From Bradyrhizobium sp. NAS96.2 (GTDB taxonomy: Bacteria > Pseudomonadota > Alphaproteobacteria > Rhizobiales > Xanthobacteraceae), in the NCBI RefSeq assembly GCF_001908235.1, contig NZ_LGHK01000043.1:62001-126000 (forward strand): a stretch of DNA of 64,000 nt, in the 5' to 3' direction. The stretch's first letter is position 1. Every line of letters starts with the position of its first letter. This document shows positions 1 through 64,000 of the stretch, one piece after another. Below the pieces are notes generated by a model. That model saw nothing but the letters and a program-made list of their open reading frames with translations, was not told the origin of the DNA and ran no database searches. The translations under genes were made by a program, and so were the position numbers.

Positions 1-1142
1 TTTCCATCATGGTGGCGGGGCCGTATTGCGCGCGGCTGCTCGCCGACGTCGGCGCCGAGGTCATCAAGATCGAGCCGCCGGAGGGCGACGATATGCGGCT
101 GCGGACGCCGCTGCGCGACGGCCACAGCACCTATTTCGGCCAGCTCAATGCCGGCAAGCGCAGCCTGGCGCTGGACCTGAAGAACGCCGACGCCATCAAG
201 CTGGTGCATCGCATGGTCGCGGAAGCAGACATTGTCGTCGAGAACTTCCGCCCCGGTGTCATGGACCGGCTCGGCCTCGGCTATGAGGCGCTCCGCGAGA
301 TCAACCCGCGCCTGATCTATTGCTCGATCTCGGGCTATGGACAGACGGGCCCCGCTGCCGAGCGCGCGGCTTATGCGATGATCGTGCATGCCGAGAGCGG
401 ATTCGATACCTCGCTGATGCGCTATGCCGGCGACCGGGAGCGTCCCGCGGCAGGGGCGATCTTTGTCGCGGACATCCTCGGCGGCATCTTCGGCTATTCC
501 GCGATTCAGACCGCGATGGTCCAGCGTGAGCGCACCGGGAAGGGGCAGCGTGTCGATGTGGCCTTGATGGACTGCATGCTCAATCTGCTGGTCTATGAGC
601 TTCAGGAAGCGCAATTCCCGATCCGCGCGCCGCGTCCGACCTACGGGCCGGTTCGCACCCGCGACGGCGATATCCTGATCGCCCCGGTGACACCGCGCAA
701 TTTTGCGGCGCTCTGCGAGGTGACCGGACAGCAAGAGCTGGCGAACGATCCGCGCTTTGCGTCCATTCCGGCGCGCGGCGCCAATTGGACCGCCATGATG
801 CAGGTCATCGAGCGATGGACGGAGCGCCACACCGTCGCGGAATGCATCGCGGCGCTGGATCGCGCCGGCGTCCCATGCGCCGAATACCGGACGCCGGGCG
901 CGGCGCTGACCGATGCCCATTTGCGCGAGCGTGGTGTGTTTGCGACGGTCTCGGATGGCGCCGGCGACTTCGTCGGCGTCAATGCGCCATGGCAGATGTC
1001 CGGGGCCGACACGCCGATGGGAAGTCAGGTCCCCGGGATCGGCGCGCAGCGGGACGATGTGCTGTCGCGGATCCTCGGATTGTCGCCGGACGCAATCGCG
1101 GCACTCGCGGCTGCGGGCACGTTCGGCAGAGCCCAGGCCTAG
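1..1142 (+). CDS. CaiB/BaiF class III CoA-transferase, 5' end outside window
   Basis: Predicted to move CoA between an acyl-CoA donor and a carboxylate acceptor. The frame is open to the left edge, so the N-terminus is missing; the first in-window ATG (position 9) is internal to the family's first conserved block. Visible family motifs are AGPYCARLLADVGAEVIKIE at the start, a GKRSLALDLK segment, VENFRPGV, and IYCSISGYGQTGP. The acid in IFVADILGG is at the place of the family's catalytic Asp. About 380 residues remain, close to the usual 380-430. It is convergent with the MarR gene that follows, so it belongs to a transcript from the left. The substrate cannot be read from sequence; a second CoA-transferase at 5747-7030 suggests acid activation is a theme of the locus. 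Confidence 0.9.
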   Translation, partial: SIMVAGPYCARLLADVGAEVIKIEPPEGDDMRLRTPLRDGHSTYFGQLNAGKRSLALDLKNADAIKLVHRMVAEADIVVENFRPGVMDRLGLGYEALREINPRLIYCSISGYGQTGPAAERAAYAMIVHAESGFDTSLMRYAGDRERPAAGAIFVADILGGIFGYSAIQTAMVQRERTGKGQRVDVALMDCMLNLLVYELQEAQFPIRAPRPTYGPVRTRDGDILIAPVTPRNFAALCEVTGQQELANDPRFASIPARGANWTAMMQVIERWTERHTVAECIAALDRAGVPCAEYRTPGAALTDAHLRERGVFATVSDGAGDFVGVNAPWQMSGADTPMGSQVPGIGAQRDDVLSRILGLSPDAIAALAAAGTFGRAQA

Positions 1143-1150
1143 CCGCGATC

Positions 1151-1669
1151 TCAGGTATCGGACGGAGCCTCCGGCGGCGGAGCCTTCGCGATCGCCAGCA
1201 GGCATTTCAGGAAATGCGCGCGGTCTTCCTTGCGCAGGGGAGCCAGCATGATGTTTTGCAACTCGGCCGCAGCCGGAATGACGGCCAGGAGCGCTTCCTC
1301 GCCCTTGGCGGTGATCTGCACCTGGAGCGAGCGGCGATCGTCCGGATTGTCCTTCTTTGAGACCAGTTTGCGCGCGACCATGCGCTTCAGCATCTCGCTG
1401 AGCGTGTTGCGGTCGCAACTGATCCGCTCCGCCAACACCGAGGGTGTGAGCGGACCCAACTGGTACAGCGCCATCAGCACGCCGAACTGCCGCGGCGTGA
1501 TGTCGCTCTGGCGCGTCATGCTTTGGTAGAGCCCGTCGTAGCGGGCCTCGAGCAGCCGCAGCAGAAATCCGACGCCGCCTTCAAGTTGCCAGTCGCGCGC
1601 AACGTCTGCGGCCGAGCCGGTCTTCTTCGCCTTGTCGGCTGCCATGCCGTCGTTGGACCCCGATTTCAC
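1151..1669 (-). CDS. MarR family transcriptional regulator
   Basis: A 172-residue winged-helix repressor-type protein. The central part, from TPRQFGVLMALYQLG through SVLAERISCDRNTLSEMLKR to the wing NPDDRRSLQVQITAKGEEAL, is the standard MarR DNA-binding domain; dimerisation helices lie on both sides. The listed start is GTG at 1669; an ATG at 1645 is an equally possible start, and neither has a strong ribosome binding site. It is divergent from the HicB-like/Rieske oxygenase operon, and the 166-base gap between them holds a perfect 12-bp palindrome and an imperfect 18-bp dyad. MarR proteins next to aromatic-degradation operons usually repress them and are released by an aromatic acid or its CoA thioester. 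That role is inferred from position. Confidence 0.9.
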   Translation of the reverse strand: MKSGSNDGMAADKAKKTGSAADVARDWQLEGGVGFLLRLLEARYDGLYQSMTRQSDITPRQFGVLMALYQLGPLTPSVLAERISCDRNTLSEMLKRMVARKLVSKKDNPDDRRSLQVQITAKGEEALLAVIPAAAELQNIMLAPLRKEDRAHFLKCLLAIAKAPPPEAPSDT

Positions 1670-1768
1670 GAATTCGCGTTAGCCGTTAGCAGCTTGGCCT
1701 GACGTCCTCAACCCTGCGGTAAATCGCACCCCAGCCTGTTCCCAGCACGGTGCAATTGTTTTCGGTCC

Positions 1769-1786
1769 TTGTCAGCTATCCGACAA
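1769..1786. promoter_or_regulatory. Imperfect dyad between divergent MarR gene and catabolic operon
   Basis: TTGTC and GACAA arms are separated by 8 bases, giving an 18-bp imperfect palindrome (7 of 9 positions match in each half). It lies in the divergent gap, 100 bases upstream of the marR start, and fits MarR operator size. TTGTCA here could also serve as a -35 element. Function is inferred. Confidence 0.4.
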
Positions 1787-1791
1787 CGTAG

Positions 1792-1803
1792 TACGTATAC
1801 GTA
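1792..1803. promoter_or_regulatory. Perfect 12-bp palindrome TACGTATACGTA, candidate MarR operator
   Basis: The 12 bases read identically on both strands. The site is 38-50 bases upstream of the start of the HicB-like gene and in the only intergenic region shared by the MarR gene and the oxygenase operon. An operator overlapping the promoter of the + strand operon is the simplest reading, but no binding data exist. Confidence 0.45.
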
Positions 1804-1841
1804 TCAAATGGACGCGAAGACGTCGTTCAGGGAGGTTGCTG

Positions 1842-2165
1842 TTGGACCTGCGTGAGCTGCTGTCGATTCCCTATCTGCTTGAGGCCGAGGCGGTCGAAAC
1901 CGAGCCGGGGCAGTGGCGGGTTCGGCTTGCCTATCCGGAGCTGCCGGGATGCACGGCGGAAGCCGCCGTCGTCGAGGACGCATTGCGGGAGCTCGAGCGG
2001 CGTCGCATCGAATTGATCGTCGGCCTGGTGGAGCAGGGCAAGCAGCCACCGATTCCACGCAAGCCGCTCACCGCATCCGATCCGCTTTGGACCGCAAGGG
2101 ATCTCGGACTGTCCGACCGTGTCGCCGCGCTTCTCGGCGCGGCGGCCCCGACTGCACGCAATTGA
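1842..2165 (+). CDS. HicB-like small protein, first gene of the Rieske oxygenase operon
   Basis: About 107 residues with a HicB/RNase H-like antitoxin fold signature: the strand GQWRVRLAYPELPGCTAEA, then the helix EDALRELERRRIELIVGL and the loop GKQPPIPRKP. The start is TTG: GGAGG at 1831-1835 is 6 bases before TTG 1842, while the upstream TTG at 1836 touches the ribosome binding site and is less likely. No HicA-type toxin (about 60 residues with a GSH motif) is seen on either side, and the C-terminus lacks an obvious ribbon-helix-helix domain. It ends 13 bases before the oxygenase start, so the two are surely co-transcribed. It may be an orphan regulator or a small accessory protein; I cannot assign its task. 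Confidence 0.7.
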   Translation: MDLRELLSIPYLLEAEAVETEPGQWRVRLAYPELPGCTAEAAVVEDALRELERRRIELIVGLVEQGKQPPIPRKPLTASDPLWTARDLGLSDRVAALLGAAAPTARN

Positions 2166-2178
2166 AGGAGGCAAACCC

Positions 2179-3498
2179 ATGCTCTCGCGCGAAGACAATG
2201 AACGCCTGGTGAGGGTCGGCAAGGGCACGCCGCTCGGCGACCTCTTTCGCCTGTACTGGATTCCCTTCCTGCCGTCGGCGGACCTCGCCAAGGACGGACA
2301 GCCGAAGCGCATCCGGCTGCTCGGCGAGGATCTGGTCGCGTTCCGCGACACTGAGGGACGCGTCGGGCTGGTCGATCAGGCCTGCCCGCATCGCGGCGCG
2401 CCGTTGATCTTCGCACGAAACGAGGATTGCGGGCTGCGCTGCGTCTATCACGGCTGGAAGTTCGACGTCACCGGCGCGGTGACGGATATGCCGGCAGAGC
2501 CGATGCGCAGCCGCCTCAAGGAGCGGGTGCGGATCAAGGCTTATCCCTGCAAGGAGCGTAACGGAATGATCTGGACCTATATGGGTCCAGATCAGGCCGA
2601 ACTGCCGCCGCTGCCGAACCTCGAATGGAATCTGGTGCCGGCCGAGCAGGTGCACATCTCGGTTCGCGTCCAGGAGTGCAATTGGTTGCAGGCCGTCGAG
2701 GGCGAGATCGACTCGGCGCATGCGCCGCTGCTTCACGGCCGGCTGGATGCGCAGGGCACCACGAGCGCCTGGATCCAGAAGCGCGACCTGCGGCCGACCT
2801 TCGAATGCATCAAGCAGGATTTTGGCATGAGCATCGCGGCGCGGCGCAACTACGATGCCAACACGCTGTACTGGCGGGTCAACCAGTTCCTGCTGCCGTT
2901 CTATACGCTGGTGCCTCCGCTCTCGCCGTTCCCGGATCTGAGCGGGCATGCCTGGGTGCCGATCGACGACGAGAACACGCTCTGCATCATGTTCTCCTAT
3001 CATCCGTCGGAGCCGCTGCTGGAGAAAACGCGGCAGGTGTTCGCCGAAGGACACAAGGGCCGCGAGAGCGGTCATGCCAGCCGCCACGCGCTGGTGCAGC
3101 ATCCGCCGACGGTGCCGTATGCCGGCTACTGGACCAAATACAATCCGCAGAACGGCTTTCAATTCGACTACGACGCGCAGCGGACCACCTGGTTCTCGGG
3201 CCTGCCGGGGCTCTGGGTGCAGGACGGCGCCTGCCAGAGCGGCGTCTCGCCGATCTTCGATCGCACCAAGGAGACACTCTGTTCTAGCGATACCGGCATC
3301 GCGATGACGCGGCGCTTCATTCTGGAGGCGCTCGGCGCCTATCGTGATCACGCGATCAAGCCAAAGGGGGTCCTGGATCCCGACGTGTTCTTGGTGCGAG
3401 CGGTGTCGCTGCGGCTGCCGCCGGAGGATTCCTGGGTCGATGTCGGCGCACCGTTCATGCGGGCAAAGCTCGGTGCCGATTTCGGGTACGAGCTGTGA
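2179..3498 (+). CDS. Rieske non-heme iron oxygenase, large subunit (phthalate-dioxygenase type)
   Basis: Predicted terminal oxygenase that hydroxylates, or O- or N-demethylates, an aromatic acid. The ATG at 2179 has AAGGAGG 7 bases upstream; an earlier in-frame ATG at 2119 lies inside the previous gene and is rejected. At 439 residues it has the size of the phthalate 4,5-dioxygenase/vanillate demethylase group. The Rieske [2Fe-2S] ligands are C69, H71, C88 and H91 (CPHRG and CVYHGWKFD). The catalytic domain shows EIDSAHAPLLHG, with H181 and H186 as mononuclear iron ligands and D178 as the bridging acid. It is followed directly by its reductase, so this is a two-component system without a separate ferredoxin. 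The substrate is unknown. Confidence 0.93.
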   Translation: MLSREDNERLVRVGKGTPLGDLFRLYWIPFLPSADLAKDGQPKRIRLLGEDLVAFRDTEGRVGLVDQACPHRGAPLIFARNEDCGLRCVYHGWKFDVTGAVTDMPAEPMRSRLKERVRIKAYPCKERNGMIWTYMGPDQAELPPLPNLEWNLVPAEQVHISVRVQECNWLQAVEGEIDSAHAPLLHGRLDAQGTTSAWIQKRDLRPTFECIKQDFGMSIAARRNYDANTLYWRVNQFLLPFYTLVPPLSPFPDLSGHAWVPIDDENTLCIMFSYHPSEPLLEKTRQVFAEGHKGRESGHASRHALVQHPPTVPYAGYWTKYNPQNGFQFDYDAQRTTWFSGLPGLWVQDGACQSGVSPIFDRTKETLCSSDTGIAMTRRFILEALGAYRDHAIKPKGVLDPDVFLVRAVSLRLPPEDSWVDVGAPFMRAKLGADFGYEL

Positions 3499-4445
3499 AC
3501 GCATCGAACCAGGAGGTCTTGGTCAAGCGCATCGGCTACGAGGCCGAGCGGATCCACTCCTACGAGCTGATTGCGCGGACCGGCAGCGAGCTGGCTCCGT
3601 TTACGGCCGGTAGTCATATCGACCTGCATCTGTCGAACGGTATGATCCGCAGCTACTCACTGGTCAACGACCAGCGCGAGCGGCATCGCTACGTCATCGC
3701 GGTCAACAAGGATGCCGAGAGCCGCGGCGGCTCCAGCTTCGTTCTCGACACCGTCAGGGTCGGGGATGTCATGACGATCTCCATGCCGCGCAATAACTTC
3801 GCGCTTCATGAAGAGGCCGAGCATTCGATCCTGATCGCCGGTGGGATCGGCATCACGCCCCTGCTATCGATGATCCGGCGTCTGGATGCGCTCGAACGCC
3901 GCTGGGACCTGTTCTATGCCGCGAGGACGCGCGCCGCGGCCGCATTTCTCGACGAGCTCGGCACGTTTCGATCGAAGGTACATCTCGATTTCGACGACGA
4001 GCGATCGGGTCGTGTGTTCGATCTTGCGGCTATCGTCAAAAACGCGCCGGCTCACGCGCATCTTTACTGCTGCGGTCCGGTGCCCATGCTCGAGGCGTTC
4101 GAGGCGGCGACGGCTGGTCGCCCGGCCGATCGCGTGCATGTCGAATATTTCAAGGCGCGGGAAGTTCCGGCGACTGAAGGCGGCTTCGAGGTCAAGCTTG
4201 CGCGAAGCAATCGCACCGTTGCGGTCGAGGCCGGCAAGACCATCCTCGATGCGTTGCTGGAGGCCGGGATCGCCGCGAATTACTCCTGCACCGAGGGGGT
4301 CTGCGGCACCTGCGAGACGCGCGTGCTCGAGGGCATACCCGACCATCGCGACCAGTTTCTGAGCGAGGAAGAGCAGGCGGCGAACAAGAGCGTCATGATC
4401 TGCTGCTCGGGCGCCAGATCCCGCACACTCGTGCTCGATCTCTAA
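3495..4445 (+). CDS. PDR/VanB-family oxygenase reductase (FMN, NAD(P)H, 2Fe-2S)
   Basis: Electron-transfer partner of the oxygenase just upstream. The domain order is that of phthalate dioxygenase reductase: flavin-binding barrel (RSYSLVND, residues about 52-59), nucleotide-binding domain (ILIAGGIGITPLLSMIRRL; YCCGPVPMLEAF), and a C-terminal plant-type ferredoxin with YSCTEGVCGTCETRV and a later ICCSG giving the four cysteine ligands. The start is GTG at 3495, overlapping the oxygenase stop codon (GTGA), so translation is coupled. Its 316 residues match the family length. The pair would take electrons from NADH through flavin and iron-sulfur cluster to the Rieske centre. Confidence 0.93.
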   Translation: MNASNQEVLVKRIGYEAERIHSYELIARTGSELAPFTAGSHIDLHLSNGMIRSYSLVNDQRERHRYVIAVNKDAESRGGSSFVLDTVRVGDVMTISMPRNNFALHEEAEHSILIAGGIGITPLLSMIRRLDALERRWDLFYAARTRAAAAFLDELGTFRSKVHLDFDDERSGRVFDLAAIVKNAPAHAHLYCCGPVPMLEAFEAATAGRPADRVHVEYFKAREVPATEGGFEVKLARSNRTVAVEAGKTILDALLEAGIAANYSCTEGVCGTCETRVLEGIPDHRDQFLSEEEQAANKSVMICCSGARSRTLVLDL

Positions 4446-4468
4446 GAACAAATCCACGGGTGGAACCA

Positions 4469-5692
4469 ATGAAGTATCTTTCGCGTGTTGTCGGAATATC
4501 TCTTCTGGTCCTTTGCGCCGGTTCGCCGGCGTCGGCGGACCCTGCACGGTCCTTGAAGATCGGCGTGCTCAACGACGGGTCCGGCCCTTATTCGGATAAT
4601 GCCGGCGAAGGTTCGGTGACGGCGGCAAAAATGGCCGCCGAGGATTTCATGCGGCTTCATCCGGACTTCAAGGTCGAGATCGTCGCGGCCGATCACCAGA
4701 ACAAGGCGGATGTCGGCGCCGCCATCGCGCGCCGCTGGATCGATCAGGAGAAGGTCGACGCGGTCGCCGACGTGCCGAACTCGGCCGTCGGGCTCGCCGT
4801 CAACGAGGTCGTGCGCGGCACCAAGGCGGCGCTGATTGCCTCGAGTGCGGCGTCTTCCGACCTGACCGGAAAGTACTGCTCGCCCAACACGATCCAATGG
4901 ACATTCGACACCTGGGCGGCCTCGCATACCATCGGCGCCTATCTCGTGCGCCACGGCGGCAAGAAATGGTACTTCATCGCCACCGACAATGCGCTCGGCA
5001 AGTCGATGGTGCGCGACGGGACGGCGGTGATCAGCACCGGTGGCGGGACCGTTCTCGGATCGGTCAATGTGCCGATCAACAATGCGGACTATGCCTCGTT
5101 CATTTTGCAGGCCGAAGGTTCGGGCGCCGACGTGATCGCGTTCGCGACCGCCGGCGGCGACACCGTCAGCCTGATCAAGCAATCCGCCGAGTTCGGGCTG
5201 AAGCAGAGCGGACGCACTTTCGCAGCGCTGCTCACCACCACCAACGACGTGGAGTCGAGTGGCCTTGCGGTCGGCGAGGGACTGATCATCACCCAGCCGT
5301 TCTACTGGGACCTCGACGATGCCAGCCGTGCCTGGTCGGCCAGGTTCAGCGAGCGGCAACACGGGCAATCGCCGACCGCGTTCCACGCCGGCGTCTATTC
5401 CTCGGTGCTGGCCTATCTGAACGCGGCGTTGGCGGCAGGAACCAACGACGCGCCGGCGGTGATCCAGAAGCTGAAGGAGACGCCGATCGACGACGCCTTG
5501 TTCGGGCCGGTCGTGGTGCGCGCCGACGGCCGCGCCATTCACAACATGTACATCCTGAAAGTGAAGAGCCCGACTGCGTCGAAGAGCAAGCGGGATCTGT
5601 TGGAGCAGGTCGGCGTGTTGTCCGGGCCGGAAGCGTTCCGGCCGCTCGACCAGGGCGGTTGCTCGCTCGTCGAGTCATCGAAGAGCAATTGA
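4469..5692 (+). CDS. Periplasmic branched-chain-amino-acid-type solute-binding protein
   Basis: A Peripla_BP_6 family receptor. ATG 4469 begins a good signal peptide (MKYLSRVVGISLLVLCAG, cleavage probably after ASA near residue 23), preferred over GTG at 4460. The mature part opens with LKIGVLNDGSGPYSDNAGEG, the usual first strand and ligand loop. It is 407 residues long. It sits 23 bases after the reductase and 54 before the CoA-transferase, so it should deliver the operon's substrate, probably an aromatic or acid compound. No permease or ATPase gene accompanies it, unlike the three complete ABC sets later in the window; it must borrow a transporter encoded elsewhere or act only as a sensor. 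Confidence 0.88.
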   Translation: MKYLSRVVGISLLVLCAGSPASADPARSLKIGVLNDGSGPYSDNAGEGSVTAAKMAAEDFMRLHPDFKVEIVAADHQNKADVGAAIARRWIDQEKVDAVADVPNSAVGLAVNEVVRGTKAALIASSAASSDLTGKYCSPNTIQWTFDTWAASHTIGAYLVRHGGKKWYFIATDNALGKSMVRDGTAVISTGGGTVLGSVNVPINNADYASFILQAEGSGADVIAFATAGGDTVSLIKQSAEFGLKQSGRTFAALLTTTNDVESSGLAVGEGLIITQPFYWDLDDASRAWSARFSERQHGQSPTAFHAGVYSSVLAYLNAALAAGTNDAPAVIQKLKETPIDDALFGPVVVRADGRAIHNMYILKVKSPTASKSKRDLLEQVGVLSGPEAFRPLDQGGCSLVESSKSN

Positions 5693-5746
5693 CGACGACG
5701 GCCGCGATCCGCGGATCAACACTTTCTCAAACTGACGGACGTCCCA

Positions 5747-7030
5747 ATGCTGGATCAGCTTGAAGCCGACTTCCCCGAGCACACGCCTCGTCCTCTCGGT
5801 GCGCCGAAGGCGCTGGAGGGGATCCGCGTGATCGATTTCTCGCATTTCATCGCCGGACCGTTTGCCACCATGATTCTCGCCGATATGGGCGCCGAGGTGA
5901 TCAAGATCGAAGCGCCCGGCCGCGGCGACGATTTGCGCCGCTATCCCCCGGTGCATTCCGATCTCAGGCACGGTGCGCCGTTCCTCTGGACCAACCGCAA
6001 CAAGCGCAGCGTCGCCCTCGATCTGAAGTCGCCCGAGGGCCTGAAGGTCGCGCGTGAGCTGATCGCGACGGCGGACGTTCTCGTCGAGAACTTTTCGGCG
6101 AGCGTGATGGCGCGGCTCGGGCTCGACTACGAGAGCTGCCGCAAGATCAAGCCCGAGATCATCTATTGCTCGGTGTCGGCCTATGGCCGCGACGGCGCGT
6201 TCTCCGACCGGCTCGGCTTCGACCCGATCGCGCAGGTCGAGAGCGGCTTCGTCTCGATGAACGGCTATGCCGACCGGGAGGGCGTGCGGGCCTTGTCGCC
6301 GGTCATGGACATCAGCACCGCGATGATGGCCAGCAATGCGATCCTCAGCGCGTTGTTCGCGCGCGAGCGCAGCGGGCATGGCCAGGCCATCGAGGTGTCG
6401 CTGTTCGAGAATGCCGTCCTGATGACCGGCTACGCGACCATGCAGTCGCTCTTCAACAATGCGGATCCAAAGCGAAGCGGCAACACCAGCCCGGACACCT
6501 GTCCGTCGGGCGTGTTCCTGGCGAGCGATTGCTCGTTCTATATCAACTGCGGCAATGACAAGATCTTTCAACGGCTGATGGCGCAGGTGCTCGAGCGCGA
6601 GGATCTCGCGGCGGCCGAGATCTATGCGACCGGCCCCGACCGAATTCGTCGGCGCGAGGAGTTGTTCGCGATTCTCGGCGATGCCTTTGCCCGCCAGCCC
6701 TGGTCGCACTGGCAGTCGCGGATGCGCGCAGCCGGAGTGCCCTGCGGCCAGGTACGCAGCGTCGGCGAGGCGATCCGGTCACCCGAAGCGCGGGAGCGCG
6801 GGATCGTCACAAGAATCCCGCACGAGGCGGTGGGCTGGGTGCCGAACGTGAACCTGCCGATCCGCTATTCGCGGACGCCGATCGTCGATCCCGTCGCGGC
6901 ACCGGCCGTCGGTCAGCACACCGAAAACGTACTGCGCGATTTGCTCAGCTATGACGATGCGGAGATCGCACGGCTTGCCAAGGGCGGGGCGTTCGGCGGC
7001 CAGCCCTTGCGACAGGATGCCAAGCCGTGA
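5747..7030 (+). CDS. CaiB/BaiF class III CoA-transferase
   Basis: A complete 427-residue paralogue of the gene at the left edge. It shows the family's AGPFATMILADMGAEVIKIE (from about residue 36), KRSVALDLKSPEG, VENFSASVMARLGLDYE, IIYCSVSAYGRDG, and the candidate catalytic Asp D188 in SPVMDIS. Such enzymes activate organic acids to CoA thioesters without ATP. It lies within the oxygenase operon and overlaps the next gene (GTGA), so the pathway likely makes a CoA ester that is then handled by the thiolase-fold enzyme. The acid and the CoA donor are not known. Confidence 0.93.
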   Translation: MLDQLEADFPEHTPRPLGAPKALEGIRVIDFSHFIAGPFATMILADMGAEVIKIEAPGRGDDLRRYPPVHSDLRHGAPFLWTNRNKRSVALDLKSPEGLKVARELIATADVLVENFSASVMARLGLDYESCRKIKPEIIYCSVSAYGRDGAFSDRLGFDPIAQVESGFVSMNGYADREGVRALSPVMDISTAMMASNAILSALFARERSGHGQAIEVSLFENAVLMTGYATMQSLFNNADPKRSGNTSPDTCPSGVFLASDCSFYINCGNDKIFQRLMAQVLEREDLAAAEIYATGPDRIRRREELFAILGDAFARQPWSHWQSRMRAAGVPCGQVRSVGEAIRSPEARERGIVTRIPHEAVGWVPNVNLPIRYSRTPIVDPVAAPAVGQHTENVLRDLLSYDDAEIARLAKGGAFGGQPLRQDAKP

Positions 7031-8223
7031 CGGGGCGCGGGCGCGACGAGCGGACGCTGCGAGGCCGTGTGGCCGTCATCGGGATTGGTGAAACGGAATA
7101 TTATCGCCACGGTGCGTCGCCCGACCCGGAGTTCAAGCTCGCGCTCAAAGCCATTCTGGCGGCTTGTGAGGATGCCGGACTCGATCCGCGCGAGATCGAC
7201 GGGTACTCGTCCTACAGCGACGATCGCAGTGAGGCGTCGCGGCTCGCTGCGGCGTTGGGGACGCATCGCTTGCGCTCCGCCACCATGCAATGGGGTGGAG
7301 GCGGCGGCGGATGTTGTGCCGCGATTGCCAATGCCGCTGCCTCGATCATCGCGGGCCTCGCCGATTGCGTCGTGGTGTTCCGCTCGCTGGCGCAGGGCCA
7401 GTATGGTCGCTTCGGGCAGGCGGGCGGCATCCACACCGTTTCAGGCGAACGATCCTACCTGATGCCTTATGGTGTGCTGGCGCCGCCGCAGCGCTTTGCC
7501 ATGCGGGTGCAGCGTTACATGCACGATCACGGCGTCCGGCAAGAGGCGTTGCGCGCGATTGCGCTCGCCTCCTATCACCATGCCCAGGCCAATCCGCGTG
7601 CCGTGATGCACGGCAAGCCGCTGGACGTCGACAAGTACGATGCCTCGCGCTGGATCGTAGAGCCGTTCCATCTCTACGATTGCTGCATGGAAAATGACGG
7701 CGCAGCGGCCTTGGTGCTGGTATCGGCGGAGCGTGCCACGGAATTCCGGCGCAAGCCGGCCTATCTGCTCGGCGCGGCCTTCGGATCCGGACATCGCGCG
7801 GCGGCGACGGCGCACAACGCGCCGCTCTACGCCACTGCGAGTTTCGACACTGTTGCTCCCGATCTCTACCGCATGGCCGGGCTAGGGCCGTCTGATGTCG
7901 GCGTGGTGCAGGCGTATGAGAATTTCACCGGTGGCGTCGTGATGGCGCTGGCGGAGCACGGCTTCTTCGAACCGGAGGAGGCCAACGACTTCCTGACCTT
8001 CGAGAACCTGATCGCGCCGTCCGGGCGGCTGCCGCTCAACACCAGCGGCGGCAATCTCGCCGAATGCTACATGCACGGCTTCGAGCTCGTCCTCGAGGCG
8101 GTGCGCCAGGTGCGTGGCGTGTCGACCAGCCAGGCTCGGCGCAGCGACGTCGCGTTGGTCATCGGAGGTCCGATGGTCTCTCCCGCGAGCAATCTCATTC
8201 TGGGGTCGGAGGCCACGTTATGA
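7027..8223 (+). CDS. Thiolase-fold enzyme of the SCP-x/Ltp type
   Basis: 398 residues, GTG start overlapping the preceding stop. The N-terminal VAVIGIGETEYYRHG, the glycine-rich QWGGGGGGCCAAIANA, CMENDGAAALVLVSAERA and VQAYENFTGGVV place it among lipid-transfer/SCP-2-type thiolases. Instead of the GGxxSHGHPxG loop of degradative thiolases it has NTSGGNLAECYMHGF, as in Ltp2-like aldolases of steroid side-chain breakdown. A DUF35 protein follows immediately (ATGA overlap), and that pairing is what Ltp2-type aldolases need for activity. It could cleave a carbon-carbon bond in a CoA ester by thiolysis or retro-aldol reaction; the exact reaction is inference. Confidence 0.85.
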   Translation: MTGRGRDERTLRGRVAVIGIGETEYYRHGASPDPEFKLALKAILAACEDAGLDPREIDGYSSYSDDRSEASRLAAALGTHRLRSATMQWGGGGGGCCAAIANAAASIIAGLADCVVVFRSLAQGQYGRFGQAGGIHTVSGERSYLMPYGVLAPPQRFAMRVQRYMHDHGVRQEALRAIALASYHHAQANPRAVMHGKPLDVDKYDASRWIVEPFHLYDCCMENDGAAALVLVSAERATEFRRKPAYLLGAAFGSGHRAAATAHNAPLYATASFDTVAPDLYRMAGLGPSDVGVVQAYENFTGGVVMALAEHGFFEPEEANDFLTFENLIAPSGRLPLNTSGGNLAECYMHGFELVLEAVRQVRGVSTSQARRSDVALVIGGPMVSPASNLILGSEATL

Positions 8224-8669
8224 GCAACCCGGGCACGCGCTATCTCCCGGCAGGTCTGCCGATCCCGGTTGCAGAACCTGACGGCCTCTCTGCGCCTTAC
8301 TGGGAAGGATTGCGTCAGGGCAAGCTCTTGGTGCAACGCTGCGGTCGCTGCAACACGTGGCAATTCGGACCCGAATGGCTCTGCCATCGCTGCCACGCCT
8401 TCGACCCGGCCTGGATCGAAGTCGAGCCGCGCGGCCGGATCTTCAGCTGGGAACGTGCATGGCATCCGTCGCATGCGGCGCTCAAAGGGCATGGACCGTA
8501 CATCGCGGTGCTTGTCGAACTGCCGCATGCCGGCGGCATTCGCATGGTCGGCAATCTGCTCGGCGATCCCGAACAGACGGTTGCCATCGGCGCCGATGTC
8601 GAAGGCGTCTTCGAGCATCACCCGGAGCAGGATCCGCCTTACTCCTTGCTGCAATGGCGCCGGCTGTAG
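8220..8669 (+). CDS. DUF35 OB-fold protein with zinc ribbon (thiolase partner)
   Basis: 149 residues, starting at ATG 8220 within an ATGA overlap with the thiolase stop; the longer reading from 8064 runs through the thiolase gene and is rejected. The N-terminal helix PYWEGLRQGKL leads to a zinc ribbon with CGRC and CHRC (residues about 41-60), then the OB-fold containing GRIFSWERAWHPS and GPYIAVLVELP. Proteins of this family bind thiolase-fold enzymes and help bind acyl-CoA. It is the last gene of the oxygenase operon; 274 bases follow before the next start. Confidence 0.9.
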   Translation: MSNPGTRYLPAGLPIPVAEPDGLSAPYWEGLRQGKLLVQRCGRCNTWQFGPEWLCHRCHAFDPAWIEVEPRGRIFSWERAWHPSHAALKGHGPYIAVLVELPHAGGIRMVGNLLGDPEQTVAIGADVEGVFEHHPEQDPPYSLLQWRRL

Positions 8670-8801
8670 GTTTCCCCGGAGTTACTATCCATCCCTGCGC
8701 CTGATACGGGCAATCGATCGCGCGTCTACCGGAGATAGCTGGTCCACGGTCCGCTGCACCTGTGATCCGCCGCGGGTGACATCCGGTCTGCCCGCTTTCG
8801 C

Positions 8802-8816
8802 GTCAGCGTCGCTGAC
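8802..8816. promoter_or_regulatory. 7+7-bp perfect inverted repeat upstream of amiC-like gene
   Basis: GTCAGCG, one base, CGCTGAC. It lies in the 274-base gap between the DUF35 gene and the AmiC-like gene, 128 bases before the ATG at 8944. It may be an operator or a short RNA hairpin; there is no T-run after it, so it is not a convincing terminator. I see no clear promoter hexamers in this gap. Confidence 0.3.
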
Positions 8817-8943
8817 AGGATGAGCTGCGAGGGTCCTTGTCTCGCGGCAGATGACATGCAATCTTCCGCTCCCGGCAATGCCGTTCGAGAGCAACAAGAA
8901 CAATAATCCCTCTCGTCCCTCCAATTCTGTCGAGGGCCTGATC

Positions 8944-10098
8944 ATGTCGAATCCTACCCAAGCGACCTCCGCTCCGTGGCGGATAGGAGTCCTGTTTTCG
9001 CGAACCGGCTTCATGTCGGTGATCGAGGAAACCCAGTATCAGGGCACGCAGCTTGCGATCGAGGAGGTGAACGAGGCGGGAGGCGTCTGCGGCCGCGAAC
9101 TGGTTCCCGTCGCCTACGATCCCGGTTCGGATTCGGCCGCCTATGGCCACTACGCCAAACGGTTGATGGTCGAAGATCAGGTCAGCACTATATTCGGCTG
9201 CTACACTTCGTCGAGCCGCAAGGCGGTGCTGCCGGTCGTCGAACGGCTGAATGGCCTGCTTTGGTACCCGACGCTCTATGAGGGGTTCGAGGCGTCGCCG
9301 AACGTCATCTACACCGGCGCCTCGCCGAATCAGAACAGCCTCGCGCTGTGTCGCTATTTGATGGATACGTTCGGAACGCGATTCTATTTCGTGGGTTCGG
9401 ACTACATCTATCCGCGCGAGTCCAACCGGGTGATGCGCGAGCTGCTGAAGAGCAACGGCGGCTCGGTCGTTGGCGAGCGCTACGTCAATGTCTACGCGCG
9501 CTGGCAGGACTTCGTACCGATCATCCAGGACATCAAGCGGGTCAGGCCCGACGTGATCTTCTCGACCGTCGTCGGCGAGGGCACGGTGTTTCTCTATCAG
9601 GCCTATGCGAATGTCGGGCTCGATCCGAAGCAGGTCCCGATCGCCAGCCTGACCACGACGGAAGCCGAAATCGCCGCGATGGGCTTCGATGTCGGCGAAG
9701 GACACGTCACGGCGGCATCCTATTTCCAGGGCGTGGAGGGCAGCGCCAACAGCGCGTTTGTGCAACGCTTCAAGAAGCGGTTCGGCGCCGACATCTCGAC
9801 CAACATGTGCGCCGAGGCGTCCTATTTCCAGCTGCATCTGTTTGCGAAAGCGCTCGAGCAGGTCAATTCGCTCGACACCGAAGTGCTCCGCTCCATGGTG
9901 TTCGGCACCAGCTTTGATGCACCGCAAGGTGCGGTCACGGTCAACCCGATGTCGGGTCATACCGATCTGTGGACCCGGATCGGACGCGCCAACCGCCAGG
10001 GACAGTTCGATGTCGTCAGCCAATCAAAAGAGCCGGTGCATGCGGATCCGTTCCTGATCGGATATGGTCGTGCAACGCAAACAGGAAGCGTCCAATGA
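8944..10098 (+). CDS. amiC: AmiC-like cytoplasmic amide sensor (Peripla_BP_5 family)
   Basis: 384 residues, nearly the length of Pseudomonas AmiC (385). ATG 8944 is chosen because the upstream extension to 8851 has no signal peptide and low-complexity composition. It opens with WRIGVLFSRTGFMSVIEETQ and shares with the transporter receptor downstream the block GCYTSSSRKAVLPVVER and LLWYPTLYEGFE. The lack of a signal peptide says it works in the cytoplasm, as AmiC does, by holding the antiterminator AmiR silent until an amide binds. It overlaps the AmiR-like gene by ATGA, matching a stoichiometric complex. The true ligand is unknown, but the AmiE homologue downstream points to short aliphatic amides. 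Confidence 0.88.
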   Translation: MSNPTQATSAPWRIGVLFSRTGFMSVIEETQYQGTQLAIEEVNEAGGVCGRELVPVAYDPGSDSAAYGHYAKRLMVEDQVSTIFGCYTSSSRKAVLPVVERLNGLLWYPTLYEGFEASPNVIYTGASPNQNSLALCRYLMDTFGTRFYFVGSDYIYPRESNRVMRELLKSNGGSVVGERYVNVYARWQDFVPIIQDIKRVRPDVIFSTVVGEGTVFLYQAYANVGLDPKQVPIASLTTTEAEIAAMGFDVGEGHVTAASYFQGVEGSANSAFVQRFKKRFGADISTNMCAEASYFQLHLFAKALEQVNSLDTEVLRSMVFGTSFDAPQGAVTVNPMSGHTDLWTRIGRANRQGQFDVVSQSKEPVHADPFLIGYGRATQTGSVQ

Positions 10099-10736
10099 AC
10101 GAAATGTCGCGTAAGCCGCAGCTCAGCCGAGACGTCGGCGGACGCAAGACCATGGTTCAGGAACTTGCCGATCTCTCGGCGGTCGTGGTCGCACCGGTCG
10201 ACGATCAGGTCGGCATGTTGCTGCGCGAATTGCAGCGCTTCAGGATGCGGGTGCGTCAGGTCTGGCCGATGCCGGAAAGCGTGCCGGCCGACGCCGATGT
10301 GGTGTATTGCGAATATTCGCCCGACCTGGCGCGGCGCCTGCCGTGGATTCCCGGCGATGCGCGTTCCGCGCTGGTCGTGATCCTGCCGGCGACGGAAGCC
10401 GTTCACGCCGACGCGCTGTGTCATGCAACGCCCAACGCCGTGCTGCCGCGGCCGTTCACGCAGAATGCGGTGCTGTCGAGCCTCGTGTTGGCGCGCAGCC
10501 AGTTTGGTTACGAGCGGCGGCTGCGCAGCAAGATCGAGAAGCTCGACGACAATCTGCGCTCGATGCGCACGGTAGAGCGCGCCAAGGCCATCCTGATGGC
10601 GACGCGGCAGATGCCGGAAACCGAAGCCTATGGCTTCATCAGACGACAGGCGATGGATCGCCGCGTGTCGGCAAGCGCAGTCGCCGCGGCGATTGTTGAC
10701 TCGTTCGAACTGCTTGGCTACGATCATCAACAGTAA
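10095..10736 (+). CDS. amiR: AmiR-like ANTAR antiterminator
   Basis: 213 residues. The N-terminal two thirds form a degenerate receiver domain without the phospho-acceptor pattern (AVVVAPVDDQVGMLLREL), then a coiled-coil helix YERRLRSKIEKLDDNLRSM, then the RNA-binding ANTAR domain (ERAKAILMATRQMPETEAYG to AVAAAIVDSF). ATG 10095 overlaps the amiC stop; a second ATG at 10152 would give 194 residues, close to AmiR (196). By family it binds leader RNA and prevents termination when its partner releases it. Its probable target begins one base after its own stop codon: two stem-loops and an intrinsic terminator at 10737-10840. Confidence 0.88.
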   Translation: MNEMSRKPQLSRDVGGRKTMVQELADLSAVVVAPVDDQVGMLLRELQRFRMRVRQVWPMPESVPADADVVYCEYSPDLARRLPWIPGDARSALVVILPATEAVHADALCHATPNAVLPRPFTQNAVLSSLVLARSQFGYERRLRSKIEKLDDNLRSMRTVERAKAILMATRQMPETEAYGFIRRQAMDRRVSASAVAAAIVDSFELLGYDHQQ

Positions 10737-10771
10737 GCCCCAATAGCGGGGCCGGCGGCGACAGCGCCGCC
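10737..10771 (+). promoter_or_regulatory. Tandem stem-loops with 6-base loops, candidate ANTAR target RNA
   Basis: P1 is GCCCC (10737-10741), loop AATAGC, GGGGC (10748-10752). P2 is GGCGGC (10754-10759), loop GACAGC, GCCGCC (10766-10771). Known ANTAR targets are two hexaloop hairpins just upstream of a terminator, with A1 and G4 conserved. Here both loops share the pattern N-A-Y-A-G-C, so A and G keep the right spacing but are one position later. P2 could also close as a 7-bp stem with a 4-base loop. Structures were derived by eye. Confidence 0.5.
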
Positions 10772-10789
10772 TTCGACACAACCGGCAAC

Positions 10790-10840
10790 AAAGCCCTCCC
10801 AATGCTCGCGTAAGCGCGCATCGGGAGGGCTTTTTGTTTT
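10790..10840 (+). terminator. Intrinsic terminator between amiR and the amide transporter operon
   Basis: Arms AAAGCCCTCCC (10790-10800) and GGGAGGGCTTT (10823-10833) pair without mismatch. The inner ATGC/GCAT and CGC/GCG segments extend the hairpin, and TTTTTGTTTTTT follows. It lies 24 bases upstream of the next start codon, exactly where an AmiR-controlled terminator would block the transporter and amidase genes. Confidence 0.85.
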
Positions 10841-10864
10841 TTCAGTCCTGAAGGGAGCTAAGGG

Positions 10865-12115
10865 ATGAGCATTTCACGGCGGACTTTGCTGAGGAATACC
10901 GCGGCGCTTGGCGCATTTGCCGGCGCCGGACTGCCGCACATCTGGATCAAGAACGCCGACCTCGCTTACGCCGGCGGCGGCGAGATCAAGGTCGGCGTGC
11001 TGTTCTCGCTGACCGGAACGACCGCGATCATCGAGGAATCGCTCAACAAGGCGACGCTGCTCGCGATCGAGGAAATCAACGCGGCCGGCGGCATCAAGGG
11101 CAGCAAGATCGTGCCGATCGTCGAGGATCCCGCATCCGATCCGGCGACGTTCTCGGAGAAGGCGCGCAAGCTCGTCGTCGGCGACAAATGCGTCAGCGTG
11201 TTCGGCTCCTACACCTCGGCAAGCCGCAAGGCGGTGCTCCCTGTCTTCGAGCGCCAGAACAATCTCTATTGGTATCCGACGCTCTACGAAGGCCGCGAGT
11301 GCTCGAAGAACGTCATCTACACCGGCGCGGTGCCGAACCAGCAGCAGGACGAGTTCGTGCCGTGGCTGGTCAAGAAGTTCGGCAAGAAGTTCTATTTGAT
11401 CGGCTCCAACTACATCTATCCGAAGGAAGAGAACAACTACTGCAAGAAGCTGCTCGAGAAGCTCGGCGGCGAGGTCGTGGCGGAAGAATATGTGCCGCTC
11501 GGCCATTCCGAATTCTCCTCCGTCATCAACAAGATCCGCTCGACCCAGCCGAACGTGATCTTCTCCACCGTGGTCGGCGATTCCGTGGTCGCGTTGCACC
11601 GTCAGTACAAGGCCGCCGGTCTCGATCCCGAAAAGATGCCGATGGCGAGCCTGACGACGTCGGAGAACGAGGTCGCGGCGATGGGCGGAGAGGCCGCCGC
11701 CGGTCACTTCACCTCGGCGCCGTACTTCATGGTGCACAAGTCGCCTGAGAACGAGAAATTCGTCGAGGCCTACAAGAAGCGCTGGGGCGCCGACAAGGTC
11801 ACGCATTTCGTCTCGGAGGCCTGCTACTTCCAGACCTATCTGTTCAAGCAGGCGGTCGAGAAGCTTGCGACCAGCGACCTCACGCCGCCGAACATCCGCG
11901 ACGCGGTCAAGGGCCAGAGCATGATTGCGCCGCAGGGCAAGGTCGAGATCGAGCCGGAGAACCTGCACACCTGGCTGTGGCCGAAGATCGCGCAGGCCAA
12001 ATCAAACGGCCAGTTCGAGATTCTCGTCGAGGCCAAGGACTGGCTGAAGCCGGTGCCTTACGCCGCCTATCCCGGGCAGTCCTGCACCGAGAAGGGCCTG
12101 GTCGAGAAGAGCTGA
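10865..12115 (+). CDS. ABC transporter solute-binding protein, urea/short-chain-amide type (UrtA/FmdD-like)
   Basis: 416 residues. The N-terminus SISRRTLLRNTAALGAFAGAG has the paired arginines and hydrophobic stretch of a Tat-type signal, suggesting export in folded form. The mature part IKVGVLFSLTGTTAIIEES and the blocks GSYTSASRKAVLPVFERQ and LYWYPTLYEGRECS closely resemble the AmiC-like sensor encoded upstream, so receptor and sensor likely recognise the same or similar ligand. It is the first gene after the leader terminator. The genes for two permeases and two ATPases follow. Homologues bind urea or short amides such as acetamide and formamide; the ligand here is inferred from AmiE in the same operon. 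Confidence 0.92.
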   Translation: MSISRRTLLRNTAALGAFAGAGLPHIWIKNADLAYAGGGEIKVGVLFSLTGTTAIIEESLNKATLLAIEEINAAGGIKGSKIVPIVEDPASDPATFSEKARKLVVGDKCVSVFGSYTSASRKAVLPVFERQNNLYWYPTLYEGRECSKNVIYTGAVPNQQQDEFVPWLVKKFGKKFYLIGSNYIYPKEENNYCKKLLEKLGGEVVAEEYVPLGHSEFSSVINKIRSTQPNVIFSTVVGDSVVALHRQYKAAGLDPEKMPMASLTTSENEVAAMGGEAAAGHFTSAPYFMVHKSPENEKFVEAYKKRWGADKVTHFVSEACYFQTYLFKQAVEKLATSDLTPPNIRDAVKGQSMIAPQGKVEIEPENLHTWLWPKIAQAKSNGQFEILVEAKDWLKPVPYAAYPGQSCTEKGLVEKS

Positions 12116-12131
12116 CGACGGGGGCTGACGA

Positions 12132-12158
12132 GGCCGTCGGCGTGCGGCGCCGGCGGCC
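12132..12158 (+). other. Strong intercistronic hairpin between solute-binding protein and permease genes
   Basis: GGCCGTCGGCG (12132-12142) pairs with CGCCGGCGGCC (12148-12158) over 11 base pairs with one G-U, loop of 5. There is no T-run. Such hairpins commonly protect the receptor mRNA 3' end or cause partial termination, so that more receptor than membrane protein is made. A similar hairpin occurs at the same place in the second ABC operon (43365-43390). Confidence 0.55.
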
Positions 12159-12242
12159 AGCCACCCGCAACGAATGCTGCTTCTCGCACCCATTGTGTGA
12201 GGGCAGGGCGCAGCAAACGAACATTGAAGAGCGGATCCCGAC

Positions 12243-13112
12243 GTGGACCAATTCATCGAACAAATCGTCACCGGCCTCAGCATCGGATCGATCCTGCTGC
12301 TGGTCGCGTTGGGCCTGTCGATCATCTACGGCTCGATGGGCATCATCAATCTCGCCCATGGCGAGTTCGTGATGCTCGGCGCTTACGCCGCCTGGGTGTT
12401 CCACACCTATCTCGGGCTCGGCCTGCTGGCGAGCCTGATTCCGATCTTCCTCGTGGTTGCCGCGTTCGGCTGGGTCATCGAACGCTACGTCCTGAGCCTG
12501 CTCAACAACCGGCCGCTGGATACGATCCTCGCGACCTGGGGCGTCGGCATCATGCTGCAGCAGGCGGTGCGGCTGTCGGTCGGTAGCGAGCTGCGCTACG
12601 TGCAGCTGCCGCCGGCGCTGTCCGACAGCATGGATGTGTTCGGCATCCCGGTCTCGTCGTATCGGGTGTTCCTGTTCGTGGTGTCGATCGCGCTGTTCGG
12701 CGCGACCTGGTTGCTGATGAACCGCACCCCGGTCGGAATGAAGCTGCGCGCCATCATCCAGGACCGCTCGGTCGCCGCCTCCTTCGGCATCAACGCCAAG
12801 CGGGTCTATGCGCTGACATTTGCCTACGGTGCGGGCCTTGCGGGGCTGGCCGGCGCGCTGGTGTCGCCGCTCAAGAGCGTGTCGCCGGACATGGGCACCG
12901 GCTATGTGGTCGATGCCTTCATGGTGGTCGTGCTCGGCGGCGTGCAGAGCCTCGCCGGCACCGTGGCGAGCGCCTTCATCCTCGGCGAGCTCTCCGGCGG
13001 CATCGCCTTCCTGCAGAACGACACGGTGGCCAAGGCGATCGTGCTGCTCGCCATCGTCGTCCTCATCCGTTTCCGCCCCGAAGGGCTTTTCACCGCACGC
13101 GTGCGGGCCTGA
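12243..13112 (+). CDS. Branched-chain-type ABC permease (UrtB/LivH-like)
   Basis: 289 residues, GTG start. Eight or so hydrophobic segments; the family signature MGIINLAHGEFVMLGAYAAW occurs near residues 35-54 and the cytoplasmic coupling loop MNRTPVGMKLRAIIQDRSVA near 159-178. It forms half of the transmembrane channel with the next gene product. The gene lies 127 bases behind the receptor gene, the gap being filled by the hairpin. Confidence 0.93.
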   Translation: MDQFIEQIVTGLSIGSILLLVALGLSIIYGSMGIINLAHGEFVMLGAYAAWVFHTYLGLGLLASLIPIFLVVAAFGWVIERYVLSLLNNRPLDTILATWGVGIMLQQAVRLSVGSELRYVQLPPALSDSMDVFGIPVSSYRVFLFVVSIALFGATWLLMNRTPVGMKLRAIIQDRSVAASFGINAKRVYALTFAYGAGLAGLAGALVSPLKSVSPDMGTGYVVDAFMVVVLGGVQSLAGTVASAFILGELSGGIAFLQNDTVAKAIVLLAIVVLIRFRPEGLFTARVRA

Positions 13113-13128
13113 GACAGATCGCTCATCT

Positions 13129-14268
13129 ATGCCGTCCAATGCTCCAAACTCCAGCAGATTGCAGCGCCTGATCGCGCAGCTCGCACCTCTGCTGATCGTC
13201 TGCGCGATCGTGTTCGCGCTCCCGGTGCTGCTCAACAACGACTTCCTGCTCAACAAGGTCGCGCGCTACCTGGTGCTCGGCATCCTCACCGTGTCGCTCG
13301 GGCTGTCCTGGGGTTTCGGCGGCATCCTCAATCTCGGCCAGGCGATGAGCTTCGGGCTCGGCTCCTACGCGATGGCGATGGCGCTGAAGCTCAAGACCGT
13401 TCCTGTGCACACCGGAGCAAGTGGCCTGCCGGACTTCATGGTCTGGAATAACGTCCAGCATCTGCCGTGGTTCTGGCAGCCGTTCCGCTCGCTGACCTTT
13501 GCGATTGCCGCGGGCCTGATCGTGCCGGCGCTGGTCGCGGCGGCGCTCGGCTGGTTCATGTTCCGCGGCCGTGTGACGGGGGTCTACGTCTCGATCATCA
13601 CGCTCGCCACCATGGTGGTGATCAATCTCGTGATCATCGACCAGCAGAGCTACACCGGCGGCTTCAACGGCATCACCGATCTCGCCCAGCTCGAGATCTT
13701 CGGCGTCGCCTTCGATGCCTATGGCCGCGCCACCTATTATCTCGTCGCCTGTTGCGTGCTGCTCAGCCTGCTGGTCGCCTTTGCCTTCACGAAGTCCAAG
13801 GCCGGCCTGATCGTGCAGGCGATCCGCGATCACGAGAGCCGGGTGCGCTATTTCGGCTACGACGTCGCGCTCTACCAGATCTTCGTGTTCGCGCTGTCGG
13901 CCGCGATCGCGGGCCTTGCCGGCATGCTCTACACGGTCGTGATGGAGTTTGCCTCGCCGACCTTCCTCGGCGTGCAGCTTTCGCTTTCGGTGGTGGTGTG
14001 GTGCGCGGTCGGTGGCCGGCAGAGCCTGGTCGGCGCGTTCCTCGGCGCGGTGCTGGTCGCGGGCATGCAGGGCGCGCTGTCGGAATCCGCGGCGTTCCTC
14101 GAAACCTGGACGCTGGTGATGGGCGCGTTGTTCGTGCTCGTCGTGCTGTTCCTGCCGAAGGGGCTCGCTGGTCTCGCGCAGGTCGTGCTGCGCTGGATCG
14201 TGCAGCGCCGCCAGGCCGCGGGCCGCGGCGTTGCGCAAGGCGTCGGTCAGACGGAGGGCAGCACATGA
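13129..14268 (+). CDS. Branched-chain-type ABC permease (UrtC/LivM-like)
   Basis: 379 residues from ATG 13129, 16 bases after the first permease; a longer reading from 12820 runs through the upstream gene and is rejected. It shows the LivM features GFGGILNLGQAMSFGLGSYA near residue 62 and the coupling loop FTKSKAGLIVQAIRDHESRV. The region between residues 80 and 150 is longer than in LivM, as in urea and amide transporters. The C-terminus is basic and the stop overlaps the ATPase start (ATGA). Confidence 0.93.
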   Translation: MPSNAPNSSRLQRLIAQLAPLLIVCAIVFALPVLLNNDFLLNKVARYLVLGILTVSLGLSWGFGGILNLGQAMSFGLGSYAMAMALKLKTVPVHTGASGLPDFMVWNNVQHLPWFWQPFRSLTFAIAAGLIVPALVAAALGWFMFRGRVTGVYVSIITLATMVVINLVIIDQQSYTGGFNGITDLAQLEIFGVAFDAYGRATYYLVACCVLLSLLVAFAFTKSKAGLIVQAIRDHESRVRYFGYDVALYQIFVFALSAAIAGLAGMLYTVVMEFASPTFLGVQLSLSVVVWCAVGGRQSLVGAFLGAVLVAGMQGALSESAAFLETWTLVMGALFVLVVLFLPKGLAGLAQVVLRWIVQRRQAAGRGVAQGVGQTEGST

Positions 14269-15017
14269 GCTCGCATCTCGATCTCCGCGACGTCTCGGTC
14301 AGCTTCAACGGGTTCAAGGCGCTCAACGCGCTCAACATGAGCGTGCGCAAGGGCGAGCTGCGCTGCCTGATCGGGCCGAACGGCGCCGGCAAGACCACGG
14401 CGCTGGACATCATCTGCGGCAAGGTCAAGCCGAGCGCCGGCACCGTCAGCTTTGACGGCACCGCACTGCAGGATCTCGAGGAATACGAGATCGCCCGCGC
14501 CGGTGTCGGCCGCAAGTTCCAGGTGCCGAGCGTATTTCGCGAGCTCTCGGTCAGCGAGAATCTTGACGTGGCACGGGCCCGCCGCACCTCTGTGCTCGGC
14601 AATCTGCGCTGGAATATCGGCAATGGGGGGCGCGAAGACATCGAACGTCTTGCCGAACTGGTCGGGCTCACCGAGCAACTCGACCGGCCGGCCGCCTATC
14701 TGTCGCACGGCCAGACCCAGTGGCTGGAGATCGGCATGCTGGTTGCGCAGGACGCCGAGCTGATCCTGATGGACGAGCCGACCGCAGGCATGACGGCGCA
14801 GGAGACCCGCAAGACCGCCGAGCTGTTCGCGCGGCTGAAGGGTAAGCACACGCTGATCGTGGTCGAGCACGACATGGGTTTTGTGAAAGCGATCGGCGAC
14901 ATCATTTCGGTGATGCATATGGGCCAGATGTTGGCCGAGGGCACCGCCGCGGAAGTGGAGGCGCATCCGGAGGTGCGGCGCGCCTATTTGGGATCGGGAG
15001 GCATCAGCCATGCTTGA
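14265..15017 (+). CDS. ABC transporter ATPase (UrtD/LivG-like)
   Basis: 250 residues starting in an ATGA overlap with the permease gene. Walker A is GPNGAGKTT (residues about 37-45), Walker B LILMDEPTAGM, and the switch histidine is in VVEHDMGF. The ABC signature reads LSHGQTQWLEIGM instead of LSGGQ, a substitution seen in UrtD-type ATPases and also present in the corresponding ATPase of the second transporter here (SHGQQQWLEIG). Pairs with the next ATPase to power uptake. Confidence 0.93.
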   Translation: MSSHLDLRDVSVSFNGFKALNALNMSVRKGELRCLIGPNGAGKTTALDIICGKVKPSAGTVSFDGTALQDLEEYEIARAGVGRKFQVPSVFRELSVSENLDVARARRTSVLGNLRWNIGNGGREDIERLAELVGLTEQLDRPAAYLSHGQTQWLEIGMLVAQDAELILMDEPTAGMTAQETRKTAELFARLKGKHTLIVVEHDMGFVKAIGDIISVMHMGQMLAEGTAAEVEAHPEVRRAYLGSGGISHA

Positions 15018-15702
15018 GCTGACCGACGTCGACGCCTTCTATGGCAACAGCCGGGCGCTGCAGGGCATCAACCTGTTGGTCGGCAATGGCGAATTCCTCT
15101 CGGTGCTCGGCCGCAACGGGGTCGGCAAGACCACGCTGATGCGCAGCATCCTCGGCCTGATGGACCGGGTCACCGGACGCCTGTCGCTCGACGGCGCCGA
15201 CATCTCGCCGCTCCGCACCTATCAGCGCGCCAAGGCCGGCATCGCCTATGTGCCGCAGGGCCGTGGCATCCTGCCGAAGTTCACCGTGCGGGAGAACCTG
15301 ACGCTTGGGACTTTCGCGGCGAAATCCGCTGGTGGCATCGAGGAGTGGGTGCTGGAGCTGTTTCCGGTGCTCAAGGATTTCCTCAATCGCTACGGCGGCA
15401 ATCTCTCCGGCGGGCAGCAGCAGCAGCTTGCGATCGCGCGCGCGCTGCTGGCCCAGCCCAAGGTCATCCTGCTGGACGAGCCGACCGAAGGCATCCAGCC
15501 GAACATCGTCGAGCAGATCGAGGACGTGATCACGCGCCTCAACCGCGAGCGCGGCATCACGGTCGTGCTGGTCGAACAGAATGTCGCGTTCGCGCGGCGC
15601 GCGTCGCACCGGTTCGCGTTGCTCGAAAAGGGACGCGTCGTCGCCAAGGGCGCGATCGGTGAACTCACCGATGATCTCATCCAGCTGCACATGGCCGTGT
15701 AG
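15010..15702 (+). CDS. ABC transporter ATPase (UrtE/LivF-like)
   Basis: 230 residues, overlapping the previous gene by 8 bases. Walker A GRNGVGKTT (about residues 35-43), the LivF-type YVPQGRGILPKFTV, a canonical LSGGQQQQLAIARAL signature, Walker B VILLDEPTEGIQPN and switch VEQNV. GRNGVGKTT and DEPTEGIQPN are typical of the UrtE subgroup. It completes the five-gene importer, and amiE follows 33 bases later. Confidence 0.93.
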   Translation: MLELTDVDAFYGNSRALQGINLLVGNGEFLSVLGRNGVGKTTLMRSILGLMDRVTGRLSLDGADISPLRTYQRAKAGIAYVPQGRGILPKFTVRENLTLGTFAAKSAGGIEEWVLELFPVLKDFLNRYGGNLSGGQQQQLAIARALLAQPKVILLDEPTEGIQPNIVEQIEDVITRLNRERGITVVLVEQNVAFARRASHRFALLEKGRVVAKGAIGELTDDLIQLHMAV

Positions 15703-15735
15703 CGGGAATTATCGTTCAGGAAAGGGAGTCGAGAC

Positions 15736-16773
15736 ATGTTGCATGGAGATATATCGAGCAGCAAGGACACGGTCGGCGTTGCCGTGGTCAATTACAAGAT
15801 GCCGCGTCTGCACACCAAGGCCGAGGTGCTGGATAACGCGCGCAACATCGCCAAGATGGTCGAGGGCATGAAGCTCGGCCTGCCGGGCATGGACCTCGTG
15901 ATCTTCCCGGAATACTCGACCCACGGCATCATGTACGACTCCAAGGAGATGTACGAGACGGCGTCGTCGGTACCGGGCGAGGAGACCCGCATCTTCGCCG
16001 ACGCCTGCCGCAAGGCCAAGGTCTGGGGCGTGTTCTCGCTGACCGGCGAGCGCCATGAGGAGCATCCCAACAAGGCGCCGTACAACACCCTGATCCTGAT
16101 GAACGACAAGGGCGAGATCGTGCAGAAGTATCGCAAGATCATGCCGTGGGTGCCGATCGAAGGCTGGTATCCGGGCGACTGCACCTACGTCTCGGAGGGG
16201 CCGAAGGGCCTGAAGATCAGCCTGATCATCTGCGACGACGGCAACTACCCGGAGATCTGGCGTGACTGCGCCATGCGCGGCGCCGAGCTGATCGTCCGCT
16301 GCCAGGGCTACATGTATCCGGCCAAGGAGCAGCAGATCCAGATCTCGAAGTCGATGGCCTGGGCCAACAACTGCTACGTCGCGGTCGCCAACGCATCCGG
16401 TTTCGACGGCGTCTATTCCTACTTCGGCCATTCGGCGCTGATCGGTTTCGACGGGCGGACGCTCGGCGAGTGCGGCACTGAGGAGAACGGCATCCAGTAC
16501 GCGCAGCTTTCGGTGTCGCTGATCCGCGACGCCCGCCGCAACATGCAGTCGCAGAACCATCTCTTCAAGCTGATGCACCGCGGCTACACCGGCCTGATCA
16601 ACTCCGGAGACGGCGACCGCGGCCACGCGGTCTGTCCGTACACCTTCTACAAGAACTGGATCACGGACCCGGAAGGCACGCGGGAGATGGTCGAGGCCAT
16701 GACCCGTCCGACCGTCGGGACCGACGAATGTCCGATCGAGGGCATTCCGAACCAGAAAGTCGCACATCGTTGA
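15736..16773 (+). CDS. amiE: Aliphatic amidase
   Basis: Hydrolyses short aliphatic amides (acetamide, propionamide and similar) to the acid and ammonia in the cytoplasm. Its 345 residues align throughout with Pseudomonas aeruginosa AmiE (346) as I remember it: the opening [19 protein letters not shown], the block [20 protein letters not shown], and [19 protein letters not shown]. The nitrilase-fold catalytic residues fall at the same numbers: E59 (FPEYS), K134 (KYRKI) and C166 (IICDDG). The gene directly follows the ABC importer and lies behind the AmiR-type terminator, so sensor, antiterminator, importer and enzyme form one regulon. The neighbouring hydrolase and MoxR/VWA genes are not part of the known ami locus. 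Confidence 0.96.
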
Positions 16774-16789
16774 TCGGAGAACTCGAGCT

Positions 16790-16817
16790 GCGCCGGCGCG
16801 ATCATTTGCGCCGGCGC
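16790..16817 (+). other. Hairpin between amiE and the NCS1 permease gene
   Basis: GCGCCGGCGC occurs at 16790-16799 and again at 16808-16817, separated by 8 bases; each copy is itself a palindrome, so they pair as a 10-bp stem. It ends 37 bases before the permease start. No T-run follows, so it is more likely an mRNA 3'-end stabiliser or attenuator than a full terminator. Confidence 0.5.
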
Positions 16818-16854
16818 GGTTCTGAAACTGTTGCAAGGGGAAACGGGGGTTACC

Positions 16855-18189
16855 ATGAGCAGCCAAGCGAATAACGGACTGGTTCATCAGGCCGAGGGAC
16901 AGATCGACGACCTTCTCGGTCATGAATTCGAGCACGAGCCGGTGCCAATGACTGCCCGGCGCAGCGCCTTCTCGGTCACCATGGTGTGGCTGGGCTTTCC
17001 GATGATCATCACCGGCGCGATGACGGGATCGCTGCTCGTGCTGGGCATGGGGTTCAAGAACGCGCTGGTGGCGATGATCATCGGCAATCTGATCATGTTC
17101 GCCTATGTCGGCGCGCTTGGCCTGATCGGCACCAGGCGCGGCATGAACTTCGCGCTGATCGCGAGCATCGTATTCGGCAAGAAGGGCTATGTACTGGCGT
17201 CGGGCCTGCTGTCGACCCTGCTGCTCGGCTGGTATGCGGTGCAGACTGGCATCACCGGCGCACTGATCTCATCGACCTACGGCCTCAACTATGTGGCGAT
17301 GACCATCGTCGCCGGCGTGCTCTATATCGGGATCACCTTCGTCGGTGTGAAGGGATTGCACTATATCGGGCTGGCATCGGTGCCGCTGTTTGTCGTCCTC
17401 GGCCTCTGGGTCGCCGCCGATGCGGCATCGACCACTACCGCAGCCGCGATTTTCAGCTATGCCGGCAATAATGGCGTCGCCAGCATGTCGATGGGCGTCG
17501 GCCTCACCGTGGTGCTGGCACTGTTCATCGACGCCGGCACGGTGACTGCGGACTTCAACCGCTGGGCGCCGAGCCCGCGGGCGTCGCTGTTCGCCACGTT
17601 CAGCGCGTTTCCGTTCGCCAATCTGGTGGCGATGCTGGTTGGCGGCGTGATGACGGCTGCGCTTGCGGTGCCGAACGCCAATCCGTTCGGTGTCGACAAC
17701 ATGTTCGGCTTCATGAACGGCAAGCAGCTGACCTGGCTCAGCATTCTCGCGTTCATCTTCCTCTACGCCAATCTCGGTTCGGTCTGCTCGCACTGCCTGT
17801 ACAATGCGGCGACCGGCTGGTCGCGCATCCTCGGCACCAATATGCGGCTAATGGCCGTGATCCTCGGCGCCATCGGCATCGTCGTCGCCGCGGGCAACGT
17901 CTGGGCGTTCTTCATCCAGTGGCTGTCGCTGCTCGGCATCCTGGTGCCGCCGATCGGTGCGATCATCCTGGTCGATCAGTATCTGCTGCGGACCGGGGCG
18001 CGCGCGGACACCGACTGGCGTGCGAAGCCGTTCATCGCCTGGGGCATCGGGTCGCTGTGCGCCTTTGCAGTTGAGAACCTGATGCCGGGGCTGTCCACTG
18101 CGATCTCAGCCGCGCTGGTCGCCGGCATCGTGTACGGGGCGATCGCGCGGGTGGAGTCTTCGGCAGAGAAGGTGGCGCGTCCCGCCTAA
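16855..18189 (+). CDS. NCS1-family permease (purine/cytosine/allantoin type)
   Basis: 444 residues and about 12 transmembrane segments. ATG 16855 is chosen over an in-frame TTG at 16831 because GGGG runs provide a ribosome binding site before the ATG. The sequence RRSAFSVTMVWLGFPMIITG, repeated glycine-rich helices and FNRWAPSPRASL are typical of the cytosine-permease (CodB-like) branch. Its place between amiE and a hydrolase suggests uptake of a nitrogen compound used by the pathway, perhaps a cyclic amide, ureide or nucleobase. The substrate cannot be read from sequence. Confidence 0.88.
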   Translation: MSSQANNGLVHQAEGQIDDLLGHEFEHEPVPMTARRSAFSVTMVWLGFPMIITGAMTGSLLVLGMGFKNALVAMIIGNLIMFAYVGALGLIGTRRGMNFALIASIVFGKKGYVLASGLLSTLLLGWYAVQTGITGALISSTYGLNYVAMTIVAGVLYIGITFVGVKGLHYIGLASVPLFVVLGLWVAADAASTTTAAAIFSYAGNNGVASMSMGVGLTVVLALFIDAGTVTADFNRWAPSPRASLFATFSAFPFANLVAMLVGGVMTAALAVPNANPFGVDNMFGFMNGKQLTWLSILAFIFLYANLGSVCSHCLYNAATGWSRILGTNMRLMAVILGAIGIVVAAGNVWAFFIQWLSLLGILVPPIGAIILVDQYLLRTGARADTDWRAKPFIAWGIGSLCAFAVENLMPGLSTAISAALVAGIVYGAIARVESSAEKVARPA

Positions 18190-18223
18190 GCGATCAGCTC
18201 AATCAAGCAAGAAGGGTACATCA

Positions 18224-19243
18224 ATGAGCGTCGACTATCAGATCTATGATCTCGGCAATCTGACCTTGCAGTGCGGCGCGACCATCCGCGACTGCAAGCT
18301 CGCCTACAAGACGTTTGGCCAGCTCAACGCGGCCAAGGACAATGTGATCGTCTATCCGACCTGGTACTCCGGCCAGCACTACGACAATGAGTGGCTGATC
18401 GGGCCGGGCATGGCGCTCGATCCGGCGAAATACTTCATCATCATCCCCAACATGCTCGGCAACGGCCTGTCGTCGTCGCCGAGCAACACGCCGGAGCCGT
18501 ATAACGGGCCGCGGTTTCCGCAGGTGACGGCCTATGACAATGTGCGTGCCCAGCACCGGCTGGTGACCGAGAAATTCGGCATCAAGCACATCCGCCTGGT
18601 GGTCGGCTGGTCGATGGGCGCGTTGCAGACTTTCCATTGGGGTGCGCTCTATCCCGACATGATGGATCTCCTGGCGCCGTTCTGCGGCTCGGCGAAATGC
18701 TCGCGGCACAATTATGTGTTCCTTGAAGGCGTCAAGGCTGCGCTGACCGCGGATGCCGCCTGGAAGGAGGGCTGGTACACCGACAAGCCGGCCCGCGGCC
18801 TGCGCGCCGCCGCACGGGTCTATGCCGGCTGGGGCTTCTCGCAGGCGTTCTATCGCGAGCAGCTCGATATCAAGACGATGGGCTATTCCTCGCTGGAGGA
18901 TTTCCTGGTGGCGTTCTGGGAAGGTTTCTTCCTGCCGAAGGATCCCAACAATCTGCTCACCATGCTGTGGACCTGGCAGAACGGCGACATCAGCGCCAAC
19001 GAGATCTACCACGGCGACTTCAAGGCCGCGCTGCGGGCGATCAAGGCCAAGACCTATGTCATGCCGGGGCAGACCGATCTCTACTTCCCGCCTGAAGACA
19101 GCGAGAACGAGGTCGCGAACATGCCGAACGCCAAGTTCGTGCCGGTGCCGTCGATCTGGGGCCACTTCGCGGGCGGGCCGGGGACCAACCCTGTCGATGT
19201 CGCCTTCATCGATACCAAGCTCAAGGAATTGCTCGCATCGTGA
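18224..19243 (+). CDS. MetX-like alpha/beta hydrolase
   Basis: 339 residues with the homoserine O-acetyltransferase fold family pattern: early [26 protein letters not shown], nucleophile elbow [10 protein letters not shown] with S130, acid D285 in [12 protein letters not shown] and H314 in WGHFAGG. Family members are acyltransferases or hydrolases, so the reaction is uncertain; the absence of other methionine genes argues against MetX itself. It begins 34 bases after the permease gene and ends 34 bases before the MoxR-like ATPase gene, so it is inside the operon. An amide, ester or lactam hydrolase acting on the transported compound is plausible but unproven. Confidence 0.85.
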
Positions 19244-19277
19244 GTTCGAACGATTGCGAACGGCTGCCTGCGCGATC

Positions 19278-20105
19278 ATGGGAGGCGTGAGCTTGTCCAA
19301 TCCCGCTTTGCTGCTCGACCAGTACCGCATCCGCCAGGAGCCGTATTACCGGCCGCTCAAGGATGAGGTCGAACTGTTCGGTGCGGCCTATGCGAACCGC
19401 ATGCCGGTGATGCTGAAAGGCCCCACCGGCTGCGGCAAGACCCGCTTCATCGAATACATGGCATGGCGGCTCGGCCGTCCGCTGATCACGGTCGCCTGTC
19501 ACGAGGACATGACCGCGGCGGATCTGGTCGGACGCTGGCTGCTCGATGCGGAGGGCACGGTGTGGAGCGACGGGCCGCTGACGACGGCCGTGCGCCTCGG
19601 CGCGATCTGCTATCTCGACGAGATCGTCGAGGCGCGTCAGGACACCACGGTCGTGATCCATCCCTTGACCGACGACCGCCGTGTGTTGCCGCTGGAAAAG
19701 CGGGGCGAGCTGATCCACGCCCATTCCGACTTCCAGCTCGTGATCTCCTACAATCCGGGCTACCAGAGCGCGATCAAGGACCTCAAGGAATCCACCAAGC
19801 AGCGCTTCGCCGCGCTGGACTTCGGCTACCCTGATCGGTCGGCGGAAACCGAGGTGGTGTCGCGCGAGGCCGGCATCGAACCGAACCTTGCCGACCTCCT
19901 GGTGAAGATCGCCCAGCACAGCCGCAACCTGAAAGGACAGGGGCTCGATGAAGGCGCGTCGACCCGGATGCTGGTCAATGCCGGCCGCCTGATCGGCTGC
20001 GGCATCAGCCTCGAGAAAGCCTGCGAGACCACGATCGTGGTCCCGCTGACCGACGATGCGGACACCAGGAACACGTTGCGCGACGTGATCTCGGCCTCTG
20101 CGTGA
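19278..20105 (+). CDS. MoxR-type AAA+ ATPase of the CbbQ/NirQ/NorQ/GpvN family
   Basis: About 270-275 residues, the size of CbbQ. Walker [21 protein letters not shown] (residues about 48-67), the family-specific [19 protein letters not shown], Walker [15 protein letters not shown], sensor region [10 protein letters not shown] and a C-terminal helical lid. Start choices are ATG 19278 and TTG 19293; the TTG has GGAGG 7 bases upstream and may be the real start. Family members use ATP with a VWA partner to remodel or activate a metalloenzyme or Rubisco. The partner is the next gene (GTGA overlap). No Rubisco or NO reductase gene is near, so the client must be different, perhaps the hydrolase upstream. 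Confidence 0.93.
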
Positions 20106-22408
20106 ATGGACGCTCGCAGGTGGCGGTCGCGCAAATCAGTTCGCTCGATAGCTTCCGATCCGGGCGCCGGCTTGCGGCGCTCCTGCGCGGCCATGATGAG
20201 ATCGGCTCGGCCGTGCAGGCGGCGCGGGCCGCATTGCAGCGCGCAGGGTCGATCGATCACCTCGCGGCCTGGGACGAGGCCGTCCACGAGCTGTTCGGGG
20301 CCAATCTTGGCCATGCCGTGGTTTTGGGCTTTCTAAGGCTGTCGGAGCAATGGCCGGCGCAGCGATCGACCGATGATCTGATCGCGATCGGACGCACCGC
20401 CGGCGATATCGGCCGCAGCGCCGGAAGCCGCGCCGCCCATGGGTTGCTGACCGAATTGTCCAAGGTGCTGCCGCGGCTTGCCGGTGCTGGAGAACTCACC
20501 GCCGTTCTCGCTGCGCTCCGCCAACTCGCAGATGCAGGCCCGGAATCGGTAGGCCTTGCGATCGGCCGGCTAGAGCCGCTGCTGGCGCATGCCGGGGGCG
20601 ATGACTTCTCCGCCTGGGTTTCCGCGGGCTTGCGCGCAAGCGGCGGTCGCGCATCGCGCCGGCGCGCCTATTTCGCGCTCGACGATCCACTTTCGGTGCG
20701 GCTGTTCGCGGTGGGGCGGACCGGCGATGACTTTGCACGGCTGGAGAAACGCCTCGCTGCAACAACGATCGCCCTTTGGAACAGAAGGCCTCGCTTCCGC
20801 AAGCTTGCCGCTGCGCCGACGCCGGTGCCGCGGCGTACCTCGCTCGCTGCCGGCTTCATCGGTCTGCCCGAGACCTTTCCCGGCTTTGTAGGCGAGGCGG
20901 CGGACACCATCTATCTCGCGGCGGTCGCGCATGCCGGAGCCCACCTCGTGCATTCCACTGTGCGCTTTCCCGTGGGGCGGCTGAAGGCGTTGCAGATCGC
21001 GCTGGTCTCGCTGATCGAGGATGCCAGGGTCGAGACGCTGGCGCTTCGCGAGATGCCCGGGATGCGCCGGCTGTGGCTGCCGTTTCACAGCGCGACGCCA
21101 TCCGGCCAGGCAACCGCGGCCGGACTGATGATGCGCTTGGCGCGGGCGCTGATCGATCCGGACTATCTGGATCCGGATGCGTGGGTGACCAAGGGGCGGA
21201 CGCTGTTCGCCGATGCCGCCGGCCGCTGCACCGATCCCGCCATCAGCCGCGAGATCGGCGGGCTGCTCGGCAACGACATCGGCCAGATGCGGCTGCAGTT
21301 CAACGCCAAGAGCTACGTCGTCGAGCCCGCTTACCGCGACGACAATCTGGCGCTCTGGGATTTTGGCGATCAGCCGGACAGTCCGACCGAGACGATCGAA
21401 CTTGCGATCGATTCCGTGCATATGGAGCGTCGCGAGGACGCCGATGGACAGTCCACCGACGACAACGCAAGGCCCGACGAGACGCTGCGCGCGAAGGCCA
21501 GCGCGGTCGCGCTGCTGGACGGATTTCCGGTCGCGACCTATCCGGAATGGGACTACGCCGCGCGGACCGAGCGAGCGGACTGGACGACGATCCTGGAAGC
21601 CGATGCCGCCGTCTCCGCGCAGCCGTTCGATCTGCCGACGGACACCGAGACGACCCGCTGGATCACGAGATTGACCCGCGACGCGTCGATCGGCCGCCGT
21701 ATCAGGCACAAGGGCCAGCGCGACGGCGACGCGCTCGATATCGACGCGGCGACCGCGCTGACCATCGAGCGTCGCGCCGGCAGCATCAGCGAGCCAAGGG
21801 TCTACCAGCGCGATGCGCCGGGACCGCGCGATCTTGCCATTCTGCTGCTGCTGGACCTGTCGCAATCGACCGCAGATCGTGACCGTCGCGGCCGGACGGT
21901 TCTCGACGTCGAGCGCAAGGCGGCCGCGATCATGGCGGCGGCGGTCGAGGCCGCCAATGACGCGATCGCGGTGCATGGTTTCAGCTCCGACGGCCGCGAG
22001 CGCGTGCGTTATCTGCGCATCAAGGGCTTTGACGAGCCGGTGGACGCCGTGGTGCGTTCGCGCCTCGCGGGGCTCGGCAGCAGCCATTCCACCCGGCTCG
22101 GCGCGGCCTTGCGCCATGCCGGGGACGACCTTGCGGGACGACGTGCGTTCCGCAAGGTGCTGCTGGTGCTCACCGATGGCGAACCGTCCGACGTCGATGT
22201 GCCCGATCCGCAATACCTGGTGGAGGACGCGCGCCGGGCCGCACAGCAATTGCGACGGCGAGGCACCGATATTTTTGCTTTCGGTGTCGGAGAACACAGA
22301 TTTTCCCAGCTCGATCGCATTTTCGGCGAGCGCAACGCGCTCCGCGTGCCGCGTATCGAGGTGTTGCCGCACCGGGTGATGCAGCTCTACGCCGAACTGA
22401 AGAAATAA
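20102..22408 (+). CDS. VWA-domain protein, CbbO/NorD-like partner of the MoxR ATPase
   Basis: 768 residues, GTG start overlapping the ATPase stop. The long N-terminal part is helical and has no named domain I recognise apart from its likeness to NorD/CbbO. The C-terminal 190 residues are a von Willebrand A domain with an intact metal site: DLSQST (about residues 585-590), the Thr in [11 protein letters not shown] and the Asp in VLTDGEPSD. By family the VWA domain docks the ATPase ring on its client protein. The linker around residues 440-480 is acidic and of low complexity. Together with the ATPase it closes the amide operon; 127 bases without features precede the next gene. Confidence 0.9.
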
Positions 22409-22535
22409 AGGGGGCCTGCCGTCACGGAGCCGACCTAGATCGTCGTCCACACGCCTGCGCACCGCTGTCACACTTCGACGCTAACGTTGCAGATTGGACA
22501 CAGCGGCCCGCCTGGGAACAATCGACGCGGACACG

Positions 22536-23291
22536 ATGAGCATTGGATATCTTTCGAGGGGCCGGGCAAGGCGCCCCTCAGACGCTTGTCGATTGTGCGT
22601 TTTGATCTGCCTCTGCATGCTGGGCGCCGGCGCCGACCTCGCGATGGGCCAAGAGAACCCGAACGCCTCGGCGGCGCGCATCACCTTCGATATTCCGTCT
22701 CAACCTCTGACATCCGCGCTGGAAAGCTACGGCGCCACGGCGCGGCGTGAGGTGCTTTATGACGCCCAGCTTGCGACCGGCCGTCGCTCGAGCGAGGTGA
22801 GGGGCGTTTTCGCGCCGTCCGAAGCCTTGCAGATCCTGCTCGATGGCACCGGCCTGGTCGGCCGTCTGACGTCGGAGAATGCGCTGGTGGTGGTGCCCTC
22901 GTCTCCGGCCGCCGGCCAGCCGACGACGTCTGACGTCGATGCGAAGAAGGGCGATCCGGTTATTCGCGCCCGTTACTATGCGCAGGTGCAGGAGCGCGTT
23001 CGGGACGCCTTCTGCAGGGACAGCCTGTTGCGGCCGGGGCGGTATCGGGTCGCCGTGCAGTTCTGGATCGCTCCAACGGGATCCGTGCAACAGACCCGGC
23101 TTTTGAGCAAGACCGGCGATGACCGCATCGATCGTGCGATCGAGACGACGCTTCGTGGATTGAGAATCAAGGAGGCGCCGCCGCAGGGCATCTCGCAACC
23201 CCTCACGATGGTCGTTGCGCCGCGTCCGCCGGAACAGACGCAGGACTGCGCCGGGATTGACGCAATCCGCACCAGCGGCGAGGCGAACTGA
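22536..23291 (+). CDS. VreA-like signalling protein: STN domain plus TonB C-terminal-like domain
   Basis: 251 residues from ATG 22536 (a TTG at 22494 is possible). A signal or anchor segment (CRLCVLICLCMLGAGADLAM) is followed by an STN domain of the kind found at the front of signalling TonB receptors (ITFDIPSQPLTSALESYGAT, residues about 66-85; ALQILLDGTGL). The C-terminal part (RVAVQFWIAPTGSVQQTRLL; DRIDRAIETTLRGL) is a TonB C-terminal-like domain. There is no beta-barrel. This architecture and the following sigma, anti-sigma and DUF3739 exoprotein genes match the VreA component of the Pseudomonas VreARI system. It would carry a periplasmic signal to the anti-sigma protein. Confidence 0.85.
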   Translation: MSIGYLSRGRARRPSDACRLCVLICLCMLGAGADLAMGQENPNASAARITFDIPSQPLTSALESYGATARREVLYDAQLATGRRSSEVRGVFAPSEALQILLDGTGLVGRLTSENALVVVPSSPAAGQPTTSDVDAKKGDPVIRARYYAQVQERVRDAFCRDSLLRPGRYRVAVQFWIAPTGSVQQTRLLSKTGDDRIDRAIETTLRGLRIKEAPPQGISQPLTMVVAPRPPEQTQDCAGIDAIRTSGEAN

Positions 23292-23301
23292 GCGTGCCGG
23301 G

Positions 23302-23805
23302 ATGAGCGACGCAAACCGGACCATGCTCCGCAGCTTCCTGGCTGCCCGCTACGATGATCTCAAGCTGCGGCTGAGCCGTCGTCTGGGCTCGGCGGAGCTT
23401 GCCAGCGATGCGTTGCAGGACACCTACGTGCGTCTCGACCGGGCCGAAGTGGCGGGGGCGGTACAAAGCCCGGCCGCGTATCTGTTCCGGATGGCCTTCA
23501 ACGTCGCAATGGACCGGCAGCGGGCCGAGAAGCGGCGCCTGGCGCACAACGAGGTTCAGGATCTGCTCCATATTGTGGACGATGCGCCGGGGCCGGGTCA
23601 GATTGCGGAGGCCCGCTTCGAGATCGAGGCCCTGGAGAAGGCGATCGCGGAGCTGACGCCGCGCCGCCGGGTCATCCTGCTGGCCGCACGGCTCCAAGGC
23701 ATGCCGCAGCGGGAAATTGCCAGCCGGCTCGGAGTCTCGCTGCGCCTGGTCGAGAAGGAACTCCGCCTCGCCCAGGAACACTGCGCGCTGAAGCTCGGAA
23801 AATAG
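23302..23805 (+). CDS. ECF sigma factor, FecI/VreI-like
   Basis: 167 residues from ATG 23302, 10 bases after the STN gene; the longer frame from 23215 overlaps that gene. Region 2 is LRSFLAARYDDLKLRLSRR to YLFRMAFNVAMDRQRAEKR and region 4 is AIAELTPRRRVILLAARLQG to EIASRLGVSLRLVEKELRLA, both typical of iron-starvation-type ECF factors. The anti-sigma gene lies directly downstream. The likely targets include this cluster and the exoprotein gene downstream; I could not identify a convincing target promoter by eye. Confidence 0.92.
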   Translation: MSDANRTMLRSFLAARYDDLKLRLSRRLGSAELASDALQDTYVRLDRAEVAGAVQSPAAYLFRMAFNVAMDRQRAEKRRLAHNEVQDLLHIVDDAPGPGQIAEARFEIEALEKAIAELTPRRRVILLAARLQGMPQREIASRLGVSLRLVEKELRLAQEHCALKLGK

Positions 23806-23893
23806 TTGTGCGGTTGATGGCTATGGCGAACGTCAAATGGACAAGCGGACGACCCGGCTGCGGAGGCGGGGGGGCGCTGCGAGGCAAGCCTGC

Positions 23894-24889
23894 ATGATGA
23901 GCAAAGGCGGTAAATCGACGATGGGGCTCGGCGCGATGGAGCGGGAGGCACATGCCTGGGTCAGGCGCTTGACGTCCGGCGACGCGACGGTCGAAGACGC
24001 CGATGCGTTCCAGGTGTGGCGCGAGCAGAGCGCCGCCCATGCGATCGCGTTTGCGAAGGCAAGCAAGCTTTGGGAGACGGTCGGCAGCGCCGGCCAGAAC
24101 CTCCGCTATGACCCGGCATCGGTTGGCGCGCTGCTTGATGGTGAAGCAAGGCGCGTGATGACCCGCAGGCTGGTGCTCGGCGGCGGACTTGCGACCGCCG
24201 CCGCGGCTGTCGGAGCGGTGACGCTGCGTCCTCCGCTCGAGCTCTGGCCGTCATGGTCCGAGCTTGCTGCGGACTACCGGACGGGCACGGGAGAGCAGCG
24301 CAAGCTTGCGCTGAACGACAGCGTGTCGATCAACCTGGACACAAGGACCAGCATCGCGCTGCGCCCGGATCATGGTGACAGCAGCCGGATCGAGTTGATC
24401 ACAGGGCAGGCGTCGATTGCGACGACCCCGCAACAGTCGAGACCGGTGACTGTGATTGCGTCGCGTGGCCAAGCGGTTGCAACGCAGGCCTCGTTCGACG
24501 TGCGCTACCTCGGCGCCGAGGTACGCGTCACCTGTCTCGGAGGCGAGGTTCGCGTCGAGCATCAGGGCAATGCCCGCACCGTTCGTGAGCGGCAGCAGAT
24601 CGCCTACGACGAGCGGCGCATGAGCGATATCGTTGCGATCGATCCGGCCGTCGAAGCGGCCTGGCAAGAGGGTTTGCTCGTCTTCCGCTACACGCCGCTG
24701 CCCAAGGTGGTGGAAGAGGTGAACAGGTACCGATCGGGCCGGATCTTCATCGTCAATGCCGGGCTGAACACCCATCTGATCAACGGCCGCTTCCATATCG
24801 ACCGGATCGACGAAGTTCTCGTGCAGCTCGAGCAAGCATTTGGCGTCAAGGCGAAAACGCTTCCCGGCGGCATTGTGCTGCTGAGCTGA
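23894..24889 (+). CDS. FecR/VreR-like anti-sigma factor
   Basis: 331 residues from ATG 23894 (GAGG about 10 bases upstream; an earlier ATG at 23837 has no ribosome binding site). The cytoplasmic FecR N-terminal domain (REAHAWVRRLTSGDATVEDA, then WREQSAAHAIAFAKASKLWE) binds the sigma factor. One membrane helix (LVLGGGLATAAAAVGAVTL) follows, then the periplasmic FecR domain and a C-terminal STN-like domain (VVEEVNRYRSGRIFIVNAG to GIVLLS). It transmits the signal from the VreA-like protein across the inner membrane. Confidence 0.92.
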   Translation: MMSKGGKSTMGLGAMEREAHAWVRRLTSGDATVEDADAFQVWREQSAAHAIAFAKASKLWETVGSAGQNLRYDPASVGALLDGEARRVMTRRLVLGGGLATAAAAVGAVTLRPPLELWPSWSELAADYRTGTGEQRKLALNDSVSINLDTRTSIALRPDHGDSSRIELITGQASIATTPQQSRPVTVIASRGQAVATQASFDVRYLGAEVRVTCLGGEVRVEHQGNARTVRERQQIAYDERRMSDIVAIDPAVEAAWQEGLLVFRYTPLPKVVEEVNRYRSGRIFIVNAGLNTHLINGRFHIDRIDEVLVQLEQAFGVKAKTLPGGIVLLS

Positions 24890-25034
24890 GGAGGCTTCGG
24901 GCGAGGCGGCAAAAAAATTCCGATCCGGCGTGCGGGTCGCCCCGTTCGGGATCGTCTCAGCCGCGAGGGTCTCGGTGCTGGCGCTGAGACGCGAAATGTT
25001 CGGCTGTTGCCGCCCGGCGCAAGAAAGCGATCCC

Positions 25035-28000
25035 ATGGTTCCCCGCCTCTCCAGATCCCTATCCCGCGCGACGGTTCGCACCGCATTGTTTGGCAGCGTC
25101 AGCGTCGTGGCGCTGCTGGCCAGTACGCCGGTGGTCGCGCGCCCGTTTGGGTCAAGCTGGACGGTGTCACCGTCGGCCGCCGCGATGGCGGCGTCGCAGT
25201 CGGCCGCGCAGGATGCGGCGGCAACCGCCAGGCAGGGCCAGGATGCAATGGCGCGGGCCACGCGCGCCATCCAGGCGATCCAGGGCTTGCAGAACGCGGC
25301 GCGCAGCGCGGCGCAGGCCTCGCAGCGTTCGGTGACGCTGCCGCAGGTTGCCGTACCCAATGGCCTTGCCCCCGGCGGCCTGCAGGCGGCGCCGGGATGG
25401 CAGGGAGCGAGCGCGCCGACGCAGGCGGTCGATGCCGCCGGCCAGACCCAGGTCGGCATCGCGCAGACCAGGGCGCAGGCGATCCTCAACTGGAATTCCT
25501 TCAACGTCGGCGCCCGCACCACGCTAACCTTCGACCAGCAGGGCAATGCGAACTGGGTGGCGCTCAATCGCGTGGTCGGCAGCACAGCGCCGAGCCAGAT
25601 CCTCGGCAATATCAAGGCCGACGGCTCGGTCTATGTGATCAACCAGAACGGCATCATCTTCGGCGGTGCGAGCCAGGTGAATGTCGGCGCGCTGATCGCC
25701 TCGGCCGCCACCATCACCGATACCCAGTTCCTCACCAGCGGCATCTACGCGCAGCAGGCCGGCGGCCGATATGTGCCGAGCTTCACGGATGCCCGTGGTG
25801 CGGTGAGGATCGAGCCCGGCGCGCTGATCTCGACCAACGCGCCGTCCTCGGTGACACAAGGGGGTGGTTTCGTCCTGCTGATGGGAACCGAGGTCAGCAA
25901 TGCCGGCTCGATCAGCGCGCCGCGAGGCCAGGTGCAACTCGCGGCCGGCAACGACTTTCTGCTGCGGCCGGGTTACGGCACGGACGCCAACCAGGGCTCG
26001 ACCACGCGCGGCAACGAGATCTCGCCGATCGTGCGCGACGCGATCGCGGCCGTCGGCAACTCCGGCCTGATCTTCGCCCAGCAAGGCGACATCACGCTCG
26101 CGGGCCGCAGCGTCAGCCAGGAGGGGGCGCTTGTCGCCACCACCTCGGTCAACACCCGCGGCACGATCCATTTGCTGAACGCAGCCTCCGATGCCGCGGG
26201 CAGCATCACGCTCGCGAGCGGCAGCCTGACCGCGATCCTGCCCGAGCTCGACAGCAGTGACACCGCGCTCGACAGCCAACGCAACCAACTGGTCGCCGAT
26301 TCCAAGGTCTTCACCCACGCCCCGGTCGCCAACGCCCAGTTCGACAATCTTTCGCAGCTCTCCGACCGGCTCGATCAGGGGCGCATCGAGATCGTCAGCG
26401 GCGGCACCGTCAACTTCAAGGCCGGCTCGACCACGCAGGCGCAGGGCGGCCAGGTGGCGGTCAATGCCGGTCACCGCGTCTTCGCCGAGAGCGGATCTGT
26501 TATCGACGTCTCGGGCGTGCGCGGCGTGCTGCTGCCGATGTCGACCAACAACCTCCTGATCAACGTGCAGGGCAACGAGCTGCGCGACTCGCCCGTCAAC
26601 CGCGATCAGGACAATCTGAAGAACGCGGATGTCTGGATCGATGCCCGCGACCTGGTGCTGGTGCCGGCAGGCACCGGCGGCTATGCGACCGATCGCTACT
26701 ATACGCCGGGGGGCCTGCTCGAGGTTTCCGGCTATCTCGCCAATACTGCGCACCGGATCGGCGAATGGGCCGCGGTTGGCGGCAGCGTCACGCTGTCGGC
26801 GCCGGAAGTCGTGGCCCAGAAGGGGGCCGTGTTCGACGTCTCCGGCGGTTCGGTGAGCTTCCAGGGCGGTTACATCCGGACCACCAACTTCCTGGGCGCG
26901 GACGGCCGCCTCTACAGCGCCAGCCAGGCCCGCGCCGACATGCAGTTCTACGGCGTTGGCGCGGGCTTCATTCGCGAGCACAAGCTCGGCGGCAAGGTTG
27001 CACCCAACCTGACCGAAATCTGGACCAGCCCGTTCGGCAAGGGGCGCGTGACGACCCGCTGGGAGGACGGCTACACCATCGGCCGCGACGCCGGCTCTCT
27101 CATCCTGTCGACGCCGACGGCGGTCTTCGAAGCTGATATCGTCGCTGATGTCGTCACCAGCTCACGCCAGACGACGGCTCGGCCTGATGGCACGACCGAT
27201 GGCTACAAGCTGTCGCAGAATGTCGCCCCGCTGCAGGGCAAGCTCGCGCTCGGCGGCTATTCGGGACTGGGCCTCACCGATGCATCCGCGGCGCGGGTCG
27301 CCTTCGGTCGGCCCCCGGAGATATCGGGCGCGCTGAACGTTACGTCGGTCTTGCCCGACGATCGCATCGGGACCGCATTCTTCAACTCGGACGCGCTCAA
27401 TGCCGCCAAACTGGGCGGGCTCAATGTTGCGAGCAGCAAGGAGATCCTCGTCGAGGCGCCGCTTGAGCTCGCGCCCGGCGCGCAGGTGATCTTCGCGGCG
27501 CCACATGTCGATATCGGCGCAAACGTCACGGTGCATGGCGGCAGCGTGATGCTGACCAATCTCATGCATGCGGTGCTCGGCCAGAACCAGAACGAGCAAT
27601 GGTGGGCGCTTCGCGACGCGGACGGCAAGGCGCAGGTCACGATCGGCCAGAACGTCGCCGTCGATCTCAGCGGGTTGTGGAGCAACGGACTGACCGGAAG
27701 CGATGTGTCCGGTCAGGCGCATGTGGATGGCGGCAACTTCACCGTTTCGACGACCGGCGGCATCACGCTTGCAAATGGATCGCTGATCGATGTGTCCTCG
27801 GGTGGCGCCATCCTGGCGACCGGCAAGACGAAAGGCGGCAAGGGCGGCAATGTCAGCCTGGTGGCCAACGACTATTCGCATCTGACCTGGACGCAGTTCT
27901 TCACCAATCCGCTCGTCCTCGATGGCACGATCCGCGCCTATGGCTTTGCCGGCGGCGGCAAGCTGACGCTGAACGCGGGCCAGGAGATCGCGATCGGCGA

Positions 28001-29930
28001 GGCCGTGGCCGACGCGCTGGTGCTCGATCCTGCGATCTTCCAGTCCGGCTTCACGGCCTACAACATCAGCAGCAACACCGGCATCCAGATCGGCGAAGGC
28101 ACGCGCGTGGACGCCGAGGTGCCGGTCTATCGCTTCACCCAGGGCAGCTTCGGCGCGCCCAGCGGCAGCCTCGTTGCGGATGCCGCGACGCTCTGGACGC
28201 CGCCGCGCTTCGCGGTCAACTCCTTCACGCATGGCGCCACGCAGCGCATCGGCGCCGATGTGACGTTCTGGAGCCTGCATGATTTCACGCTGGCGAAGGG
28301 CGCATCCATCAATGTCGATCCGGGGCGTTCAGTTTCGATCTACGCCAATCGCCAGACGGTCATCGACGGCACGATCACGGCGCCCGCCGGCAACATCCTG
28401 ATCACGAGCCTGCAGGACGCCTCCGGCGACAACAGGTACAATTCCGGTTACGGCGAGTTCGGTCTGACGCGTTCGTTCTGGATCGGCGACGACGCGGTGC
28501 TGGACGTCTCGGCGCGCGGTGCGGTCGGGCGCGACGAGCGGGGGATCTCCTACGCGGCCGTGCCGGACGGCGGCACGATCCGCATCGGCGGCACCGGCGC
28601 GCTCGATGCGGACGGTTATCCCGTCGTCAGCGATGCGTTCGTGATCGTTCGCCCGGGCGCGCTGATCGATGCGTCGGGTACCTCTGCGGTGGTCCAGGTC
28701 CAGAACGGCAAGACCTATATCCCGACATTTGCCGCGAGCGATGGCGGAACGATCTCGCTGTATTCCAGCTTCGGCATGGCGCTGGACGGCACCATGCGCG
28801 CAGCGGCCGGTGGCAGCGGCGCCTCCGGTGGGTCGCTCAACCTGACCATGTCGAGCCGCGGCTATATCGCAGGGCAGCCAAGCGCGAACGCGCCCTATGC
28901 CGTGGGCGATCTGCCCGCGGCTTTCCAGCGGTCGCGCGATATCACGCTGGTGCAGAGCGCCCCAGGCAGTGGCCTGAGCGCCGATCTGTTGCCCGGCGAG
29001 GCCGATCCGGCCATGCAATTCGGGCGGGCGGTCATCGGCGTCGACCAGATCCAGAAGGGCGGCTTTGGATCGCTTTCGCTCTATACGCGCGATCTTCTCG
29101 TCTTTGACGGCAATGTCGATCTCAGCCTGTCGCGCAGCCTGCACCTTTCCAGCGGCGTCATCGCCGCGGCGCCTGATACGCCAAACAGCACGATCCGCCT
29201 GTCCGCGTCCTATGTTCGCTTTGATGGCGTCTACGACGCGGCAAAGGCGCAAGCGCAGGTGGGGTATTCGCCCGGGATCAACGATCTTCACGTTCGCAAC
29301 ACGGCGAACGGCGGCAGTTTCACGGTCTTCGGCGATCTCATCGATGTCTACGGCAACGTCCAGTTCGGAGCCACCGGCAAACAGGGCAGTGGCGACGTGA
29401 ACTTGGGACGACCCGTCAGCATTCTATTCGATGCTCGCGGCTTTCAGCAGGTCGCGTTGCAGAGCACTGGCGACATCCGGTTCGGCAACGGAGGTCTCGA
29501 TGTTGAAAATCTCGCGCTGACCGCCGACCAGGTCTATCCCTTGAGCGGCGCAGTCGCCCTCATCAAGGTTGGGCTTCATTCAAGCGGGCTAGATTCCGCC
29601 TATGATCCGGATGCCCGTCTCGTTATCCGGCGCAATGACGACGCGACGCCGGCGGTCCCGGCTTCAGTCTTTGGCGAACTGGTCTTCATCGCTCCGTCCA
29701 TTGACCAGGGTGGAGTCGTTCGCGCGCCGCTGGGGCGCATCTGGTTCGACAACTACGTTCAAGCCTACGCCAATGGCTTGCCCAATCCGCATGTCACATT
29801 CCGCAGCGGCAGCATCACCTCCGCGAGCGCTGCCGGCCTGATCATGCCTTTTGGCGGGACCTCGGACGGCATCACCTATCAAGGTGCGGACGGCACCCTT
29901 GCTCAATCTGGCGAGCGCCTCCATTGTTGA
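25035..29930 (+). pseudogene. TPS exoprotein (filamentous haemagglutinin family), N-terminal part; frame broken near 29897
   Basis: ATG 25035 starts a long signal region ending near PVVARPFG. The two-partner-secretion domain follows (QVGIAQTRAQAILNWNSFNV, then DGSVYVINQNGIIFGGA), which directs export through a TpsB pore. The rest is a right-handed beta-helix with repeated rungs of the type xxIDVSG (for example SVIDVSG, AVFDVSG, SLIDVSS, AVLDVSA). The frame reads sensibly to GADGT and then stops at 29930 after about ten nonsense residues; the +1 frame continues the beta-helix directly. If truncated the product is 1631 residues. One extra C in CCC at 29896-29898 explains the break. It could be mutation, sequencing error or, less likely, programmed shifting. 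Confidence 0.85.
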
Positions 29931-32900
29931 TCCCTCGGGAAACACAAAGATCGCGAGCGGCGTTTCGATCGGTGCCACATCGTTCGTGGGTGAGGCCGGA
30001 GCCGTGATCGATCTGACCGGCGGCGGCACGCTGACCGGCACGGGTTTCATCTCCGGCCGCGGTGGCTCGGTCGATGTGCTGAAGACGGCGCTCGTCAACG
30101 CCAACCCGATCAACAATTACAGCGCGACCGGTAACAAGGTCTACGCCATCCTGCCAGGTTATGCGGCGAATTATGCGGCGGCGATCGCGACCAATGGCGC
30201 CGGCGATCCCGCGATCGGCCAGCAGATCACGCTTTCCACGGGCGTGCCGGGGTTGCCCGCGGGCACCTACACGCTGCTGCCCTCGAGCTATGCGCTGCTG
30301 CCAGGCGGCTATCGCGTCGAGCTTGGCGCGACCGGAACAACCATGATGGCTCCGGTGACGGCAGGCAACGGCTCCATCGTCTCGTCGGGCTATCTCGGAG
30401 TTGCCAATACGGCGATCCTGGACACATTGCCGACGCGGGTGATCCTCACCCCTGGCCAGACCACGCGGCTTTATTCGCAGTACAACGAGACCAGTTATGC
30501 CGATTTCGCGCGTGCGCAGGCGGCCAAGTTCGGCGGCTTCCGGCTGCGTCTGCCGGACGATGGCAAGGTGCTCGAAATCGGTCTTCGCATGCCGCTTGAT
30601 GGCAGCAAATCGCTGTCCTTTGCCGGCACCGCGTCGTTCGACGGCGCCAAGGACGGCATTGACGGTGCATTGATCATCAGGCCGTTGACCGTCTCGTCGA
30701 GCCCTGCCGTGCTCGACATCACGGCGTCAGGGGCTACGCCGATTGCCGGACATACGTCCGTATCGAGCGACGACATCAATGCCTTCAAGGCACCGACGCT
30801 ACTGCTGGGGGGCACGAGCACATACTACAAGGAGGACAATCCGGGAGCCGGCGCCAAGATCTATTTTGACGGAGGGTTGACCGCGACCGTCAATCTGCTC
30901 GATGGCGCCACCATCCGTGCCGGCCAGGTTTTCCTGGTCGCCAAGGCCATCAGCATGTCGGGCGGCGCGACGATCGATGCGCGCGGACTGGGCAATGGGA
31001 TCGTGGATTCGACGCTCGGTTACGTCTATGGCAACATCGGCCCTTATTCGTCGGCAAATCCCGCCGACAGTCCGGCCGTGCTCGCTGTCGCCAATGGCTG
31101 GTATCAGTTTCTGGATGCCGTCGGACCCGGAAAGATCAGCATCGCGAGCGGTGCCTCGCTGCTCACCGATGGCAGTGTGGTGCTCGCCGCGCCGGGCGGG
31201 CTCACTATGGGCGACGTCAATTTCGGCGCGCGTTATCTCAACGTCACGCAGGAGCAGGTCAATGTCGGCACCGAGGCCGCGCTTGCTGCGGCGCAGGCGA
31301 CCGGCCGACTGCCAACGGGCTGGAATCTCACCCAAGGCGTGCTCGACAAGCTGCTGCGGCCTTCCACGACTGCCGGCACCCCCGCGCTCGAGCAACTCAT
31401 CATCACGGCAAGTGGCTCCTTCAATCTGATCGGCAGCGTCGACCTCGACACCACGCGCCAGGGCGGCTCCTCGTCCGATTCTCTCAAATTCGTTCTGAAT
31501 ACGCCGGCCATTTATGGTCTCGGTTCCGCGAGCGACGCGGCCCGCATCACCGCCGACACGCTGGTCTGGAACGGCATCCGTACCGGCAGCGGCACTTTCG
31601 CGAGCCCGTACGGCAATCAGGCGCCTGGGCCTGTCCTGCCCGGTGGGCCCGGCACCGGATCGGGGCATCTCGCCATTACGGCGAATGAGATTCTGTTCGG
31701 CTTTGACGCATCATTGAGCAAGCCGACCGATGGCGCAACGCTGGGCCGCCTGGCGCTCGGCTTCTCCGATGTCACGCTAAGCGCGGCGAAACAGATCACC
31801 GCGAACAGCAATGGCACGCTGAAGGTGGGGCTGAGCCAGGACGGCACCGGCGCCTTGCAGGGCGGTGCGCTCACCATCGCAACCCCGCTGATCACGGCGA
31901 GTAACGGGTCCAAGCTCGATGTCAGCGCGGGAGCCGCGTTGCGCCTGGTCGCGCCGGTGGGGGCCGCTTCCTCCGATACGCATGGCGTGACGGATCTCGG
32001 CGGCACGCTGTCTTTCACCGGCGACAGCGTCCTTGTCGACACCGCATTCGCCTTACCGTCCGGCAAGCTGACGCTGAATGCGACGCACGACGTCGTGCTC
32101 GGTGCGAACGCGACCATTGACCTCTCCGGCCGCGGCATCGCTTTCTTTGACGTCACCAAGTTCAGCTGGGGCGGTGATCTCACCCTGAGCTCCGGCACCG
32201 GCAATATCATCCAGAGTGCGGGTTCGGTTATCGATGTCTCGGCTGCCTACAATGCGGCTGGCTCGATCTCGGCCAAGGCGATCGACGCCGCCCATGGGCA
32301 GGTTTCGTTCGCCGGCACGCTCAAGGGATCATCGACGGGCGATTTCGATAGCGGCCAGTTCACGGTAGCTGCCCAGAATTTCGGCGAGTTTGCTGCGCTG
32401 AATGCCAAGCTCAACGATGCCGGTTTCTTCAACGCCCGCAGCTTTGATCTCCGCCAGGGCAGCCTCGTCATCGGTGATGGCGTCAAGGCTCGGTACGTGA
32501 CCGTCTCGGTCGATCAGGGCAACCTCACGGTGGGCGGCCGGATCGACGCGAGCGGGGCGAAGCCCGGCACCATCCGCCTGTCCGCGAGTGGCGATCTCGG
32601 CCTCGCGTCGAATGCCGTGCTCGATGTCCATGGCAACGTACTCCAGACCGACAGCTACGGGGCGGCGATCGAGCCTAACAACACCGCGCATGTCGAGCTC
32701 ACCACCACGCACGGCACCATGACGCTGGCCACCGGCGCGACCATCGACATGACGTCGCCGGATGGCGTGTCGCGCGGCAAGCTGGAGCTGAGCGCGCCGC
32801 GCCGTGGGGGCACCGACGGAGACGGTGCGGGCGCTAACGACATCGGCATCGATGCGCGTAGCTCGCTCAACATTCGCGGTGCAAGCAGCATCGCAGTGAA

Positions 32901-35900
32901 CGGCTTCCGCACCTACGACCTGCCGGGCGGCAGCACCATCGACCAGGCCTATCTCGACGGTCTGCATGTCGACAGCACTCAGTTCATCAACGCTGCGCTT
33001 CAGAACAGTGACTTGCGAAATCGCCTTTCCGGGCTCGCGGCTTATGGCTCGGCCTTCCATCTGCGGCCCGGCGTTGCCATCACCTCGAGCGGTGGTCTGT
33101 CGACCAAGGGCGATCTGGACTTCTCCGGTTATCGCTATGGGCCGAATGCCGATCCGGCGGTGCGCGGCTCCGGCGAGCCGGGCGTGCTCGTGGTCCGCGC
33201 CGCGAGCGATCTCAAGATCAACGGCAGCATCAATGACGGCTTCGCACCACCGCCCGCTTCCCCAGATGCGGTGACGGTGATTGCCACCGGCACGTTGACA
33301 TCCGCCTACACCGTTACGACTGATGGTGTGGTCATCGGCAGTGGTTCGACCATTCCGATCAGTGCCACCGTCAACATGGAGCTCGATCTCGTTGACGGCA
33401 CGGTCAAGCTGAGCCCGAGCGCCGCGCATCCGCTGCCCGCCACGGTCACCTTGGCGGAGGACTTCACCGTCAGAGGACCCAATGTTCAGACCAGGAAGCT
33501 GAATGGCGGGCATATCATCACGCCGGATAGGACCTACAATCCAGGTGATACGCTGCTGACCAACACGGAATTTCCGGCCGGCACCGTGTTCGAAAAGGGT
33601 GTTTACTTTACCGGGCCGGCCTTCATCAATACGTTCAACAGTCTGGTTCTCCAGCCGCTGAGGCTGCCGGCGGGCGCCAGCCTTTATGTATTCGGCGGGT
33701 ACACATTCGCCGCCGATACGCTGCTTCCCAAGGGCACGGTGCTGCCGGCCAACATGTCAAACGTCAATCTGATCGGGCCGGGCGACCGCCAGGTCTGGGC
33801 GATCGCTCCGATGCTCACGCCTGGCACGCAATCCTGGTCGTTCCGGCTGGTGGGCGGTGCCGATCTTGCGAGCGCCGACAGCCGCACGCTGCAGACCGCC
33901 GACGCGCTCGCCGGCTCGGGCAACGTCGTGTTGAATGATCCGTTCAACGTCACCGTCAACAAGCCGACGTCATCAGGCGTCAGCGTGTTGCGTACCGGCA
34001 CCGGCGATCTCGAAATTCTCGCCGGCGGCAATTACGACCAGCAATCCCCATTCGGTGTCTACACGGCCGGCACCGCGATCAGGGAGACCGGGACGGCGCA
34101 GAACGATCCCTACAACCTCGGCCGCGGCAGATTGACCGATGGCACCTTGCTTGGCTCGGCCAACGCCAACTACGAACCGACACTCGGCTCCGAGCGGATG
34201 TATTACCCCGAACATGGTGGCGATTTCCTGCTTGTCACGCAGGGCGACGTTAAGGGCACGCTGCGGACGGGATCGACCCAGATCGGATCCTGGCTATGGC
34301 GCCAGGGTGGTTCGGAGATCGGCCAGCAGACTGCCTGGGGCATCAATTTCGGCAGCTATACCTACGATCAGATCCGCGACCCCAGCATTCTGTCGCTCGG
34401 GATATCGGCATTCTCCGGTCTCGGCACGCTCGGCGGCGGCAACGTCACGCTGCAAGCGGGTGGCACGGTCGGCGATGTTGGTCGCGGCGTCATCGTCGCC
34501 GTCGGCGGCAGTGGCCGGGTGATGGCAGATGGGAGTCTGGTGCAGACGGGCGGTGGCGTGCTGTCGGTGAAGGCGGGCGATATCGGTACCGGCGGCAATC
34601 AATTCGTGAACCTGCGTGGACGGATCGACATCGCGACCGGCGATTTCGGCAGCCTGGTCGCATCAAATTTCCGCAACGATGGCGGGTCGGATCCGCGGCC
34701 GATCAATCCGTTGACTGTCTATTCGATGACGACGCTTGTCGGTGGCGATTTTGCACTGGGCGACAGCGTGATCGACCTTCGTGCGCGCGGCGATCTGGCC
34801 ATGGGAGCGATTCTCGATCCGGGCATCGTCGGCATGACCGGCTTGACCGACATCGGCAGCGGCTCCACGAGCGGCGAGGGTGCGAGCTGGTTCACGCTGT
34901 GGACGGGGAGCACCGCGGCGAACATGTTCGCGGCCGGCGGCTCCCTCGCATCGGCCAACGCTCCGAGCGACTCCCGCTTCTTCCCCTCGATCGTCCGGCA
35001 GATCGCCGCGAACGGCAACATCTACAATCCGGGCGGCGGGATGATGCTGCCCTCACAAAACAGCGAGCTCGAGGTGCTGGCGCAAGGATCCATCCTTGGC
35101 GACACACTCGTGATGGGTCCGTTGACGACATCGATGTCGGCTCTCGCGACACCGTTCCGGCCGGGCTGGGCAAGTCTGCTCGGCAGCCGCACGGGGCTGA
35201 CCATAACGGCCTCCAATTATTGGGGTGACTACACCGCCGTGAACGATAGAGCCACCAACGGAGCCACCTACTCCTGGGATCGAGGCGGGCACCCCTTCGT
35301 CTTTGATGCAAACACGGTGAAGGATCGCGCCGTGCAGGATCTGGGTAATGTGTCACGCATCTATGCCGTGAACGGTGACATCACGAGCATCACATACGGG
35401 CAGGCCATCACGGTGCGCCGCTACGTTGGCAACATTGCCTTGGACAGTGTTTACTATGAGGCGGCAGGGCCGCTGCGGATGCTGGCCGGCGGCAGCATTG
35501 TCGATACCAAGGGCCTGATCCTGCACGATGATGCCAACGATGTCTCGACCATCGCGGCGGGTGGCAGCATCATTTATGCAGGTTGGCCGGGGCTTGATCC
35601 CAGCGCAAAACCAGGCTGGCTGATCGCCGGCCCGGGCACGCTCGAAATCACGGCGGCCGGCAACATCTATCAGGGATCGACCGCGACGGTCGAAAGCATC
35701 GGGGCTCTCGCCGCCGGCGACAAGCGGCCCGGCGCTGGTGTCGTCATGCAGGCCGGCGTCGGCACGGGCGATGTTGGTGTTGGACAAGTCGACTGGACCG
35801 GTTTTGCCAGGCTCTATCTCGCTCCGGGCAATCTCGCAGGCGCCGGGCCGCTCGCTGACCAGCACGGCAAAGTGGCGAAGACCTACGGCGACGAGCTTTA

Positions 35901-37005
35901 TGACTGGCTCACAGAACGTTTCGGCTATGGCGGGACCAAGGCGGATGCGCTTGGCTACTTCCTCGCACTGCCGGATGCGCAGCAGCGCATCTTCCTGCGC
36001 CAGGTCTACTATGCCGAGCTGACCGCGAGCGGGCGGGAATACAACCAGACCGGTGGTCCGCGCGCCGGTTCCTATTTGCGCGGACGCGAGGCGATCGCTG
36101 CGCTGTTCCCGGACCCGTCCGCATATCGCGGCGACATCACGATGTTTACCGCGGCCTCCGGCACGGCGGGCGCGGCGAACTACAAGGTCCAAAGCGGCTT
36201 CGTTCACACCGATTTCGGTGGCGACATCCAGTTCCTCACGCCGGGCGGTGCCGTCACCATCGGGACCGAGGGGCTGTTGCCGGGCGCCGATGCGGGCCTC
36301 ATCACGCAGGGCGCGGGCAACATCCAGATCTATTCGCAGAACAGCGTGCTGATGGGCCTGTCGCGCATCATGACGACGTTCGGCGGAAATATCGTGATCT
36401 GGTCGGCCGAGGGTGACATCAACGCCGGCCGTGGCGCCAAGACCACGGTGCTCTACACGCCGCCAAAGCGCGCTTACGACAGCTACGGCAACATCACGAT
36501 CTCGCCGGTGGTGCCGTCCAGCGGCGCCGGCATCGCGACGCTGCAACCGATCCCGGAGGTGCCGCGCGGCACGGTCGATCTGATCGCGCCGCTCGGAACC
36601 GTCGATGCGGGCGAGGCCGGCATCCGCGCGTCGAGCTTCGTCAACATCGCCGCATTGCATATCGTCAACGCCGCCAACATCCAGGCGCAGGGCGGCGTGA
36701 TCGGCGTGCCGCAGGTCCAGGCGCCGAACATGGGCGCGCTGAGCGAAGCTTCGAACACGGCGGGGGCCGCTGCCAAGCAGGCCGCAGTGCCGCCGCCGAG
36801 CGCCAACGAGCAACCCTCCGTCATCATCGTCGAAGTGCTCGGCTACGGCGGCGGCGACGGTGGCGATGAACAGAAGCGTCGCGGCAGCGACAAGCAAAGC
36901 CAGTACGACCCGAACAGCGCCTTTCAGTTGATCGGCGACGGTCAGTTGAACGCGGAGCAGTTGAAGAAGCTGACCCCGGACGAGCGCCAGCAGGTGGTGA
37001 ACTAA
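29896..37005 (+). pseudogene. TPS exoprotein, C-terminal part with DUF3739, continuing after the frame break
   Basis: The frame is open from 29851, but sensible homology begins at the break: LLNLASASIVDPSGNT follows naturally on GADGT of the upstream part. It carries about 2370 residues of further beta-helix rungs (SKLDVSAGA, ATIDLSGRG, SVIDVSAAY) and ends in the DUF3739 region typical of haemagglutinin-family exoproteins linked to VreARI signalling (YGDELYDWLTERFGYGG; AQQRIFLRQVYYAELTASGR; the tail SVIIVEVLGYGGGDGG). There is no ribosome binding site for an independent start. Joined, the protein would be about 3990 residues. Codon use and GC stay uniform across the break, so decay, if real, is recent. 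Confidence 0.82.
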
Positions 37006-37044
37006 AGCATGATGAGATTAGGTTGAACTGGAACGGCGTCGGAC

Positions 37045-37200
37045 GTTCACCTCTCCCTTGGGAGAGGTCGATTTGCGCAGCAAATCGGGTGAGGGGTTAC
37101 GGTCTATCGAGAGGGCAAGAGCCCTCACCCGGATTGCTCCCGGACGATGCTTCGCATCGCCGAGCGCAATCCGACCTCTCCCCAACGGGGAGAGGTGAAC
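37045..37200. repeat. 156-bp intergenic inverted-repeat element
   Basis: The two ends are inverted copies: a GTTCACCTCTCCC end at 37045 and its complement at 37187-37200, each with its own small hairpin (CTCTCCC..GGGAGAG). The middle holds further short palindromes such as GATGCTTCGCATC. No coding potential. It resembles the palindromic intergenic elements common in rhizobial genomes and may end up as an RNA hairpin or be a non-autonomous mobile unit. Confidence 0.75.
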
Positions 37201-37284
37201 CGAGATCGCGACAAGCCGATTCAACCAGAACTCATCCCGCTTTAACGCGCGATGACTTGTCTCTGAATCGAGCAGGCTCCGCTT

Positions 37285-37314
37285 CACCTCGCCCCGCACT
37301 TGCGGGCGAGGGGT
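37285..37314. repeat. Palindromic repeat unit related to the element upstream
   Basis: CACCTCGCCCCGCA pairs with TGCGGGCGAGGGGTG. It resembles one end of the 37045-37200 element (CACCTC..GAGGTG pattern) and lies between the convergent exoprotein and AmiR-like genes. The rest of the 436-base gap 37006-37441 shows nothing I can name; a bidirectional terminator role for this unit is possible. Confidence 0.55.
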
Positions 37315-37441
37315 GCTTGCACGATTTCGGAATATTGGAAATGTACCCCTGAGTTGCCCGACGTGTCAAGTTGCCCTGTCGAACGGCAGCCGCCAGCTCC
37401 TTTGCATGGGGTTGTTTTCGCTGTTTTGGTAGCTGCACCGA

Positions 37442-38029
37442 CTAACCGGCCGCCCGGGGCAGGGAGCCCTTGGCCGTGATCTCGGCCGAGAGCTCCTCGA
37501 TGGTCTTGCGCTGTTCCATGGCGGCGCGCCGGATCAGCGCAAAAGCGGCCGGCTCGGCCAGCGCGTGGGTGTGCATGACCTGAAGCACCGCGGCGAGCAC
37601 GACGCGGCGCGATCGAAGCCGCCGTTCGAGCTTCACCACCTGTTGCTTCAGCTCGTTGGTGCGTTCGCGTCGTTCGAAGGCCAGCACGAGCGCGGCATAG
37701 ATGCCGGCCGAGCGCAGCGGCTTGACCAGGAATGATGCCGGATCGAGGTCGAGCACCAGCTTCAGGCGGCTCGGCGTTTCCGTGCCCAGCAGGGCGATCA
37801 CCGGGCTGCGTCCAAGCGAGGCGCGCTGCGCCGGTGAGGTGAGCGGCAGGAACTCGTCGTCGATCAGCGTCACGTCCGGCCGGCAGTCGATCGTGGCGCC
37901 GCCATCCCATATGACGATGTCGATCCCGAGGCGCTCGAACTGGCGCCTCACGATGATGGCGTCGCGCTCGTCCTTGATGGCGACGAGCGCCTTGCGTCCG
38001 CGCAGCGAGAACGACGACGGCTTGCTCAT
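37442..38029 (-). CDS. amiR: AmiR-like ANTAR antiterminator, second copy
   Basis: 195 residues, the length of Pseudomonas AmiR (196). A degenerate receiver-like domain (KALVAIKDERDAIIVRRQFE; VTLIDDEFLPL), a long helix (ERRERTNELKQQVVKLERRL) and a C-terminal ANTAR domain (LQVMHTHALAEPAAFALIRR to EELSAEITAKG). It is translationally coupled to the AmiC-like gene upstream by a 4-base overlap. It differs strongly from the first AmiR-like protein, so this is a distinct circuit. Its likely target is the terminator in the leader of the divergent amidase operon (39456-39497). Confidence 0.87.
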   Translation of the reverse strand: MSKPSSFSLRGRKALVAIKDERDAIIVRRQFERLGIDIVIWDGGATIDCRPDVTLIDDEFLPLTSPAQRASLGRSPVIALLGTETPSRLKLVLDLDPASFLVKPLRSAGIYAALVLAFERRERTNELKQQVVKLERRLRSRRVVLAAVLQVMHTHALAEPAAFALIRRAAMEQRKTIEELSAEITAKGSLPRAAG

Positions 38030-39189
38030 TTCACCACCCGCAGATGTGGCGCATTCGGCAACGTTCCGTCCCTTGCAGGGCTGGCGGCGATGTCGAGCTG
38101 CGTCAGATAGGGATCCGGTCTGACCGGCGCTTCAGCTTCCCAGAAGATGTCAAACTGTCCTTCGGCGTTGGAGACGGCGAGCCGCGGCGTCAGGACGCAG
38201 TGGTTGTTGCTGCCGTCGATCCAGACCGGACCTTGCGGCGAATTGTAGCGATAGCCGGCGGCGGCGCGCCGCACCTCGCCGATGTCGGATGTGCCGGCGC
38301 GCTGCAATGCGCGGGCCAGCAGATAGACCGCGACATAGGCGGACTGCCCGTCCACCGACGGGCTGGAGTGCTCGCCGTGACGCGCCTTCCAGCGCGCGAC
38401 GAAGGCCTGGTTCTCGGGCAGCCGAATGCTTTCGAAATAGGCCGACGACGTAATGCACCCGGCCGATGCGGGGCCCGCGATCTTCAGCTCGGGCTCGCAC
38501 AGGCTGCAGCTCAGCATCGGGATGTCGAGACCCGCGGCAAGCGTCGCCGCATGGAGGGCGCGGATGAAATCATAGCTCGAACTGCCGACCAGCGTGTTGA
38601 AGACGACCGGCGGCCGGCGCCGCACGATCTCGTCGACGATGTGCGTGACCGCGCTCTCACCGAGTTCAAGCAGGCGTTCCGCGAGGATCTTTCCCCGCGC
38701 CGCCGTCACCAGCTCGCGGGTGACGCGATTGGTTTCCCAGGTCCAGACATAGTTGGAGCCGACACAGAAGATCTCGCGCGACAGATTGTCGAGCACGTAA
38801 CGCACCAGCGGCAGCACGTTGTGATTGGGCGAGGCGCCGACATAGATGACGTTGTCGGAACATTCGAACCCCTCATAGCGCGCCGGATACCAGAGCAGGC
38901 GGTCGGTGCGCTCGACGATCGGCAACACCTGCTTGCGCGAGGCCGAGGTGTAGCAGCCGATGATGTGCTCGACCCCGACATTGCGGATGAGGTCGTCGCA
39001 GACCGTATGGTATTCCGAAATGATGCCGCGGGGATCGCGGACATGCGCCGATATCGAGAAGTCGAACTCGTCCTGCTCATTGATCTCGTCGACCGCCATC
39101 ATGGCGCTCTTCAGGATCTCGCGTCCCATGGCCTGATAAGGCCCGTGCTGCGAGCAGATAATGCCAACGGGAATGGACGGCTTTGTCAT
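38026..39189 (-). CDS. amiC: AmiC-like cytoplasmic amide sensor, second copy
   Basis: 387 residues without signal peptide, so cytoplasmic like AmiC. It starts with IPVGIICSQHGPYQAMGREI and carries the family blocks GCYTSASRKQVLPIVERTDR and LLWYPARYEGFECSDNVIYV. Compared with the first AmiC-like protein the ligand loop is different (HGPYQAMG versus TGFMSVIE), implying a different preferred ligand. It is divergent from the amidase/formamidase operon and coupled to the AmiR-like gene. By family it would hold AmiR inactive until ligand binds. Confidence 0.87.
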   Translation of the reverse strand: MTKPSIPVGIICSQHGPYQAMGREILKSAMMAVDEINEQDEFDFSISAHVRDPRGIISEYHTVCDDLIRNVGVEHIIGCYTSASRKQVLPIVERTDRLLWYPARYEGFECSDNVIYVGASPNHNVLPLVRYVLDNLSREIFCVGSNYVWTWETNRVTRELVTAARGKILAERLLELGESAVTHIVDEIVRRRPPVVFNTLVGSSSYDFIRALHAATLAAGLDIPMLSCSLCEPELKIAGPASAGCITSSAYFESIRLPENQAFVARWKARHGEHSSPSVDGQSAYVAVYLLARALQRAGTSDIGEVRRAAAGYRYNSPQGPVWIDGSNNHCVLTPRLAVSNAEGQFDIFWEAEAPVRPDPYLTQLDIAASPARDGTLPNAPHLRVVK

Positions 39190-39300
39190 CGACGACTTTC
39201 AGGGCGACTTGCGAAGGAAATCATCTTCGCAGATGTCGGTGCAAGACGTCATGCCGATTTGCTGCGCATGCACCTTGCGAAATTTGTGCAGCCAGCCTCG

Positions 39301-39330
39301 TTGACAACGCGCTGCACACCTCCTTAGAAT
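39301..39330 (+). promoter_or_regulatory. Sigma-70-type promoter of the amidase/formamidase operon
   Basis: TTGACA at 39301-39306 and TAGAAT at 39325-39330 with an 18-base spacer, a near-consensus pair. Transcription would start near 39337, giving a leader of roughly 285 bases before the amidase ATG. This is part of the 433-base gap between the divergent AmiC-like gene and the amidase; no equally good promoter was seen on the minus strand. Confidence 0.6.
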
Positions 39331-39455
39331 TTTCTCCTACAGGGCTTCCTGTCGAACCTTGCGTGCGTCGATCTGGCCGATGACGTCCCGATCGCCGCGC
39401 AGAGTGCTCCGTTCGATCACGGTCCCTTGCGATAGATCATAGCCGCGGCATTTGG

Positions 39456-39497
39456 GCCATTCGTCACCTTCGTTTCGGAGGGGCGGGTGGCTTTTTT
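39456..39497 (+). terminator. Leader terminator upstream of the amidase operon
   Basis: GCCATTCGTC (39456-39465) pairs with GGCGGGTGGC (39482-39491) including three G-U pairs; an inner CCTTC/GGAGG stem with a 5-base loop extends it; the T-run CTTTTTTG follows. It lies between the promoter at 39301 and the amidase start at 39623, so it must be bypassed for expression. GGTCC (39421-39425) can pair with GGGCC (39454-39458) and so mask the first bases of the terminator, a possible antiterminator. Confidence 0.7.
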
Positions 39498-39516
39498 GCT
39501 TTTGCCGCCAAACAAA

Positions 39517-39540
39517 TTGGCGACACGCCCGTGTCGCCAA
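39517..39540. repeat. Perfect 10-bp inverted repeat in the amidase leader
   Basis: TTGGCGACAC, four bases GCCC, then GTGTCGCCAA. It lies 25 bases downstream of the first base of the leader T-run and 82 bases before the amidase ATG. No T-run follows on the + strand. It may be an operator or an RNA hairpin affecting translation or stability. Confidence 0.5.
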
Positions 39541-39622
39541 GCCGGAGGCGCATGCGCGGTGATGGGCAGTGCCTGCGCTTGCGTCGTGCCAAGTGCGGTG
39601 CCAAGTGCGGGGATGAGAAACG

Positions 39623-41023
39623 ATGCCGACGACGGATCTTCACTATCTCGGACTGATTGAGGTCGGGCAGCAAATCCAGGCCAGGAAGCTCTCGCCGGTC
39701 GAGGTGACCAAGGCGATGCTCGGACGGATCGAGCAGCTCGACGGCAAGCTCAAGAGCTACGCCCACGTGATGGGCGAGGCGGCGCTTGCCGACGCTGCAT
39801 CGGCCGAGAAGGAGATCGAATCCGGCAAGATCAAGGGACCGCTGCACGGCGTGCCGATCGCGGTCAAGGATTTGTGCTGGGCCAAGGGCGCGCCCGCCGC
39901 GCACGGCATGACCATTCATCGCGATTTCCGTCCGAATGAGGACGCCACGGTCGTCGCGCGGCTGAAGGATGCCGGCGCGGTCATCCTCGGCAAGTTGCAG
40001 CAGACCGAGGGCGCCTATGCGGACCATCACCCGAAGATCGATCCGCCGAAGAATCCCTGGAATGCCGATCTGTGGTCCGGCGCGTCCTCGAGCGGTTCCG
40101 GCGTCGCCACAGCGGCGGGGCTTTGCTTTGGCTCGCTTGGAACCGATACCGGCGGGTCGATCCGCTTTCCCTCGGCCGCCAACGGCATCACCGGATTGAA
40201 GCCGACCTGGGGACGCGTCAGCCGTTACGGCGCGTTCGAACTCGCGGCGACGCTCGATCACATCGGCCCGATGGCACGCAACGCAGCCGATTGCGGCGCG
40301 ATGCTTGCGGTGATCGCGGGGCAGGATCCCAAGGACACCACCTCCGTGCCGCTGCCCGTGCCGGATTATCTCGCAGGCCTGACGGGGGATTTGCGCGGCG
40401 TGTCGATCGGGGTTGATCGGCACTGGACCAGCGAGGGCACCGACGAGGCTGCGGGCAAGGTGCTCAGCGAAGGCCTGCGCGTCGCGGCCGACCTCGGCGC
40501 GAAGATCAAAGAGATCACGTTCCCCGACCCGAAGGCCGTCATCGAGGACTGGTTCCCGCTGTGCGGCATCGAGGTGGCGGTCGCGCACGAAGCAACCTAT
40601 CCCGCGCGCAAGGACGAATACGGTCCGGCGCTCGCTGGCCTGCTCGATCTCGGCCGGGCGCAATCCGGCATGGACTATCAGAAGATCGTGCTGCGGCGCG
40701 AGGCGTTCCGCGGCGCGGTGCGGCTGCTGTTCGAGACCGTCGATCTGATTGCGGTTCCGGCCCAGGCGTTCGCTGCGCCGACATTGGCCAAGATGGCGGT
40801 GCTGGGTGAGGACCCGTCGCTGATCACCGGGCTGCTGCGCTTCACCTGTCCGTTCGACATGACCGGCAGTCCGACCGTGACGCTGCCCGGCGGCTTCGCG
40901 CCGAACGGTGGTCCGGTCGCCTTCCAGTTCGTCGGCCGTCACTTCGACGAAGCAAGTCTCGTTCGTGCGGGCGATGCCTTCCAGCGCGTCACCGACTGGC
41001 ACAAGCGTCATCCCGCGATCTGA
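39623..41023 (+). CDS. Amidase-signature family amidase
   Basis: 466 residues, a soluble amide hydrolase with the Ser-cisSer-Lys triad: K82 in AVKDLCW, S155 in GASSSGSG and S179 in GTDTGGSIRFPSA. The family's YAHVMGEAALADA and GPLHGVPIAVKD blocks are present. It is the first gene of an operon controlled by the leader described above. A collinear paralogue ends the same operon (47692-49095) with triad residues at the same numbers, so the two arose by duplication and may split substrates. The natural amide is unknown; aryl or alkyl amides are both possible. Confidence 0.93.
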   Translation: MPTTDLHYLGLIEVGQQIQARKLSPVEVTKAMLGRIEQLDGKLKSYAHVMGEAALADAASAEKEIESGKIKGPLHGVPIAVKDLCWAKGAPAAHGMTIHRDFRPNEDATVVARLKDAGAVILGKLQQTEGAYADHHPKIDPPKNPWNADLWSGASSSGSGVATAAGLCFGSLGTDTGGSIRFPSAANGITGLKPTWGRVSRYGAFELAATLDHIGPMARNAADCGAMLAVIAGQDPKDTTSVPLPVPDYLAGLTGDLRGVSIGVDRHWTSEGTDEAAGKVLSEGLRVAADLGAKIKEITFPDPKAVIEDWFPLCGIEVAVAHEATYPARKDEYGPALAGLLDLGRAQSGMDYQKIVLRREAFRGAVRLLFETVDLIAVPAQAFAAPTLAKMAVLGEDPSLITGLLRFTCPFDMTGSPTVTLPGGFAPNGGPVAFQFVGRHFDEASLVRAGDAFQRVTDWHKRHPAI

Positions 41024-41041
41024 GTTGAGGAGCCCGTTCGC

Positions 41042-42037
41042 ATGACCGAAGATTGGTTGAAGAGTTCCATCATGGCCAAGCTTGCAGTCGCCAAGGGCGC
41101 GACGGGCACGACCCACAGTCTGACGATCGAGCAGCAGGGCGGTTTCCATTACGTCTATGGACCCTATGCCAAGCCGACCTTGTCGATCGATCCCGGCGGG
41201 GTGGTCGTCGTCGAGACCGAAGATGCCTTCGGCGGCGTGCTCACCAGCGAAAGCGACAGCCCGACGGCGAAACTGAACTTCCCGTACCTCAATCCGCAAT
41301 GCGGGCCGATCGCGGTCAAGGGCGCCAGGAAGGGCGATTGTCTCGCGGTCTATATCCGCGACGTCGAGACCCGCGGCGCGCAGCCGGCCGGAACCACCTG
41401 CATCATTCCGGAGTTCGGCGGCCTGGTCGGCACCGCATCGACGGCACTGCTCAATCCGCCGCTGCCGGAGCGCGTCAAGAAGCTGCATGTCGATCGCAAC
41501 GGCGTGCGCTGGAACGACAAGATCACGCTGCCCTACGAGCCGTTCATCGGCACGATCGGCGTGTCACCCGAGATCGAGGCGATCTCCTCGCTGCAGCCTG
41601 ATTATCACGGCGGCAACATGGACCTGCCTGACGTCGCGCCCGGCGCGATCATCTATCTGCCGGTGCATGCCGAGGGCGGGCTGCTCTATGTCGGCGATTG
41701 CCACGCAACGCAAGGCGATGGCGAGCTTTCGGGGGTCGCGCTCGAACAGCGCGCCACCGTGACGCTGCAGATCGACCTGATCAAGAACTGGAGCTTTGCC
41801 TGGCCGCGGCTCGAGACGCGCGACTTCATCATGACGATCGGCAGTGCGCGTCCGCTCGAGGACGCGGCGCGGATCGCCTATCGCGAGCTGGTGCGGTGGA
41901 TGAGCGCCGATTACGGCTTCGATGAGATCGACGCCTACATGCTGCTCAGCCAGGCCGGCCGCATGCGGCTCGGCAACATGGTCGACCCCAAATACACGAT
42001 GGGGGCGTCGATCCTGAAGAATTACCTCAAGGCGTGA
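41042..42037 (+). CDS. Formamidase/acetamidase family amidohydrolase (FmdA/AmdA type)
   Basis: 331 residues of the acetamidase/formamidase family, which hydrolyse formamide or acetamide to ammonia and acid. Family marks are SIDPGGVVVVETEDAFGG, PLNPQCGP-like NPQCGPIAVKGARKGD, IGTIGVSPE, and VHAEGGLLYVGDCHATQGDG, which holds the probable metal-binding His and Asp residues. It is shorter than the 400-residue fungal and Methylophilus enzymes, as in many bacterial members. GAGGAG lies about 9 bases before the ATG. It is the 18-base-spaced second gene of the operon, matching a formamide- or acetamide-inducible circuit. Confidence 0.92.
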   Translation: MTEDWLKSSIMAKLAVAKGATGTTHSLTIEQQGGFHYVYGPYAKPTLSIDPGGVVVVETEDAFGGVLTSESDSPTAKLNFPYLNPQCGPIAVKGARKGDCLAVYIRDVETRGAQPAGTTCIIPEFGGLVGTASTALLNPPLPERVKKLHVDRNGVRWNDKITLPYEPFIGTIGVSPEIEAISSLQPDYHGGNMDLPDVAPGAIIYLPVHAEGGLLYVGDCHATQGDGELSGVALEQRATVTLQIDLIKNWSFAWPRLETRDFIMTIGSARPLEDAARIAYRELVRWMSADYGFDEIDAYMLLSQAGRMRLGNMVDPKYTMGASILKNYLKA

Positions 42038-42073
42038 ACTTCCAACAATCATTCAACGACAAGGAACATCGCG

Positions 42074-43312
42074 ATGAATTCGGGGCGAATAGTTGGAAGG
42101 GCTTTGCTTGGTGCGGTGCTTGGCATCGCGGCAATAGGTAGCGCGCAGGCGGCAGAACCGCCGCTGAAGGTCGGCTTGCTGGAGGACGTCTCCGGCGATC
42201 TCGCCTTCATGGGCATGCCGAAGCTGCACGGATCGCAGCTGGCGGTCGAGGAGATCAACAAGAGCGGCGGCGTCCTCGGACGCCAGATCGAGCTGATCCA
42301 TCTTGATCCCCAGGGCGACAACGCCCGCTATCAGGAGTTCGGCCGGCGGCTGCTCAATCGCGACAAGGTCGATGTGCTGATCGGCGGCATCACCTCGGCC
42401 TCGCGCGAGGCGTTGCGCCCGATCGTCGATCGCACCACCACGCCGTACTTCTATACCAACCAGTATGAAGGTGGCGTCTGCGACGCCAGCATGATCAGCA
42501 TGGGTGCGGTGCCGGAGCAGCAGTTCTCGACCCTGATCCCCTGGATGGTCCAGAAGTTCGGCAAGAAGGTCTACGTCATCGCCGCCGACTACAATTTCGG
42601 CCAGATCTCGGCGGAGTGGAACCGGAAGATCATGAAGGATCTCGGCGGCGAGGTCGTCGGAGAAGAATTCATCCCGCTCGGTGTGTCGCAATTCGCGCAG
42701 ACGATCCAGAACATCCAGAAGGCGAAGCCGGACTGGCTGCTGACGATCAATGTCGGCGCCGCCCAGGACTCGTTCTTCGAGCAGGCGGCCGCGGCCAATC
42801 TCAATCTGCCGATGGGGTCCTCGATCAAGATCATGCTCGGATTCGAGCACAAGCGGTTCAAGCCGCCGGCGCTCAACAACATGCATGCGACCGCGAACTG
42901 GTTCGAGGAGATCGACACCCCCGAAGCCAACGACTTCAAGAAGCGCTGGCACGCCAAGTTCCCCGATGAGCTCTACATCAACGACATGGGCTACAACGCC
43001 TATAATGCACTCTACATGTACAAGGCGCTGGTCGAGAAGGCGAAGTCGACCAAGCTCGAGGACATGCGCAAGGTGATCGCATCAGGCGATGCCTGCATCG
43101 ACGCGCCCGAGGGCAAGGTGTGCATCGATCCGAAGAGCCAGCATACCTCGCACCGCATGCGCCTGATCTCGGTCGGGCCCAAGCACGAGGTGACCGTCGA
43201 GAAGGACTACGGCACGATCCAGCCGTATTGGTTGGGCGAGATCGGCTGCGACCTGACCAAGAAGAACGACAAGGATCAGTACACGCCGAGTCATCTTCCC
43301 AGCAAATCGTGA
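42074..43312 (+). CDS. ABC transporter solute-binding protein, second amide-type system
   Basis: 412 residues with a clear signal peptide (GRALLGAVLGIAAIGSAQA, cleavage near residue 27). The mature start LKVGLLEDVSGDLAFMGMPK and GGITSASREALRPIVDRTTT mark the Peripla_BP_6 fold of the Liv/Urt receptors. Three cysteines near the C-terminus (DACIDAPEGKVCIDP and GCDL) may form a disulfide in the periplasm. Position between formamidase and permease genes suggests a formamide/short-amide or urea-like ligand. A strong hairpin follows its stop codon. Confidence 0.92.
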   Translation: MNSGRIVGRALLGAVLGIAAIGSAQAAEPPLKVGLLEDVSGDLAFMGMPKLHGSQLAVEEINKSGGVLGRQIELIHLDPQGDNARYQEFGRRLLNRDKVDVLIGGITSASREALRPIVDRTTTPYFYTNQYEGGVCDASMISMGAVPEQQFSTLIPWMVQKFGKKVYVIAADYNFGQISAEWNRKIMKDLGGEVVGEEFIPLGVSQFAQTIQNIQKAKPDWLLTINVGAAQDSFFEQAAAANLNLPMGSSIKIMLGFEHKRFKPPALNNMHATANWFEEIDTPEANDFKKRWHAKFPDELYINDMGYNAYNALYMYKALVEKAKSTKLEDMRKVIASGDACIDAPEGKVCIDPKSQHTSHRMRLISVGPKHEVTVEKDYGTIQPYWLGEIGCDLTKKNDKDQYTPSHLPSKS

Positions 43313-43364
43313 TGCGCACGGGCACGAATCTTGCTCGTGTTTTGCAGCTCGAATTTGAAGCGAG

Positions 43365-43390
43365 ACGGCGCCGCGATGATGCGGCGCCGT
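43365..43390 (+). other. Perfect 10-bp hairpin between solute-binding protein and permease genes
   Basis: ACGGCGCCGC (43365-43374), loop GATGAT, GCGGCGCCGT (43381-43390). No T-run. It sits at the same operon position as the hairpin at 12132-12158 and probably sets the ratio of receptor to permease. It also covers GTG 43389, supporting ATG 43407 as the permease start. Confidence 0.6.
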
Positions 43391-43406
43391 GATCACGGAG
43401 AGCGGA

Positions 43407-44273
43407 ATGTCGGCTGAACTCTTCTCGGTATTCTATCAGTTCGCCGACGTCTTCGCGTTCCTGATCCTGTCCGCGGCGGGCCTTGCCATCGTGTTCGGCA
43501 TGATGGGCGTCATCAACATGGCGCATGGCGAGTTCATCATGTGCGGGGCCTATGTCACTGTCGGGCTCGTGAATCTCGGCGTGCCGCTGCCGATCGCACA
43601 GATCCTGGCGGCGCTGACTGCGGGGATCATCGGCATGATCGTCGAGTACCTCGTCGTGCGGCGCTTCTACAAGCGCCCGCTCGACTCACTGCTCGCGACC
43701 TGGGGCCTCAGCCTGATCGTGACCCAGTCGATGCTGCTGACCGTCGGCTCCGCAGTGCGCGGCATTGGCACGCCGGAGGGAAGCTTTGCGATCGGCGGCT
43801 ACACGTTCTCTACCTACCGCCTGGTGCTGTTCTTCTGTGCGGTGGCGGTGCTGGCGGGGCTCTACATCATCTTCATGAAGACGCGCTTCGGCGTGATCGC
43901 GCGGGCGACGATGCAGAACGCGGCGATGGCGAAGGCGCTCGGCGCGCGCACGGGGCGCATCTATTCCATCAGCTTCGGGATCGGCACGGCGCTCGCGGGA
44001 CTCTGCGGCGCGCTCTATGCACCGACCATGACGCTGATCCCGACCATGGGCGCGACCTTCGTGGTCGAGAGCTTCGTCACCGTCGTGATCGGCGGCGCCA
44101 ACGTCCTGCTCGGAACCGCGCCTGCCGCGGTGTTCTTGGCGATGATACGGATGGCGCTCAATGCGAGTTATGGCCAGATCATCGGACAGATCGGCATGCT
44201 GTTTGCCGTGATCCTGATCATACGTGTGCTGCCTGAAGGGCTATCCAGCGTATTGGTGCGTCGTGGGCGCTAG
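43407..44273 (+). CDS. Branched-chain-type ABC permease (LivH/UrtB-like)
   Basis: 288 residues from ATG 43407, with GGAG 7 bases before it; GTG 43389 lies in the hairpin. The LivH signature MMGVINMAHGEFIMCGAYVT is near residues 31-50 and the coupling loop MKTRFGVIARATMQNAAMAK follows near 158. About eight membrane helices. Channel half of the second importer. Confidence 0.93.
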   Translation: MSAELFSVFYQFADVFAFLILSAAGLAIVFGMMGVINMAHGEFIMCGAYVTVGLVNLGVPLPIAQILAALTAGIIGMIVEYLVVRRFYKRPLDSLLATWGLSLIVTQSMLLTVGSAVRGIGTPEGSFAIGGYTFSTYRLVLFFCAVAVLAGLYIIFMKTRFGVIARATMQNAAMAKALGARTGRIYSISFGIGTALAGLCGALYAPTMTLIPTMGATFVVESFVTVVIGGANVLLGTAPAAVFLAMIRMALNASYGQIIGQIGMLFAVILIIRVLPEGLSSVLVRRGR

Positions 44274-44286
44274 ACGGGAATTTGTG

Positions 44287-45360
44287 ATGTTGAAGCTGCT
44301 CGACGGTCCGCAGACGCTCGGACGTGGCAGGATCTTCTGGTCCTGCTTCCTTGCCGTGCTGGCGGGTGCGCTGATCTATCCTTTGTTCGCCGATTCCTAC
44401 GACGTCGGCAACTTCGCTTACTTCCTGATCTGGATATTCATGGCGCTCGGCCTCTGCCTGATGTGGGGCTATGGCGGCATGCTGTCGTTCGGCCAGACCT
44501 TCTTCTTTGGTATCGCCGGCTACGGCTATGGCGTGCTCGCCATCAACATGGGCGGCGGAACGACCACGATCGCCGCGCTTGTCCTCTCGGTTGTCGTCGC
44601 GATGATCGCAGCGGGGATCCTCGGCTACTTCATGATCTGGGGCGGCATCAGCGGCATCTTCTTCGGCATCGTGACGCTGTCGGCGACGCTGGTCCTTGCC
44701 TTCTTCCTCGGGCAGACGGCCGGGCCGGAATGGCATATCGGCCCGGCGCGGCTGAACGGCTTCAACGGCATGAAAGGGATGGACCCGCTCACCGTCGGCA
44801 GCTTCGACATCGAGGGATCGGCGCTCTATTATCTCATGATCGCGTTGATCGTGATCGTCTACATCGCGCTGCGGATGCTGGTGAACTCGAGCGTCGGCAA
44901 CGTGATCGTGGCGACGCGGGAAAATCCGCAGCGCGCCGAGATGCTCGGCTACGACGTCCGCAAATATCAACTCCTGACCTTCGTGATCGGCAGCGGCCTC
45001 GCGGGCCTCAGCGGCGCGCTGTACACGTCGTGGGGGCAGTTCATCACGCCGTCCAGCATCGGCCTGCCGGCGGCGGCGATGCCGATCGTGTGGGTCGCGT
45101 TCTCCGGCCGCAACGATCTGACCGCAACCCTCGTCGGATCGTTCCTGCTGCTGTTCGGCTTCCAGACCATCACGGTCTACAGCCAGCAGGCGGCGCTGGT
45201 GCTGATGGGGGTTTTGCTGCTCGCCACCGTGATGCTGGCGCCGCAGGGCTTTGTGCTCGGTATCGGCAAGCTCGTGGTCGATTGGTGGGGCAGGCGCCGG
45301 CGGCGAGACGAGGCTCCTGCGCTTGCCGATACCAGCCGTCTGCAATCGGATGAGACCTGA
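44287..45360 (+). CDS. Branched-chain-type ABC permease (LivM/UrtC-like)
   Basis: 357 residues from ATG 44287; the frame is open from 44224 but that part overlaps the first permease. The LivM signature GYGGMLSFGQTFFFGIAGYG is near residue 60 and the coupling loop GNVIVATRENPQRAEMLGYD near 207. The C-terminus is strongly basic. It ends 3 bases before the ATPase start, indicating tight coupling. Confidence 0.93.
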   Translation: MLKLLDGPQTLGRGRIFWSCFLAVLAGALIYPLFADSYDVGNFAYFLIWIFMALGLCLMWGYGGMLSFGQTFFFGIAGYGYGVLAINMGGGTTTIAALVLSVVVAMIAAGILGYFMIWGGISGIFFGIVTLSATLVLAFFLGQTAGPEWHIGPARLNGFNGMKGMDPLTVGSFDIEGSALYYLMIALIVIVYIALRMLVNSSVGNVIVATRENPQRAEMLGYDVRKYQLLTFVIGSGLAGLSGALYTSWGQFITPSSIGLPAAAMPIVWVAFSGRNDLTATLVGSFLLLFGFQTITVYSQQAALVLMGVLLLATVMLAPQGFVLGIGKLVVDWWGRRRRRDEAPALADTSRLQSDET

Positions 45361-45363
45361 TCC

Positions 45364-46083
45364 ATGGCACTGGTCGATGTGAAAGGCGTCTCCAAGCGTT
45401 TCGGTGGATTAGCCGCGGTCTCCGATGTCGACCTGACGGTCAATGCCGGTGAGGTCCACTGCCTGATCGGGCCCAACGGCGCCGGCAAGAGCACGCTGTT
45501 CAAGCTGATCGTCGGCCTCTATCTGCCGACCACGGGCAGCATCTTTTTCGACTCCGTCGATATCACCGCCGAGCGTCCCTACGCGCGGGTGCAGCGTGGC
45601 ATGAGCATCAAGATGCAGGCGCCGAGCGTGTTCAAGGAGCTGCCGGTGCGGCAGAACATCCAGATCGCGCTGCAGGAACGCCTTTCGGGCGCCGAGCGCA
45701 TGGAGGAAGAGGAGCGGTTGCTGGCGCTGCTCGATCTGGCCGATGACGGCGGCAAGCTTGCAGGCGCGCTGTCGCACGGCCAGCAGCAATGGCTGGAGAT
45801 CGGGATGGCGCTCGCGTTGCAGCCGCAACTCCTGCTGCTGGACGAGCCGACCGCCGGCATGTCGCCGGAGGAGACCTACAAGACCGGCGAACTGATCAAG
45901 TCGTTCAATGCCGAGGGCATGACGGTGCTGGTGGTCGAGCACGACATGGCGTTCGTGCGCCAGGTCGCGCAGCGCATCACCGTTCTGCATCTCGGCAAGA
46001 TCTTCGCGCGCGGCAGCCTCGAGGCCATTCTGGAGGACGAGAAGGTCGCGGAAATCTATCTGGGTAAGACCCATGCGCACTGA
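45364..46083 (+). CDS. ABC transporter ATPase (LivG/UrtD-like), second system
   Basis: 239 residues. Walker A GPNGAGKST (about residues 37-45), QAPSVFKELPVRQNIQIALQ, Walker B LLLDEPTAGMSPEE and VVEHDMAF. Its signature motif is SHGQQQWLEIGM rather than LSGGQ, the same substitution as in the first system, which groups both with UrtD-like urea/amide ATPases. It overlaps the next ATPase gene by 11 bases. Confidence 0.93.
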   Translation: MALVDVKGVSKRFGGLAAVSDVDLTVNAGEVHCLIGPNGAGKSTLFKLIVGLYLPTTGSIFFDSVDITAERPYARVQRGMSIKMQAPSVFKELPVRQNIQIALQERLSGAERMEEEERLLALLDLADDGGKLAGALSHGQQQWLEIGMALALQPQLLLLDEPTAGMSPEETYKTGELIKSFNAEGMTVLVVEHDMAFVRQVAQRITVLHLGKIFARGSLEAILEDEKVAEIYLGKTHAH

Positions 46084-46783
46084 TCGCATTCTGGACGTCT
46101 CGGGACTTTGGGCGGGCTACGGCGCGACGCCGATCCTGCAGGGCGTCAGCATGCAGGTCGCGCGCGGCGAGATCGTCGGCGTGATTGGCCGCAATGGCGT
46201 CGGCAAGTCGACGCTGATGCGCTGCCTGATCGGCCTGCTGCAGAGCTGGCGCGGCACCATCACCTTCATGGATCAGGACGTCACGCAGCTCGAGGCCGAT
46301 GCCCGCGCGCGTGCCGGCTTCGGCTACATCCCGCAGGGCCGCGACGTGTTTCCGCAAATGACCGTCGAGGAGAATCTGCAGGTCGGCGAGTTGATCGGCG
46401 GGCCGGATGGAAAGAAGCTCCCGGAACTCGTCTACGCGTATTTTCCGCGCCTGAAGGAGCGCCGGCGGCAGATCGCGGGCACCATGTCTGGCGGCGAGCA
46501 GCAGCAGCTTGCGATCGGCCGCGCGCTGATCGGTAATCCATCCTTGATGATCCTCGACGAGCCGTCCGAAGGCATCCAGCCCTCGATCGTGCAGCATATC
46601 TGCGAAGCGCTGAAGTCGTTCCGCACCGAGCTCGGGACGACGATCATCATCGTCGAGCAGAACCTCGACACGATTCTTGCCGTCGCCCAGCGCTGCTACA
46701 TCATGGAGAAGGGCAAGATCACGCGGTCGCTGGCCGGTGAGGAGGTCAACGAAGACAATGTTCGCGCGCAGCTGTTGCTCTGA
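46073..46783 (+). CDS. ABC transporter ATPase (LivF/UrtE-like), second system
   Basis: 236 residues. Walker A GRNGVGKST (about 38-46), GYIPQGRDVFPQMTVEENLQ, canonical SGGEQQQLAIGRALIG, Walker B MILDEPSEGIQPS and VEQNLD. DEPSEGIQPS and GRNGVGKST place it with UrtE-type ATPases. It ends the transporter part of the operon; the SDR gene begins 54 bases later. Confidence 0.93.
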   Translation: MRTDRILDVSGLWAGYGATPILQGVSMQVARGEIVGVIGRNGVGKSTLMRCLIGLLQSWRGTITFMDQDVTQLEADARARAGFGYIPQGRDVFPQMTVEENLQVGELIGGPDGKKLPELVYAYFPRLKERRRQIAGTMSGGEQQQLAIGRALIGNPSLMILDEPSEGIQPSIVQHICEALKSFRTELGTTIIIVEQNLDTILAVAQRCYIMEKGKITRSLAGEEVNEDNVRAQLLL

Positions 46784-46837
46784 TCGGCTGCGCCATGTGG
46801 TGAATAGCGGTTTCCATAATCGATAATAACGGAGGGA

Positions 46838-47605
46838 ATGGACATGGATCTGGGACTCAAGGGAGCAAAGGTTCTCGTCACCGGCAGCACCAAGGGCATC
46901 GGCAGGGCCATCGCCGACACGTTCGCCGCCGAAGGCGCCAATGTCGGCATTTGCGCGCGCAACCAGGCGGATGTCGAGAGCGCTGTTGCCGCGATCAAGG
47001 CCAAGGGCGTTGGGGCGTTCGGCGGCGCGGTCGACGTTTCGAACGGACCGGTGTTGAAGGCCTGGGTTGCCGACATGGCATCCAAGCTCGGCGGCATCGA
47101 TGTCGTGGTTGCCAATGTCAGCGCGCTGTCGATCGGACAGGACGAGGAGAGCTGGGAGAAGGAATTCTCCACCGACATGATGGGAACGGTGCGGCTCGTC
47201 AACGCGGCGATGCCGTATCTCGAGAAGAGCAAGGCGGCAGCGATCGTCACCATCTCCAGCGTTTCGGGCCGCGAGGTCGATTTTGCCAGCGGTCCTTACG
47301 GGACGTTCAAGGCCGCGATCATCCACTACACGCAGGGGCTTGCCTACCAGCTCGCCGCCAAGGGCATCCGGGCCAATTCGGTGTCGCCGGGCAATACCTA
47401 TTTCGAGGGCGGCGTCTGGAACATGATCAAGGACGGCAATCCCGAACTGTACAAGTCCGCGCTGGCGCTCAACCCGACCGGCCGCATGGGCACGCCGCAG
47501 GAGATGGCGAACGCCGCCGTATTTCTCGCGAGCAGGGCGGCGAGCTTCATCACGGGGACCAACCTCGTCGTGGACGGAGCGTTGACGCGCGGCGTCCAGT
47601 TCTAG
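46838..47605 (+). CDS. Short-chain dehydrogenase/reductase (SDR)
   Basis: 255 residues, classical SDR. Cofactor motif VTGSTKGIGRA near residues 14-24, NVSALSIG near 90, catalytic Ser in TISSVSG and the YxxxK pair in GPYGTFKAA (one residue group later), ending in GTNLVVDGALTRG. The cofactor loop CARNQADVESA suggests NADP(H). ATG 46838 and 46844 are both possible starts. Its role among amidases is unclear: it might oxidise or reduce an alcohol/ketone product of the amide's acyl part. Confidence 0.9.
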   Translation: MDMDLGLKGAKVLVTGSTKGIGRAIADTFAAEGANVGICARNQADVESAVAAIKAKGVGAFGGAVDVSNGPVLKAWVADMASKLGGIDVVVANVSALSIGQDEESWEKEFSTDMMGTVRLVNAAMPYLEKSKAAAIVTISSVSGREVDFASGPYGTFKAAIIHYTQGLAYQLAAKGIRANSVSPGNTYFEGGVWNMIKDGNPELYKSALALNPTGRMGTPQEMANAAVFLASRAASFITGTNLVVDGALTRGVQF

Positions 47606-47633
47606 GCGCAGCACGCCGTCAGCACAGTGACGA

Positions 47634-47656
47634 GACCGCCGCCCGGAGCGGCGGTC
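47634..47656 (+). other. Perfect 9-bp hairpin between SDR and second amidase genes
   Basis: GACCGCCGC (47634-47642), loop of 5, GCGGCGGTC (47648-47656). It ends 36 bases before the amidase ATG at 47692. No T-run. Candidate attenuator or mRNA-stabilising element. Confidence 0.45.
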
Positions 47657-47691
47657 CGGGAAGGCATTTTCCGAAAACAGCAGGGCGTCAG

Positions 47692-49095
47692 ATGTCAGCG
47701 GATCCATTGCACTACAAGTCGATCACAGAGATCTCCGGGCTCATCCGCCGCGGCGAGGTGAAGTCTTCGGAGATCACGGAGGCGATCCTCGGCCGAATCG
47801 CCAAACTGGATGGGCAGTTTCACGGCTACGCGCACGTCCTTTCGGAGCGCGCCATGGCGCAGGCGAAACAGCACGATGCGGAGATCGCCAGGGGCATCTG
47901 GCGCGGCCCGCTGCACGGCGTTCCGATCGGACTGAAGGACCTCTGCTACACGACGTTTGCGCCGACCACGGGCGGCACCACGATCCATGCCAAGTTCGTG
48001 CCGTCCTTCAACGCCACGATCGTGGACCGGCTCGAGCTTGCCGGCGCGGTGACGCTCGGCAAGCTCAAGATGACGGAGGGCGCCTACACCAGCCACCATC
48101 CGGCCGTCGAGGCCCCGCTCAATCCGTGGAACGTGAACTATTGGGTCGGCTCGTCATCGAGCGGATCGGGCGTCGCGACATCGGCCGGCCTCTGCTACGG
48201 CTCGATCGGCAGCGACACCGGCGGCTCGATCAGGTTTCCATCGGCGACCTGCGGCTTGACCGGCATCAAGCCGACCTGGGGCCGCGTCAGCCGGCACGGC
48301 ATCTTCCCGCTGGCGGACTCGCTCGATCACGTCGGGCCGATGTGCCGCAGCGCTGCCGACGCCGCGGCGATGCTCGGCGTCATCGCTGGTGCCGATGCCG
48401 ATGATCCGACCGCGTTGCGGGCGCCGGTGCCGAACTATCTGGCCGGGGCAGGCGAGGGCATCAGGGGACTGCGGATCGGCGTTGATCGCAGGTACACCCA
48501 GGAGGGTATCGACCGCCAGGTCGTGACCGCCCTGGTGCAAGGCGAGCGCACGCTCGCCGATCTCGGTGCCGACATCCGCGAAGTGCATGTCCCGCCGTAC
48601 CAGAAGCTCGTCAGCCAGTGGATCGCGATGTGCTCGGTGGAGACGGCGGAGGCGCATCTCGACACTTACCCGTCGCGGAAGTCGGAATACGGGCCGGACC
48701 TCGCGCAGCTGATCGAGCAGGGCAGGGCGATGAGCGGCGTCGACATTGCCGCGATCCATCATGAGCGGCTGAAGTTCAGCGGCAGCCTTGCCGCGATGTT
48801 CGAGGATATCGATCTGCTCTTGATTCCCACGATGCCGGTGCCGATCCCAACGCTCACCAAGATGAGCGAGTACGGCGCCGACCCCAATGTGCTCTTGAGC
48901 ATCCTGCGCTTCACCGCGGTGTTCGACTTCTCAGGCAGCCCGACCATCACGCTGCCGATGGGGATGGCCTCGGACCAGATGCCGCTCAGCATGCAGCTGG
49001 TTGGTCCGCATCTTTCCGAGGACGTGCTGGTCCGCGCTGGCGCCGCGTTCCAGTCGGTGACGGACTGGCATACGCGGCGGCCTCCTGTCGAATGA
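47692..49095 (+). CDS. Amidase-signature family amidase, second copy
   Basis: 467 residues from ATG 47692; a longer open frame from 46951 runs through the SDR gene. It is collinear with the first amidase of this operon: K82 in GLKDLCY, S155 in GSSSSGSG and S179 in GSDTGGSIRFPSA, with GPLHGVPIGLKD and TWGRVSRHGIF. Amide hydrolysis by Ser-cisSer-Lys chemistry is expected. Differences from the paralogue cluster in the C-terminal substrate part, so a second substrate range is likely. It ends 16 bases before the convergent NylB-like gene. Confidence 0.92.
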   Translation: MSADPLHYKSITEISGLIRRGEVKSSEITEAILGRIAKLDGQFHGYAHVLSERAMAQAKQHDAEIARGIWRGPLHGVPIGLKDLCYTTFAPTTGGTTIHAKFVPSFNATIVDRLELAGAVTLGKLKMTEGAYTSHHPAVEAPLNPWNVNYWVGSSSSGSGVATSAGLCYGSIGSDTGGSIRFPSATCGLTGIKPTWGRVSRHGIFPLADSLDHVGPMCRSAADAAAMLGVIAGADADDPTALRAPVPNYLAGAGEGIRGLRIGVDRRYTQEGIDRQVVTALVQGERTLADLGADIREVHVPPYQKLVSQWIAMCSVETAEAHLDTYPSRKSEYGPDLAQLIEQGRAMSGVDIAAIHHERLKFSGSLAAMFEDIDLLLIPTMPVPIPTLTKMSEYGADPNVLLSILRFTAVFDFSGSPTITLPMGMASDQMPLSMQLVGPHLSEDVLVRAGAAFQSVTDWHTRRPPVE

Positions 49096-49111
49096 GGTCA
49101 CTGTGGACCGG

Positions 49112-50314
49112 TCAGTCCTTGCCGGCAAGCCTGACCGCGATCGCGCGATAGCCGCGCATCCACATGTGGTCGAGATCGAGGTCCATCGGCAGCGGCTGCG
49201 AGGACACGCGCGCGATCACGGTCTCGTTGGCCGGATCGATGTAGATCCACTGGCCGTGAATGCCGACGGCCGCGAACGGCGTTTCGCCGCGGTCGAGCGT
49301 GTACCACTTGTTGCGGTAATTGCCGTTCGGAAACACCTTGGTCAGGTCGCCGCGCGACCAGGCCTCGGCGTTGCCGTTCTGCCTGATGTCGTCGACCCAC
49401 CAGCCCGGCACCACCTGGCGTCCGTTGCTGATGCCGTGATTGCGCATCATCTCGCCAAAGCGGGCGAGGTCGCGCACCGTCGCGCAGATGCCGCCGGCGA
49501 CGCGCGCTGCGCCGCGGGAATCGACCGTGATGTAGGCGTCGTGCTCGGCGCCCATCGGCTGCCACAGATATTGCGAGAGGATCTTCGCATAGGACATGCC
49601 GCAGGCGCGCTCATAGACCCAGCCGAGCACGTCGGTGTTGGTCGAGACGTAGTGGAAGGTCTCGCCATGCGGCGCGCCGTTTGGCCGCAGCGTGCGCAGA
49701 TAGTCGCGCAGATTGCTTGGCGGAATCGCGGGATCCGGCGGCTCCCAGCCGGTCGAGCGGCGGTAGTTCATGATGTCGCCGTCGCGCGCCATGTAGTCTT
49801 CGTCGAAGCGGATGCCGACGCTCATGTCGAGCAGGTGGCGCACCGTGCAGCTGCCGCCATAGACCGATCCCTCCATCTCCGGGATATAGCGCGTCACCGG
49901 CGCGTCCGGGTCGAGCTTGCCGTGATCGGCGAGGATGCCGCCAAGCGTTCCGGCGACCGACTTGCTGACGGAGAAGATGAGGTGCGGGGTGTCCGGTGTA
50001 AGGCCGTGGGCATACCATTCGAACACGACCTGTCCGCGGTGCGACACCACGATGCCGTCGGTGTGGCTGGCGCGCAGCGCCTGGCCGACGCCGACCGTTT
50101 CGCCGCGCGGATCGGCGAAGCTGACGTCGTCGAGATAGCGCGGCGCAAAGGACAGCGGCGCCGGCGCCGCGGCGCGTGCGATGTTCGCGGTCGGCAGCAG
50201 CTCGCGGACATTGCGGAATGCCCACTCGTTATAGGGATGCTGACGCCAGTTGGCGAGGGTGACTTGTTCGTCGGCCGCCGACGGGAAGGCGGCCATGATG
50301 CGACGCGAATTCAT
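49112..50314 (-). CDS. NylB-like serine hydrolase (6-aminohexanoate-dimer hydrolase/class C beta-lactamase fold)
   Basis: 400 residues, with no signal peptide, so cytoplasmic. It resembles NylB, the nylon-oligomer hydrolase, over its length as I remember that sequence: NEWAFRNVRELLPTA near the start, SVSKS with S115 and K118, Y222 in the YVSTNTDVLGWVYERACG block, YLWQPMGAEHDAYITVD, ARDLARFGEMM-like RDLARFGEMMRNHG, and GIHGQWIYIDP. Y174 in FDEDY sits at the place of the NylB residue needed for amide rather than ester cleavage. It would hydrolyse a linear amide or ester. It is convergent with the amidase operon and divergent from the LuxR gene. Confidence 0.85.
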   Translation of the reverse strand: MNSRRIMAAFPSAADEQVTLANWRQHPYNEWAFRNVRELLPTANIARAAAPAPLSFAPRYLDDVSFADPRGETVGVGQALRASHTDGIVVSHRGQVVFEWYAHGLTPDTPHLIFSVSKSVAGTLGGILADHGKLDPDAPVTRYIPEMEGSVYGGSCTVRHLLDMSVGIRFDEDYMARDGDIMNYRRSTGWEPPDPAIPPSNLRDYLRTLRPNGAPHGETFHYVSTNTDVLGWVYERACGMSYAKILSQYLWQPMGAEHDAYITVDSRGAARVAGGICATVRDLARFGEMMRNHGISNGRQVVPGWWVDDIRQNGNAEAWSRGDLTKVFPNGNYRNKWYTLDRGETPFAAVGIHGQWIYIDPANETVIARVSSQPLPMDLDLDHMWMRGYRAIAVRLAGKD

Positions 50315-50536
50315 TCTTGATCCAATGATGACATGGGGAGGTGCGAAAGTTCCGCATGGGTCGCGCCGTCCGCAATCAACCGGATGGTGGAGGGGGGTCT
50401 GAGGTTACTCCGGCGTAACCGTTTCCAGGATGTGCGCTTGGCCCGCAAATTGCTTGACTACGCCCTGCGTCTGCCCCAGCGTGCCGGGCATGCGACGCGC
50501 AGACGTTCGCCATCGGGAAACATCGGGAGGTAGGTC

Positions 50537-51211
50537 ATGATCGCGCTTCTGGGCCGACCGGATCCGGCAACCACGCAGGCCATTCAGTTCGCGCGCGGGA
50601 TTCTCGAGGGGTCCGCGACCGCGTTCTACGAGGTCGACGGCAATCTGACCCTCAACCGCTTTGTGCTCTCCAGCAACGTCCCGCCGAGTTTCCACGACCA
50701 GTATCTTGCCGGCATGAACCGGCTCGATCCGCTGCATCCTCGCTCCGCGAGCAACCGGTCGATTGCCCGGCTGAGCACAGCGCTCGCCCAATGCGCGTCC
50801 CAGGAGGCGGCGACCTACCGCGCCTTCGCCGGCCAATGCGGCGTCGCCGACATGATCGAGTTCTTCTTCCGCCGCAACGACCGGATCGTCGCCGGCATGA
50901 GCGTGCTCTGGGCGCCGGGCTGCGCGATCCCCGAAAGCAGCATGCATATTGCCGAGAAGATCCACGACTATCTCGAGTTCAACCTGACCAGCCGCCTGTC
51001 CTCGAACCCCGACGAGCCGGCGCGCTACGGCCTGACCTCGCGCGAGATGGAGGTGGTCGAGCTGTTGTGCTGCGGCCGGACCAACCGCGAGATCGGCGAA
51101 TGCCTGAACATCGGTCTCGCGACGGTGAAGACGCACCTGATCCACATCTTCGAGAAGCTCGGCGTCGAGACGCGGTCGGCGGTGGTAGCGATGATGTCGC
51201 GGCCGCATTGA
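50537..51211 (+). CDS. LuxR-family transcriptional regulator
   Basis: 224 residues with GGGAGG well placed before ATG 50537. The C-terminal 60 residues are the LuxR-type helix-turn-helix (YGLTSREMEVVELLCCGRTN, then EIGECLNIGLATVKTHLIHI). The N-terminal 150 residues lack a receiver Asp pattern and the acyl-homoserine-lactone motif set, so the signal it senses is unknown. It is divergent from the NylB-like gene across a 222-base gap in which I see no clear operator. It may control either neighbour. Confidence 0.88.
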   Translation: MIALLGRPDPATTQAIQFARGILEGSATAFYEVDGNLTLNRFVLSSNVPPSFHDQYLAGMNRLDPLHPRSASNRSIARLSTALAQCASQEAATYRAFAGQCGVADMIEFFFRRNDRIVAGMSVLWAPGCAIPESSMHIAEKIHDYLEFNLTSRLSSNPDEPARYGLTSREMEVVELLCCGRTNREIGECLNIGLATVKTHLIHIFEKLGVETRSAVVAMMSRPH

Positions 51212-51251
51212 AGCGTCGGTTGTAGATTGCGAGTCCGCGGCTCGTTCCTCC

Positions 51252-51374
51252 TGTCGTCCCGGCGAAGGCCGGGACCCATACTCCGCAGCGGATATTGTGA
51301 GCGGGATTCGTCGTTCCACCCATCGCAACAATGACCATCTGTGGTTATGGGTCCCGGCCTTCGCCGGGACGACA
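51252..51374. repeat. 123-bp element with perfect 29-bp terminal inverted repeats
   Basis: The first 29 bases (from TGTCGTCCCGGCGAAGG) and the last 29 (from TATGGGTCCCGGCCTTC) are exact reverse complements, each arm itself containing a CCCGGC..GCCGGG-type hairpin. The 65-base middle has no coding potential. Such elements are frequent intergenic repeats in Bradyrhizobium-like genomes. The rest of the 342-base gap 51212-51553 holds the palindrome listed next. Confidence 0.85.
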
Positions 51375-51435
51375 TCGAATTTTGGCGCAGGGTCTGTAGG
51401 CCATACATCCAAATTCTTGCGGCGTGATCTGCTTG

Positions 51436-51459
51436 ATCCACCGTTAGGTGGATTGCTCC
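51436..51459. repeat. Short palindromic repeat, copy 1
   Basis: ATCCACC, GTTA, GGTGGAT followed by TGCTCC. It matches 20 of 24 bases with the copy at 52148-52171. The two copies flank the truncated gamma-glutamyltransferase fragment in direct orientation. Confidence 0.65.
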
Positions 51460-51553
51460 CTGCCGCACCGCCAACCGAAGGTTCCCCGAGGACCGGTGTC
51501 GTATTCGACAATGTTGGCGAGCGGCTGCCGCTCGCAACATCAGAGGAAGCGGC

Positions 51554-52108
51554 ATGCGTGATTTCATGGCCATCGGCCGCTCGGTGGTCGACCGCGACCT
51601 CAATGCGGTCTCGCTGATCAACTCGCTGTTCTATCCGTTCGGCAGCGGCATCTATGCGCCGAAATCGGGCATCCTGCTGCACAATCGCGGCTGGAGCTTT
51701 CGCGCCAGGCCCGGGCACCTCAATTCGCTCGGACCGCGCAAGCGGCCGATGCACACTATTATCCCGGGCCTCGTCCGCAAGGACGGCAGGACCGTGATGT
51801 CGTTCGGGGTGATGGGCGGGCACTACCAGGCCGCGGGCCATGCCAATCTGATCTCGAACATCCTCGATTTGAAGATGGACATCCAGGCGGCGGCCGAGGC
51901 ACCGCGCTCCTTTGCCTTCGACGGCGCGTTGTCGCTGGAGACGACGATTTCTCCCGATATCCGCGACGAGCTGCGCGCCCGCGGTCACGAGGCCCGCTTC
52001 TCCGAGGAGCCGATCGGCGGCTGCCAGGCGATCCGCATCGACCACGCCAGGGGCGTTCTGTTCGGCGCCTCCGACCACCGCAAGGACGGCCTGGCGCTGG
52101 GGTTCTAA
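51554..52108 (+). pseudogene. ggt: Gamma-glutamyltransferase remnant, C-terminal part only
   Basis: 184 residues corresponding to the end of the GGT small subunit: [55 protein letters not shown] and [20 protein letters not shown]. The large subunit and the autoprocessing Thr at the start of the small subunit are missing, so no active enzyme can be made. The region just upstream is repeat DNA, and similar palindromes lie on both sides, which suggests deletion of the 5' part by rearrangement between repeats. The fragment is still open and may be expressed, but probably has no function. Confidence 0.8.
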
Positions 52109-52147
52109 GCTGCTGCCGCTTAGCCGTGTTGCGGGAGGCGGCGGAGC

Positions 52148-52171
52148 ATCCACCGGACGGTGGATTGTTCC
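52148..52171. repeat. Short palindromic repeat, copy 2
   Basis: ATCCACCG, GA, CGGTGGAT followed by TGTTCC; second copy of the 51436-51459 unit. It lies 110 bases before the amidohydrolase start and 39 bases after the GGT remnant stop. Confidence 0.65.
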
Positions 52172-52281
52172 AATTGCCGACATGCCGAACGTTTGGCGTC
52201 ACGCTGGTGTCGTGCGCGGTGCGGCCGCTGTGCATCGCACAGTGATCGCTTCAGGCCTTCCCAATCGAGAAGTTGATCCGC

Positions 52282-53949
52282 ATGAACAGGACATTCGCCG
52301 ACACGGTCTTCCGCAACGGCCGGATCTACACGTCGAACCGAGGGCAGCCCTGGGTGGCATGCGCGGCGGTCAAGGCCGGCCGGTTCATCGCCGTCGGCGA
52401 GGAGCGCGACGTCGCGTCGCTGATCGGCGAGGGGACTGCAACCGTCGATCTGGGCGGGCGGATGGCGATGCCGGGGATCGTCGACATCCACAATCACATC
52501 ATGATGGGCGGTCAGGCCGATCTCTACGAGCTTCGTTTTTCCAACGCCGACAGCATTCCAAGGATCGCCGAGACCCTGCACAAGGCCGCATCGGCGGCAG
52601 CGCCCGGCGCCTGGATCGTCGGCGGGCAGTTCGGTAACAATCTGCTGAACGAGATGAACACTGCGCAGTCCCGCGCGCTGCTCGACGCAGCATGCCTCGG
52701 CCACCCCGTCGTGCTGCGCGACGACACCTATCATAATCGCTGGGCGAGCTCGGCGGCGCTGCGGCTCGCCGGCGTGCAGGCCGATACCCCTGATCCGACC
52801 GACGGCGAGATCGGCCGCGATCTCAAGACCGGGACTCTGACCGGGATCATGATCGAGGCCGCCTCGGGTTTGGTGGAGCGGGCGCTCGCCGCCTCCGGTC
52901 ACTACACGGCCGAGATGGACCGCGCGGCGGTGGCGCGCTCGATCTCGGTGCTGAATACCTATGGCGTCACGGCATTCATCGATGCTGCCAGCATGCAGCC
53001 GATCATGGCGGCGCTGAAGGGGCTCGACGACCGCGGCGAGCTCACCGCCTGGGCGGTCTGCGCGATGCCAGTGGTCGAGCCCGGCTTCATGTTCGGCAAG
53101 GCCGGCGAGGAGTTGTTTGCGTTGCGCGAGCAGTATCGCGGCGCCCATGTGAAGCCGGACTATGTGAAGGTGTTCCTCGACGGCGTGCCCGGCGCCAAGA
53201 CCGCGGCCTTCCACGAGCCGTATGTCGCCGATCCCGTGCGCGGCTGTTGCTTCCGCGGCGCGACCATGCTGACCGTGCCGGACCTGATCCGCTGGCTCGG
53301 GCGTTGCGAGAAGCTCGGCCTGGCGGCGAAGATCCATTGCGCGGGAGATGCCGCGGTGACGCAGGCGCTCGATGCCATCGATGTCGTGCGCAGCTTCAAC
53401 GGCCCGACCCATCTGATTCATCAGATCGCCCATGCGAGCTACATCGCGCCCGATGACATCAAGCGCTTCGCCGAACTCGGCGTCGCCGCCGACCTGTCGC
53501 CGATCATCTGGTATCCGACCATCTTCTTGGAGGCGCACAAGGCCGCGATGGGCGAGGAGCGCGCGCAGCGCTTCTGGCCGAACAAGGACCTCAAAGAGGC
53601 GGGCGCGCTGATGGCCGGCGGCTCGGACTGGCCGGTGATCCCGATCCCCGATCCCTGGCAGGGCATCGAGGGCATGGTGACGCGGCAAAATCCGACCGGT
53701 GATTTTCCCGGCAAGTCGCTGTGGGCCGAGCAGGCGCTCGATCTTGCGACCGTGATCGACATCTACACCATCGACGCCGCACGCGCGGCTGGCCTCGGCC
53801 AGTCGATCGGCTCGATCGAGGTCGGCAAATCGGCCGATCTGATCGTGCTCGACCAGATGATCTTCGACATCCCGCCGGATCAGCTCGCCGATACGCGGGT
53901 CGAGATGACCTTCTTCGAGGGCCGCAAGGTCTACCAGCGGGGCACGTGA
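52282..53949 (+). CDS. Amidohydrolase of the YtcJ/N-substituted formamide deformylase type
   Basis: 555 residues from ATG 52282 (a TTG at 52273 is less likely). An Amidohydro_3 family enzyme with metal ligands H70 and H72 in DIHNHIM, a Lys in VKVFLDG, later His in KIHCAGDAAV and HQIAHASY, and the Asp in GGSDWPVIP. Known members include NfdA, which splits N-substituted formamides into formate and a primary amine, and YtcJ proteins of unknown substrate. The C-terminal small barrel ends in DLIVLDQMIFD. It is translationally coupled (TGATG) to a CobW-type metallochaperone gene and precedes an ABC importer and an amine oxidase, which fits an amine-releasing reaction. Confidence 0.85.
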   Translation: MNRTFADTVFRNGRIYTSNRGQPWVACAAVKAGRFIAVGEERDVASLIGEGTATVDLGGRMAMPGIVDIHNHIMMGGQADLYELRFSNADSIPRIAETLHKAASAAAPGAWIVGGQFGNNLLNEMNTAQSRALLDAACLGHPVVLRDDTYHNRWASSAALRLAGVQADTPDPTDGEIGRDLKTGTLTGIMIEAASGLVERALAASGHYTAEMDRAAVARSISVLNTYGVTAFIDAASMQPIMAALKGLDDRGELTAWAVCAMPVVEPGFMFGKAGEELFALREQYRGAHVKPDYVKVFLDGVPGAKTAAFHEPYVADPVRGCCFRGATMLTVPDLIRWLGRCEKLGLAAKIHCAGDAAVTQALDAIDVVRSFNGPTHLIHQIAHASYIAPDDIKRFAELGVAADLSPIIWYPTIFLEAHKAAMGEERAQRFWPNKDLKEAGALMAGGSDWPVIPIPDPWQGIEGMVTRQNPTGDFPGKSLWAEQALDLATVIDIYTIDAARAAGLGQSIGSIEVGKSADLIVLDQMIFDIPPDQLADTRVEMTFFEGRKVYQRGT

Positions 53950-55037
53950 TGGCAGCAGCGGACCAGATCCCGGTCACGGTGCTGACCGGCTTCCTCGGCA
54001 GCGGCAAGACCACGGTGCTGAACCACCTGCTGCGCCAGAAGGAGCTCAATGGCGTCGTCGCCATCATCAACGAGTTCGGCGAGGTGGCGCTGGATCACCT
54101 GCTCGTCGAGAGCAGCGAGGATCGTCTGGCGCTGCTCGACAATGGCTGCATCTGCTGCTCGGTGCGCGAGGATCTGATCGAGACGCTGGCCGATCTCGCC
54201 GCTCGCCGCGCCGCCGGAACGATCCCGCCGTTCCACCGCGTGCTGGTCGAGACCACCGGGCTCGCCGATCCCGTGCCGGTGCTGCACACGCTGATGACGG
54301 CGCCCGATATCCTCGGTCGCTACCGCATCGATGGCGTGGTCGCGACCGTCGATGCCGTGAACGGCGTGCGTACCCTCGAGGCGCATGACGAAGCCGTCAG
54401 GCAGGTCGCGGTCGCCGACCGGCTGCTCGTGACCAAGACTGACTTGGCTGCCGATGACGCGCTGGCGCGGCTCGATGCACAGCTGGCAGCGATCAATCCG
54501 GTGGCGACGCGCTCGCATGTGCGGAACGGGATGGTCGATCCGGCCAAGGTCCTCGATGCCGGTCTGTTCGATCCGGTGGCGCGGTCCGCTGATGTCGTGC
54601 GCTGGTTCGATCTGGCATCGCAGGCCGCGAACGCGCCCCATCATCACAGCGATCACCACTGCGATGGCGCAGATTGCGGTCATCACAGCCATCACACGCA
54701 CGATGCAGGCGTATCCTCCTACAGCCTGATTATCGACGAGCCGATCCAGCGCGACGCATTTGCGCGGTGGCTCGATTATGTCGCGGCGCTGAGGGGCGAA
54801 GACCTGCTGCGCTTCAAGGCGATTGTGCATGTCGCCGAGCAGCCCGATACGCCCATCGTGGTGCACGGCGTGCAGCACGTGTTTCACCCGCCGATCGCGC
54901 TTGCGAGCTGGCCGTCGGCGGATCGCCGCTCGCGGCTCGTCTTCATCGTGCGCGGCATCCCGCGCCAGATCATCGAGAACACCTTGTGCAAATTTGCCGC
55001 GGTGGGCCGCGCGGCGATTCAGCGATCCGCGGCCTAG
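53949..55037 (+). CDS. CobW/COG0523-type GTPase metallochaperone with His-rich segment
   Basis: 362 residues. G1 motif TGFLGSGKTT (residues 13-22), the metal-binding CICC (67-70), the guanine-binding TKTD (162-165), and a CobW C-terminal domain. Between them is a His-rich stretch at 231-251 with ten histidines and two cysteines, likely to hold zinc. Proteins of this family deliver metal to a client enzyme. The start overlaps the stop of the amidohydrolase gene, so that metalloenzyme is the likely client. Copper loading of the amine oxidase further down is a less likely alternative, since that enzyme acts outside the cytoplasm. Confidence 0.9.
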   Translation: MAAADQIPVTVLTGFLGSGKTTVLNHLLRQKELNGVVAIINEFGEVALDHLLVESSEDRLALLDNGCICCSVREDLIETLADLAARRAAGTIPPFHRVLVETTGLADPVPVLHTLMTAPDILGRYRIDGVVATVDAVNGVRTLEAHDEAVRQVAVADRLLVTKTDLAADDALARLDAQLAAINPVATRSHVRNGMVDPAKVLDAGLFDPVARSADVVRWFDLASQAANAPHHHSDHHCDGADCGHHSHHTHDAGVSSYSLIIDEPIQRDAFARWLDYVAALRGEDLLRFKAIVHVAEQPDTPIVVHGVQHVFHPPIALASWPSADRRSRLVFIVRGIPRQIIENTLCKFAAVGRAAIQRSAA

Positions 55038-55076
55038 GCGGGATCTAGTTCAGACAATTGTTTCAGGGAGAGGGAC

Positions 55077-56393
55077 ATGACTGAGAATTCGAAGACCGGC
55101 CCGTCGTCCGGCCGGCTCGACCGGCGCACGCTGCTGAAGGCGGCTGGTGCCACCGGTCTCGCATCGGCGATGAACGTGCCGTTGGTCAATGTCGCGCGGG
55201 CCGCCGGCAACACCATCAAGATCGGCTGGGTCGGGTGCCTCTCCGGCGTCCGCGCGCCGTTTGCCGAACCCGACACCTGGATTCACGAACGCATCAGGGC
55301 CCGCCTCAAGGATGGCCTCAAGATCGGCGGCAAGACCTGGCGGGTCGAGTTTGTCTTCAAGGACAATCAATCCGATCCGAACCGCTCGTCGGTGGTTGCG
55401 AGCGAGCTGGTGCTGCGGGAGAAATGCGACCTGATCCTGATCGAGGACGGCGACGCGCAGGCGCCGGTGCAGGAGCTCGCCGACGCCCGCGGCATTCCTT
55501 CGATCTCGACCATGGTGCCGTGGCAGGGCTGGATGTTTCCGCGCAAGTCGACGCCCGACAAGGGCTTCCCCTACAGCTATCACTTCTTCTGGGGCGCCGA
55601 TGATGTCGTGAAGAACTTCCTCGGCATGTGGCAGTCGGTCGAGACCAACAAGAAGGTCGGCACGCTCTATATCGACAATCCCGCTGGCCAGGCGTTCTCC
55701 GACCCGAAGGTCGGTCTGCCCGGCGGCATTACAAAGGCGGGCTATCAGGAATTCTCTGCCGGAAAATTCCAGATTGCGACCGACGATTTCACCAATCAGG
55801 TGTCGTCGTTCAAGAACAACGGCGTCGACATCGTCTCCGGCTTCACCTACGGCAATCACTGGGTGACGCTGTGGAACCAGGCGGCCCAGGCTGGCTTCAA
55901 GCCGCAGATCTGCACCGTCGCGGCGGCGTTCCTGTTTCCAAGTGCGGTGAACGCGCTCGGCGATCGTGGCGACGGCATGTCCACCGAAGTGTGGTGGACG
56001 CCGGCCTATCCGTTCAAGTCGTCGTTGACCGGACAGACCGCCGCCGAGCTCGCCGCGGAATGGGAGAAGACGACGGGCAAGCAATGGACTCAGCCGATCG
56101 GTTACGCCCATGCCTTGTGGGAAGTTGCGCTCGCAGCATTGCAGAACAGCGATCCAAAGGACAAGAACTCGCTGCGCGATGCCATCGCGGGTCTCGACAT
56201 GGAGACGGTGGTCGGGCCGGTGAAATTCAAGGGAACGCCGATCAAGAACGTCGCGGTGACCTCGCTGTCCGGCGGGCAATGGCGCAAGAGCAAGGGCGGC
56301 AAGTCGAACTACGAGCTCCTGATCGTGCACAACGGCACCGCGCCGTTCATCCCGAAGCAGGCCGATCTCCAGCTGCTCTCCAAGCTGGCCTGA
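55077..56393 (+). CDS. ABC transporter solute-binding protein, third system (Tat-type signal)
   Basis: 438 residues. The N-terminus LDRRTLLKAAGATGLASAMN carries the twin-arginine pattern. The mature protein starts IKIGWVGCLSGVRAPFAEPD and has IEDGDAQAPVQELADARGIP, a Peripla_BP_6 receptor distinct from the two amide-type receptors. Unlike the other two systems the ATPase genes come before the permease genes and follow with a 1-base gap, so there is no intercistronic hairpin. The ligand is unknown; the adjacent enzymes suggest an N-substituted amide or amine precursor. Confidence 0.9.
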   Translation: MTENSKTGPSSGRLDRRTLLKAAGATGLASAMNVPLVNVARAAGNTIKIGWVGCLSGVRAPFAEPDTWIHERIRARLKDGLKIGGKTWRVEFVFKDNQSDPNRSSVVASELVLREKCDLILIEDGDAQAPVQELADARGIPSISTMVPWQGWMFPRKSTPDKGFPYSYHFFWGADDVVKNFLGMWQSVETNKKVGTLYIDNPAGQAFSDPKVGLPGGITKAGYQEFSAGKFQIATDDFTNQVSSFKNNGVDIVSGFTYGNHWVTLWNQAAQAGFKPQICTVAAAFLFPSAVNALGDRGDGMSTEVWWTPAYPFKSSLTGQTAAELAAEWEKTTGKQWTQPIGYAHALWEVALAALQNSDPKDKNSLRDAIAGLDMETVVGPVKFKGTPIKNVAVTSLSGGQWRKSKGGKSNYELLIVHNGTAPFIPKQADLQLLSKLA

Positions 56394-56394
56394 G

Positions 56395-57126
56395 ATGGCA
56401 CCGCTTCTGCGCGTCAGCGGGCTCTCCAAGCGCTTCGGCGAGATCGTGGTCGCCGACAACGTCAGCTTCGAGCTGGCGCGCGGCGAATGCCTCGGCGTGA
56501 TCGGCCCGAACGGCGCCGGCAAGAGCTCGCTGCTCAACCTGATCGTCGGCCTGCTTACCGCCGACGCCGGGTCGATCATGCTCGACGACAAGGAGATCAC
56601 GGGACTGCCGCCGCACCGCCGGGCGCGGATGGGGCTCGGACGCGCGTTCCAGATCCCGCAGCCGTTTCCGCATCTGTCGGTCTATGAGAACGCGCTGGTC
56701 GCGGCGTCCTACGGCGCGGGCCTGTACGGCGAGGCGGCATCGACCTGGACCATGGAGGTGTTGCAGCGGACCGGGCTCGACGCCAAGGCGGACAAGCTTG
56801 CGGGCGCCTTGCCGCTGATCGACCGCAAGCGGTTGGAATTCGCCAAGGCGCTGGCCTCAAAGCCGAAGCTGATCCTGCTCGACGAGATCGCCGCTGGCCT
56901 CACCGAGCCTGAGGTCGAGCGGCTGGTTGCCATCATCAAGGGCGTGAAGGCCGATCACGCCATGATCTGGATCGAGCACATTCCGCACGCGCTGCGTGCG
57001 GTGTCGGATCGTATCCTGGTGCTCGATTTCGGTCGCAAGGTGCTGGAAGGGCCGCCGGCTGACGTCATGGACAGCGCCGTGGTGCGCGAGATCTATATGG
57101 GATTGAAGGCCGATGGCGTTGCTTGA
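56395..57126 (+). CDS. ABC transporter ATPase (LivG-like), third system
   Basis: 243 residues. Walker A GPNGAGKSS (about residues 38-46), FQIPQPFPHLSVYENALVAA and switch WIEHIPHALRAV. The signature region LPLIDRKRLEFAKALAS deviates from LSGGQ, and the Walker B end is LILLDEIAAGLTEPE instead of DEPxAG. LivG-like ATPases with DEIAAG exist, so it is probably active. It overlaps the next gene by 14 bases. Confidence 0.92.
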   Translation: MAPLLRVSGLSKRFGEIVVADNVSFELARGECLGVIGPNGAGKSSLLNLIVGLLTADAGSIMLDDKEITGLPPHRRARMGLGRAFQIPQPFPHLSVYENALVAASYGAGLYGEAASTWTMEVLQRTGLDAKADKLAGALPLIDRKRLEFAKALASKPKLILLDEIAAGLTEPEVERLVAIIKGVKADHAMIWIEHIPHALRAVSDRILVLDFGRKVLEGPPADVMDSAVVREIYMGLKADGVA

Positions 57127-57811
57127 TGTGAACGGCCTGCAGATCTTCTACGGCGATCTCCAGGCGGTGTTCGACATGAATTTCACCGTCGCCGACGGCG
57201 AGGCGGTGGCGCTGGTCGGTGCCAACGGCGCGGGCAAGTCGACGTTCCTGAAGGCGCTGGTCGGGCTCAACGAGGAGCGGCGCGGGGCGGTGCTTTTCGA
57301 CGGCATCGACATCTCGCAGATGCCGGCCGAACAGGTGTCGCGGCTCGGGCTCATCATGGTGCCCGAGGGCCGGCTGCTGTTCGACTCGCTGACCATCGAG
57401 GAAAACCTACTGATGGGCAGCGTCAACCGGCGCAACGGCAGCTGGACGCTGCGGCGGGTGTTCGACCTGTTCCCGATCCTGGAAGAGCGGCGGCGGATGT
57501 TTCCCGGCCAGCTCTCCGGCGGCCAGCAGCAGATGGCGGCGATCGGCCGCGCGCTGATGTCGAACCCGCGGCTGCTGCTGTGCGACGAGATTTCGCTCGG
57601 GCTCGCGCCCGTCGTGGTCGAGCAGATCTATCGCTCGTTTGCCGACATTCGCCGCGAGGGCACCGCCGTCGTGCTGGTCGAGCAGGACGTCAAGCGCGCG
57701 CTCGCGACCTCCGAGCGAATTTATTGCCTGTTGAAGGGGCGGGTGTCGCTGACCGGTCCGGCGCAAGGGTTGCAGCCGGAGCAGCTGACGCACGCCTATT
57801 TCGGAAACTAG
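57113..57811 (+). CDS. ABC transporter ATPase (LivF-like), third system
   Basis: 232 residues. Walker A GANGAGKST (about 33-41), MVPEGRLLFDSLTIEENLLM, canonical LSGGQQQMAAIGRALMSNPR, Walker B LLLCDEISLGLAPV and VEQDVKRA. Typical of the LivF branch that pairs with a LivG-type ATPase. Confidence 0.93.
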   Translation: MALLDVNGLQIFYGDLQAVFDMNFTVADGEAVALVGANGAGKSTFLKALVGLNEERRGAVLFDGIDISQMPAEQVSRLGLIMVPEGRLLFDSLTIEENLLMGSVNRRNGSWTLRRVFDLFPILEERRRMFPGQLSGGQQQMAAIGRALMSNPRLLLCDEISLGLAPVVVEQIYRSFADIRREGTAVVLVEQDVKRALATSERIYCLLKGRVSLTGPAQGLQPEQLTHAYFGN

Positions 57812-57829
57812 CCAGGATTGGCAACGAAC

Positions 57830-58696
57830 ATGATCTGGGTTGAGACATTGATCAACGGGGCCCTGCTGGGCGGGCTCTACGCGCTGCTCGGCATCGGGCT
57901 CGCGCTGGTGTTCGGCGTGATGCGCGTCGTCAACATCGCGCATGGCGAGTTCATGGTGCTGAGCGCGTTCTGCGCCGTGCTGCTTTCCAATCTGTTTCCG
58001 CAGGTGCCGCCGCTGCTGATGCTGATCCCGGTGATCGCTTTGTCCTTTGCGGTCGGATGGCTCTACCAGGCGGTCATCGTCAACCGGGTCGTGACGTCGC
58101 CCGATCCGCTGTCGCCGCTGCTGCTGACCTTCGGCGTCTCGGTGATCCTGCGCAATGTCATGGTCGAGATCTTCGGCGCCGACGTGCGCAGCCTGCAGGT
58201 CGGCGAGCTCTCCCGCGCCAGCCTCGAAATCGCCGGCCTCAACATCGGGATCATGCCGCTGCTGACCTTGGTGCTCGCCGCATTGCTGTTCATGGCGCTG
58301 CAGCTCGTGCTGCGCCACACCGAGTTCGGCCGGATCGTGCGCGCCACCGCCGACCGCCGCGACATCGTCCGGCTGTCCGGGGTCAAGCCGGACCGGGTCT
58401 ATAACTACGTGATGGGCCTGTCGCTCGCGCTCGGCGCGATCGGCGGCGTGCTGCTCGCGGTACGCTCGAGCTTCACGCCATTCTCGGGCGCCGAGCGGCT
58501 GCTGATCGCCTTCGAGGTCGTGGTGCTCGGCGGGCTCGGCTCGTTCTGGGGCGCGCTGCTCGGTGGCATCGCGCTCGGCATGGCGCAATTGATCGGGCTG
58601 AAGATCGACCCGAATGCCGGGCTGCTCTATGCGCATCTGTTGTTCTTCATCATGCTGCTGATCCGCCCGTCGGGTCTCGTGTCGAGCAGGGTGTGA
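57830..58696 (+). CDS. Branched-chain-type ABC permease (LivH-like), third system
   Basis: 288 residues from ATG 57830 (TTG 57818 is an alternative). The LivH signature MRVVNIAHGEFMVLSAFCAV is near residues 30-49; the coupling loop LRHTEFGRIVRATADRRDIV lies near 163. Eight or so membrane helices. The stop overlaps the following permease start (GTGTGA). Confidence 0.93.
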   Translation: MIWVETLINGALLGGLYALLGIGLALVFGVMRVVNIAHGEFMVLSAFCAVLLSNLFPQVPPLLMLIPVIALSFAVGWLYQAVIVNRVVTSPDPLSPLLLTFGVSVILRNVMVEIFGADVRSLQVGELSRASLEIAGLNIGIMPLLTLVLAALLFMALQLVLRHTEFGRIVRATADRRDIVRLSGVKPDRVYNYVMGLSLALGAIGGVLLAVRSSFTPFSGAERLLIAFEVVVLGGLGSFWGALLGGIALGMAQLIGLKIDPNAGLLYAHLLFFIMLLIRPSGLVSSRV

Positions 58697-59721
58697 CGCC
58701 GATGCCGACGCGGACAGTTCTCCTGGCCTCTACCATCGTGTTCGTCGCGCTCATTGCTAGTGCGCCCTTCGTGCTGAACGAGGGTTTTCTGCGGCTCGCG
58801 ACCGAATGCCTGCTGCTGCTGACGATGGCGCAGATGTGGAACCTGCTGGCGGGCTATGCCGGACTGGTCTCGCTCGGCCACCAGGTGTTCATCGCCTTCG
58901 GCGCCTATGCGCTGTTCCTGACCTCGGGCTGGCTCGAGGTCACCCCGATCTGGGTGCTGCCGGTGGCGCCGCTGGTCGCCGGCGCCGTCGCCGCGATCAT
59001 CGCGTTTCCGCTGTTCCGGCTGCGCGACGCCTATTTCTCGATCGCGATGTGGGTGTTTGCCGAGATCATCGGCGCGTTCACGATGAAATCGCAGGAGGTC
59101 GGCGGCACCTCGGGCATGCCGCTGGCGACCAGCAAGCTGATCGATTTCGACTGGTTCGAGCCGACGATGTTCTGGCTCGCCGGCGGCCTGACACTCGTCA
59201 CCATCGCTGCGCTTTACAAGGTGATGACCTCCAGCTTCGGGCTCGGGCTGATGAGCGTGCGCGACAACGATCTTGCCGCGATGAGCGTCGGCGTCGACGT
59301 CCGCCATAACCGCTTCATCGCCTTCGTGCTGTCGGCGGCGGGATGCGGGCTGGCCGGTGCGCTCAGCTTCATGGGCAATCTGTTCATCGCGCCGCTCGCG
59401 GCCTTCGACGTCAACTGGTCGGTCTACATGATGTTCATCGTGATCATCGGCGGCATCGGCACGCTGGAAGGCCCGATCCTCGGCGTCATCATCTTCTTCG
59501 GCCTGCGCGAATTGATGACCGGACCGCTCGGCCTGTCCGGCGGCTGGTATCTGGTCGGGCTCGGCATCATCGCCGTCGTCGTGATGATCGTGGCGCCGCG
59601 CGGCATCTGGCCGGCTTTGCGCGATCGCCTTGGCGTGCGGCTGCTCGATGTCCACCACGCCGCGCCGCGTCCGGCCACCGCGACCATCCTGCCGGGCGCG
59701 TCGGAACGGGTTACCGGATGA
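58693..59721 (+). CDS. Branched-chain-type ABC permease (LivM-like), third system
   Basis: 342 residues from GTG 58693, which overlaps the previous stop; ATG 58702 is possible. It has GYAGLVSLGHQVFIAFGAYA near residue 55 and the coupling region FGLGLMSVRDNDLAAMSVGV. Completes the third importer; the amine oxidase gene follows 65 bases later. Confidence 0.92.
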   Translation: MTPMPTRTVLLASTIVFVALIASAPFVLNEGFLRLATECLLLLTMAQMWNLLAGYAGLVSLGHQVFIAFGAYALFLTSGWLEVTPIWVLPVAPLVAGAVAAIIAFPLFRLRDAYFSIAMWVFAEIIGAFTMKSQEVGGTSGMPLATSKLIDFDWFEPTMFWLAGGLTLVTIAALYKVMTSSFGLGLMSVRDNDLAAMSVGVDVRHNRFIAFVLSAAGCGLAGALSFMGNLFIAPLAAFDVNWSVYMMFIVIIGGIGTLEGPILGVIIFFGLRELMTGPLGLSGGWYLVGLGIIAVVVMIVAPRGIWPALRDRLGVRLLDVHHAAPRPATATILPGASERVTG

Positions 59722-59786
59722 AGCGGGCCTTCACGCCGTCACCATTGCTTGTATTCTGACCGTTCTGGCTTTGAGTGGAGGGCGTG

Positions 59787-61799
59787 ATGGCTCTGATATT
59801 TCGGGGATGCGGATGGGCAGTGGCGGGCCTGGTTGCGGCGACATTGACGGCGCCGACGGCCGCGCAAGCCGAGCGCAGGATGTGGCCGCAAGCAGCCGCA
59901 ACGCACCCGATGGACGGACTGACCACCGACGAGATCCGTTCGGTCTCTGAAATCCTCCGTGGCGCCGGCAAGCTCGACGATGCCGCGCGGGTCGTCTCCA
60001 TGACGGTCGAGGAGGATCCCAAGGACGAGGTGCGGGCGTGGAAGCCCGGACAGCCATTCGCGCGCCGCGCCATCGCGACGTTGCTGAGCGGCGGCCACCT
60101 CTACGAAGCGCATATCGATCTCGCCGCGCGCAGCTTGGTCGGCTGGGACGAGGTCAGCGATCATGAAGCCGCGCTGACCATCGACGAGCTGATGTCCGCC
60201 GGCGACCTGCCGAAGCAGGACCCGCGCTGGATCGCCGCGATGGCCAAGCGCGGCATCACCGATTTCCGCAACGTCATGTGCCTGCCGCTCACGGTCGGGC
60301 CAGTGAGCGACCCGGCCCTGAAGGGCCGCCGCCTGCTCAACGTACCCTGCGTCGACACCACCGGCGCTGGCAACAATCTCTGGGGCAAGCCGATCGAGAA
60401 CCTGGTGGCGCAGGTCGATCTCAAGAGCAAATCGGTGCTGTCAGTGACTGATCTCGGCGTGATGCCGCCACCGCCGCAGACGCCCTCGCACGCCTATGCC
60501 GACTCCGGAAAATATCGCAAGCCGCCGAAGCCGATCGAGATCACCGCGCCAGAGGGCAGCAATGTGAAGGTGGAGGGCGGCCAGGTTCGTTGGGACAATT
60601 GGTCGTTCCATGTCCGCCTCGAGCCGCGCGTCGGCGCGGTGCTGTCGCTGATCCGCTACGACGACCATGGCACATTCCGCGATATCGCCTATCAGATCTC
60701 CGCGAGCGAGATGTTCGTGCCCTATATGGACCCGGCGCCGACCTGGTCGTTCCGCGCCTATATGGATATCGGCGAATACGGCTTTGGCGTGCTCTCCAGC
60801 GAATTGCAGCGTGGCATCGACTGTCCTGAAGGCGCGCATTTCCTCGACCTGACGATCTCGGACACCAAGGGCAATCCGGTCGTCTCCAAGGGCGCGGTCT
60901 GCATTTTCGAGCGCCCGACCGGCGATCCGATCTGGCGCCACAGCGAGCTGATCAACAACACCGCCGAAGTGCGCCCGAACAACGAGCTGGTGGTGCGGAT
61001 GGCCCCGGTGGTCGGCAATTACGACTACCTCGTGGACTACGTGTTCGACCGCGCCGGCAATATCGATGTCCGGCTCGGCGCCTACGGCATCGACGCGACC
61101 AAGGGCGTGGCGAGCAAGACGCTCAGCGACCCCACCGCCGCGCAGGATACGGCCTATGGCACGCTGGTCGACGAGCGGCTGCTGGCGGTCAATCACGATC
61201 ACTACATGACCTTCCGGATCGACATGGACGTCGACGGCACCTCGAACCGGCTGGTTGAGGATCGCTTCAGCGTCCGGCGGCTGGAGCAGGGCCAGCGCAA
61301 GAGCCTGTGGCAGGTCGACACCAAGCCGGTCGCGACCGAAGGGCCGGTCACGACGCCGCTGAGCGCCGCGCAGTTCAGGATCGAGAGTGCAGGCAAGACC
61401 AACAAGCAGGGCTATCGGACGAGCTATCAGATCATGCCCGGCCATTCCGACGTCTCGCTGCTCGCCAAGGATGATCCGATCCAGTTACGCGCAGGCTTCA
61501 GCGCCTACACGCTGTGGAGCTCGGCCTACGCCAGGGATGAGCGCTACGCCGCGGGCATGTACCCGAATGAAAACCCCGACGTCGACGGCCTGCCGAAATG
61601 GACCGCGGCGAAGCGCCCGATCGAGGATCGCGACCTCGTGCTGTGGTACACGGTCGGCTTCCGCCACGTGCCGCGGGCCGAGGATTGGCCCGTGATGCCC
61701 GGCCTCTGGCATGGCTTCCGGCTGCGTCCATTCAACTTCTTCGATCGCAATCCCGCGCTCGACGTGCCGCCGATGGTGAACGCCAGGGAGAGCAAGTGA
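59787..61799 (+). CDS. Periplasmic copper amine oxidase (TPQ cofactor)
   Basis: 670 residues. ATG 59787 (after GGAGGG) begins a signal peptide ending near AAQA (residue 28). It oxidises a primary amine with oxygen to aldehyde, ammonia and hydrogen peroxide. The cofactor Tyr is Y412 in GNYDYLVDY, the catalytic base D327 in AYMDIGEYGFG, and the copper ligands are H470 and H472 in NHDHYMTF and H642 in PGLWHGFRLRPFNF. All key residues are present. Position after the amidohydrolase and ABC genes fits oxidation of an amine set free, or taken up, by the locus. The small protein gene that follows overlaps its stop. Confidence 0.93.
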   Translation: MALIFRGCGWAVAGLVAATLTAPTAAQAERRMWPQAAATHPMDGLTTDEIRSVSEILRGAGKLDDAARVVSMTVEEDPKDEVRAWKPGQPFARRAIATLLSGGHLYEAHIDLAARSLVGWDEVSDHEAALTIDELMSAGDLPKQDPRWIAAMAKRGITDFRNVMCLPLTVGPVSDPALKGRRLLNVPCVDTTGAGNNLWGKPIENLVAQVDLKSKSVLSVTDLGVMPPPPQTPSHAYADSGKYRKPPKPIEITAPEGSNVKVEGGQVRWDNWSFHVRLEPRVGAVLSLIRYDDHGTFRDIAYQISASEMFVPYMDPAPTWSFRAYMDIGEYGFGVLSSELQRGIDCPEGAHFLDLTISDTKGNPVVSKGAVCIFERPTGDPIWRHSELINNTAEVRPNNELVVRMAPVVGNYDYLVDYVFDRAGNIDVRLGAYGIDATKGVASKTLSDPTAAQDTAYGTLVDERLLAVNHDHYMTFRIDMDVDGTSNRLVEDRFSVRRLEQGQRKSLWQVDTKPVATEGPVTTPLSAAQFRIESAGKTNKQGYRTSYQIMPGHSDVSLLAKDDPIQLRAGFSAYTLWSSAYARDERYAAGMYPNENPDVDGLPKWTAAKRPIEDRDLVLWYTVGFRHVPRAEDWPVMPGLWHGFRLRPFNFFDRNPALDVPPMVNARESK

Positions 61800-62113
61800 G
61801 GGGTCGCGTGCATCGCCTGGGCGCGATGGCCGGCGCGCTGCTGGCGCTGTCGGCCGCGCAGCCAGCCGCGCGCAGTGCTGCGGCGGAAAGCGGCGCTGAC
61901 GACGCGTCCTTGCTCTATCTGAGCAGCGGTGAATGGGAACGCCAGCCTGCGCCGCGCAAGGTCGCGCTCGCCGCTGACTTCATGCGGATCTTCTGCACCG
62001 ATCAGCGAATGTCAGCGGCATCGCTGGCCGATTGCCTCGACCGCGACAAGGCGGATGGCGCGCCGTTCGAGCGCGCCATGGCCTGCGTCAGTGCGCTGTC
62101 AGCCGGCCGCTGA
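61796..62113 (+). CDS. Small secreted cysteine-containing protein after the amine oxidase gene
   Basis: 105 residues. GTG 61796 overlaps the amine oxidase stop (GTGA); the longer open frame upstream lies inside that gene. A signal peptide (HRLGAMAGALLALSAAQPAA) is followed by a mature part of about 75 residues with three Cys (IFCTDQ, LADCLDR, MACVSA) and predicted helices. I recognise no family. Translational coupling and export suggest a partner of the amine oxidase in the periplasm, for example in copper loading or electron transfer, but this is inference. Its 3' end overlaps the convergent aminotransferase gene by 15 bases. Confidence 0.65.
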   Translation: MRGRVHRLGAMAGALLALSAAQPAARSAAAESGADDASLLYLSSGEWERQPAPRKVALAADFMRIFCTDQRMSAASLADCLDRDKADGAPFERAMACVSALSAGR

Positions 62114-63451
62114 GAGGCCGGCGTCGATCCCTTCGGCGATCGCCTTCACATCCAGTGAGGTGAGGATGAGGGGCGGGGACAGGATGAGGTTGTTCCCGGA
62201 GACGCGCAGCATCACGCCGGCCTCGTAGGCGACATCTGCGACCTTCGCCATCGTCTTCTTGTCCGCGGGCTTCTTGCTGTCGCGATCGGCGACCAGCTCG
62301 AGCGCGGCCATCAGGCCCTTGCCCCTGACGTCGCCGACCAGCGGATGCTTGGCCTTGAGCGCGGCCAGCGCCTGCGCAAGGTCCTTGCCGCGCGCGGCGG
62401 CGTTCTCGTCAAGCTTGAGGCGGCGGGTCTCGGCGAGCGCCGCAATGCCCGCGGCGCAGCCGACCGGATGGCCGGAATAGGTGTAGCCATGGCCGATCGA
62501 GCCGAACGTCGTGGTGTCGGCCTCGAAGGCTTCGGCGACTTGCTCGCCGATCAGCGTCACGCCGAGCGGGAAATAGCCCGAGGTGATCGCCTTGGCCATC
62601 GTCATCATGTCCGGCTTCACGCCCCATAGCCGCGAGCCGGACCACGCGCCGGTGCGTCCGAAACCGGTGACGACCTCGTCCGCGATCATCAGGATCCCGT
62701 GATGGTCGCAGATCTCGCGCGCCAGTTTCATGAAATTGTCCGGCGGCACGATCACGCCGCCGGCCCCCAGCACCGGCTCCATGATGAAGGCCGCGATGGT
62801 GTCACCGCCCTGGAACGCGATCTCCTCTTCCATCGCCGCCGCGCAGAGCTGCGCGAGTTTTGCGGGATCGGTCTCGTTGAAGGGGTTGCGATAGGTCGAC
62901 GGCGCCGGGATATGGAACACGCCCGGCAGCATCGGCTCATAGTTGCGGCGGAAGTTGGCGTTGCCGTTGACGGAGGCGCCGCCGAAATGGGTGCCGTGAT
63001 AGCCCTTCTTCAGCGCCAGGAATTTGGTCCGGTCGGCCTGGCCCTTGATCTTCCAGTACTGCCGCGCCAGCCGCAGCGCGGTCTCGACCGAGTCCGATCC
63101 ACCTGACGTGAAGAAGGCGCGAACCATGCCCTCCGGCTTGAACCATTCGGTGAGCTCGTAGGCGAGCTCGATCGAGGGGCCGGATGAGGTGCCGCGGAAC
63201 CCCGAATAATACGGCAGCGCACTGAGCTGGTCTGCGATCGCCTGCTTGATCGGATCACAGCTGTAGCCGAGATTGACGTTCCACAGGCCGCCGACCGCAT
63301 CGATCACGGTCTTGCCGTCGATGTCGGTGACGTGGACGCCTTCGCCCTTCATCACGATCCGCGGCGGCTGCGCCCGCATCTCGGCGGGATGGGCCATCGG
63401 GTGCCAGATCGGCTTGGCGTTGTTCTCAACCAGGAAGTTTCTGTCGCGCAT
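62099..63451 (-). CDS. Class III (omega-type) aminotransferase, PLP-dependent
   Basis: 450 residues from ATG 63451; the open frame reaches 63514 but the extension looks non-coding. Fold type I class III aminotransferase: FTSGGSDSVETALRLARQYW near residue 118, KKGYHGTHFGGASVNG, the PLP Asp in LMIADEVVTGFGRTG and the Schiff-base Lys in MTMAKAITSGYFPLG, then SGHPVGCAAG. Such enzymes move amino groups between omega-amino acids or amines and pyruvate or 2-oxoglutarate (beta-alanine, putrescine and taurine types). Opposite strand to the amine oxidase, but functionally near it: both consume amines. Confidence 0.92.
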   Translation of the reverse strand: MRDRNFLVENNAKPIWHPMAHPAEMRAQPPRIVMKGEGVHVTDIDGKTVIDAVGGLWNVNLGYSCDPIKQAIADQLSALPYYSGFRGTSSGPSIELAYELTEWFKPEGMVRAFFTSGGSDSVETALRLARQYWKIKGQADRTKFLALKKGYHGTHFGGASVNGNANFRRNYEPMLPGVFHIPAPSTYRNPFNETDPAKLAQLCAAAMEEEIAFQGGDTIAAFIMEPVLGAGGVIVPPDNFMKLAREICDHHGILMIADEVVTGFGRTGAWSGSRLWGVKPDMMTMAKAITSGYFPLGVTLIGEQVAEAFEADTTTFGSIGHGYTYSGHPVGCAAGIAALAETRRLKLDENAAARGKDLAQALAALKAKHPLVGDVRGKGLMAALELVADRDSKKPADKKTMAKVADVAYEAGVMLRVSGNNLILSPPLILTSLDVKAIAEGIDAGLSAAG

Positions 63452-63565
63452 GATCGTTCTCTGTCCGGCTAGGGCCTTTTTCGTCCCGATGGAGCGGAGG
63501 CTCCAGATTCTCATTTTGACGCGCTTTCTTCACGCGAACCGGTATCCACTTCGCTCGAAAACGCT

Positions 63566-64000
63566 TTACTCGAATTGCAGCCCGAAATGCCGCAGCGCCT
63601 CGCTGTAGGACGCGGCGGGGCTGCGCACGTCAAACAGCACCGTGCGCATATTGCACGCGGCGGCGCCCGTGATGTTGCGGCGCTGGTCGTCGACGAACAC
63701 GCAATTGTCTGCCTCCAGCGCCAGTTCGTCCAGCACGCTTTGATAGGCGCGCGGGTCAGGTTTCAGGATCCCGGTATGGGTCGCATCGACGATGGTATCG
63801 AAGCGCTTGAGGATGGACAGGCGGGTGCGGAAATCCGCACCATAGAACAGGTCGAGCTCGTTCGAGAGGATGGCGAGCCGGAACCCGGCATCGGCGGCGA
63901 GGGTGATCGCGCGCGCCGCCTCGGGGCGGATCACGGTTTCGGGATTGGCGCCGCGCGCCCGTTTCACGAAGGTTTCCATGTCGTGCCAGTCTTCGCCGAC
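63566..64000 (-). CDS. HAD-superfamily hydrolase, N-terminus outside window
   Basis: The frame is open to the right edge, so the first HAD motif (DxD) is not visible. The visible 144 residues carry motif II in RLAILSNELDLFYG, the Lys of motif III in GILKPDPRAYQSVL, and motif IV in CVFVDDQRRNITGA, in the style of class IA HAD phosphatases/dehalogenases. The substrate is unknown. It lies 114 bases downstream of the aminotransferase start on the same strand and may precede it in one transcript. Confidence 0.85.
   Translation of the reverse strand, partial: VGEDWHDMETFVKRARGANPETVIRPEAARAITLAADAGFRLAILSNELDLFYGADFRTRLSILKRFDTIVDATHTGILKPDPRAYQSVLDELALEADNCVFVDDQRRNITGAAACNMRTVLFDVRSPAASYSEALRHFGLQFE

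Follow-up and report, generated by a model that had tools for sequence, protein, structure and literature searches.

The window, a stretch of 64,000 nucleotides from Bradyrhizobium sp. NAS96.2 (contig NZ_LGHK01000043.1), carries an amide operon in which amiE is followed by genes for an NCS1-type permease, a MetX-like alpha/beta hydrolase, a CbbQ-type MoxR AAA+ ATPase (hereafter Q) and a CbbO/NorD-type VWA protein (hereafter D) (Table 1). These five genes, all on the plus strand, had been recognized in the original prediction and proved to be real; the positions of the hydrolase residues S130, D285 and H314 were likewise confirmed, the MIDAS of D, said to be intact, has its DxSxS motif, and the junction between Q and D reads GTGA as described. 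The genes upstream of amiE (amiC, amiR and a five-gene ABC transporter of the urea/amide type, at 8851–15702) had been overlooked, as had the His-Arg end of AmiE. Promoter- and terminator-like sites were no more numerous than in shuffled sequence.

Table 1. Features of the amide operon in the window (positions are those of the window).
Feature	Position	Strand	Basis
amiC-like binding protein	8851-10098	+	PF13433
amiR-like ANTAR regulator ORF	9969-10736	+	PF03861 + PF21332 AmiR_N
Urea/short-amide type ABC transporter, five genes	10865..15702	+	profile matches and similarity
ABC transporter substrate-binding protein	10865-12115	+	PF13433 and TIGR03407 below cut-off
ABC transporter permeases	12243 to 14268	+	ORF list; similarity to annotated urtBCDE
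ABC transporter ATPases	14271-15017, 15010-15702	+	ORF list; similarity to annotated urtBCDE
amiE, aliphatic amidase, proposed client	15736-16773	+	NF009802, 721 bits (cut-off 427)
Last two amiE codons, CAT CGT (His-Arg), proposed docking tag	16765..16770	+	
NCS1-type permease	16831-18189, ATG at 16855	+	PF02133
MetX-like alpha/beta hydrolase	18224-19243	+	NF005757/PRK07581, 573 bits (cut-off 332)
Q, CbbQ-type MoxR AAA+ ATPase	19308-20105	+	PF07728 + PF08406
D, CbbO/NorD-type protein, C-terminal VWA	20102-22408	+	PF00092
DxSxS of the D MIDAS	21854-21868	+	D residues 585-589

Both domains of Q, AAA_5 (PF07728) and the CbbQ/NirQ/NorQ C-terminal domain (PF08406), score above their cut-offs, its Walker A motif is GPTGCGKT, and its best PDB matches are the CbbQ entries 5c3c and 6l1q, with NorQ behind them. 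D is a protein of 768 aa with a long N-terminal part and a VWA domain at residues 580–745 (DLSQS at 585); its PDB match is NorD, over D residues 478–766. In the phylogenetic trees, which besides the window sampled four of the 20 Bradyrhizobium loci for Q and D and three for AmiE, Q and CbbQ form one clade (100/98) and D is the sister of CbbO, with Q and D lying outside the CbbQ and CbbO clades themselves and also apart from NorQ and NorD. By its sequences, Q/D appears to be a lineage separate from CbbQO and NorQD, with CbbQO as the nearest. Q His139 and D His281, Asp307, Arg412 and Ser663 are common to the amidase-linked and Rubisco-linked proteins but not to NorQD. The amidase-linked D proteins fall on one branch (SH-aLRT 90) that includes one pair with no known client, and the amidase-linked Q proteins form a grade around CbbQ, a single clade not being rejected (p-AU 0.242). 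Structure predictions made from shallow alignments had mean pLDDT values of 48.2 (AmiE) and 35.6 (D) and were set aside.

The same D is encoded at 20 Bradyrhizobium loci (68–96% identity), and five of the six for which neighbours were listed keep all five genes in the same order, which shows that the arrangement is not due to chance; at L022, also from Bradyrhizobium, the permease was not detected. The conservation expected of the five-gene neighbourhood thus holds in Bradyrhizobium and at some other loci, although not as one unit elsewhere. The permease is missing from many amiE–Q–D loci, and since both it and the MetX-like gene come and go, an obligate five-gene unit was ruled out. The neighbour common to Q/D loci is amiE, in an association that recurs in many genera, and the conserved core consists of amiE, Q and D. 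The AmiE family as such needs no AAA+ partner, as Q is lacking near 25 of the 34 AmiE of the phylum sample, and at 15 of those 25 an AmiB-like gene (see below) is lacking as well. A class-wide AmiE search matched only its own genome (1/279). The idea that fmdA replaces the pair was dropped because 14 of the 28 loci with the pair in the second set (described below) have fmdA as well.

What the pair acts on had been predicted to be a new client, most likely the MetX-like hydrolase or an amidase. The hydrolase part of this proposal, in which Q/D would make it an activase-dependent amide or lactam hydrolase, is very improbable. In the window, as at the listed Bradyrhizobium loci, its gene does stand immediately before Q, but it is absent from many amiE–Q–D loci (such as L023, L025, L037, L105, L111 and L164) and accompanies amiE and fmdA at L192 and L200, where there is no Q/D. 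The protein ends in KELLAS, with no tag of the kind found in AmiE. Being optional, found without Q/D and untagged, it was rejected as the client. The amidase part, by contrast, is strongly supported by the C terminus of AmiE.

Rubisco and NO reductase are the known clients of this protein family, and the genome encodes one detected Rubisco large subunit, on another contig. Nevertheless, it is hardly credible that the pair serves either enzyme from elsewhere and lies in an amide operon by accident. The large subunit ends in STAG, without an HK/R tag, and its gene has a CbbX-like AAA+ ORF behind it; a NorB query of the genome gave only two weak partial matches (27% identity); no norCB genes accompany Q/D in the window; and the amiE association is seen in many genera. 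On these grounds both were rejected as clients. Q/D comprises the sole full-length CbbQ-type gene and the sole D in the genome, and the prediction that the pair serves neither enzyme is most likely right.

Rubiscos that depend on CbbQO carry a C-terminal HK/R motif that is essential for activation (Tsai et al., 2015; PMC4660213), the ATPase reportedly being stimulated by wild-type Rubisco and not after deletion or extension of this end, and all 12 form I large subunits encoded at CbbQ-linked loci in our collection end in H[RK]. The same ending marks pair-linked AmiE. In all sets combined, H[RK] terminates 67 of 67 AmiE linked to the pair vs 2 of 53 unlinked ones: 23/23 and 0/25 in the first set (n = 48), 28/28 and 2/17 in the second, 16/16 and 0/1 in the third, and 0/10 among chosen plasmid loci without the pair, a sample that is not unbiased because its AmiE were hand-picked, partly for matches stopping short of the end. 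The rule was derived from the first 48 sequences and then applied to 62 further ones, where all 44 linked AmiE and 16 of the 18 unlinked ones obeyed it. The AmiE of the window ends in HR, as do all 20 Bradyrhizobium AmiE, only three of which enter the counts. The catalytic residues E59, K134 and C166 are conserved in 48/48 AmiE. A scan of alignment columns between pair-linked and unlinked AmiE, from which L037 was left out, found that position 344 (His) separates the two cleanly and that no other AmiE column does so.

Regions were fetched for 100 places, omitting most of the Rubisco-rich f41 matches and nearly all matches of <60 bits. For the second set, we transcribed by hand which loci had Q together with AmiE and only then looked at the tails; a later check found Q at 28/28 loci and D at 24/28, the rest being hidden by short flanks or a contig end. 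In the third set, 15 AmiE tails were read first and Q/D sought later, and the tails of G1018 and G1045 were read alongside their neighbours. The pair-linked counts include three imperfect cases: L030, whose Q is frame-broken in the record; L034, which has the tag and D with Q absent; and L028, where Q lies ∼7.5 kb from amiE with urease between them. The AmiE of G999, cut by a contig end, was left out. The two HR-ending exceptions come from genomes without Q or D. As a rough background, H[RK] ends 30 of 1529 ORFs of at least 300 aa at loci L104–L228, a figure that includes AmiE, RbcL and many non-gene ORFs, and at 12 Q/D-group loci without a known client we found no common protein with an H[RK] end.

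Could the tag accompany the pair simply because whole operons are inherited, the tail being functionless? Near relatives do share both, and strongly supported branches provide only five independent contrasts (sign test p 0.06). However, the fixed dipeptide closes a variable tail of 6–10 residues, with its codons varying, and 51 of the 53 pair-less AmiE lack the tag, many of them close kin of tagged ones. The same dipeptide is, moreover, functional in the clients of CbbQO (PMC4660213). Inheritance of this kind is accordingly an improbable explanation. Judging from these sequence patterns, AmiE is with high probability a client of Q/D through the tag, which the pair would bind in analogy to the Rubisco system. 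As Q/D is close to the Rubisco machine and AmiE shares its two-residue tag, the amidase is probably a second enzyme to be served by a machine of this type. The Lys/Arg may matter less than the His, because the final residue of Rubisco is exchangeable (PMC4660213).

In its full form, in which Q/D acts as a CbbQO-like activase of the AmiE of the same operon and docks on the His-Arg/Lys end, this reading is, by a small step less firmly, likely to be correct. By analogy with CbbQO and NorQD, the Q hexamer would carry D, whose MIDAS may help to grip the client, and AmiE would offer its free His-Arg/Lys C terminus as the docking handle. ATP hydrolysis would then act on the C-terminal segment of AmiE, so that a blocked or mis-assembled subunit would be loosened. 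Our first guess at the state relieved in this way, put forward tentatively, is a catalytic Cys slowly blocked by urea- or cyanate-like compounds that enter via the same transporter. Urea inhibits the Pseudomonas amidase. The pair could instead be an assembly chaperone of AmiE, working a single time while the enzyme folds or oligomerizes rather than repairing it after inhibition. The tag would suit either mode, and NorQD, the other well-studied relative, acts during cofactor insertion and maturation of its target (PMC9976466, PMC13036017). Against this, Q and D are closer to CbbQO, a repair machine, than to NorQD, and AmiE from unlinked loci presumably folds without help. Nor is AmiE known to have a metal cofactor that would need insertion. 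We therefore regard the one-time chaperone as rather unlikely.

We know of no activase of the CbbQO kind with a client other than Rubisco. Like the Rubisco activase, Q/D is a two-protein system that keeps the MIDAS and Walker A and is linked to an enzyme ending in H[RK]. That neighbouring enzyme, here the proposed client, is not Rubisco but an aliphatic amidase, a member of the nitrilase superfamily. With NorQ/NorD it shares the combination of a MoxR AAA+ protein and a VWA partner, as well as PDB sequence matches, although the clades are separate and the listed NorB and NorC tails have no H[RK] end. The neighbourhood itself has been published: plasmid pYu-LOS15-16 of Pseudomonas veronii carries an amiE-amiC-amiR-CbbQ-NorD operon with the same core genes as the window, into which the permease and the MetX-like gene are inserted, and its authors already suggest assembly or activation of the amidase by such genes (PMC13209695, 2026). 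The accessible portion of that paper contains no analysis of the tail sequence or lineage, and our literature search found no report of a tag common to AmiE and Rubisco; the shared C-terminal tag is a finding of the present analysis.

More speculatively, a single lineage of activases may use the His-Lys/Arg end as a docking signal that can be moved between enzymes of unrelated fold (form I Rubisco, form II Rubisco and aliphatic amidase), which would make such amidases a second activase-dependent class. CbbQO might then derive from a machine that served amidases, because around CbbQ the deeper branches belong to amidase-linked Q proteins; we consider this wider scheme doubtful. On an amidase, which is small, soluble and easy to assay, the tag would turn out to be a transferable address label and would bear on the origin of Rubisco activases, and AmiE–Q/D would offer a simple model of client handling by MoxR/VWA machines. 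Such a tag would also predict which amidases may require a partner protein, namely those with a His-Arg or His-Lys C terminus.

Some amiE loci without Q/D carry an unrelated AAA+ protein of the ClpB type, AmiB, with AmiB-like genes present at 10 of the 25 Q-less AmiE loci of the phylum sample and at six of the 10 chosen plasmid loci. As in Q/D operons, the AAA+ gene lies beside or near amiE; unlike Q, AmiB consists of PF07724 and PF10431 (ClpB-D2 type), and its AmiE has no H[RK] end.

On the plus strand of the window, from the 8.93 Mb genome of Bradyrhizobium sp. NAS96.2 (450 contigs), the genes follow in the order amiC, amiR, a five-gene urea/amide-type ABC transporter, amiE, an NCS1 permease, a MetX-like hydrolase, a CbbQ-type MoxR AAA+ ATPase (Q) and a CbbO/NorD-type VWA protein (D); the loci nearest to this one are from Bradyrhizobium. 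The residues and the GTGA overlap that the original prediction described in these genes were both borne out on re-reading the sequence. By eye, genes 3' of D resemble a regulator pair of the FecI/FecR type, and two ORFs of great length there (1666 and 2384 aa) resemble filamentous-haemagglutinin-type adhesins.

Coordinates of the amidase operon genes and of additional stretches in this and other loci
Feature	Sequence	Position	Strand	Context
amiE, aliphatic amidase	window	15736-16773	+	3' of ABC transporter genes
Q, CbbQ-type AAA+ protein	window	19308-20105	+	directly after MetX-like hydrolase
D, VWA protein	window	20102-22408	+	directly after Q
FecI/FecR-type pair, two long ORFs	window	22494-37005		3' of D
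MetX-like hydrolase	L192	2641-3696		before fmdA and amiE
MetX-like hydrolase	L200	4009-5079		before fmdA and amiE
Second Q/D pair	L332, Agrobacterium tumefaciens MWF001 plasmid	8037-12620
Tubulin-like genes	L333, Rhodococcus plasmid	12103-15737		after amiE
Tubulin-like genes	L334, Rhodococcus plasmid	12121-15701		after amiE
Tubulin-like genes	L335, Rhodococcus plasmid	10248-13828		after amiE

The client of the window's pair is most likely neither Rubisco nor NO reductase. There is no second D in this genome, and the only other CbbQ_C match is partial (22.5 bits). The single Rubisco large subunit found (contig C142) ends in STAG and is followed by the small subunit and an AAA+ ORF with the Pfam domains AAA and AAA_lid_6, which we take to be CbbX. 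With NorB as query, no more than two matches came up, both partial and weak (27% identity, 20.6–22.6 bits).

The original prediction had named the MetX-like hydrolase or an amidase as most likely client, and the C-terminus of AmiE points to the latter. In a first alignment of 48 AmiE sequences, all 23 with Q/D nearby ended in His-Arg (21) or His-Lys (2), an end seen in 0/10 AmiE linked to the ClpB-type AAA+ protein AmiB and in 0/15 others. A second set, drawn from the family of genome G325, comprised 51 AmiE (6 already used, 45 new); the H[RK] end was present in 28/28 of those co-located with Q, and His-Arg in 2/17 of those without it. Among the 18 new members of a third set, taken from the order of the window (33 AmiE, 15 already used), 16 ended in His-Arg; in these, D lies no more than ∼ 8 kb off on the same contig and Q no more than ∼ 10 kb off, except in G1103, where the D gene is cut by the end of its contig and Q, with the remainder of D, is on a different one; as for the others, the AmiE of G1045 is AmiB-linked and ends in KEAS, and that of G999 is cut by the contig end. 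Chosen plasmid AmiE without the pair lacked the H[RK] end (0/10). With all sets pooled, it is found in 67/67 AmiE with the pair versus 2/53 without. The two latter genomes, G914 and G828, gave no Q or D match genome-wide; pair-linked AmiE stand close to theirs in the tree, so both have likely lost the pair.

His occupies position -2 in all 67 pair-linked AmiE, and position -1 holds Arg in 63 and Lys in 4. By contrast, positions -3 to -7 are variable (2.7–3.2 bits), and the tail that follows the last conserved motif spans 6 to 10 residues. In the 69 genes that include those of G914 and G828, His is encoded by CAC (48) or CAT (21) and the final residue by CGC (53), CGT (6), CGG (5), CGA (1), AAG (3) or AAA (1); the DNA 3' of the amiE stop, as sampled, is dissimilar between loci. 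Since the dipeptide is fixed while the preceding residues, the codons and the downstream DNA vary, its conservation looks like selection on the AmiE protein. Loci in which other genes separate amiE from Q, the window among them, retain the tag as well, and so do loci with D 5–8 kb away. On a tree of 110 AmiE, from which the tail had been removed beforehand, there are 14 changes of pair status and 13 of tail status; strongly supported branches provide only 5 independent contrasts, of which a mean of 4.7 agree and 0 oppose (sign test, p 0.06), which is suggestive of a coupling beyond shared descent.

Trees of Q and D were built from the regions fetched for 100 places with a CbbQ_C match in a phylum sample, together with plasmid and Bradyrhizobium loci. 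By neighbour, the pairs fall into groups with norCB, Rubisco form I, Rubisco form II, amiE and no known client. The amiE-linked D form one clade (SH-aLRT 90), which includes one pair without a known client and is sister to the Rubisco-linked D (99), both being split from the remainder at 100. Amidase- and Rubisco-linked Q share a clade (100/98), within which the Rubisco-linked rows group in a single clade (99/93) and the deeper branches are those of the amidase-linked rows; constraining the latter to one group was not rejected (p-AU 0.242). In these trees, both proteins place the window's pair next to CbbQO, the Rubisco activase, and apart from NorQD, its NO reductase relative. Residues common to the amidase- and Rubisco-linked proteins and different in NorQD, among them Q His139 and D His281, Asp307, Arg412 and Ser663, are candidates for a tag pocket. 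Twelve loci of the phylum genomes (L115, L121, L139, L143, L144, L145, L147, L153, L154, L156, L158 and L160) carry Q/D pairs whose fetched regions hold neither amiE nor norB nor rbcL, nor any neighbour shared by all 12; their Q branch next to the clade of amidase- and Rubisco-linked Q, and their D fall on the NorD side.

The Rubiscos that depend on CbbQO end in a His-Lys/Arg motif needed for their activation: deletion of 1–2 residues or addition of one Ala at the Rubisco C-terminus abolished activase function and ATPase stimulation, the penultimate His was only partly replaceable, the final residue was exchangeable, and an 11-residue C-terminal peptide stimulated the ATPase (Tsai et al., 2015; PMC4660213). 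In the CbbQ-linked loci sampled here, the H[RK] end is present in 12/12 form I large subunits; the 8 form II-like ones end in HK (5) or HA (3). As AmiE bears the same end as the CbbQO client, in operons with the nearest relatives of CbbQO, the best explanation for its tag is that it docks in the same way. Our first choice of function is that Q/D would repair a blocked AmiE active site, because of their kinship to CbbQO, the urea-type transporter in the operon and the urease next to some loci; the main rival is that they would act as an assembly factor for AmiE. A 2026 paper (PMC13209695) reports that, on a Pseudomonas plasmid and in Burkholderiales, genes resembling CbbQ and NorD accompany amiE, amiC and amiR, and it states that these two could be involved in assembly/activation of the amidase; the words "motif" and "Rubisco" are absent from its text. 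Subscription papers and preprints aside, CbbQ with amidase matched this paper and PMC8926400, CbbO with amidase matched nothing, and among the matches listed no other paper ties the pair or the tag to an amidase. The word "amidase" is absent from Tsai et al. (2015).

Among the window's neighbours of the pair, amiE is the constant one: it is found ahead of the pair or close to it in nine annotated plasmid loci (Rhizobium, Agrobacterium, Roseibium, Roseateles, Shinella, Ancylobacter, Paraburkholderia, Acidithiobacillus and Aestuarium), of which the one from Acidithiobacillus (L034) keeps D alone; in Ancylobacter, a urease cluster separates amiE from the pair. The MetX-like gene and permease are annotated in 2/9 (L026 and L029). 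Loci L192 and L200 carry the hydrolase but no Q/D; it may therefore be an amide-breakdown gene independently of the pair.

Among the 397 genomes of the phylum sample, 124 have a CbbQ_C match and 34 an AmiE over the curated cut-off. Judged by coordinates, Q is near 9/34 of these AmiE; of the other 25, 10 lie beside a ClpB-D2-type (AmiB-like) AAA+ gene, 3/10 of these checked by domain (PF07724 and PF10431), and 15 have neither. An AmiB-like gene is beside or near amiE in 6/10 chosen plasmid loci (Rhodococcus, Mycolicibacterium, Arthrobacter and Klebsiella), and none was seen in the compared pair-linked loci, many of which, in the second set, had 1.5 kb flanks only. Thus, two unrelated AAA+ proteins have been recruited by amiE operons, and since some loci have no AAA+ partner, the family does not need one as such. 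The AmiB-linked AmiE share another tail, often with KEK, KER or QER near the end (e.g. L186, L194, L195, L196, L198, L201, L202, L203, L207 and L208), conceivably an AmiB tag, a weak reading because these AmiE form one clade.

The second pair on the Agrobacterium plasmid L332 groups with the amidase-linked pairs in the trees and has as neighbours tubulin-like proteins, a CobW-type protein, CbtA/CbtB and an amiC/ANTAR regulator pair; one tubulin-like neighbour (564 aa) ends in KAHA, with a penultimate His like some form II Rubiscos. On the three Rhodococcus plasmids, tubulin-like genes follow amiE in stretches devoid of Q/D; in L333 and L334, cobalt transporter genes and an AmiB-like AAA+ gene lie close by.
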